In this document: one piece after another, positions 1 to 29,686 of the stretch
Numbering within the stretch: the first letter of the stretch is position 1
Layout of the letters: the number at the start of each line of letters is the position of its first letter
Source: a virus
DNA length: 29,686 nucleotides
IMG/VR virus record: IMGVR_UViG_3300025120_000341
Span: 1 to 29,686 of that record
Direction: 5' to 3' (one strand)
Program-made: the position numbers and the translations under genes
The notes under the pieces: model-generated
Seen by the model: only the letters and a program-made list of their open reading frames with translations
What the model was told of the DNA's origin: nothing
Databases searched by the model: none

Positions 1-795
1 TATATGTCTTTTGGCACAAGTGGAGATGGTTCAAGTACTCCTGCAGAAAGAATGCGTATTACAAGTGGGGGAACAATATGTGTTGGTAATACAGGTGCAG
101 GAGATAGAACTAGATTGGATGTTACAGCAGGTGGTTCTACAAATTTTGTTTTACAAGCAAGAGGAACTTCAAATGGTGCTGATAATACTACTACTACAAA
201 TGTTTTGAGAGCAGTCTCTAATGATGAAAATAATTGGTCACACGCACAATTTAACGCAAGTGGTTATAAATTTGGTTATCAGTCAAGTGGTACAAATTAT
301 ATGGTTATAGACAGTCAAGGTCGAGTTTGTATAGATGATGTAATAAATCCATCTACTAAATTTCATATACATAATAATAATTCGTCTATAAATTATGCTC
401 TTGGAATAGAATCAACACAATATGCAGGTACTCACGTTCAATTTAAAGGAAGCGCAGGTGTAACAGGGACAATAGGTTATTCAGGAACTTCAACATCTTA
501 TAACACATCTTCAGATTATAGGTTAAAAGAAGATTTACAAGACTTTACAGGTTTAGATATGGTCTCTAAAATACCTGTATATGACTTTAAATGGAAAACA
601 GATGAAAGCAGAAGTTACGGAGTTATGGCTCACGAACTTCAGGAAGTTTTACCTCAAGCAGTTGTAGGAGAAAAAGATGCAGAAGAAATGCAGTCAGTAG
701 ATTATTCTAAAATAGTTCCTTTATTAGTTAAGTCAATACAAGAACTAACAGCTAAAGTAGACAAATTGGAACAAGAATGTAAATGTAAAAATTAG
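1..795 (+). CDS. Tail fibre C-terminus with S74 intramolecular chaperone (5'-truncated)
   Basis: The frame is open from base 1 (a Tyr codon precedes the first Met at 4), so this is the 3' part of a larger gene cut by the window edge. The first ~150 residues are Gly/Ser/Thr/Asn-rich, typical of a fibre shaft. Counting from the Met at 4, residues 170-175 read SDYRLK, followed by a region ending in a coiled coil (LTAKVDKLEQE). This matches peptidase S74 chaperones, which trimerise the fibre and then cut themselves off before the Ser. The Ser-x4-Lys spacing (S170, K175) equals that of the catalytic Ser/Lys of the phage K1F endosialidase chaperone. 'YGVMAHELQEVLP' is also typical of the family. 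It is probably the missing end of the fibre gene that runs off the right edge at 29686. The family call is strong; identity with that gene is inferred. Confidence 0.85.
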   Translation, partial: YMSFGTSGDGSSTPAERMRITSGGTICVGNTGAGDRTRLDVTAGGSTNFVLQARGTSNGADNTTTTNVLRAVSNDENNWSHAQFNASGYKFGYQSSGTNYMVIDSQGRVCIDDVINPSTKFHIHNNNSSINYALGIESTQYAGTHVQFKGSAGVTGTIGYSGTSTSYNTSSDYRLKEDLQDFTGLDMVSKIPVYDFKWKTDESRSYGVMAHELQEVLPQAVVGEKDAEEMQSVDYSKIVPLLVKSIQELTAKVDKLEQECKCKN

Positions 796-827
796 TATAT
801 TTATATCTTAATCATAAAATTAATAAA

Positions 828-1064
828 ATGTCAAAAATTACAAAAGAAGAATTAAAAGATTTACAAGAATCAACAAGCAAAATTAATGCTATTAGACACG
901 ACATCGGTCTATTAAGTACACAAGTACATAGCTTAAACCATATGCACGTTGAAGAAGTTTCTAAACAAGAAGAACTAAAAAAAGGTTTAGAAGAAAATTA
1001 CGGTAAAATAAACATAGATTTAAAAGACGGTTCTTACGAGATTATAGAAGAAGAAACTAAATAA
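828..1064 (+). CDS. Small coiled-coil protein, function unknown
   Basis: This is a 78-residue, strongly charged (Lys/Glu-rich) protein with no membrane segment or signal peptide. Heptad-like spacing of Leu/Ile/Val through residues 10-58 suggests a long helix or coiled coil, followed by an acidic tail ending EEETK. It lies 32 bp after the tail-fibre C-terminus and 5 bp before a small membrane protein, so it is probably cotranscribed with the fibre and lysis genes. I do not recognise a named family. Position alone would allow a fibre-assembly accessory or lysis-associated protein, but neither is supported by a motif. Confidence 0.7.
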   Translation: MSKITKEELKDLQESTSKINAIRHDIGLLSTQVHSLNHMHVEEVSKQEELKKGLEENYGKINIDLKDGSYEIIEEETK

Positions 1065-1069
1065 TAATA

Positions 1070-1234
1070 ATGAGCATACAGGATATGAAATTATATGCAA
1101 TGAATTTTTCAGCGTTTACGTTGAGTTTTACTAATATTGATATGGTATTAAAAATAATATTGCTTGTAGTTACTATCCTGTACACAACTCACAAATGGTA
1201 TTTAATGTATGAAAAAAACAAGCAAAAAAATTAG
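1070..1234 (+). CDS. Small membrane protein, holin candidate
   Basis: This 54-residue ORF starts at ATG 1070 and ends at TAG 1232-1234. One hydrophobic segment (about residues 24-41, VLKIILLVVTILYTT) is followed by a basic tail ending EKNKQKN. That topology, one transmembrane helix with a charged C-terminus, fits many small holins. The gene overlaps the start of the M15 endolysin by 26 bp, the classical holin-endolysin arrangement. A second holin candidate lies at 2614. This one could instead be an antiholin or another lysis accessory. That it is a real gene is supported by its tight position between 1064 and 1209; the holin call is inference. Confidence 0.6.
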   Translation: MSIQDMKLYAMNFSAFTLSFTNIDMVLKIILLVVTILYTTHKWYLMYEKNKQKN

Positions 1235-1691
1235 TGATCATATAAGTTTTAAAGAAGCTACTTATTCAGAAACTGCTAAAAGACTTGGAATTAAAAACAC
1301 ACCAAGTGAAGATCATATTGAAAATATGCAATTAGTTTCAGAAAAAATATTTGAACCTTTGCGAGAATGGGCAGATCATCCTATTAGAATTAATAGTATG
1401 TTTAGATCAGAAGAATTAAATTCAAGAATTGGTGGTGCAATATCGTCAGCACACAAAGACGGATTAGCTATTGATTTAGATTCAATAGGTTCTAAAACAA
1501 ATCTTGAGTTATTTCATTACATAAAAGACAATTTAGAATTTGATGTATTGATCAATGAATACCCAAATCAAGAAGGAGATCCTAAATGGATTCACGTTTC
1601 TTGGAATAAAAAGAAAAACAGAAAACACGTTTTAGAAATTAAGCGTAAAGGCAAATATTATACTTATACAGATTGCAAAAGTTGTAAATGA
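1209..1691 (+). CDS. Endolysin: M15-type zinc D,D/L,D-peptidase
   Basis: The protein is 160 residues, a usual length for a single-domain M15_3-type phage peptidase that cuts peptide cross-bridges in peptidoglycan. The zinc-binding signature is visible: SAHKDGLAIDLD places H82 and D89 (SxHxxGxAxD), and PKWIHVSW places H129. E117, in LINEYP, is a plausible catalytic acid. Arg60-Ser63-Arg66 (IRINSMFRS) fits the substrate-binding part of the fold. There is no signal peptide, so it needs a holin to reach the cell wall. It overlaps a holin-like gene upstream and the next small membrane gene by an ATGA junction. The call is firm for the family; the exact bond cut is not determined. Confidence 0.88.
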   Translation: MKKTSKKISDHISFKEATYSETAKRLGIKNTPSEDHIENMQLVSEKIFEPLREWADHPIRINSMFRSEELNSRIGGAISSAHKDGLAIDLDSIGSKTNLELFHYIKDNLEFDVLINEYPNQEGDPKWIHVSWNKKKNRKHVLEIKRKGKYYTYTDCKSCK

Positions 1692-1849
1692 AAAAAGTAG
1701 AATTTGCTATAATTGAAAGGTTTGCTTTAGGAATTTTAGTTGGTTTTAGTTATTTACCTGAAGATGAAACTACTAATTTTTCTGAATTAAATATATATGT
1801 AATTTTTATTGTGTTACATTTTAAATTTTATAACGATGCCTATACCTAA
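1688..1849 (+). CDS. Small hydrophobic protein in the lysis block
   Basis: The ORF is 53 residues, starting in an ATGA overlap with the endolysin stop and running 14 bp into the next gene. Hydrophobic stretches lie at about residues 12-23 (ALGILVGFSYL) and 36-46 (IYVIFIVLHF), separated by an acidic PEDETTN segment, so it may be a two-pass or membrane-associated protein. The Arg-Phe-Ala-Leu-Gly-Ile start resembles small conserved flavophage proteins, but I cannot name a function. The coupled start and lack of any other ORF in 1692-1835 support it as real. A lysis accessory role is only suggested by context. Confidence 0.5.
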   Translation: MKKVEFAIIERFALGILVGFSYLPEDETTNFSELNIYVIFIVLHFKFYNDAYT

Positions 1850-2273
1850 AAAGAAACAAGGAGAAAAACAAAGTGATTTTATGATCCGTTGTGTTCCACA
1901 ATTAATGGACTATCACGATGAAAAACAAGCTGTAGCAATATGTTATGATGCTTTTAGAGGTTCTGTAGAATTAGAATCTTATAACGATTACCCACAAGGA
2001 GCAAAAAACAATGCAAAAAAAGCAATAGAATTTAAAGAAAAAAATGGTTCTAAATGTGGAACACAAGTTGGCTGGACTCGTGCAAGACAATTAGCAGATG
2101 GTAAAAACATAACAAGAGATACTATTGCAAGAATGGCGTCATTTAAAAGACATCAACAACACAAAGACGTTCCATATACAGAAGGGTGTGGGGGCTTAAT
2201 GTGGGATGCTTGGGGAGGTTCTGCAGGTGTTAATTGGGCAATAAGTAAACTAAAACAAATAGATAAAAAATGA
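1836..2273 (+). CDS. Phage protein with conserved GCGGLMWDAWGG domain, function unknown
   Basis: I place the start at the ATG giving MPIPKKKQGEKQ (145 aa); the ATG 27 bp upstream adds only a non-conserved MCYILNFIT. Two parts are visible. Residues ~10-45 (SDFMIRCVP...KQAVAICYDAFRG) resemble a short Cys-containing motif seen in several phage head proteins. Residues ~50-140 contain ARMASFKRHQQHKD and CGGLMWDAWGG, a block I recall in phage head-protease, portal and stand-alone proteins without known activity. It sits in the lysis block, overlapping the following lipoprotein by 4 bp. Because related blocks turn up fused to head-maturation proteins, a virion or DNA-packaging link is possible, but no catalytic motif is evident. 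Confidence 0.7.
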   Translation: MPIPKKKQGEKQSDFMIRCVPQLMDYHDEKQAVAICYDAFRGSVELESYNDYPQGAKNNAKKAIEFKEKNGSKCGTQVGWTRARQLADGKNITRDTIARMASFKRHQQHKDVPYTEGCGGLMWDAWGGSAGVNWAISKLKQIDKK

Positions 2274-2614
2274 GAATATTAATAATACTTTTTTTTATAG
2301 TTAGTTGTGGAACATACAATACAAAACCTAAAATTCAAATTACACACGTTTTGGCAGTTACAGAACAAGGAGATACTTTAAGACTTCCTATTAATATGAT
2401 CAGACCAAATGTTTATTATAACGTAGTGTCATATCCAAGCTATCCAAGATACTATGATAATTGGTATAACAATAACTGGAATAGAGGTTACAGAAATAAT
2501 CAACCTATTTATGTAGAAAAAAACAATAACAAAACTGTAAATAAACCTAAAGGAGAAACAAAGGATATATCAAGATTAGATGTAAATAATAGTAAAGTTA
2601 AAATGAAACAATAA
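2270..2614 (+). CDS. Phage lipoprotein, o-spanin or exclusion candidate
   Basis: The 114-residue product begins MRILIILFFIVSCG, a short signal peptide with a lipobox ending at Cys13, so it should be lipidated and exported. The mature part is Tyr/Asn-rich in the middle (NWYNNNWNRGYR) and Lys-rich at the end, with no second membrane segment. It lies between an endolysin cluster and a 3-TM holin-like gene, overlapping the neighbours by 4 and 1 bp. This makes a lysis-stage outer-membrane component (o-spanin-like) plausible. A superinfection-exclusion lipoprotein is the main alternative. The lipobox is directly visible; the role is inferred from position. Confidence 0.65.
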   Translation: MRILIILFFIVSCGTYNTKPKIQITHVLAVTEQGDTLRLPINMIRPNVYYNVVSYPSYPRYYDNWYNNNWNRGYRNNQPIYVEKNNNKTVNKPKGETKDISRLDVNNSKVKMKQ

Positions 2615-3009
2615 TGAAAAAGATATTAGCAAAATTATTTGGTGGTGTAGGAACAAATATTGCAGAAAAAATATCAGGAATAATAGATAAGCATACTTTT
2701 AGTAAAGTTGAAAAAGCACAATTTGAAAAAGAAATGCAAGAAATATTTATTAATGCAGAATCAGAAATACAAAAAAGCGTTACTGAAAGATGGAAAGCAG
2801 ATTTAAATTCAGATTCGTACCTTTCAAAGAATGTAAGACCAATGGTTTTAATCTTCTTAATTGTAAGTACAGTTCTAATGGTTTTTATTGATGCTGGTGC
2901 TATCAATTTTAATGTAGATAGTGAATGGAAGGAATTACTAAAACTATTGCTTACAACTACTGTAGCAGCTTATTTTGGTGGTCGTAGTTATGAAAAAATA
3001 AAAAGATAA
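2614..3009 (+). CDS. Holin-like membrane protein (GTA/3TM holin type)
   Basis: The protein has 131 residues. An amphipathic, charged N-terminal half (coiled-coil-like, residues 20-60) leads into RWKADLNSDSYLSKNVRP, then hydrophobic segments at about 76-95 (PMVLIFLIVSTVLMVFIDAG) and 107-122 (LLKLLLTTTVAAYFGGRS), with a basic C-terminus. The 'R..aD..SD.wLsk.iRP' lead-in and the final YFGGRSYEK are typical of the 3TM holin family found in gene-transfer agents and phages. It starts in a TAATG overlap with the lipoprotein stop. It probably forms the inner-membrane lesion that releases or activates the M15 endolysin. A second, smaller holin candidate lies at 1070. Confidence 0.75.
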   Translation: MKKILAKLFGGVGTNIAEKISGIIDKHTFSKVEKAQFEKEMQEIFINAESEIQKSVTERWKADLNSDSYLSKNVRPMVLIFLIVSTVLMVFIDAGAINFNVDSEWKELLKLLLTTTVAAYFGGRSYEKIKR

Positions 3010-3202
3010 AATATTTTTTATATATTTGTCTGGCTTATAGCAAAACTTACACAACCTAATAAAGATGGACGGTGTTTGGATCAGGCACTTAAATTATTTC
3101 TTTTTTGTAGGCTTTTTTCTTTCTTTTTCTTTTTGTCCTTTTTCTTTTTCTTTCTTTTTAGTTATTATAAAAACCATAGGTAATAACCAAAAGTTATAAT
3201 AT
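3010..3202 (+). other. Intergenic stretch with polypyrimidine tract and hydrophobic mini-ORF
   Basis: No confident gene is present. A TATATTTG at 3021-3028 matches the Bacteroidetes -7 consensus, but no -33 TTTG is placed 19-21 bp upstream. Bases 3102-3160 are almost pure T/C. An ORF of 44 codons (ATG 3065, TAA 3197) crosses this tract and encodes a very Phe/Ser-rich hydrophobic peptide starting MDGVWIRHLNYFF. It may be a real membrane mini-protein or a by-product of the pyrimidine tract. Just downstream, AAGTTATAATAT lies immediately before ATG 3203 and loosely resembles the late motif (ACGTTATATA), with wrong spacing to the A-tract. Confidence 0.3.
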
Positions 3203-3325
3203 ATGAAGTGTAAAAAGTGTAAAATAAAAATGTTATATTTAGGTAGCAATCAAAATGGTTTCTATTATTTGTGTAAAAAATGCAATAATGTAATACCAAC
3301 TAATGAAAAAAATAGCAAGAAGTAA
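3203..3325 (+). CDS. Double-CxxC zinc-ribbon mini-protein
   Basis: The 40-residue ORF starts ATG 3203 and ends TAA 3323-3325, overlapping the NinG-like gene by 23 bp. It begins MKCKKCK and has a second knuckle LCKKCN at residues 23-28, giving C3/C6 and C24/C27: a minimal zinc ribbon. It is clearly similar to the 33-residue protein at 12350-12451 (MECKKCK...YYCREC), so the genome carries two copies of this design. Such proteins often bind nucleic acid or RNA polymerase, but no specific role can be read here. The metal-site pattern and tight overlap support it as real. Confidence 0.6.
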   Translation: MKCKKCKIKMLYLGSNQNGFYYLCKKCNNVIPTNEKNSKK

Positions 3326-3692
3326 ACTAATTAAAAAACTTGACAAAGTATTTAGTTTATATATAAGACAAAGATATGCTAAAAATGAAATAGCACAATG
3401 CTTTACTTGTGGCAAAAAAGATCACTATAAAAGACTTCAATGTGGGCATTTTCAATCTCGTAAACACTATTCTACACGTTGGGATGAAATTAATTGCCAA
3501 GTACAATGTGCAGGGTGTAATGTATTTAAATATGGAGAACAGTTTATTTTTGGTAAAAATTTAGATCTTGAATATGGATCTGGATGTTCTGAATCACTTT
3601 ACTACAAAGCAAAACAAATAACAAAGTTTTCTTATGATGAAATAGAAGATTTAATAACTAAATATAATTTGTTAATAAAAGACTTTATATAG
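3303..3692 (+). CDS. ninG: NinG/Rap-like recombination nuclease
   Basis: The protein has 129 residues. A CFTCGKK knuckle (C33, C36) is followed by LQCGHFQSRKHYSTRWDEINCQ and CAGCN: a zinc-stabilised HNH-like core with the 'CGHFxSR' segment typical of the lambda NinG (Rap) family. Lambda Rap is a structure-specific endonuclease acting on Holliday junctions and D-loops, so a role in phage recombination or branch resolution is likely. It is preceded by an overlapping zinc-ribbon gene and followed at 40 bp by a strong terminator, marking the end of this transcription unit. The annealing-protein and SSB candidates directly after fit a recombination module. Confidence 0.78.
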   Translation: MKKIARSKLIKKLDKVFSLYIRQRYAKNEIAQCFTCGKKDHYKRLQCGHFQSRKHYSTRWDEINCQVQCAGCNVFKYGEQFIFGKNLDLEYGSGCSESLYYKAKQITKFSYDEIEDLITKYNLLIKDFI

Positions 3693-3731
3693 TTTTTATA
3701 TTTGAGAAGTTCTGTTTCAATTTGTATTTAG

Positions 3732-3767
3732 AAAAAGGGGGTTAATTAAATTAGCTCCTTTTTTTTT
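3732..3767 (+). terminator. Rho-independent terminator after NinG-like gene
   Basis: A 9-bp stem (3738-3746 with 3750-3758, including two G-U pairs) with a 3-nt loop is flanked by an A-run at 3732-3736 and a T-run at 3759-3767. It can close further through G3737-T3759 and the A/T runs. The T-run runs directly into the next promoter. Confidence 0.8.
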
Positions 3768-3796
3768 GGTAGTTATTAAATAAATTGTTAATTTTG
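3765..3796 (+). promoter_or_regulatory. Bacteroidetes-type promoter for the recombination/replication operon
   Basis: TTTG at 3765-3768 and TAATTTTG at 3789-3796 match the Bacteroidetes -33 TTTG and -7 TAnnTTTG elements with a 20-bp spacer. The start of transcription would fall near 3802, about 15 nt before ATG 3817. It lies immediately behind a terminator, as expected for a unit boundary. Confidence 0.6.
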
Positions 3797-3816
3797 TATA
3801 AAACAAATACAATTAT

Positions 3817-3996
3817 ATGGAACGAACAATATCTTATCAGGAACATTATGTTCAAGTAGGTTTCTATCAAAACTTCATTAAACAAAAGGAAGAAGAAATC
3901 CAAAAGCTAAAAAAACATTTAGAATTTACTTTACAAGCTAAAGACGTTTTAGAAGCAAAATTAGAAGTATCACAACAAAACGAATTGACATTATGA
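3817..3996 (+). CDS. Small coiled-coil protein opening the replication operon
   Basis: The 59-residue ORF has ATG 3817 and TGA 3994-3996, overlapping the next gene by ATGA. After an aromatic N-terminus (YQEHYVQVGFYQNF) the rest is a heptad-like helix rich in Lys/Glu/Leu (KEEEIQKLKKHLEF), probably a coiled coil. There is no membrane segment. As the first gene behind a consensus promoter and translationally coupled to a probable annealing protein, it may be an early accessory factor. No family is recognised. Confidence 0.6.
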   Translation: MERTISYQEHYVQVGFYQNFIKQKEEEIQKLKKHLEFTLQAKDVLEAKLEVSQQNELTL

Positions 3997-4418
3997 ACAA
4001 AGAAAAACTAAAAGAACTTTATGAGAAGTACGAATTAAACCCAAACCATTTTTTTAAACATCAACACTACACTATAATTACAAGAGCAGGAATAGATGCC
4101 ATACAAGCTAAAGCACAAATTAATATTTCTTATGATGTAATTAAGTGTGAACCAAACTTTGCAGTATTTAAAGCTATTGCAACAAAAGGTGATTCAAGAA
4201 TTGAAACATTTGGATCTGCATTAAAAGGTGTAGGTTTTAAAGATGGTTCAACTAATTCTTGGTATGTAGCTGAAATGGCAGAAAAACGTGCTATGAGTAG
4301 AGGAGTGTTAAAACTATCAGGTTTTTATGAACTTGGTGTAATGTCAGAAGATGAATCTGAATCATTTAAAAAGAAAACTTCTAAAGAAGAATTATTAACT
4401 AAAATTAAAAACCAATAA
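3993..4418 (+). CDS. Probable single-strand annealing-type protein (Rad52/Erf-superfamily candidate)
   Basis: The protein has 141 residues. The core runs YTIITRAGIDAIQAKAQI, then a strand-rich middle (CEPNFAVFKAIATKGDSRIETFGSA), and ends with SWYVAEMAEKRAMSRGVLKL followed by an acidic/Lys-rich tail. The 'AEMAEKRAxSRxVLKL' signature occurs in a phage family I associate with single-strand annealing or SSB-partner proteins. The immediate neighbour is an SSB-like gene 3 bp downstream, and a NinG-like nuclease lies just before, which supports a recombination role. I cannot prove homology to Rad52 or Erf by eye. It could instead be an uncharacterised DNA-replication accessory. Confidence 0.5.
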   Translation: MNKEKLKELYEKYELNPNHFFKHQHYTIITRAGIDAIQAKAQINISYDVIKCEPNFAVFKAIATKGDSRIETFGSALKGVGFKDGSTNSWYVAEMAEKRAMSRGVLKLSGFYELGVMSEDESESFKKKTSKEELLTKIKNQ

Positions 4419-4421
4419 ATT

Positions 4422-4709
4422 ATGAGTGCAATTATCAATGCAAGTATTAGAGTAGATAAACTACCTAAAGAAAAATTCATTAAAGGTAAAGACGGTGCAG
4501 TTTACTATAACCTTACAATATCTTTAAACGATGACACAAGATACGGAAATAACGTAGCTATTATGGATTCACAAACAAAAGAAGAACGTGAGGCTAAAGT
4601 ACAAAGAAACTATCTTGGTAATGGTAAAGTAGTATGGACTAATGACATTATTAAATTAGCTGAAAAAGAAGTAGCAGTAAACACACCATCTAACGACCTA
4701 CCATTTTAA
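4422..4709 (+). CDS. ssb: Single-stranded DNA-binding protein
   Basis: This short protein (95 residues) has an OB-like strand pattern (IINASIRVDKLP, YYNLTISLND, NNVAIMDSQ, KVVWTN) and ends in SNDLPF. That terminal D/L-P-F tip is the hallmark by which SSBs contact partner proteins. The length is short for bacterial SSB (~150+) but usual for compact phage SSBs in Bacteroidetes phages. It lies 3 bp after the annealing-type gene and directly before a terminator. It would coat ssDNA during replication and recombination. Confidence 0.72.
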   Translation: MSAIINASIRVDKLPKEKFIKGKDGAVYYNLTISLNDDTRYGNNVAIMDSQTKEEREAKVQRNYLGNGKVVWTNDIIKLAEKEVAVNTPSNDLPF

Positions 4710-4730
4710 TATTTTAAAAACATTTTTTTT

Positions 4731-4761
4731 TAAAAGGGGTCTAATACACCCCTTTTTTTTA
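4731..4761 (+). terminator. Rho-independent terminator after SSB gene
   Basis: The stem is AAAAGGGGT/ACCCCTTTT with a 7-nt loop (CTAATAC), followed by a run of T to 4760. It separates the SSB unit from the ATPase gene starting at 4775, which has only 14 bp between. Confidence 0.75.
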
Positions 4762-4774
4762 TATATTTATGTAA

Positions 4775-5623
4775 ATGCAATTAAGATTAGACGAACAACA
4801 AACAGAACAATTTCTTATAATGCAATCTATAGAAGATGATTGTAAAGTAGATCCTAAAGAATCTATTGATTATCCTCCAGTTGCTTTATCACTTGGTGAA
4901 ACATTACTTAAAACAAAGAACAAAGATTATCTATTGCCAATTCCAATAGGTACTTATGGTAACTTTAGTTTTATACAAGCACCACCAAAAACAAAAAAAA
5001 CATTTCTTGTATCATTATTAGCTTCTGTTTATTTAGGTGCTAAAAATCATTTTGGAGGTGGTTTAAGAGGACATCGTGAAAACAAAGACCTTATACACAT
5101 AGATACCGAACAAGGCAAATGGCATTGCCAAAAGGTATTTAAAAAGGTTTTAGATATGAATAGTGATGATTATTCAAAAAATTATCATACATTTGGATTA
5201 AGATCAATAGGCTATAAACAAAGAATACAATTTATAGAATATTGTTTAGAACACAAAGTTGAAAACGCAGGGCTTTTAATTTTAGATGGAATCGCAGATT
5301 TGGTTTCAGATGTAAATAATTTAGAAGAATCTAATGCTTGTGTGCAAAAACTTATGGAATGGTCAGCAAAATATAATATTCATATTATGTGTGTGATTCA
5401 TTCTAACTTTGGTTCAGACAAGCCCACAGGACATTTGGGTAGTTTCCTTGAGAAAAAAAGTGAGTGCCAAATACAACTTCAAGCAAATACAGTAAACAAA
5501 GATTGGATAACCGTAAAGTGCAAACGCAGTAGGGGTTATTCATTTGAAACATTTAGTTTTAAGGTAAATGAAATAGGACTACCTGAAATAGTAGGGGATT
5601 TATACGATCCTCTAACAAACTAA
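4775..5623 (+). CDS. RecA-fold ATPase (RepA/Sak4-like), with altered Walker A
   Basis: The protein has 282 residues. Residues ~69-77 (APPKTKKTF) occupy the Walker A position, IHIDTEQ (D110, E112) the RecA-type catalytic-glutamate strand, LLILDGIADL (D171) Walker B, and CVIHSNFGSDKPTGHLGS a sensor/H-motif region. This order fits RepA-type hexameric helicases or Sak4-like recombinases of phages. The second-to-last P-loop glycine is replaced: the expected GKT reads KKT (K74 K75 T76). Similar 'PKS.KT' loops exist in such phage ATPases, so it may still be active. It lies right after the SSB block and before the sigma-like gene, so it is likely a replication or recombination motor. Confidence 0.72.
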   Translation: MQLRLDEQQTEQFLIMQSIEDDCKVDPKESIDYPPVALSLGETLLKTKNKDYLLPIPIGTYGNFSFIQAPPKTKKTFLVSLLASVYLGAKNHFGGGLRGHRENKDLIHIDTEQGKWHCQKVFKKVLDMNSDDYSKNYHTFGLRSIGYKQRIQFIEYCLEHKVENAGLLILDGIADLVSDVNNLEESNACVQKLMEWSAKYNIHIMCVIHSNFGSDKPTGHLGSFLEKKSECQIQLQANTVNKDWITVKCKRSRGYSFETFSFKVNEIGLPEIVGDLYDPLTN

Positions 5624-5629
5624 ATAACT

Positions 5630-6112
5630 ATGAAGAATTGCTTATCGGATATATTTAACAAACACCAAGTTTGGATTGACATTGTAAGTTCTTTTGGATG
5701 CAATAAAGAAACAGCAGAAGATATTGTTCAAGAAATGTATATCAAAATAGATAAGAAAATCAAGAATGGCTTAAATATTGATTTTGGTGAAACAGATTAT
5801 AATTACTATTATATATTTAAAACACTTAAAACTTTGTTTTTAGATTTAAAACGTAAAGAATCTAAAGTACAAATTATAGAACTTGAGAATGTAAGGAATC
5901 ATTTATCTGATTTTGATTGTGAAAATTATGATGAAGTATATGCAGAAATACAAAACGAATTAAATAATATGTATTGGTATGATAAAAAGATATTCCAAAT
6001 AATTGAAGGTGGTGAATCAATAGCACAACTTTCAAGAAAATCTGGCATACCTTATTATTCATTATATAACACTTATAAAAAAGTAGTACAGAAATTAAAA
6101 AAATTATTATGA
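5630..6112 (+). CDS. ECF-like RNA polymerase sigma factor
   Basis: The 160-residue length is typical of a two-domain sigma. Residues 27-40 (ETAEDIVQEMYIKI) match sigma region 2.1-2.2, the core-binding helix. The aromatic, basic stretch 56-78 (DYNYYYIFKTLKTLFLDLKR) corresponds to regions 2.3-2.4, and residues ~115-160 with GESIAQLSRKSGIPYYSLYN form a region-4 helix-turn-helix that reads the -35. There is no region 1 or 3, as in ECF sigmas. It overlaps the next nuclease gene by ATGA. Family resemblance is good though divergent. I infer that it redirects host polymerase to the five YAAAA-N13-ACGTTATATA sites in front of late genes. An anti-sigma or generic HTH regulator is the alternative. Confidence 0.65.
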   Translation: MKNCLSDIFNKHQVWIDIVSSFGCNKETAEDIVQEMYIKIDKKIKNGLNIDFGETDYNYYYIFKTLKTLFLDLKRKESKVQIIELENVRNHLSDFDCENYDEVYAEIQNELNNMYWYDKKIFQIIEGGESIAQLSRKSGIPYYSLYNTYKKVVQKLKKLL

Positions 6113-6540
6113 ATAGTAACAATGTTTTTTATAGTGATTTAAAAGTTGGTAAATATTATGAGAACATAATTTTAAAAAAAATAAACAAAAAATATCCTAA
6201 CGCATATATCGTTAAGGGGTATTGTAAAGAATGGGATATATTTATTCCTGAATTAAAAATTGGTGTTGAAGTTAAATCAGATAAAAAAAGTTTGCATACA
6301 GGTAATATTGTTATAGAAATAGAATTTAATAATAAACCATCTGCTTTATCTACAACTAAATCTAAATATTGGGTTATATATGATGGATTAAATTATAATT
6401 GGTTTAATGTAAATGACATAAGAAAATGTATAAAAGAAAATAATTTATATTATCGTGAATTTATTGGCAGGGGGGATATACATTCTAAAAAAGCATATTT
6501 AATAAAAAAAGAATTATTATATAAATATAAACTATTATGA
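6109..6540 (+). CDS. PD-(D/E)XK nuclease-like protein
   Basis: The 143-residue protein shows E18 on a helix, then EWDIFIPELKIGVEVKS with D43, E54 and K56, the D-x(10)-ExK core of PD-(D/E)XK nucleases. It is followed by a Gly-rich strand pair (TGNIVIEIEF). The overall size fits small phage resolvase/VRR-like enzymes that cut branched or mismatched DNA. It starts in an ATGA overlap with the sigma-like gene and ends in an ATGA overlap with a 48-aa gene, so it is in one operon. The substrate cannot be read from sequence; a homing- or restriction-type role is less likely given the operon. Confidence 0.6.
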   Translation: MNSNNVFYSDLKVGKYYENIILKKINKKYPNAYIVKGYCKEWDIFIPELKIGVEVKSDKKSLHTGNIVIEIEFNNKPSALSTTKSKYWVIYDGLNYNWFNVNDIRKCIKENNLYYREFIGRGDIHSKKAYLIKKELLYKYKLL

Positions 6541-6683
6541 GATTAGGAGATTTAATATATTACTTTACAACATATACAGGCATTAAGTTTCTTGTAGATA
6601 AATACCATAAGATGCGTGGCACTAAATGTAATTGTGAAAAAAGACGTAAAGACTGGAACGAAATAAAAATAAATAGATGGTAA
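6537..6683 (+). CDS. Small conserved phage protein with CxC motif
   Basis: This 48-residue ORF has ATG 6537 and TAA 6681-6683 and overlaps both neighbours. The sequence MRLGDLIYYFTTYTGIKFLV is followed by a basic segment with KCNCEKRRKDW. The combination of an N-terminal amphipathic helix and a C-x-C-(E/D)-K-R-R tail is one I recall from small proteins of flavobacterial phages, without known function. The Cys pair plus basic residues could bind metal or nucleic acid. It is supported as real by the chained overlaps. Confidence 0.6.
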   Translation: MRLGDLIYYFTTYTGIKFLVDKYHKMRGTKCNCEKRRKDWNEIKINRW

Positions 6684-6886
6684 AATTTAACGATTATGAT
6701 TTTAAACAATGGGAAGAATTTAGGCTTTCAAAAAGATCAACAATTAACCGTGAAGAATTTGAAATGGTTTGTAACCTGCACCGTTCCTACTACAAACATA
6801 ATTTACCAAATCCTTGTACCTGTTCACCCAAGCTAATTAATAAATGGATTAAAGAATTAAATGTAGTATGGAATAATGGGCATTGA
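6677..6886 (+). CDS. Small conserved phage protein, function unknown
   Basis: The 69-residue protein carries PCTCSPKLINKWIKELN near its C-terminus; Cys47 and Cys49 may bind metal, and the following helix ends in WNNGH. The N-terminal half (EEFRLSKRSTINREEFEMVCNLHR) is helical and charged, like a small DNA-associated protein. It overlaps the upstream gene by 7 bp and the downstream nuclease-like gene by 11 bp. No family name can be given. Its neighbours are replication and repair proteins. Confidence 0.6.
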   Translation: MVKFNDYDFKQWEEFRLSKRSTINREEFEMVCNLHRSYYKHNLPNPCTCSPKLINKWIKELNVVWNNGH

Positions 6887-7286
6887 TAAAATAAAGAAAC
6901 TTGAACAAGCTGTTGTAAAATTCTTAAACTTTGATGGATGGAATTTAGAATGGACTGGTGAAGGTTTTAAACATTATGACGCTTGTGGTTTTACAAGAAA
7001 GGGAAATCCTTGTGTAATAGAAATGAAGTTTCGTAATAAATATTATGAAGAAAAAATGTTGGAGAAGTCAAAATATGATGCACTAATGAAAATGGATAAA
7101 GAAGTAGTCAAACTTTATTTTGTTAATGATCCTAAAGGAAATTATTTATACTGGCTAAATACAATGAAACTTCCAGAACCTCAAAACAAGTATTGCCCTG
7201 ATACTACACTATGGACTAAAAAAAGGTTACTTAAACCTGTTTACTTACTAAAAGAAAACCAAGCCACAAGAATCAATTTAAATTAG
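6876..7286 (+). CDS. Second PD-(D/E)XK nuclease-like protein
   Basis: The protein has 136 residues. HYDACGFTRKGNPCVIEMKFRN gives D35, E49 and K51: the D-x(13)-ExK core of the PD-(D/E)XK fold, with a preceding helix containing E10. A helix 'EEKMLEKSKYDALM' follows, as in phage resolvase-like nucleases. It is not an evident duplicate of the 6109 protein; beyond the shared catalytic pattern the sequences differ. The last gene of its operon, it ends just before a new promoter. Likely job: branched-DNA or end processing in replication or packaging. Substrate is unknown. Confidence 0.6.
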   Translation: MGIDKIKKLEQAVVKFLNFDGWNLEWTGEGFKHYDACGFTRKGNPCVIEMKFRNKYYEEKMLEKSKYDALMKMDKEVVKLYFVNDPKGNYLYWLNTMKLPEPQNKYCPDTTLWTKKRLLKPVYLLKENQATRINLN

Positions 7287-7298
7287 TTTATTAATTTT

Positions 7299-7330
7299 TT
7301 TGTTAATTACATTTGTTTGATGTATCTTTA
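7299..7330 (+). promoter_or_regulatory. Bacteroidetes-type promoter before the exonuclease operon
   Basis: TTTG at 7299-7302 and TATCTTTA at 7323-7330 fit -33/-7 elements with a 20-bp spacer; the last base of the -7 box deviates from TAnnTTTG. A second -7 match, TACATTTG at 7308-7315, lies in the same stretch but has no good -33. ATG 7345 follows 15 bp after the -7 box. Confidence 0.5.
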
Positions 7331-7344
7331 AAACAAAAAACAAT

Positions 7345-7497
7345 ATGGCACACGAACCAAACGCATTTGAAAGTTCAATATTTGAACATTACAGATTACA
7401 AGAAAAAGCAAAAACAATAAATAATGCTATTAAGATTTTAATAGAACACAATTATATAGTTATTGATCTTGAAGGTAATTTTATAAAAAAAGATTAA
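7345..7497 (+). CDS. Small protein, function unknown
   Basis: The 50-residue ORF has ATG 7345 and TAA 7495-7497. The N-terminus MAHEPNAFESSIFEHYRL leads into a helix (QEKAKTINNAIKILIEHN) and a final strand pair (YIVIDLEGNFIKK). It is soluble and small. It is the first gene behind a Bacteroidetes-type promoter, 6 bp before the exonuclease. No recognised family. Coding-like composition and clean fit between promoter and next gene support it. Confidence 0.55.
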   Translation: MAHEPNAFESSIFEHYRLQEKAKTINNAIKILIEHNYIVIDLEGNFIKKD

Positions 7498-7503
7498 ATC
7501 AAA

Positions 7504-8217
7504 ATGATTTTATTAGTTGATGCAGACAGCTTAATATTTGCAAGTTGTTATAGAACAAAAGACGAAGAAAACGATGATCCTTACTATAGAGATATAGAAG
7601 ATTCTAAAGTTAAGTTTGATGAGCAGTTTATGAAGATTGTAAATGATTTGGAAGAACAATACGAAATAGACAAAGTCATTACGTTTAATGGAAGCAAAGG
7701 AAACTTTAGGAAACTAATTACACCTGTATATAAAGCAAACAGAAAGAAACAAGAATTGCCCCCATTACTTCACGATATGCACCAGTACGTTAAAGAAACA
7801 TACAATAGCATATTTGGTTTTGGAATAGAAACAGACGATCTGGTTGCGAGATATTGGTATAACATAAGCAAAGACATAGGAAGAAACGAAGTAATGATAG
7901 TAAGCATAGATAAAGACTACAAACAATTTCCTTGCTTAATGTATAACTATCACTACAAGCATAGGGTAGTATTAGACATAAGCGAAGATGAAGCATTATA
8001 TAACTTCTATGAACAAATGATAGTAGGAGATACTGCAGACAATGTAAACTACTTTAAAGGCAAAGGTAAAAAGTTTGCAGAAAACTATTACAAAGATTGC
8101 ACCACAAAATATCAATACACTAAAAAATTATACGAATTATTTAAAGAACAATACAAAGGCAAAGCAAAACAAAGATATACAGAATGTTATAACCTATTAA
8201 AATTAAGAACAGAATGA
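7504..8217 (+). CDS. 5'-3' exonuclease / flap endonuclease
   Basis: The 237-residue protein keeps the acidic metal-binding clusters of the FEN/T5-type 5' nuclease family in order: LLVDADSLIF (D6, D8), GIETDDLVA (E109, D111, D112), VSIDKDYKQF (D136, D138) and VGDTADNV (D176, D179). The last is followed by a GKGKK helix-hairpin-helix-like segment. It would remove RNA primers and flaps or resect 5' ends for recombination. It lacks a polymerase domain, as usual for phage versions. It overlaps the ParB-like gene by ATGA. Coding position behind its own promoter suggests early or middle expression. Confidence 0.88.
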   Translation: MILLVDADSLIFASCYRTKDEENDDPYYRDIEDSKVKFDEQFMKIVNDLEEQYEIDKVITFNGSKGNFRKLITPVYKANRKKQELPPLLHDMHQYVKETYNSIFGFGIETDDLVARYWYNISKDIGRNEVMIVSIDKDYKQFPCLMYNYHYKHRVVLDISEDEALYNFYEQMIVGDTADNVNYFKGKGKKFAENYYKDCTTKYQYTKKLYELFKEQYKGKAKQRYTECYNLLKLRTE

Positions 8218-8984
8218 AAAAATTTAAAATTAAAGAAATTAAAGAATTATTAAAACCAAAAAACTTATTAGAGTTTAACAGGGATATTAGTCAAAGACAT
8301 ACTAATTCAATGATTCAAAGCATTAATGAATGTGGAATATTAAGATTACCTGTAATTGGAAACATATCAAATTTTGATAAAAGAAAATATGTTATTATAG
8401 ATGGTCAACATTTATGCAATGCAATAGTACAAATGCCTAAAACATTATTTACTAATAATATAAATGAAATAGATTGTATTGTTAAAAAATATGATAATAA
8501 GAATGAAGTTATTTCAGATGTTGCGAAATTAAACAATATACAAAAAAGCTGGAATGATGAAAACTATTTAAATGCTTGGTATAAATTTGGAAATGATAAT
8601 ATAGATTATTTTTCTAATTACGCATATTTGTCTAATACTTATAATAATATCTTCGATGGTTTACCTTGTGGGTTTTTAGTTGACCTTTATGCTACAAGTA
8701 AAGAATTATTTAGAAATGGTAAATTAGAATTTAAAGATCAAGCATTTAGTGATAAATTAGCCCAATTATCTTTTATGCTTAAAATAGATTATAATAAAAA
8801 TTCTTTTACTTTACAAGGTTTAAGAAACTGGGCTTTTGATAGGAAATTTACTCATTTAAAAGATGTAGATTTTAATAAATTAAAGTCAAGATTAAAATTA
8901 TCATTAAAAAATAATGAAGATAAAAATTGTAATGGTAGGGAAGATTTTTCTAAATTTATAGACACAATATATAAAAGAATATAA
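8214..8984 (+). CDS. ParB/sulfiredoxin-fold protein
   Basis: The protein has 256 residues. An N-terminal ParB-like pattern is visible: residues ~20-35 (FNRDISQRHTNSMIQSI), then ILRLPVIGN and YVIIDGQHLCNA (D63-G64-Q65-H66), equivalent to the 'DG(Q/E)HR' nucleotide-binding signature, with Leu in place of the usual Arg. The remaining 180 residues are helical and Lys/Asn-rich with no recognised domain; there is no evident ParB helix-turn-helix. Such phage proteins may act as CTP/ATP-binding regulators or nucleases. It is coupled to the exonuclease by ATGA and followed by the DnaA-like gene at 13 bp. Confidence 0.65.
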   Translation: MKKFKIKEIKELLKPKNLLEFNRDISQRHTNSMIQSINECGILRLPVIGNISNFDKRKYVIIDGQHLCNAIVQMPKTLFTNNINEIDCIVKKYDNKNEVISDVAKLNNIQKSWNDENYLNAWYKFGNDNIDYFSNYAYLSNTYNNIFDGLPCGFLVDLYATSKELFRNGKLEFKDQAFSDKLAQLSFMLKIDYNKNSFTLQGLRNWAFDRKFTHLKDVDFNKLKSRLKLSLKNNEDKNCNGREDFSKFIDTIYKRI

Positions 8985-8997
8985 AACATAATAAAAA

Positions 8998-9531
8998 ATG
9001 AATAAACAAGAAATAGAAGTACAAGATCATTACTTTGTACAAAATGAAGTGGCTGAAAAAATAATACAACTATCAGGAATAAATGTATTTCAAAGATCAA
9101 GAAAACGTGAAATAGTAGAAATGCGTTCATTATTGTTTTATATACTAAAGAACAAATTAAATATGGGTCTTACAGAAATAGCAACATACTTTAGAGAATC
9201 AGGAACGTCTATTAATCACGCAACTGTTATATGGTCATTAAAAAATTATGACATATATAAAAAGACAAATAAAAAACTTCAAGAAATAGAAGAAATGATT
9301 ATACTTAAAACAAGTATGAATATGAAAGGTGTGAACAGGGAAAACTATTTAGAATTAAAATGTATTAAACTTGAAGAAGAATTAAAAGTATTAAAAGAAA
9401 ATCCTATAATAAATTTAGTTAATGAAATACCTAAACATTTAGAAGGTGAAGCATTAACAAGAATAGAATTGCTTATAAGGGGGTGGGAATGGCAATACAA
9501 AGATAGTTCAACAGCTTATGCAGGAGAATAA
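8998..9531 (+). CDS. DnaA domain-IV-like DNA-binding protein
   Basis: The protein has 177 residues. Residues ~30-90 (RSRKREIVEMRSLLFYIL...MGLTEIATYF...INHATVIWSLK) match the C-terminal DNA-binding domain of DnaA: basic loop, long helix, then the 'D/N-H-x-T-V' helix that reads DnaA boxes (here INHATVIW). There is no AAA+ domain; the C-terminal half is helical, with a coiled-coil-like segment (LELKCIKLEEELKVL). Stand-alone domain-IV proteins occur in phages and may bind an origin or a promoter, or compete with host DnaA. It overlaps the following coiled-coil gene by 14 bp. I found no convincing DnaA-box cluster in the window. Confidence 0.7.
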   Translation: MNKQEIEVQDHYFVQNEVAEKIIQLSGINVFQRSRKREIVEMRSLLFYILKNKLNMGLTEIATYFRESGTSINHATVIWSLKNYDIYKKTNKKLQEIEEMIILKTSMNMKGVNRENYLELKCIKLEEELKVLKENPIINLVNEIPKHLEGEALTRIELLIRGWEWQYKDSSTAYAGE

Positions 9532-9733
9532 AACAAAAGATCAAGCATTACTTAAAGTTCAATCTAAAATATGGGAACAAAAAAGATTCATAAGAGAATT
9601 AGAAAATGATATTGAAAAAGATAATCTTGAATTTGAAGAAATAGAATTACAATTAAATAATGTACTTACACAACTTGAAGTATATGAATACATAAAAAAA
9701 GCAATACAAAATTATGACACAACAAGAATTTAA
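9518..9733 (+). CDS. Small coiled-coil protein
   Basis: The protein is 71 residues, nearly all helix, with heptad spacing through residues 10-60 (LLKVQSKIWEQKRFIRELEN, then LQLNNVLTQLEVYEYIKKA), very likely a coiled coil. It overlaps the DnaA-like gene upstream (14 bp) and the Nmad1-like gene downstream (20 bp), so it is translated in a chain with them. Function unknown; a partner for the DnaA-like protein is conceivable only by position. Confidence 0.6.
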   Translation: MQENKTKDQALLKVQSKIWEQKRFIRELENDIEKDNLEFEEIELQLNNVLTQLEVYEYIKKAIQNYDTTRI

Positions 9734-10049
9734 AGAAACAAAGAAATATCTATTAGACAAATGTCAAGAAATAATGGATGCCAAACAACCTGAATACACA
9801 CAAAAGAATATAGACGTTCTAAACAACTTTAAATGTTCTGCAAAATTTATAGGAATAGAACCTATGGAAGTATGGGCAGTATTCTTTAATAAACATATAC
9901 AAGCAATATTAACACACGCAGGAGATCCTACTATGCCACAAGCAGAACCAATAGAAAGTAGATATGCAGACGCTATAAACTATTTACTATTAGGATTTAG
10001 TATTCTACAAGACAGACCAAAAAAAGACATAATATCTGGTACTGAATGA
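9714..10049 (+). CDS. Nmad1/DUF1599-like protein (nucleotide-modification associated)
   Basis: The 111-residue protein reads KQPEYTQKNIDVLNNFKCSA, then EVWAVFFNKHIQAI and EPIESRYADAINYLLLGFSI. The 'Y..k..D.l.NF...a', 'vw.vyl.KH..ai' and 'E....R..D..NYl.L' blocks resemble the helical DUF1599 / nucleotide modification-associated domain 1 family, related to MazG-like all-alpha NTP pyrophosphatases. It directly precedes, with a 4-bp overlap, a Mom-like modification enzyme, which strengthens a link to modified bases. An NTP-pool house-cleaning role is the alternative. Assignment is by pattern only. Confidence 0.55.
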   Translation: MTQQEFKETKKYLLDKCQEIMDAKQPEYTQKNIDVLNNFKCSAKFIGIEPMEVWAVFFNKHIQAILTHAGDPTMPQAEPIESRYADAINYLLLGFSILQDRPKKDIISGTE

Positions 10050-10681
10050 TAAAAGAAACTTATAAAGTAAAGTCTATAAAGAAAGAACTTTGTAAAGAAT
10101 GGTTATTATATAAACATTATGCTAAAAGAATACCCTCTATATCTTATGCTTTTGGTTTATTCGATGATAAAATAATGCAAGGCATATTGACTGTTGGTAA
10201 ACCTGCAAGTAATTCTTTATGTATAGGGGTTTGTGGTAAGAATAATTCTAAATATGTATATGAGTTAAATAGATTATGTGTAAATGATGGATTGAAAAAA
10301 AATATATTAAGTTATTTTGTATCACAATCTTTAAAAATGCTTAACAATATAATTTTAGTTAGTTATGCTGATACATTACACAATCATAATGGTTATATAT
10401 ATCAGGCTACTAATTGGATTTATACAGGTCTAACAAAACAAAGAACAGATATTGGTAGTGGTAATAATAAACATAGTAGGCATTATGATAAAAGTATAGA
10501 TTACAAAAAAAATAGAAAATTTAGAAGTTCCAAGCATAGATACATATATATTATAGCATCAAAAAAACGAAGAAAAAAATTGTTAAAAGAATTAAATTAT
10601 AAAATATATAAATATCCAAAAGGTCAAAATATAAACTACGATACGAGTTATAAAACAACAAACCAAACAGAATTATTTTAA
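10046..10681 (+). CDS. Mom-like DNA base-modification protein (GNAT-type)
   Basis: The protein has 211 residues. Conserved-looking blocks in order: EWLLYKHYAKRIPSISYAFG (18-37), VGKPASNSLCIGVCG (50-64), VYELNRLCVND (71-81), LSYFVSQSLKML (88-99), ILVSYADT (103-110) and YIYQATNWIYTG (117-128), then a basic C-terminus with KHRYIYI. This pattern recalls the Mom family, whose Mu member adds a methylcarbamoyl group to adenines and protects phage DNA from restriction; the fold is GNAT-like. The overlap with an Nmad1-like gene supports a DNA-modification module. The gene ends immediately at a late-promoter motif. The exact chemistry cannot be read. Confidence 0.65.
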   Translation: MIKETYKVKSIKKELCKEWLLYKHYAKRIPSISYAFGLFDDKIMQGILTVGKPASNSLCIGVCGKNNSKYVYELNRLCVNDGLKKNILSYFVSQSLKMLNNIILVSYADTLHNHNGYIYQATNWIYTGLTKQRTDIGSGNNKHSRHYDKSIDYKKNRKFRSSKHRYIYIIASKKRRKKLLKELNYKIYKYPKGQNINYDTSYKTTNQTELF

Positions 10682-10706
10682 AATTGCCAAAAAATTACGT
10701 TATATA
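10680..10706 (+). promoter_or_regulatory. Late-type bipartite promoter motif, copy 1 (terminase)
   Basis: AAAA at 10680-10683 (preceded by T), 13-bp spacer, ACGTTATATA at 10697-10706. It has the same spacing as four other copies. It stands between the Mom-like gene and the terminase block. The first ATG (10737) is 30 bp further, the only copy with room for a real leader. Confidence 0.65.
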
Positions 10707-10736
10707 TATAAATTGAATAAACAATAATATTTCAAT

Positions 10737-10871
10737 ATGGATTCTAAAAATGGAAACAGTCAACTTAATGAAGAAAGAAACAATTATAACAATAAGGTTT
10801 CAAGATTAAATATATTAGGAGAATGCAGAACTGTTAAATGGAATAAGCAAAGACGCTTTAGAACAATTTAA
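10737..10871 (+). CDS. Short ORF upstream of small terminase; possibly the N-terminal part of a frameshifted gene
   Basis: ATG 10737 opens a 44-codon frame that stops at TAA 10869-10871. It reads plausibly up to about 10820 (MDSKNGNSQLNEERNNYNNK, then VSRLNILGE) and then becomes atypical (CRTVKWNKQRRFRTI). From about 10822 the +1 frame, which is the frame of the terminase gene at 10882, reads a protein-like NAELLNGISKDALEQFKKHI but has no start codon. The simplest reading is one gene broken by an indel or a +1 frameshift near AGGAG at 10817-10821. The alternative is a genuine 44-aa peptide. Confidence 0.4.
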   Translation: MDSKNGNSQLNEERNNYNNKVSRLNILGECRTVKWNKQRRFRTI

Positions 10872-10881
10872 AAAACATATT

Positions 10882-11148
10882 ATGGATAATCGTAAAAACA
10901 ATGGAGGAGCAAGAGAAGGTGCAGGTAGACCTAAAAAAGCAGATGAATTAAAACTAATTGAAAAATTAGATTCATTAATAGACAATGACGAAGTTATAAA
11001 GACTTTAGGTAAACAAATATTAAAAGGAGATTCAAGAGCTATGAATTTATACTTTGGATATAGATATGGCAAACCTAAAGAATCAGTAGACATAACTTCA
11101 AGTGAAGGCTTGAACATAAACTTCAAAGACTTAATTAAGTTTAAGTGA
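10882..11148 (+). CDS. terS: Terminase small subunit
   Basis: The 88-residue product starts MDNRKNNGGAREGAGRPKKA, the Gly/Arg-rich 'GGAReGAGRPkK' lead typical of small terminases of Bacteroidetes phages. A helical middle follows, then LYFGYRYGKPKESVDITSSE, also typical ahead of the C-terminal segment that contacts the large subunit. It recognises phage DNA for packaging. The stop overlaps the GTG start of the large subunit. The same frame is open upstream to 10819 without a start codon, so the mature protein could be about 20 residues or more longer if a frameshift joins it to the 10737 ORF. Confidence 0.72.
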   Translation: MDNRKNNGGAREGAGRPKKADELKLIEKLDSLIDNDEVIKTLGKQILKGDSRAMNLYFGYRYGKPKESVDITSSEGLNINFKDLIKFK

Positions 11149-12350
11149 TTGAAATAAATAAAAAGTATTCACCTATTGCAGAATCAGATGGGAGGTACTT
11201 TATAGTAACTGGTGGTCGAGGATCTGGTAAATCATTTTCTGTAAACCTCTTATTAGTTCTTCTTACTTATGAAGCTGGACATACTATTCTATTTACTCGT
11301 TATACTTTATCTTCTACTTATATTTCTATTATTCCTGAATTTATTGAAAAAATAGAGATGCTTAAAAAGTATGATGACTTTCATATCACAAAAGATGAAA
11401 TAAGAAATAAGCGTTCAGGAAGCAAGATAATATTCAAAGGGATAAAAACTTCAAGTGGTGATCAAACAGCTAATCTAAAGTCATTACAAGGCGTTACAAC
11501 ATTTGTATTAGATGAAGCAGAAGAACTAACTAATGAAGATACATTTGACAAGATAGATTTATCAGTAAGACAATTAGGTAAACACAATAGGGTAATACTA
11601 ATATTGAATCCTGCAACTAAAGAACATTGGATCTATAAAAGATTCTTTGAAGATAAAGGAATACAAGAAAGTATAAACACAACTAAAGATAATGTTACAT
11701 ACATTCACACAACTTATAAAGACAATATTGAAAACCTTTCAGAAAGCTATTTAAACCAAATAGAAAACATTAAACAACGCAGACCACAAAAATACAAAAC
11801 CCAAATAATGGGAGGGTGGCTTGATAAAGCAGAAGGTGTAATATTTACTAACTGGCAAATAGGTAAATTTAAAAAAGTAGGTGTTAGTGTATTTGGTCAA
11901 GATTATGGGTTTAACGATCCAAACACATTAGTAGAAACTAATATAGATACTACAAGAAAGATTATTTATTTAAAAGAATGCTTTTACTTAAACGGATTAA
12001 CAACAACAGAAATAGCACGTTTGAATATGAAACACGCTACAGATAATTTAATAATTGGAGATGCAGCAGAAAAAAGATTAATCTATGAACTCAAACAAAA
12101 AGGATCTAATATAGTTTCTTCAATTAAAGGAGCAGGATCTATAACCTATGGGATCAGCTTATTACAAGACTATGATTTAATAGTAGACGAACAAAGTATA
12201 AATTTAATAAAAGAACTAAACAACTATAGTTGGCTTGAAAAGAAATCAAACACACCTATTGATAAATATAACCATTTAATAGATGCTATTAGATATGCAG
12301 TAAGCTACCAGCTACAGAACCCCAATAGGGGCAAATACTATATACAATAA
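11145..12350 (+). CDS. terL: Terminase large subunit (ATPase and nuclease)
   Basis: The protein has 401 residues, a normal length. The ATPase half carries Walker A GGRGSGKS (residues 23-30), Walker B TFVLDEAEEL (D123, E124) and the coupling motif LNPAT (154-158). The nuclease half has the acidic triad FGQDYGF (D253), IIGDAAEKRL (D306) and HLIDAIRYA (D380). This is the Terminase_3 type, cutting and pumping phage DNA into proheads. The start is GTG at 11145 in a GTGA overlap with the small-subunit stop; the next Met is at residue 72, inside the ATPase domain, so GTG is required. The whole block sits behind late motif copy 1. Confidence 0.93.
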   Translation: MIEINKKYSPIAESDGRYFIVTGGRGSGKSFSVNLLLVLLTYEAGHTILFTRYTLSSTYISIIPEFIEKIEMLKKYDDFHITKDEIRNKRSGSKIIFKGIKTSSGDQTANLKSLQGVTTFVLDEAEELTNEDTFDKIDLSVRQLGKHNRVILILNPATKEHWIYKRFFEDKGIQESINTTKDNVTYIHTTYKDNIENLSESYLNQIENIKQRRPQKYKTQIMGGWLDKAEGVIFTNWQIGKFKKVGVSVFGQDYGFNDPNTLVETNIDTTRKIIYLKECFYLNGLTTTEIARLNMKHATDNLIIGDAAEKRLIYELKQKGSNIVSSIKGAGSITYGISLLQDYDLIVDEQSINLIKELNNYSWLEKKSNTPIDKYNHLIDAIRYAVSYQLQNPNRGKYYIQ

Positions 12351-12451
12351 TGGAATGTAAAAAATGCAAACAGACAATGACTATATATTCAGGCAAAGAT
12401 AATAAAGACTACTACTACTGTAGAGAATGTGATATTATTGAATACGAATAA
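12350..12451 (+). CDS. Double-CxxC zinc-ribbon mini-protein, paralogue of the one at 3203
   Basis: The ORF is 33 residues, ATG 12350 (sharing one base with the terminase stop) to TAA 12449-12451. It reads MECKKCKQTM and YYYCRECD, giving C3/C6 and C24/C27. The spacing of knuckles is identical to the 40-aa protein at 3203-3325 (MECKKCK against MKCKKCK), so the two are probably paralogues. Likely a minimal zinc ribbon. Function unknown. The TAATG coupling to the terminase suggests coexpression with late genes. Confidence 0.6.
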   Translation: MECKKCKQTMTIYSGKDNKDYYYCRECDIIEYE

Positions 12452-12493
12452 ACTTTATTAACAGATTTGTTATTTATTTTGTATATTGCATAT

Positions 12494-12670
12494 ATGAAGT
12501 TAACAGAAGAACAAATTGAATTAGCAGAAACAGAACATACGTTTATGTTGATATTTGAACCTAACTCAAGAAGATATAGTAAGAAATTATGGAACTTATA
12601 TAAAATACAAGTATGGGTTACTTATAAAGATGGTAGGTTTTATAAAGCTGATAATAAAGGCTGGATATAA
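12494..12670 (+). CDS. Small protein, function unknown
   Basis: I choose ATG 12494 (MKLTEEQIELAETEH, 58 aa); an in-frame ATG at 12467 would add a hydrophobic, promoter-like AT-rich stretch and is less likely. The N-terminal helix is acidic; the rest (LIFEPNSRRYSKKLWNLYK, then VWVTYKDGRFYKAD) looks like a small beta-rich, basic, aromatic domain. No family recognised. It is flanked by AT-rich intergenic segments that carry promoter-like sequences and is probably its own short unit. Confidence 0.5.
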   Translation: MKLTEEQIELAETEHTFMLIFEPNSRRYSKKLWNLYKIQVWVTYKDGRFYKADNKGWI

Positions 12671-12686
12671 ATAACTTATTAAATAT

Positions 12687-12717
12687 TTTGTTAATTAAAT
12701 ATATTGTATTATATTAG
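12687..12717 (+). promoter_or_regulatory. Possible Bacteroidetes-type promoter
   Basis: TTTG at 12687-12690 and TATATTAG at 12710-12717 give -33/-7-like boxes with a 19-bp spacer; the -7 box has A in place of the second-last T. It shares the surrounding TTTTGTTAATTA sequence with the promoter region at 7299. It would serve the small gene starting at 12731 or 12758. Confidence 0.4.
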
Positions 12718-12757
12718 CTGTATAATTGCAATGAAGCAGTTATATAAACAAAACAAA

Positions 12758-13003
12758 ATGAACAAAATTAAATTTACTTATGATTCAAAGACTATATTAA
12801 TTAAAAAAGATAATGAAATAAGAGAAGATATAGAAACTTGTAAAAATATATTGTCAGATTTAGAAAAATTAATTAGTGATAGAGAAAAGCAAGATGCTGA
12901 AAACCAACAATGGTGGGATGATAGAAAAAAGTTTACTAATGATTGGATGAATTTAATAGATAAATTAAACGATAAATTAATAGAAAAAAATAAATTAACT
13001 TAA
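12758..13003 (+). CDS. Small acidic/basic helical protein
   Basis: I prefer ATG 12758 (MNKIKFTYDSKTILI, 81 aa); in-frame ATGs at 12731 and 12704 add MKQLYKQNK and a hydrophobic stretch overlapping the putative promoter. After a short strand pair, the protein is helical with heptad-like spacing (IETCKNILSDLEKLISDREK) and a Trp-rich patch (QQWWDDRKKFTNDW). Possible coiled coil. Function unknown. Directly followed at 3 bp by the GC-rich structured element. Confidence 0.5.
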   Translation: MNKIKFTYDSKTILIKKDNEIREDIETCKNILSDLEKLISDREKQDAENQQWWDDRKKFTNDWMNLIDKLNDKLIEKNKLT

Positions 13004-13005
13004 CA

Positions 13006-13096
13006 GGGGGGTCGACAAAAAAATCAAGGTGGATAGCTATAAGGTGTACAACTTTTAACCATTTCAACGGGGCAGGAGAGCCAAAACAGACCCTCC
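13006..13096 (+). ncRNA. Candidate structured RNA or cis-acting DNA element, GC-rich
   Basis: A 91-nt stretch of about 47% G+C (43 of 91 bases) stands out in a very AT-rich genome and contains no convincing ORF. Its ends pair: 13006-13013 (six G then TC) with 13089-13096 form an 8-bp helix with one G-U pair. Inside are a small hairpin GGC/GCC with an AGGAGA loop (13072-13083) and two direct AAGGTG repeats at 13026-13031 and 13041-13046. It is followed at 15 bp by a membrane-protein gene. It could be a small RNA, a leader element, or a packaging or protein-binding site about 0.65 kb after terminase. It does not fit a tRNA. Confidence 0.35.
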
Positions 13097-13111
13097 AATA
13101 TTAAAATAAAT

Positions 13112-13276
13112 ATGGAACAACAAGAACTTATAAAATTTATTAGATTTTTAGCAAGTAGTTTAATTTGCTTTTGCATTATATTATTCTGCTTAACCTTTGC
13201 AATTATTTTTTTATTTGCAACTGTAGATATACTTCATCAAGCGTATAATCATTTTATACTTCCTTATGAATTATAA
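13112..13276 (+). CDS. Small membrane protein
   Basis: The ORF has 54 residues, ATG 13112 to TAA 13274-13276. After a polar start (MEQQELIKFIRFL) a long hydrophobic segment covers about residues 14-38 (SLICFCIILFCLTFAIIFLF), with three Cys, then a short polar end. One transmembrane helix is clear. It heads a cluster of three small membrane proteins between terminase and tail genes. An inner-membrane role such as superinfection exclusion or host takeover is possible, but nothing specific can be seen. Confidence 0.5.
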   Translation: MEQQELIKFIRFLASSLICFCIILFCLTFAIIFLFATVDILHQAYNHFILPYEL

Positions 13277-13341
13277 TAGATCAAAGTTTTTACACAACTT
13301 AAATAAGACAAAAAGAATAAAATCATTTAATAGAAATAAAG

Positions 13342-13467
13342 ATGAAAAAAAGACAATACAGATCAAATCAGGGTCGTAACCCTAAAAGTGAAGAAGCTAT
13401 GTTTAAAGCTATTAAAATAGCATTCATAGCATTAATAACAGTAACATTAATTCAAATCATATTATGA
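13342..13467 (+). CDS. Very small membrane protein
   Basis: The ORF has 41 residues, ATG 13342 to TGA 13465-13467, overlapping the next gene by ATGA. A basic N-terminus (MKKRQYRSNQGRNPK) is followed by an amphipathic-to-hydrophobic helix (KAIKIAFIALITVTLIQIIL), a typical tail-anchored or single-pass inner-membrane peptide. Translational coupling to the following membrane protein supports its reality. Function unknown. Confidence 0.45.
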   Translation: MKKRQYRSNQGRNPKSEEAMFKAIKIAFIALITVTLIQIIL

Positions 13468-13637
13468 AACATTATTACGAAGTAGACGGACAGCGTAGAT
13501 ATTACATTGCAAAGAAAATATCTAAAAAAGAAAACAAAGAATCATTCTTAAAAATATTAGGTTATTCAGCTGTTGGCTGGGCTGTATTTTATGTGGCTAT
13601 GTTTTTTTTCTTACATTTGTTAGAAACAATAGTATGA
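13464..13637 (+). CDS. Small membrane protein
   Basis: The ORF has 57 residues, ATG 13464 to TGA 13635-13637, with ATGA overlaps at both ends. A basic, aromatic N-terminus (MKHYYEVDGQRRYYIAKKI) precedes a hydrophobic segment at about residues 29-53 (LKILGYSAVGWAVFYVAMFF). Predicted single-pass, N-terminus in the cytoplasm by the positive-inside rule. Part of the same membrane cluster; function unknown. Confidence 0.5.
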   Translation: MKHYYEVDGQRRYYIAKKISKKENKESFLKILGYSAVGWAVFYVAMFFFLHLLETIV

Positions 13638-13909
13638 GAAACAAAATGCAGAACTTACAGGATTTAGAATACACTAACAACGCAATACTACTTGGTGAAC
13701 TTATAAACAAGTGGGTAAAATCTAAACCAAAGAATGTAGAACTATTAAGATTCCAACAAGCGTTTATAGACAATTCAATTTATGTAGCAGGATTACAAAA
13801 TGATTTAACAGCTTGTAAAATGGCTAATAGTGATTACAGGGAACAAAAGAACCAAGCCTTGTATGATTTAGAATTAATTAAAGAAGAAGTAAAATATTAC
13901 GATGAATAA
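13634..13909 (+). CDS. Small helical protein
   Basis: The protein has 91 residues, starting in an ATGA overlap with the membrane protein before it. A second in-frame Met at residue 5 could also be the start. The sequence is helical throughout, with a likely coiled coil in residues 50-88 (VAGLQNDLTACKMANSDYRE and onwards) and an acidic end. It overlaps the next zinc-ribbon ORF by 8 bp. No family recognised. Confidence 0.6.
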   Translation: MRNKMQNLQDLEYTNNAILLGELINKWVKSKPKNVELLRFQQAFIDNSIYVAGLQNDLTACKMANSDYREQKNQALYDLELIKEEVKYYDE

Positions 13910-14024
13910 CCATTGGCTTTATGCCACACTTCCAGAAGATGAACCACAACACAAATGTATTGAATGTGAAAGACCAATACATAAAGAAGGGTATTGTAGT
14001 CATCAATGCGAATATATAGATTAA
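13902..14024 (+). CDS. Cys4 zinc-ribbon mini-protein
   Basis: The ORF has 40 residues, ATG 13902 to TAA 14022-14024. It reads HKCIECERPI and GYCSHQCEYID, giving C19/C22 and C32/C36 with a nearby His: a probable single zinc site of the 'treble-clef or knuckle' kind. Unlike the ribbons at 3203 and 12350, the first pair is in mid-protein. It is the last gene before a terminator. Function unknown. Confidence 0.5.
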   Translation: MNNHWLYATLPEDEPQHKCIECERPIHKEGYCSHQCEYID

Positions 14025-14046
14025 TAATTTTGTTTTGTTTAAGTCG

Positions 14047-14079
14047 AAAAAGGGTGTTAGAAATAGCACCTTTTTTTTT
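14047..14079 (+). terminator. Rho-independent terminator before the tail operon
   Basis: AAAAAGGGTGTTA (from 14047) pairs with TAGCACC and the following T-run around a GAAA loop at 14060-14063, a stable GNRA-type tetraloop. Nine T follow (14071-14079). The late motif begins 6 bp later. Confidence 0.82.
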
Positions 14080-14084
14080 ATACT

Positions 14085-14111
14085 AAAATTCTAATTTAAT
14101 TACGTTATATA
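14085..14111 (+). promoter_or_regulatory. Late-type bipartite promoter motif, copy 2 (tail operon)
   Basis: AAAA at 14085-14088 (preceded by T), 13-bp spacer, ACGTTATATA at 14102-14111. The next ATG begins at 14115, only 3 bp after the motif. It lies directly after a strong terminator, as a promoter for a new unit should. Confidence 0.7.
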
Positions 14112-14114
14112 AGT

Positions 14115-14765
14115 ATGAAAGCTAATATTAACGTACCTACTGAACTTAATGAAATTACATTAAAGCAATATCAGAAGTTCCTAAAAGTACAAGATAGCAA
14201 ACAGAACAACACTTTTTTACAAACTAAAATGATAGAAATATTTTGCAATGTTAAAATGCAAGATGCCTTAAATATAAAGCTATCAGATGCAGATCGTATA
14301 GCAAGTTTAATATCTGAAATGTTTGAACAGAAGCCAGATCTTGTAAAAAGTTTCTGGTTAAATAATGTTGAATACGGATTTGTTCCTGATCTTGATGAAA
14401 TAACATTAGGTGAATATATTGACCTTGACACTTATATGGGTGAATGGGAAAATATACAAATAGCAATGAATGTATTATACAGACCTATAAAACAGAAGTT
14501 AGGGGAAAAATATTTAATAGAAGAATACGATCCAGATACAAAAGACAAATTAATTAATATGCCTATGGATGCAGTATTTGGTTCTATTATTTTTTTTTAT
14601 CGTTTAGGGATCGAATTATCGAAAACTATGATGAATTATTTGGAGAACGAGGGGGGGAATCTACAAGTTCAAGGGCTGGATTTTCTAAAAAATGGGGATG
14701 GTATTCAAGCCTTTACGGACTCGCTGGAGGAGATATTACAAGATTTGAAGATATCACCAAATTAG
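14115..14765 (+). CDS. Tail assembly chaperone (short form)
   Basis: The protein has 216 residues. Its N-terminal part (VPTELNEITLKQYQKFLK) and LDEITLGEYIDLDTY, LYRPI and FFYRLG blocks resemble the tail assembly chaperone-position protein of Bacteroidetes phages, equivalent to lambda gpG. It coats the tape measure before tail-tube polymerisation. The gene ends NGDGIQAFTDSLEEILQDLK, a family-like tail. In the last 110 bp a second, -1 frame also codes for a conserved-looking segment (see 14657-14851), so this is probably the unshifted product of a G/GT pair. It is the first gene after late motif copy 2, with ATG 3 bp from it. Confidence 0.7.
   Translation: MKANINVPTELNEITLKQYQKFLKVQDSKQNNTFLQTKMIEIFCNVKMQDALNIKLSDADRIASLISEMFEQKPDLVKSFWLNNVEYGFVPDLDEITLGEYIDLDTYMGEWENIQIAMNVLYRPIKQKLGEKYLIEEYDPDTKDKLINMPMDAVFGSIIFFYRLGIELSKTMMNYLENEGGNLQVQGLDFLKNGDGIQAFTDSLEEILQDLKISPN
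14651..14657 (+). promoter_or_regulatory. Probable -1 ribosomal frameshift slippery site (G7)
   Basis: Seven consecutive G are read as GAG GGG GGG AAT, i.e. G-GGG-GGG in the X-XXY-YYZ register required for tandem -1 slippage. After the slip the frame continues GAA TCT ACA without a stop to 14851. An upstream T8 run (14591-14598) also fits the register but would replace family-like sequence. Confidence 0.6.
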
Positions 14766-14851
14766 AAATGCATAAGTGTTTAATGATGTTAGCATTTATG
14801 AAAGACAAAAACGAATTAGAATCAAAACAAATAAAAAGTAAATTCAAATGA
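14657..14851 (+). CDS. -1 frame extension of the tail assembly chaperone (gpT-like)
   Basis: The -1 frame is open from 14558 (after a TAA) to TGA 14849-14851 but has no ATG, GTG or TTG before the Met in KLEMHK, so it needs a frameshift to be used. Its sequence is protein-like: KKWGWYSSLYGLAGGDITRF, then KLEMHKCLMMLAFMKDKNE and a Lys-rich end, matching the 'W..y..iy.La..d..kf' pattern of tail chaperone extensions. A slip at G7 gives 181 + 64 = 245 residues. As with lambda GT, the long form would recruit tail-tube subunits to the tape measure. Coordinates are those of the extension only. Confidence 0.6.
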   Translation, partial: ESTSSRAGFSKKWGWYSSLYGLAGGDITRFEDITKLEMHKCLMMLAFMKDKNELESKQIKSKFK

Positions 14852-15318
14852 GCCAACAAGGAATAAGGGGTTTTTATCAATTAACTGAAACTATAAAAGA
14901 CAAGCTACTTGCAGACGTTAATTGCAATACTGTAACAACAGGAGATATATACGATGTAAATTTAAACAAGCAAGACATATTTCCTTTAGCACATATTATA
15001 GTAAACAACGTAATACAACAAGAACAAACATTGACTTTTAACATAAGCATCTTGGCTATGGATATTGTAGATCAATCTAAAAGTGAAACAACGGATATAT
15101 TTACAGGGAACAATAACGAACAAGATATTCTTAATACACAACTGGCAGTATTAAACAAAGTAATACAAAGTTTAAGAATGGGAACATTACACCAAGACAA
15201 ATACCAATTAGATAGTCCAGTAAGTTGTGAACCATTTTACGATAGGTTTGAAAACCAATTAGCAGGATGGACTGCAACTATGGATATATTAATTTACAAT
15301 GACATAAACATCTGTTAA
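14848..15318 (+). CDS. Probable tail/neck completion protein
   Basis: The protein has 156 residues, starting in an ATGA overlap with the -1 extension stop, which itself argues that the extension is translated. The N-terminus GIRGFYQLTETIKDKLLADVNCNTVTTGDI, a middle of beta strands (LAHIIVNNVI, TLTFNISILAMD) and C-terminal ATMDILIYND follow the pattern of phage neck or tail-completion proteins (minor capsid/tail joining type). The position, between chaperone and a gp10-like protein, is compatible. Exact attachment site is not known. Confidence 0.55.
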   Translation: MSQQGIRGFYQLTETIKDKLLADVNCNTVTTGDIYDVNLNKQDIFPLAHIIVNNVIQQEQTLTFNISILAMDIVDQSKSETTDIFTGNNNEQDILNTQLAVLNKVIQSLRMGTLHQDKYQLDSPVSCEPFYDRFENQLAGWTATMDILIYNDINIC

Positions 15319-15851
15319 TGAATTTTCAGAATATAAATAAAGCATTAAATGATTTTGGCAAGTACGTTGTACAGCAGTCAAGATCACGTTTAACAAAAGG
15401 AAATCAAGGTGGTGGTGCTTTATATGATTCTATTAGATACACATTAGATGAAGAACAGAAAGGATTTATACTTGACTTCTATATGGAAGATTACGGTAAG
15501 TTCCAAGATCAAGGTGTTAAGGGTGCAAATCCAAGTTTAATTAAAGGTGGTAAACAAAAAGCACCAACAAGTAAGTTTAGCTATAAGCAAAAGATGCCAC
15601 CAATGCAACCATTAAGAAATTGGGCGCAAAGTAAGAATATAAGATTTAGAGATAAAGAAGGCAAATTTAAAAAGGGCAGTTATAAGAGTATGGCATTTGT
15701 ATTACAAAGAAGTATATACGCACAAGGTTTTAAACCTACATACTTTTTTACTAAACCATTTGAAGCTGCATTTAAAAGATTACCAGAAGAATTAATAAAA
15801 GATTTTATGTTAGACATAGAAAAAGGAATAATATTAGGAACTAAAAAATAA
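15318..15851 (+). CDS. Probable HK97 gp10-like neck/tail completion protein
   Basis: The 177-residue protein has a basic N-terminal helix (LNDFGKYVVQQSRSRLTKGN) followed by GGGALYDSIRYTLD, then a strand-rich middle with DYGKFQDQGVKGAN and a C-terminal helix. The 'short helix, then a L.dSi.y...e..f.l.f....YgkFqdqG..g' layout matches gp10-like head-tail joining proteins of siphoviruses. It shares one base with the preceding stop. This would close the head-tail interface or cap the tail tube. It is a position-supported inference. Confidence 0.55.
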   Translation: MNFQNINKALNDFGKYVVQQSRSRLTKGNQGGGALYDSIRYTLDEEQKGFILDFYMEDYGKFQDQGVKGANPSLIKGGKQKAPTSKFSYKQKMPPMQPLRNWAQSKNIRFRDKEGKFKKGSYKSMAFVLQRSIYAQGFKPTYFFTKPFEAAFKRLPEELIKDFMLDIEKGIILGTKK

Positions 15852-15854
15852 ACA

Positions 15855-16853
15855 ATGGCAGCAATAGCATTAAGAAGCCCACAATATAAAACAGCATTAG
15901 CAGATACTGGAACACCATTATCAGCAAAAATTACTATTAGTATAGATGGCACAATAGAATATACATTAGTAAAACTTACTTCTTTAAATCAAAATATGCT
16001 TTGGGAAATATCTCAACTATGTAGGGATTTTATAAACATAACATTTGATGGTAGTTATGTAGGAGAAACATTAGCTATTATTTCTACTTTAACTTCACAC
16101 GCTTCAACAGATGGAACTGGAACTGCTTTAACAACAGATACATTTACAGACGTAGGTTATGATGGTTATGGAACTTTTATGGAAGGTTCTAATCCAACAG
16201 TACCTTTTGGTAGTAGACCAACGTGGCTTATAAGTGGAGATCCTAATCATACGGGTATTAATGATGAATACTATATTTATGTTCCTAACAATGCAGCAGG
16301 GTCTATTCCTTATATAATTGCAAACGAAAGTATGGGCTATCAAAGTTATAATACAACACAATATGAAATAACAGGTAGTCCAGCAGGTGTTAAAATGAAT
16401 ATAAATAGAATTGATTGTACAAAATATGGAGATGGTCATAAAATTACATTTGTAAATAAATATGGTGCATTACAAGATTTATGGTTCTTTTTAAAATCTG
16501 TAAACACAACTAATAAAAAACAAGAACAATTTCAAAGAGTTGTTATTAATACAGCAGGAGTTTATAGCCCTTATGTACATACTAAACAAGATTATAATAC
16601 AGTTGCAAACACAAGCATAACATTAAGTAGTGGATATTATCCTGAATGGGCTAACCAATGGTTTGAGCAATTACTATTGTCAGAACAAGTTTGGCTTACA
16701 AGACTTGACCCAACCAATCCTAATTCAACACAATATGTTCCAGTCAATGTAAAGAAAAATAGTATGATACAAAAAACATCATTAAATGAAAGGTTAATAG
16801 ATTACACATTTGATTTTGATATGTCATTTGATTACATAAACAACATTAGATAA
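15855..16853 (+). CDS. Conserved tail protein, probably distal tail/baseplate
   Basis: The protein has 332 residues. It starts MAAIALRSPQYKTALADTGT and is beta-rich and Gly/Thr/Asn-rich, ending DFDMSFDYINNIR. The pattern, with RDFINITFDG and the closing 'YTFDFDMSFDYIN', is one I recall in Bacteroidetes phages at this position, without biochemical work. It is coupled to the 785-aa protein (TAATG) and precedes the tape measure, unlike classical orders where Dit/Tal follow it. It may be the distal tail ring or a tail-tip protein. Confidence 0.5.
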   Translation: MAAIALRSPQYKTALADTGTPLSAKITISIDGTIEYTLVKLTSLNQNMLWEISQLCRDFINITFDGSYVGETLAIISTLTSHASTDGTGTALTTDTFTDVGYDGYGTFMEGSNPTVPFGSRPTWLISGDPNHTGINDEYYIYVPNNAAGSIPYIIANESMGYQSYNTTQYEITGSPAGVKMNINRIDCTKYGDGHKITFVNKYGALQDLWFFLKSVNTTNKKQEQFQRVVINTAGVYSPYVHTKQDYNTVANTSITLSSGYYPEWANQWFEQLLLSEQVWLTRLDPTNPNSTQYVPVNVKKNSMIQKTSLNERLIDYTFDFDMSFDYINNIR

Positions 16854-19210
16854 TGCAAAAACTTCAACTATATATTAGTGATCAAAGAATTGATTTATTT
16901 AAAGACGAACAGGTATCATTTAACCAGTCTATACAAAACATTAAAGATCCTGCAAAGATATTTACTGAATTTACTCAAACATTTACAATTCCAGCTTCAA
17001 AAGCTAATAATCAAGTATTTGAACACTATTATAATTTTAATATCGTAGGGGGTTTTGATGCAAGAAACAAAGTAGACGCAAACATAGAACTTAATAACGT
17101 AGCTTTTAAGCAAGGTTATGCAAGGCTTGAAGGTGTTGATATGAAACTAAATAAAGTGTACGCATATCGTATTACATTCTTTGGTCAAACTGTAAACATA
17201 AAAGATATATTAAGAGAAGATAAATTAGGAAATTTAAGTGATTTAAATCAATACAATTTAAACTATGATGCTGCTACTGTAAAAGCAAGATTACAAAGTG
17301 CATCTGGTGCAATATTATGCCCTCTTATAACTTCTGGTGCGAGTGGAGAAGAATCAAGATTATTTTATAATAGTAATAATTCAGCACATACAGATAATAC
17401 AGGCAACTTATATTATCATACAGGATCAAGTAATGATCACGGTGTTTTATATTCAGATTTAAAATATGCTATAAGACTTTATGAAATAGTAGAAGCTATC
17501 AAAGTTACCTATCCATCTTTAGTGTTTACAGATGATTTTTTTAGTACAAGCAATGCAGAATTTTACAATCTTCATATGTGGCTACATAGAAAGAAAGGGA
17601 GTGTAGCTCCTGCATCACAAGTAACTACATTTCCTACTTTAGTAGATGGTTTTGGAATACCAACCCCAAGTAATGAAACAGGAATGATTAATGGGTCTGG
17701 TTTACAAATATTCGGTACTGCATTACCGACAATACAACAACAATTAACATTAACACCTGCTAATAATACTACTGAATATGATGTAATAATAAACCGAAAT
17801 GGTACTGTATGGTTTACAAGGTCTAATTTAACTGGTCAACAAGTATTTGATGCAAGTGATATGACTAATATGGATGCTGCAACATATACAATAGTAATAC
17901 AAACTACTACTACGCTTGACTTTAATTTAGTTAGGTGGGATTTGTCAGGATATTTTCAAGGAGCAGGTTCAGGGTGGTCTGAATTTTGGGAAACAACAGT
18001 TTTTAGTGCAAGTGCTACATTTCAATTTGTTATTACAGAACAAATACCTGATATGAAGATTATAGATTTTCTAACAGGAATATTTAGAATGTTTAATTTA
18101 ACTGCTTTTTATGTAAGTAATAGACAAGATGCAGATTATGGTAAAATAAAAGTACAAAAATTAGATGATTTTTATCTTGCAGGAACAAGTTATGATATAA
18201 GTGAATATGTAGATACAAATACAAGTCAAGTAAATGTAGCATTACCATATAAAGAAATATCATTTAGCTATGAAGGAACAGGAACACTACTTGCTTTACA
18301 ATACGAACAGTTACAAGGCAAGTCTTGGGGTGCAGAAAAATTTACAGGAAACGCAACAGTAGGCAATAACTTTGATGCACCAAATCCAACATATAAAGTA
18401 ACGCTACCTTTTGAGCATATACAAATGGAACGTCTTGTGAATGTTAATCCTAATTTAGCTCCACCTCCAATAACAACAATACAATATGGTTATTTTGTTG
18501 ATGATAATTTAGAAGCATATTTTGGTAAGCCTTTAATATTTTATCCTATTTTACAAACAAGTGGAACAGAAATATCATTTAGAGATTCTGCAACAACACA
18601 TTCCCCTTTAACTTCTTATTTTGTTCCAAGTAATAGTTTAAGTTTGAGTTCTGCTACAAGTACAATTAATACTAACTTTTATTTAGAAGTAAACGAATAT
18701 AGTTTAGATACAACTTTTACAGGTACTTTATTTGAAGAACATTATTTAGAATACATACAAGATATTTTTAATAGTAAAAGAAGATTAACAAAATTAAAAG
18801 CATATTTACCTTTAAAGATTATTTACAATATTAATATGAATGACAAGGTAGTTATTAATAATCAAGGTTATTTAATAAACAACTTAACTACTAATTTAAA
18901 TACAGGTGAAAGTTCAATGGAATTATTGAATGATGATACTACTAATTTTTTAACACTAACAAATATTGGACTTTTTGGAAGTCAAACTAATACTTATTTC
19001 TATTCAAGTTTAATTGGTAATGCAGAAAATTTAGCAATAGGAAATGTTATATATACTAATAGTGCGTTAACAACAACATTGTCTGCAGGAACATATTATC
19101 AAGATGCTTCAAGTGCAAGTACAACACATTGTTCACAAAGTGGTTATATAATGACTATGGTTATCAATTCATCTGGGGTAATAACTGCAATTGGTTGTTA
19201 CCTACCTTAA
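16853..19210 (+). CDS. Large tail-tip/baseplate protein
   Basis: The protein has 785 residues. The N-terminus (LQLYISDQRIDLFKDEQVSF, then IFTEFTQTFTIPASKANNQV) and the section KVYAYRITFFGQTVNIKDIL are typical of a large tail-tip or hub protein common in Bacteroidetes phages. A beta-rich middle has Thr/Asn-rich loops, and a C-terminal part ends in a Ser/Thr-rich region. No peptidase or glycosidase motif is apparent. By size and neighbours (conserved tail protein before, tape measure after) it probably forms the central tail tip that carries fibres. Alternative: receptor-binding protein. Confidence 0.6.
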   Translation: MQKLQLYISDQRIDLFKDEQVSFNQSIQNIKDPAKIFTEFTQTFTIPASKANNQVFEHYYNFNIVGGFDARNKVDANIELNNVAFKQGYARLEGVDMKLNKVYAYRITFFGQTVNIKDILREDKLGNLSDLNQYNLNYDAATVKARLQSASGAILCPLITSGASGEESRLFYNSNNSAHTDNTGNLYYHTGSSNDHGVLYSDLKYAIRLYEIVEAIKVTYPSLVFTDDFFSTSNAEFYNLHMWLHRKKGSVAPASQVTTFPTLVDGFGIPTPSNETGMINGSGLQIFGTALPTIQQQLTLTPANNTTEYDVIINRNGTVWFTRSNLTGQQVFDASDMTNMDAATYTIVIQTTTTLDFNLVRWDLSGYFQGAGSGWSEFWETTVFSASATFQFVITEQIPDMKIIDFLTGIFRMFNLTAFYVSNRQDADYGKIKVQKLDDFYLAGTSYDISEYVDTNTSQVNVALPYKEISFSYEGTGTLLALQYEQLQGKSWGAEKFTGNATVGNNFDAPNPTYKVTLPFEHIQMERLVNVNPNLAPPPITTIQYGYFVDDNLEAYFGKPLIFYPILQTSGTEISFRDSATTHSPLTSYFVPSNSLSLSSATSTINTNFYLEVNEYSLDTTFTGTLFEEHYLEYIQDIFNSKRRLTKLKAYLPLKIIYNINMNDKVVINNQGYLINNLTTNLNTGESSMELLNDDTTNFLTLTNIGLFGSQTNTYFYSSLIGNAENLAIGNVIYTNSALTTTLSAGTYYQDASSASTTHCSQSGYIMTMVINSSGVITAIGCYLP

Positions 19211-19219
19211 AATAAAATT

Positions 19220-19363
19220 ATGATAAAAAATATATTAGAATTATTAAAAGTAGTAGATGGAGAAACTGAAACAATTAGAATTGCACAAGGCAAATATAAA
19301 TTAGCCGAAACCTTTAAAGAAGGATTTAAACAAATTAAACAAGAAATAAAATGGCAGAAGTAA
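19220..19363 (+). CDS. Small protein between tail-tip and tape-measure genes
   Basis: The ORF has 47 residues, ATG 19220 to TAA 19361-19363, overlapping the tape-measure start by 13 bp. It reads MIKNILELLKVVDGETETIR, a central strand pair, then a Lys-rich helix (ETFKEGFKQIKQEIKWQK). It is soluble and coding-like in composition. It fills the only gap between two large tail genes. Function unknown. Confidence 0.5.
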   Translation: MIKNILELLKVVDGETETIRIAQGKYKLAETFKEGFKQIKQEIKWQK

Positions 19364-21102
19364 TACAAGTTCAGTTAGATATAGAAACTAAAAAGGCTCA
19401 AAAAGGTGTAGACAACCTAACAGACGAAATAGTTAATCTAAACAAAGAAGTAGCACAAGGAAATAAAGAAACAGCTAAAAGTTTGAAAGGTGTTGAAAAA
19501 GCATCTGATAAAACTGCAGGAGGTGTTAAGAAAATAGGTGGTGCATTAAAAGCATTAGGTATTGGGCTTATTATAGCTGGGTTTGCAAAGTTTGTAGAAG
19601 TGTTAAATGAAAATCAAAAGGTAGCTGACTTTTTTTCTATTACGTTTGAAGCATTATCATTAGCATTTAATGATTTTTTTAATTTTATATTATCTAATAC
19701 TGGTGCAATAACTAACTTTTTTAAAGCAGCCTTTGATGATCCTGTTCAAAATTTTATTGACTTTGGTATTGCAATAAAAGAAAATGTTATTGAAAGAATA
19801 CAATCCACAATAGACACGTTAGGTTTTTTAGCAGAAGCAGTAGTTAAAGTATTCAAAGGAGATTTTGCTGGTGCATTAGATGCAGCTAAAAATGCAGGTA
19901 AAGAATTAGTAGACGTTGTAACAGGTGTTGACGATTCATTTGATAAAACTGCTGAAGTTGTTACAAAAGTTGCTACTGCAACATCCAATTATGTAAAAGA
20001 AACAATTAAAGGTGCAACAGAAAATGTTAATCTTGCTAAAACAGCAGAATTAGCTGCAGTTGCTAATCAAGGTTTAATTGAAAAATATGATCTACAAGCA
20101 GAAAAATTAAGACAAGTAAGAGATGAAGAAAGAAATACTATAGCAGATCGTAAAAAAGCAAATGATGAATTAAATGCAGTATTAGACGAACAAGAAAAAA
20201 CAATGTTAGCTAATGCAAATGCTATACTTAATGCAGCACAAGCACAATTTGATAAAAATGGTAATGATGAAAATCAAATAGCTTTATTAGAAGCACAAAA
20301 TGAATTGTTAGCAGTACAAGCACAAGTAGCAGGTTTTAGATCAGAACAAAAAGCAAATGATTTAGCATTAGATAGAGAACAAAAGGAATTGAATCAATCT
20401 ATAAGTGATGCCGAAGCAGAAAGAAATAAAGCACAATCTGAATTTGTTGCAGAACAAATAGAAAACGATTATTTAAAATTACAAGCACAATTAGATATAG
20501 CAGAAAAAGAAGGAGAAATAGAATCAAAAAGATTAGAAGAAAAAAGGAATCAATACCAACAAGGAACACAAGCCTATGTAGATGCTAACAATGAACTATT
20601 AGCATACCAACAAGAAAACGCTAATACACAAGTTCAAATAGAAAAAGATTTAAATAAAAACAAAAAACAATTAACTACACAAGCCTTAACTGATATGGCT
20701 ACTATTGTAGGTAAAAACTCAAAGTTTGGTAAAGCAATAGCAATAGTACAAGCTATTAGAGATACTTATGCAGGTGCAAACAAAGCATTAGCACAAGGTG
20801 GTATATTCGGATTCATAGGTGCAGCAGCAGTAATTGCAGGAGGTATTGCAAACGTAAAAACAATAACATCAACACCAGAACCAACACCACCATCAGGAGC
20901 ATCAGTAGGTGGGAGTGGATCAGTACCTGCTATGCCATCAGCACCACCTGCATTTAATGTAGTAGGTCAAGGTGAAACAAGTCAATTAGCAGATGCAATA
21001 GGGGGTCAAGCAAATGAACCTGTAAGAGCATACGTTGTAAGCAATGATGTAACAACTGCACAAGGGCTTGAAAGAAATATTGTAGAAGGTGCAACAATAT
21101 AA
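19351..21102 (+). CDS. Tape measure protein
   Basis: The protein has 583 residues. It is mostly long alpha-helix rich in Ala/Gln/Glu/Lys, with hydrophobic segments at about 62-82 (IGGALKALGIGLIIAGFAKF) and 95-115, then an extended coiled coil (~230-440). A small, Gly/Ala-rich hydrophobic C-terminal region at about 483-508 (GGIFGFIGAAAVIAGGIANV) is followed by a Pro-rich linker. This layout is characteristic of siphovirus tape measures, which set tail length and are ejected with the DNA. At roughly 0.15 nm per residue the tail would be near 85-90 nm (inference). It follows the chaperone pair by six genes. Confidence 0.82.
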   Translation: MAEVIQVQLDIETKKAQKGVDNLTDEIVNLNKEVAQGNKETAKSLKGVEKASDKTAGGVKKIGGALKALGIGLIIAGFAKFVEVLNENQKVADFFSITFEALSLAFNDFFNFILSNTGAITNFFKAAFDDPVQNFIDFGIAIKENVIERIQSTIDTLGFLAEAVVKVFKGDFAGALDAAKNAGKELVDVVTGVDDSFDKTAEVVTKVATATSNYVKETIKGATENVNLAKTAELAAVANQGLIEKYDLQAEKLRQVRDEERNTIADRKKANDELNAVLDEQEKTMLANANAILNAAQAQFDKNGNDENQIALLEAQNELLAVQAQVAGFRSEQKANDLALDREQKELNQSISDAEAERNKAQSEFVAEQIENDYLKLQAQLDIAEKEGEIESKRLEEKRNQYQQGTQAYVDANNELLAYQQENANTQVQIEKDLNKNKKQLTTQALTDMATIVGKNSKFGKAIAIVQAIRDTYAGANKALAQGGIFGFIGAAAVIAGGIANVKTITSTPEPTPPSGASVGGSGSVPAMPSAPPAFNVVGQGETSQLADAIGGQANEPVRAYVVSNDVTTAQGLERNIVEGATI

Positions 21103-21106
21103 ATGC

Positions 21107-21133
21107 AAAATTATTAATTAAATACGTTATATA
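21107..21133 (+). promoter_or_regulatory. Late-type bipartite promoter motif, copy 3 (head protease)
   Basis: AAAA at 21107-21110 (preceded by C), 13-bp spacer, ACGTTATATA at 21124-21133. ATG 21138 follows 4 bp later. Copy 4 at 21889 shares TGCAAAA in the upstream half. Confidence 0.7.
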
Positions 21134-21137
21134 GTAT

Positions 21138-21737
21138 ATGAAAATAGTCGAATTAATTTTAGATGAAGATCAAGATGCTTCTGGAATCGAAGCAATATCA
21201 ATAGTCGAAAATCCAGCTATTGAAGAAGATTTTATTGCACTTAAAAGTGATGAAATTAAATTAGCAGAAGTTTCAAAAGAAAAAAAAATATTAATGGGGG
21301 CTTTACTAATCCCAAATAAGCCTATATATCGCAAAAATGGTGAAGATGAATATTATATATACTTCTCTAAAGATACAGTCTTAAAAGCCTCCCAAATGTA
21401 CTTAACTAAAGGCAATCAAAACAATTCAACATTAGAGCACCAACATTCATTAAGTGGTTTAAGTTTGGTAGAATCTTGGTTAGTTGAAGATGAAGTTCAC
21501 GACAAGTCAAGAAAGTATGGTATGAATGTACCAGTAGGAACTTGGATGGGTGCTGTAAAAGTAAACAATGATGAAATCTGGAACGAATATGTAAAAACAG
21601 GTAAAGTAAAAGGGTTTTCAATAGAAGGTTACTTTGCAGATAAAATGGAACGACCTAAAGATCCTGTAGGTTTATCAGAAGATAAAGAAGCAGATAAATT
21701 ATTAAACCAAATAAAAGACATTTTAATAAATGAGTAG
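21138..21737 (+). CDS. Head maturation protease, XkdF-like
   Basis: The protein has 199 residues. The core KKILMGALLIPNKPIYRKNG, then EYYIYFSKDTV, STLEHQHSL (H101), LVESWLVEDEV, VPVGTWMGAVKV and KGFSIEGYF (S161) matches the XkdF-type phage serine protease family: a His early and a Ser late in the fold as catalytic residues. It would process scaffold and capsid during prohead maturation. It directly precedes a small Cys-rich gene, the scaffold-like gene and the capsid gene, the expected order. It is the first gene after late motif copy 3. Confidence 0.82.
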   Translation: MKIVELILDEDQDASGIEAISIVENPAIEEDFIALKSDEIKLAEVSKEKKILMGALLIPNKPIYRKNGEDEYYIYFSKDTVLKASQMYLTKGNQNNSTLEHQHSLSGLSLVESWLVEDEVHDKSRKYGMNVPVGTWMGAVKVNNDEIWNEYVKTGKVKGFSIEGYFADKMERPKDPVGLSEDKEADKLLNQIKDILINE

Positions 21738-21882
21738 ACAAAACACTTTTATTCGTGGAATAGCAAGTCCTAAAAACTCGCAACGTGCTTGTCTATGTAA
21801 AGATAAAAATACTTATTCAAGAAAATGTTGTGATGGTTCTTTATGGGCTCAAGGGATAGGAGTTATATCCAGAACAGTTTGA
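21730..21882 (+). CDS. Cys-rich mini-protein with CLC..KCCDG signature
   Basis: The ORF has 50 residues, ATG 21730 (overlapping the protease end by 8 bp) to TGA 21880-21882. RACLCKDKNTYSRKCCDGSL is followed by WAQGIGVI; four Cys (C21, C23, C33, C34) cluster in 14 residues. I recall this signature from small proteins adjacent to head genes in Bacteroidetes phages. It may bind a metal or form disulfides in the virion. Function unknown. Conservation across phages makes it likely real. Confidence 0.6.
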   Translation: MSRQNTFIRGIASPKNSQRACLCKDKNTYSRKCCDGSLWAQGIGVISRTV

Positions 21883-21888
21883 AAATGC

Positions 21889-21915
21889 AAAAAAATAAAT
21901 TAAACACGTTATATA
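21889..21915 (+). promoter_or_regulatory. Late-type bipartite promoter motif, copy 4 (scaffold and capsid)
   Basis: AAAA at 21889-21892 (preceded by C, in TGCAAAA), 13-bp spacer, ACGTTATATA at 21906-21915. ATG 21923 is 7 bp downstream. It gives the capsid genes a promoter separate from the protease. Confidence 0.7.
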
Positions 21916-21922
21916 TATAATT

Positions 21923-22582
21923 ATGAAATCAACTGAAATGTTAAACCAAATCAAGACGCTTTTAAACATAGAAGTAAAACTTGAAGAACAAAAATTAGAG
22001 AACGGTACTCGTGTAGAAGCAGAATCGTTTGAAAAAGGTAAAGAAATCTTTATTCTTACTGATGACGAAAAAGTTGCTATGCCTGTAGGGGAATACCTAC
22101 TGGAAGATGGTAGACTTGTAGTTATTGCAGAAGAAGGAATCATAGATGACGTTAGAGAAGTATCTGACGAAGTTCCACAAAAGGAAGAAGAATCTAAAGA
22201 TGAAACAGAAGATTTAGAAGAAAAAGAAGAAGAAATGGATGAAGAAGCTGATGTACAAGACTGGGAAGGTATGGAAAAAAGAATTAAAAATCTTGAAGAT
22301 GCTATTTCTGATCTTAAGTCTAAAATAGGTGAAAAAGATATGAAAGAAGATGAAGTTGAAATGCAAGAAGACGAAGTTTCAAGACAGCCTAAATCAAGAA
22401 CAGTTAAAGAAGAATTTAACAAAGAAGTTAACGAACAATTAAAAGAAGAATTATCTAAACCTGCTGCTGCTCCAATAAAGCACAATCCAGAAGGAGGTAA
22501 TGCTAAAAAAGAAAATTTTAGAATAGCGCCAAAAAGACGCCCTTCTACAATGGATATAATCTTAAATCAATTAAATAAATAA
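21923..22582 (+). CDS. Scaffold-like head protein
   Basis: The protein has 219 residues. An N-terminal part with strand-rich character (GKEIFILTDDEKVAMPVGEY) is followed by a highly acidic Glu/Asp/Lys stretch (~90-150) with a coiled-coil segment (WEGMEKRIKNLEDAISDLKS), then a Pro/Lys/Arg-rich end (PKRRPSTMDIIL). Acidic, helical and located between protease and capsid genes: the typical signature of a capsid scaffold. The C-terminal basic tail could bind the capsid protein. It also resembles small head proteins with a barrel N-terminus. No catalytic motif. Confidence 0.6.
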   Translation: MKSTEMLNQIKTLLNIEVKLEEQKLENGTRVEAESFEKGKEIFILTDDEKVAMPVGEYLLEDGRLVVIAEEGIIDDVREVSDEVPQKEEESKDETEDLEEKEEEMDEEADVQDWEGMEKRIKNLEDAISDLKSKIGEKDMKEDEVEMQEDEVSRQPKSRTVKEEFNKEVNEQLKEELSKPAAAPIKHNPEGGNAKKENFRIAPKRRPSTMDIILNQLNK

Positions 22583-22593
22583 AATAAACAATT

Positions 22594-23541
22594 ATGCCAC
22601 AACCAACTATTACTACTACTTATGCTGGAGAATTTGCAGGTAAGTACATTGCTGCTGCTTTATTAAGCGGTAACACGTTAAGTCAAGGTGCTATTGAAAT
22701 TAAGCCAAACGTAAAGTTTAAAGAAGTTATTAAAAAAGTAGCTACTTCTGGTTTAATTGTAGATGAATCTTGTGATTTCACGAATGCTGGAACTGTAACT
22801 CTTACTGAAAGAATTATACAGCCAGAAAATTTCCAAGTTAACCTTGAATTATGTAAAACACCTTTCGAATCTGACTGGGGTGCTGTATCAATGGGCTATT
22901 CAGCTTTTGATAACTTACCACCTGACTTTGCTTCTTTCTTAATTGCACACGTTGCAAAAGAAGTTGCTGCTTCAACTGAAAATAATGTCTGGCAAGGAAA
23001 TCTTGGTGGCGCACAAGCTGGAGAATTTAACGGATTCACAACTTTAATGGCTGCTGATGCAGATGTAATTGATGTTGCTGCTGCTGTTGTTGATTCTGCT
23101 AACGTAGTTGCTGAATTAGGTAAGATAGTAGATGCTATTCCTTCTACACTTTATGGTAAAGAAGATTTATTTATCTATGTATCACAAAACATTGCTAAAG
23201 CATACGTTAGAGCATTAGGTGGATATTCTGCTATCACAAACGCACAAGGTGGTGGTGTTGCAGGAGGTATTGACAATAGAGGTACTTTATGGTACGGAGG
23301 TCAAGAAAACCTTTCTATTGATGGAGTTAAAATCTTTGTTGCCAATGGATTACCAAGCAATTACGCTGTTGCTGCAGAAAGATCTAACTTATACTTTGGA
23401 ACTGGATTAATGTCTGACTACAATCTTGTAAAATTGATTGATATGGCTGATATTGACGGAAGTAAAAACGTAAGAGTAATTATGAGATTTACTGCTGGAG
23501 TACAATACGGAATAGGATCTGATATAGTTCTTTATTCTTAA
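22594..23541 (+). CDS. Major capsid protein
   Basis: The protein has 315 residues. It opens MPQPTITTTYAGEFAGKYIA and then shows an HK97-like alternation of strands and helices: NLELCKTPFESDWG, a helix SFLIAHVAKEVAASTENNVW, the Gly-rich GGAQAGEFNGFTTL, a long segment AYVRALGGYSAITN and a final RFTAGVQYGIGSDI. Size, gene order (protease, scaffold, MCP), a strong downstream terminator and the high-expression late motif upstream all support it. There is no obvious N-terminal scaffold (delta) domain, consistent with a separate scaffold gene. Confidence 0.8.
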   Translation: MPQPTITTTYAGEFAGKYIAAALLSGNTLSQGAIEIKPNVKFKEVIKKVATSGLIVDESCDFTNAGTVTLTERIIQPENFQVNLELCKTPFESDWGAVSMGYSAFDNLPPDFASFLIAHVAKEVAASTENNVWQGNLGGAQAGEFNGFTTLMAADADVIDVAAAVVDSANVVAELGKIVDAIPSTLYGKEDLFIYVSQNIAKAYVRALGGYSAITNAQGGGVAGGIDNRGTLWYGGQENLSIDGVKIFVANGLPSNYAVAAERSNLYFGTGLMSDYNLVKLIDMADIDGSKNVRVIMRFTAGVQYGIGSDIVLYS

Positions 23542-23562
23542 TAAATTAAATTAACCAAAAAT

Positions 23563-23598
23563 AAGGGTAGGTGGGTTATTGCCTACTTACCCTTTTTT
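23563..23598 (+). terminator. Strong rho-independent terminator after major capsid gene
   Basis: A 13-bp stem (23563-23575 with 23582-23594, two G-U pairs) has a 6-nt loop (TTATTG) and a T-run to 23598. It may limit read-through into the next genes and keep the capsid mRNA abundant. Confidence 0.85.
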
Positions 23599-23616
23599 AA
23601 TAAAAAAATATAAACT

Positions 23617-24144
23617 ATGGCTTGTACATTAAACACAGGTAGAAAATTACCTTGTAAAAGTGCCTTTGGTGGCATTAAATCTGCTTTGTTTGCTGATTTT
23701 GGAACTATTAGTGCTATTCAAGTAGACGGAACAACAAAACAGGTAACAACACTAACTAATACTGGTGATTGGTTTAAATACGATGTTAAAGGTAATTCTT
23801 CACTTGAAACAACTGTAACAAGTTCAAGAGAAAACGGAACTACTTTTTATACTCAAACTTTAAATTTAACTTTAACATACCTTGATGCTAAAACTCAAGC
23901 AGAATTGCAAGATATAGCAGTTGCAAGACCTTATGTTATAGTTGAAGATTATTACGGTAATTTCTTTTTGTGTGGTTACGAAAATGGATGTGAACTTACA
24001 TCTGGAACTACAGTAACAGGAGCTGCAGCAGGAGATCTTTCAGGATTTACTATTTCTATGGAAGCAATGGAAGAAACTGCACCATACTTTTTAGATTCTA
24101 CAGTTGTACCTACTGCATCTGCAGTTGTCATTGTACCGAACTAA
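23617..24144 (+). CDS. Probable major tail (tube) protein
   Basis: The protein has 175 residues. It starts MACTLNTGRKLPCKSAFGGI and is beta-rich, with SSLETTVTSSRENGTTFYTQ, VEDYYGNFFLCGYENGCELT and GAAAGDLSGFTISMEAMEE. This 'EvTitssrenGTTfyeq.l' and 'GdlsGftltftgmE' layout is one I associate with tail-tube proteins of Bacteroidetes siphoviruses, and no other tail-tube candidate is present in the window. It is a single-gene unit between two terminators, consistent with a protein needed in many copies. No promoter of the late type was found directly before it. Annotation is by family recall and context. Confidence 0.6.
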   Translation: MACTLNTGRKLPCKSAFGGIKSALFADFGTISAIQVDGTTKQVTTLTNTGDWFKYDVKGNSSLETTVTSSRENGTTFYTQTLNLTLTYLDAKTQAELQDIAVARPYVIVEDYYGNFFLCGYENGCELTSGTTVTGAAAGDLSGFTISMEAMEETAPYFLDSTVVPTASAVVIVPN

Positions 24145-24164
24145 TAATATTAGTATTTAAAATT

Positions 24165-24191
24165 AAGCATCCTTTGGGGTGCTTTTTTTTT
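24165..24191 (+). terminator. Rho-independent terminator after tail-tube gene
   Basis: An 8-bp stem (24165-24172 with 24177-24184, one G-U pair) has a TTTG loop and is followed by T to 24191. Late motif copy 5 starts 17 bp later. Confidence 0.8.
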
Positions 24192-24207
24192 GCATTAACA
24201 TTTCTAC

Positions 24208-24234
24208 AAAATAACTTATTTCTTACGTTATATA
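24208..24234 (+). promoter_or_regulatory. Late-type bipartite promoter motif, copy 5 (portal block)
   Basis: AAAA at 24208-24211 (preceded by C), 13-bp spacer, ACGTTATATA at 24225-24234. ATG 24239 is 4 bp downstream. As with copy 2, a terminator lies immediately upstream. Confidence 0.7.
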
Positions 24235-24238
24235 TAAA

Positions 24239-24667
24239 ATGATTGTATTAACTACTTCTACATTAGCCCAAGCGTTTAAAGTAATACCAAGAACGTATGT
24301 GGATCAGTTTACTTTGTCTATTAGAGATGATAGCACAAATGTAACACAGACGTATGAGGTAACAAGTGGAGTTACATCAGGAAACTACTTAACTTTTAGT
24401 CAAGCATTTAGTCCTGTATTAGTTGAAGGTCATTTTTACGACATAAAATTATATTCAGACCCAAACTTTTGGAATACTAATTATTTTCTTTGGGAATTAT
24501 ATAATGAATTTTGGAATATAGATACTACAAATATAGTAGATATATTCAAAGATAGGATTTTTTGTACTGATCAAGAGATTGACCAAATGGATAATTTATA
24601 TTATGAGTTAAACAAGGGTCAATACATTACAGACAATTCTTATAATAATGATTACATTGTAATATGA
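24239..24667 (+). CDS. Beta-rich phage protein before portal, function unknown
   Basis: The protein has 142 residues. The pattern of strands (YVDQFTLSIRDDSTNVTQTY, NYLTFSQAFSPVLVEGHFYD) followed by a helical, acidic, aromatic-rich C-terminus (YNEFWNIDTTNIVDIFKDRI) looks like a two-part small structural protein. Similar genes sit beside the portal in flavophages, but I cannot name the role. It overlaps the portal gene by 4 bp, so the two are coupled, which suggests a head-vertex or adaptor function. There is no evidence of enzyme activity. Confidence 0.5.
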   Translation: MIVLTTSTLAQAFKVIPRTYVDQFTLSIRDDSTNVTQTYEVTSGVTSGNYLTFSQAFSPVLVEGHFYDIKLYSDPNFWNTNYFLWELYNEFWNIDTTNIVDIFKDRIFCTDQEIDQMDNLYYELNKGQYITDNSYNNDYIVI

Positions 24668-26706
24668 AAAATAGAAAAAGAAATAGTTTAGGGCAGTTTA
24701 TTAAAAAAGGTTCAAAATCAGAAGTTAGTTTTGTTAATTTAAGTACATACACAAGTCCAGAAGTAATTGAAGTGCCTAACCAAGAATGGATTGCTTACGG
24801 TGAAGATAATAATTACTTTCAATTCTTAATAGACCGTTACAATGGAAGCCCTACAAACAACGCTTGTATTAATGGTATTAGCCAACAAATATATGGTAAA
24901 GGTTTAGGCGCTACAGATTCAAGTAAAAAGCCAGAACAATACGCACAAATGATTACATTACTTAAAAAAGATGTAGTTAGAAAATTAAGTTATGACCTTA
25001 AACTTATGGGTCAATGTGCTATGCAAATTATCTATTCAAAAGACAGAACTAAAATTGCACAAATAGAGCATATGCCTATTGAAACATTAAGAGCAGAAAA
25101 ATGTAATGAAGATGGTGATATACCAGCATACTTTTACTTCAAGGATTGGACTAAATTAAAACCAAGTGATAAACCATTAAGAATACCTGCTTATGGAATG
25201 TCTAAAGAAAATATAGAAATCTATTACATTAAGCCATACAAGTCAGGTTTTTATTACTATGCACCTGTGGACTATCAAGGTGGAATACAATATGCAGAAT
25301 TAGAAGAAGAAATATCTAATTATCACTTGAACAACATAATGAATGGTTTAAGCCCTTCAATGCTTATTAACTTTAATAACGGAACGCCTAACCCACAAGA
25401 ACGTGAACTTATTGAATCAAGAATAGCACAAAAATTTAGTGGATCAAGTAATGCTGGTAAATTTATTTTAAGTTTTAACGACAATAAAGAACAACAAGCA
25501 GAAATTACACCTGTACAATTAAGTGATGCACATAATCAATATCAATTCTTATCAGATGAATCACAAAGTAAAGTATTAGTAGCACATAGGGTAGTAAGCC
25601 CAATGCTTTTAGGTATAAAAGATAATACAGGATTAGGAAACAATGCAGATGAAATAAAGACAGCTTCCTTGCTTATGGATAATACTGTTATTAGACCATT
25701 TCAGGAACTTTTAATAGATTCCTTTGACCAAGTATTAGCTTACAATGATATTGCTTTAAACCTATACTTTATTACGTTACAGCCATTAGAATTTACAGAC
25801 GTAGATAGAAGTGTACAAAGTGATGAAGAAATAGAAGAAGAAACAGGTGTTAAAATGTCTGTTGATTTAAAAGAAGTAGACGGATATGAAGTTTACGAAA
25901 CTAAAGAAGAAGCAGAAGAACAAGCTGAAAAAATGGGATGTTCTGGTCATCACGAACATAAAGAAGGAGAAAAGGTATGGTATATGCCTTGTGAATCACA
26001 CGATGAAATAGATTTAAAAAAACCTTGTCAAGCTGGTTACGAACAATACGGAATGAAAGTTAAAGCTGGTCGATTAGTACCTAATTGTATTCCAATTAAA
26101 ATGTCAAGTGAACTTGGAGAAGTTATTTTAGAAAATCTTAAAGGTGAAGTTGTAAATGATGAATGGGAACTTGTAGATGAATTACAAGAAGGTTCTGAAA
26201 TTAGTGATGATGATTGGGCAAACATTTGTATTTCTGAAAAAAAGAGTTTATTTCAACAACTAAAAGACGAAATTACTTCTAAACCAGATGGATTCAGTTA
26301 TTTAGATTCTAAAAATTATAAAATTAGATATAAATATGCAGTAGGATCAAAAAAACCAAGTAATTCAACAAGGGATTTTTGCAAAAATATGATGCGTTTA
26401 TCTAAAACAGGAATTGTATATAGATTAGAAGATATTGACAAAGCATCAAGAGATGGTGTGAATAGAGAATTAGGACATAACAAAAAACCTTATGATTTAT
26501 TTAAATTTAAAGGTGGAATATATTGTAGACATATATTCATCCGTCAATTATATCGTTTAAAGAAAAACACTAAACCTTCTAAAGATTTAAGTGATTACAA
26601 GAAAACAAGAACAATACCTAAAACTTATATTAAAAATCCAAGAGGTACGAAGCAATCAGAAATAGCACCAATTAATATGCCTAATCGTGGAGCATACCCA
26701 AAATAG
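24664..26706 (+). CDS. Portal protein with extra C-terminal modules
   Basis: The protein has 680 residues, long for a portal. Residues ~1-390 look like a portal: NRKRNSLGQF start, YGEDNNYFQFLIDRYNGSPT, and the helical ENIEIYYIKP, HLNNIMNGLSPSM and VVSPMLLGIKDNTGLGN parts. After ~400 come modules not usual in classical portals: a Cys/His cluster near residues 420-440 (CSGHHEHK then YMPCESHDE), a CQAGYEQYGMKVKAGRLVPN block, and residues ~545-640 with YKYAVG, LEDIDKASRDGVNRELGH and DLFKFKGGIYCRHIF. These resemble blocks seen in head-maturation proteins. No protease motif is visible there. A zinc-binding or assembly role is possible. The start overlaps the preceding gene by ATGA. Confidence 0.78.
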   Translation: MKNRKRNSLGQFIKKGSKSEVSFVNLSTYTSPEVIEVPNQEWIAYGEDNNYFQFLIDRYNGSPTNNACINGISQQIYGKGLGATDSSKKPEQYAQMITLLKKDVVRKLSYDLKLMGQCAMQIIYSKDRTKIAQIEHMPIETLRAEKCNEDGDIPAYFYFKDWTKLKPSDKPLRIPAYGMSKENIEIYYIKPYKSGFYYYAPVDYQGGIQYAELEEEISNYHLNNIMNGLSPSMLINFNNGTPNPQERELIESRIAQKFSGSSNAGKFILSFNDNKEQQAEITPVQLSDAHNQYQFLSDESQSKVLVAHRVVSPMLLGIKDNTGLGNNADEIKTASLLMDNTVIRPFQELLIDSFDQVLAYNDIALNLYFITLQPLEFTDVDRSVQSDEEIEEETGVKMSVDLKEVDGYEVYETKEEAEEQAEKMGCSGHHEHKEGEKVWYMPCESHDEIDLKKPCQAGYEQYGMKVKAGRLVPNCIPIKMSSELGEVILENLKGEVVNDEWELVDELQEGSEISDDDWANICISEKKSLFQQLKDEITSKPDGFSYLDSKNYKIRYKYAVGSKKPSNSTRDFCKNMMRLSKTGIVYRLEDIDKASRDGVNRELGHNKKPYDLFKFKGGIYCRHIFIRQLYRLKKNTKPSKDLSDYKKTRTIPKTYIKNPRGTKQSEIAPINMPNRGAYPK

Positions 26707-26712
26707 AAAATT

Positions 26713-27225
26713 ATGGCAACAGCATTATTTATAAATAGAACGGATTTAGTTAGAAATAGCATTTTAGATGGAAATGTAGATACTGATAAGTTTATACAAT
26801 TTATTAAAATCGCACAAGAAATAGATATACAAAATTATACAGGAACGGATCTATACAACAAAATATCTACATTAATAGCTAATGGTGAAATTGATGACGT
26901 TGCTAATGCTAAATACAAGACTTTACTAAACACACATTTACAGCCAATGTTAATATGGGCAGCACAAATATATTATATTCCTTTTGCAGCTTATTCAATT
27001 AAGAATGGTGGTGTATTTAAACATAGATCTGAAACAAGTGAAACAGTAAGTAAAAATGAAGTAGATTATTTAGTAGATAAAGCAAGAGAATTTATGGAAT
27101 ATTATTCAAGACGCTTTATTGATTTTATGTCATTTAACCAATCAGATTATCCTGAATACACAAGCAATACAAACGATGATATATATCCAGATTATGATGC
27201 ATTATTTAATGGGTGGGTACTATGA
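26713..27225 (+). CDS. Head-tail connector protein (gp6-like)
   Basis: The protein has 170 residues, mostly helical: FINRTDLVRNSILDGNVDTD then FIQFIKIAQEIDIQNYTGTD and a long helix around YKTLLNTHLQPMLIWAAQIY. This 'first connector' layout, right after the portal, is typical of gp6/gp15-like adaptor proteins that sit under the portal. The C-terminus ends in acidic/Tyr-rich DDDIYPDYDALFNGWVL-like sequence. It precedes a 30-aa basic ORF and the tail fibre. A related DUF is known in Bacteroidetes phages. Confidence 0.7.
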   Translation: MATALFINRTDLVRNSILDGNVDTDKFIQFIKIAQEIDIQNYTGTDLYNKISTLIANGEIDDVANAKYKTLLNTHLQPMLIWAAQIYYIPFAAYSIKNGGVFKHRSETSETVSKNEVDYLVDKAREFMEYYSRRFIDFMSFNQSDYPEYTSNTNDDIYPDYDALFNGWVL

Positions 27226-27314
27226 GATATAAACCAAAACAAAAGAATATAGAAAAACTAAAGACGTTTTTAAAGAAACAAGAAAAAACTAAAAAATATG
27301 GCAAGTCTATTTAA
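27222..27314 (+). CDS. Very small basic peptide (30 aa), doubtful
   Basis: ATG 27222 overlaps the connector's stop by ATGA; the frame ends at TAA 27312-27314, 17 bp into the tail-fibre gene. It is almost entirely Lys-rich (MRYKPKQKNIEKLKTFLKKQ and more). The coupling at both ends and lack of other coding sense in 27226-27297 argue for it; its size and low complexity argue against. No function can be given. Confidence 0.3.
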   Translation: MRYKPKQKNIEKLKTFLKKQEKTKKYGKSI

Positions 27315-29686
27315 TACAAGAATATCAGATACTTATCAAGGTTTAATAAAAACTATTGATAATGCTGCAATAACTGCAACTTTAAAAGAATTAACTGACG
27401 GATCAGGAAATTCAACAGGTATTTCATTAAACAATGCAGGAGATTTTAAAGTAAATGCTATTTTAGAATTTGGATCTTTAAAAGATACAGGAGAAAACAT
27501 TGTTATAACAAAGTTTGTAGATGAAGCTGATGGTATTGCTAATAACGATAACGATACTTCAATTCCTACAACTGCAGCTATAGTTGATTACGTTGCTGCT
27601 CAAATAACAATAGAAGATTTAGACTTTACAGGAGATACTGGTTCTGGTCAAATAGATTTAGATTCACAAATATTTGCTATAGGTGGAACTACTAACCAAA
27701 TTACAACAGTAGCTTCTGGTCAATCATTAACATTATCTTTAGATTCAACAGGTGTTAATTTACCTGACGATTCAACTGCTATAACTCAAACAGCAGGAGA
27801 TAATTCAACAAAAATAGCTACAACATCTTATGTAGATACTTTAGATTCTGCAAGTGATTTAGATTTTAGTGGTGATAGTGGAACTGGAGATGTTAATTTA
27901 AACACACAAACATTAGCAGTAACAGGAACTGCAAATCAAATAGAATCAACTGCTTCTGGTCAAGGATTAAGTTTACAATTTCCAACAGCAGGTATTACAT
28001 TACCAAATGGTTCTGTAGCTACTACACAAAGTGCAGGTGATAATAGTACAAAAGTAGCAACTACTTCTTATGTAGACACACTTGACGCAGCATCAGATTT
28101 AGATATAACAGACGGAACAAACGTAGGAGATATAAATTTAAACACACAATCATTAAGTATATTAGGAACAACTAATGAAATTGATAGTGTTGTAAGTGGT
28201 CAAAGCGTTACATTAGGTTTACCAAGTTCAATAAGCACAAATTTAGTTGGTGATGTTACAGGAAATTTAACTGGAAATGTTACAGGTAATTTAACAGGAA
28301 ATTCAGCAGGAATACACACAGGGGCTGTTGTAGGAAACGTAACTGGAAACGTAACAGGTAATGTTACTGGAGATCTAACAGGCAATGCAGATACTGCTAC
28401 AGCTTGGCAAACTGCAAGAGATTTATCTTTAACAGGTCAAGCAACTGGAACAATATCAAGTGTTAATGGAACAGGAAATGTAAGTGGTGCAGTAACATTA
28501 GATAACAATTCAGTAACAGCTAAAGTATTAACAGGATTACCAAGTCCTTCTGCAAGTTCTGTATTAGCTACAGATTCAATAGTTGACGGTATTGGAAAAC
28601 TACAATCACAAATAAATGGTTTAGCAGGTGGTTTAAGATTTATAGGATCTTGGGATGCAGACACTAATTCACCAGTTTTAAGTTCTGGTGGTGGAGAAGC
28701 TGCTAACGGAACAACAACATCAACATTAGCAAACAAATTAGTAGATAGTTCTGCTTCTTTTACTTCTACTGTAACGGTAGGAGATAAAGTAGTTAATCAA
28801 GTAGATGGAACAACTGCATTAGTAACAAACATAGATAGTGATACAACACTTTCTTTAGATGGCGATATAATGTTAAGTGGGGAAGCATACACAATAGACA
28901 ATAGCCCTTTTATAACACAAGGTCATTATTACGTTGTAAGTGTAGGAGGAACTACAAGTTTAAATGGAGTTTCTAACTGGACTATTGGAGATTGGGTAAT
29001 TGCAGGTGCAAACAATCAATGGACTAAATTAGATCATAGCCAAGTAGACGGAACAGGAACAACAGGAAACCTAACTAAATGGTCATCAACAAGTGTAATA
29101 GCAGATTCAATAGTTTCAGAATCAGGAACTGCAATAACAGTAGATGGTTCATTAACAACAAATACTAATTTAAGTTCAACAGGAAACTTTGCAGTAAATA
29201 CAGATAAATTTACAGTAGCTGCAGCAAGTGGAAATACAAATATAGCAGGAACAACAATTATAAATGATACATTATATTTAACTGAATATATACAACATTT
29301 AGGAAATACAGGTAATAACATAAGATTTACAACAGATGCTATTGCTATTTCTGCTGATGCAACTTTTGCAGAAGATGTAAGTTTAGCTGACAATAAAAAA
29401 TTAAAGTTTGGTGCAGGAAATGATTTAGAAATAAAAAGTGATGGTACAGTTGGTTCTCTAAAAGGGAATGATGTTAGATTAGTAAATGCTGCAGGACAAA
29501 ATATTTTTAGAGTAAATACAAATGTTGCAGAGTTATATTATGCTGATGGTAAAAAGTTAGAAACTACAAGTACAGGGGTTAGTGTAACAGGAGGTATAAC
29601 TTTTGGCGATAGTCATTTTATAGGAGATGATGGAAGCAATAATTTATTAATACAAAGTTCAGCTAATGAAAATATAATTTTAGATA
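27298..29686 (+). CDS. Tail fibre (3'-truncated at window end)
   Basis: ATG 27298 opens a frame of 796 complete codons that runs off the end. The protein is Gly/Ser/Thr/Asn/Asp-rich. N-terminal ~100 residues contain an SIPTTAAIVDYVAAQI segment, followed by tandem 80-residue repeats (from 27619) that close with GDNSTK(I/V)ATTSYVDTLD, a TGN-rich stretch (from ~28249), and a beta-structured domain (GDWVIAGANNQWTKLDHSQV). The last part has DGKKLETTSTGVSVTG-like fibre-shaft motifs. The S74 chaperone at window position 1-795 is probably its missing C-terminus. Frame is continuous to base 29686, but joining 29686 to 1 would shift the frame. Confidence 0.82.
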   Translation, partial: MASLFNTRISDTYQGLIKTIDNAAITATLKELTDGSGNSTGISLNNAGDFKVNAILEFGSLKDTGENIVITKFVDEADGIANNDNDTSIPTTAAIVDYVAAQITIEDLDFTGDTGSGQIDLDSQIFAIGGTTNQITTVASGQSLTLSLDSTGVNLPDDSTAITQTAGDNSTKIATTSYVDTLDSASDLDFSGDSGTGDVNLNTQTLAVTGTANQIESTASGQGLSLQFPTAGITLPNGSVATTQSAGDNSTKVATTSYVDTLDAASDLDITDGTNVGDINLNTQSLSILGTTNEIDSVVSGQSVTLGLPSSISTNLVGDVTGNLTGNVTGNLTGNSAGIHTGAVVGNVTGNVTGNVTGDLTGNADTATAWQTARDLSLTGQATGTISSVNGTGNVSGAVTLDNNSVTAKVLTGLPSPSASSVLATDSIVDGIGKLQSQINGLAGGLRFIGSWDADTNSPVLSSGGGEAANGTTTSTLANKLVDSSASFTSTVTVGDKVVNQVDGTTALVTNIDSDTTLSLDGDIMLSGEAYTIDNSPFITQGHYYVVSVGGTTSLNGVSNWTIGDWVIAGANNQWTKLDHSQVDGTGTTGNLTKWSSTSVIADSIVSESGTAITVDGSLTTNTNLSSTGNFAVNTDKFTVAAASGNTNIAGTTIINDTLYLTEYIQHLGNTGNNIRFTTDAIAISADATFAEDVSLADNKKLKFGAGNDLEIKSDGTVGSLKGNDVRLVNAAGQNIFRVNTNVAELYYADGKKLETTSTGVSVTGGITFGDSHFIGDDGSNNLLIQSSANENIILD
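27619..28230 (+). repeat. Three 240-bp tandem repeats in the tail fibre (third partial)
   Basis: Starting at 27619, 27859 and 28099, the code repeats every exactly 240 bp (80 codons), each unit starting Leu-Asp and containing N-x-(Q/E)-I and SGQ motifs, the first two closing in GDNSTK(I/V)ATTSYVDTLD. The third unit ends near 28230 before reaching the closing motif. Copies have diverged at the DNA level, so they are old repeats under protein-level selection. Confidence 0.75.
28249..28400 (+). repeat. TGN-type short repeats in the tail fibre
   Basis: A run of short units of the form V/L-T-G-N (for example GDVTGNLTGNVTGNLTGN and GNVTGNVTGNVTGDLTGN) interrupted by one SAGIHTGAVV. In DNA this gives short near-repeats of 'acaggwaat'. 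It probably forms a beta-helical or collagen-like shaft segment. It should not be taken for a CRISPR or DNA-level repeat. Confidence 0.7.

Follow-up and report, generated by a model that had tools for sequence, protein, structure and literature searches.

Phage sigma factors with late promoters of their own are already known from T4 (gp55) and SPO1 (gp28 and gp33/34), whose proteins redirect the host core polymerase to middle and late genes. The locus examined here is comparable to these in that a phage-made sigma factor would redirect the host core to phage promoters that follow a consensus of their own, but differs in that this sigma factor resembles two-domain ECF sigmas in its predicted fold and in that the late mRNAs are predicted to be nearly leaderless. 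Furthermore, the T4 late promoter consists of TATAAATA, whereas the promoter described below combines a CGTTATA box with a -35 part. In bacteria, ECF promoters with a CGT box at -10 have been reported in Flavobacterium psychrophilum (motif SM6), where, in contrast to the phage sites, they serve a cellular regulon of type IX secretion and other genes (PMC9723704). The Nonlabens phages P12024S/L (Inhavirus) share the late gene order of the present locus, the block being homologous in P12024S, and encode a homologue of its sigma factor with the annotation Sigma-70 region 2; the annotation examined carries no promoter features. The titles and abstracts searched on the motif, on phage ECF sigmas and on Bacteroidetes phage promoters held nothing on this system.

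The window is a stretch of 29,686 nucleotides (IMG/VR record IMGVR_UViG_3300025120_000341, positions 1 to 29,686) from a tailed phage, the host of which is probably a marine Bacteroidetes. We consider it probable that a phage ECF-type sigma factor, acting with the host core polymerase, serves five late promoters in this window, four of which would give rise to near-leaderless late mRNAs.

Five Two-Part Sites Precede the Late Operons

The ten-base element ACGTTATATA occurs five times on the plus strand of the window and is absent from the minus strand (0.06 copies expected), at 10697-10706, 14102-14111, 21124-21133, 21906-21915, and 24225-24234, and a count of five was never reached in shuffled sequence. 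YAAAA precedes it at exactly 13 bases in five of five sites, as TAAAA in the first two and CAAAA in the last three. The sequence-only reading, which had described this pattern and reported no further exact copy of the ten-base half, was borne out by the scan of both strands; its coordinates designated real sites but began one base late, the 28-base sites starting at 10679, 14084, 21106, 21888, and 24207. Its view that the sites are not a copied repeat also holds, since the spacers differ among all five, which rules out copying as their origin. When the two-part pattern was allowed zero or one mismatch, no sixth place was found in the window, position 21332 having two mismatches. A scoring matrix trained on relatives only and then run over the window gave 21.4-31.1 bits for the five sites and 10.3 bits for the next-best place; on shuffled sequences, 0.025 matches exceeded 16 bits.

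All five candidate promoters lie on the plus strand, recognized by motif and matrix and, from the second onward, also by the upstream regions of orthologues. Late promoter 1 (10679-10706), whose -35 part overlaps the stop codon of a Mom-like ORF, precedes a 44-aa ORF (10737), terS (10882), and terL (11145). Late promoter 2 (14084-14111) precedes the lead gene of the tail block (ATG 14115), late promoter 3 (21106-21133) an XkdF-like protease with a Peptidase_S78_2 match (ATG 21138), late promoter 4 (21888-21915) a putative scaffold gene (ATG 21923) and a capsid-like gene (22594), and late promoter 5 (24207-24234) a putative connector (ATG 24239) and the portal gene (24664). Two sites had been described as lying right behind terminators: for late promoter 5, the terminator scan returned a plus-strand terminator-like hairpin with T-run at 24165-24192 (stem 24165-24184), whereas the one just before late promoter 2 (about 14052-14079, plus strand; GGGTGTTAGAAATAGCACC followed by T9) is directly visible in the sequence yet absent from the scan list.

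Several other features of this region were recorded. The Mom-like protein (10046-10681; Pfam Mom, 5e-34) suggests phage DNA modification. Just 3' of late promoter 1, the terS leader contains an inverted repeat (ATTGAA/TTCAAT, 10712-10736), the arms of which change together in relatives (GATTGAA/TTCAATT, GATTGAT/ATCAATT, and TTTTTGA/TCAAAAA) and which may be either an operator or an RNA hairpin; folding of the wider region showed nothing unusual (z -0.39). The 44-aa ORF between this promoter and terS (10737-10868) is conserved in some relatives. The portal-like ORF bears a DUF3721 match (5e-8) at residues 411-446 (25894-26001), within a long C-terminal extension.

The anatomy of the site was derived from 42 non-redundant sites. 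Their alignment was anchored on CGTTA, which is therefore fixed by the selection. In these sites, C or T followed by AAAA occupies -19 to -15, the middle two A's being conserved at 98-100%, and CGTTA is followed by TATA (81-95% per base), while the A+T-rich spacer holds little else that is informative. The resulting AAAA-N14-CGTTATA, with two conserved parts, a CGT in the -10 part and near-fixed spacing, has the layout of ECF-type promoters. Among the plus-strand matches listed for TAnnTTTG, the -7 box of host sigma-A promoters, none fell on the five sites, in line with the earlier remark that the motif differs from this Bacteroidetes promoter. Elsewhere in the window, a candidate host-type early promoter, TTG-N20-TAATTTTG, was found at 3766-3796 (plus strand) with an ATG 20 nt downstream, as a consensus match only; a comparison with relatives did not show an early promoter of the TAnnTTTG type to be conserved. 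Escherichia coli-type sigma-70 promoters were also considered and rejected, being no more frequent in the region than by chance (72 found vs. 88 expected).

Conservation in Related Phages

Relatives were gathered through the terminase and sigma proteins, the motif playing no part in their selection. Across 80 terminase loci, the motif was found 143 times in the forward and never in the reverse orientation. Thirteen longer records (G001-G013), reached through terminase loci and searched whole, contained from three to seven copies, exactly five in eight of them, always confined to one strand per record. One of these records (G013, 53 kb; L296 and L297) carries two full late promoter sets and represents either two joined related genomes or an assembly artefact.

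For the operon-leading orthologues, many of which are just 40-60% identical, the 60 bases upstream were taken regardless of content and distinct sequences were counted, with 0.043 CGTTA expected per 60 bases. CGTTA was present in 105 of the 106 distinct regions upstream of the lead genes in four of the five blocks, namely the tail lead gene (49/50), the protease (23/23), the scaffold (17/17), and the connector (16/16), and in 49 of 59 upstream of terS; a search of related phages for the motif before late genes, named earlier as a check on the late-promoter claim, thus supports it. Tail-gene upstream regions from later-fetched loci, a few of them on contigs already counted, had CGTTA in 20 of 20 cases. 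The regions upstream of operon-internal genes contained none (0/114: second tail gene 0/70, capsid 0/17, tape measure 0/15, portal 0/12), and those of early genes had it in 0/32, 1/97, 3/92 (the sigma gene itself), and 8/82 (NinG). A generic site count on later sigma-bearing loci, which is a weak test, gave 66 forward and 3 reverse sites against 35 for a control pattern.

The occurrence of the motif before the same operon leaders in dozens of relatives, on one strand, about five times per genome and at none of the operon-internal genes, together with the lack of any TAnnTTTG match, strongly supports the five sites as putative phage-specific late promoters, which is the best reading of these sequences and agrees with the original proposal. 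That proposal had missed the likely agent, an ECF-type sigma factor encoded at 5630-6112, as well as how very close the sites lie to the start codons.

Distance to the Start Codon

At late promoter 2, a gap of 8 nt separates CGTT from the ATG (14103-14117, plus strand), marking a predicted near-leaderless mRNA start, and the gaps at the following sites are 9 nt (21125), 12 nt (21907), and 9 nt (24226). In relatives, four of the five positions have for the most part 8-12 bases here, with 8 as the commonest value. Bacterial genes have been classed as leaderless by a TA-like -10 signal located 10-12 bases ahead of the start codon (PMC3160421), and the distances at these four positions (mostly 8-12 nt) would place them in this class. 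From this proximity, the late mRNAs at the four sites should be nearly leaderless: if CGTT lies near -12 to -9, transcription would start on the AUG itself or no more than about 6 bases from it. The terminase operon alone should have a leader, very roughly of 15-35 bases; in relatives, the terS start codon lies 25-42 bases from CGTT, yet the CGTTATATA form is unchanged there. Leaderless mRNAs amount to 5.5% in F. psychrophilum (PMC9723704), and 5' UTRs under 10 nt to about 3.7% in Bacteroides thetaiotaomicron (PMC7366714); with such messages so few in Bacteroidetes, it would be unusual for a late programme to be led by them.

A Probable ECF-Type Sigma Factor in the Early Block

A divergent ECF-type sigma factor of 160 aa, encoded in the early block (5630-6112, plus strand), is proposed to read the late promoters. 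Its match to Pfam Sigma70_r2 is weak (15.8 bits, below the 24-bit cut-off), and its homologues gp33 of P12024S (25.2) and L161 (24.6) exceed that cut-off; 24 of 33 members of the family match Sigma70_r2 at E up to 0.1, and the window protein matches the phage sigma family phrog_1740. The C-terminus gave generic helix-turn-helix matches only and none to Sigma70_r4, and the model contains C-terminal helices. The AlphaFold2 model is locally confident (pLDDT 85.9, pTM 0.48), and its top Foldseek matches in the PDB were ECF sigmas with a probability of about 1.0, E being below 0.001 for the first only; TM-scores of 0.35-0.46 leave the domain placement uncertain. By its model, this ORF is predicted to have an ECF fold with only two sigma domains.

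The sigma gene was found in 20 of 20 listed terminase-found loci having at least 6.5 kb upstream. Neither it nor the exact motif occurs in the outgroup phages RAP44, Harreka_1, and BS-TP2 (50 kb of 57.6 kb covered in the latter), which have a related terminase. Among loci fetched by motif alone, many of which are short fragments, 4 of 75 had the sigma gene, a count that is uninformative given the fragments. Relatives are abundant in viral contigs (at least 577 confirmed), and the scan of bacterial genomes returned one 3.5-kb contig, a Campylobacterales MAG contig with a 44% identical homologue (L318, 1230-1670) that probably reached the bin as viral contamination. A tblastn search of the phage records with the window sigma gave no match, and the P12024S sigma matched P12024S/L alone. 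Two loci encode a second divergent sigma-like protein beside the first (L125, 11239-11808; L128, 8281-8850).

The sigma of P12024S is just 25% identical to that of the window, and the promoter form in P12024S/L is shifted, with AAAACAAA as the -35 part, about 13 bases, and CGTTAATA as the -10 part. The CGTTA box lies 8 nt before the ATG at six late genes: CGTTA-N7-ATG occurs seven times forward in P12024S, where 0.5 would be expected, and six of these copies stand at the annotated starts of late genes. Seven contigs with P12024-type sigmas showed the same variant, with CGTTAA in 17 of 20 sites by our count, against CGTTAT in 95% of sites of the window's group. In a third lineage, with a sigma about 30% identical, CGTTATA still stands just before some ATGs. 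The box is thus family-wide, and its details follow the sigma clade.

Proposed Mechanism and Alternatives

In the proposed mechanism, the host RNA polymerase with the main host sigma would transcribe the early block including the sigma gene at 5630-6112, and the phage sigma would then bind the host core polymerase and redirect it to the five late sites, with YAAAA serving as the -35 and CGTTATA as the -10 element. The lead genes of four operons would be translated from leaderless or nearly leaderless messages. The motif with its conservation and position, the homology of the sigma, its presence together with the promoter, and the promoter form particular to each clade are observed; we infer the temporal order of expression, the start sites, the leaderless translation, and the host group, and that the window sigma reads the five promoters.

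The agent could be another one. A host ECF sigma, or the host polymerase with a phage activator, might read the late promoters, leaving some other role to the phage sigma-like protein. Several ECF sigmas exist in Flavobacteria, F. psychrophilum itself possesses CGT-box promoters (PMC9723704), and the phage encodes other possible DNA-binding proteins, a ParB-like one (8214) and a DnaA C-terminal-like one (8998), the latter a small ORF (8998-9531) with E 3e-7, just under the cut-off. In all covered relatives, however, the promoter is found together with the phage sigma, and the clade whose sigma is divergent has another promoter form, so that we regard this alternative as unlikely. This joint presence could nevertheless reflect common descent without contact, as both share one phylogeny.

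Several near-identical promoter copies before late blocks are typical of phages with their own RNA polymerase, which would fit the five copies found here. A T7-type or other phage-encoded polymerase is nonetheless barely credible, given that the largest ORF of the early block (282 aa) is far too small and that the two-part layout, CGT box at -10 included, is in keeping with a sigma factor; T7-type promoters were rejected as a candidate on the former ground. The short distance between motif and start codon, 8-12 nt in four of the five cases, would also suit a signal for translation initiation or in the mRNA leader, rather than a promoter. We judge this very improbable, since the form kept at terS despite its distant start codon separates the motif from translation initiation, with YAAAA at a constant distance it is a DNA signal of two parts, and operon-internal genes lack it.

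Late transcription by the phage sigma remains the preferred reading. The same arrangement is shared by a large group of uncultured ocean phages, for which it would provide a testable regulator-promoter pair. YAAAA-N13-ACGTTATATA before an ATG may serve as a signature for locating the late operons of such phages, the isolated phages P12024S/L offer a laboratory system, and small phage sigma-promoter pairs are possible expression tools for Bacteroidetes. There is about an even chance that these phages constitute a large marine family with its own ECF-type sigma factor and mostly leaderless late operon heads, in which the switch to late transcription would also alter the translation of the virion genes.
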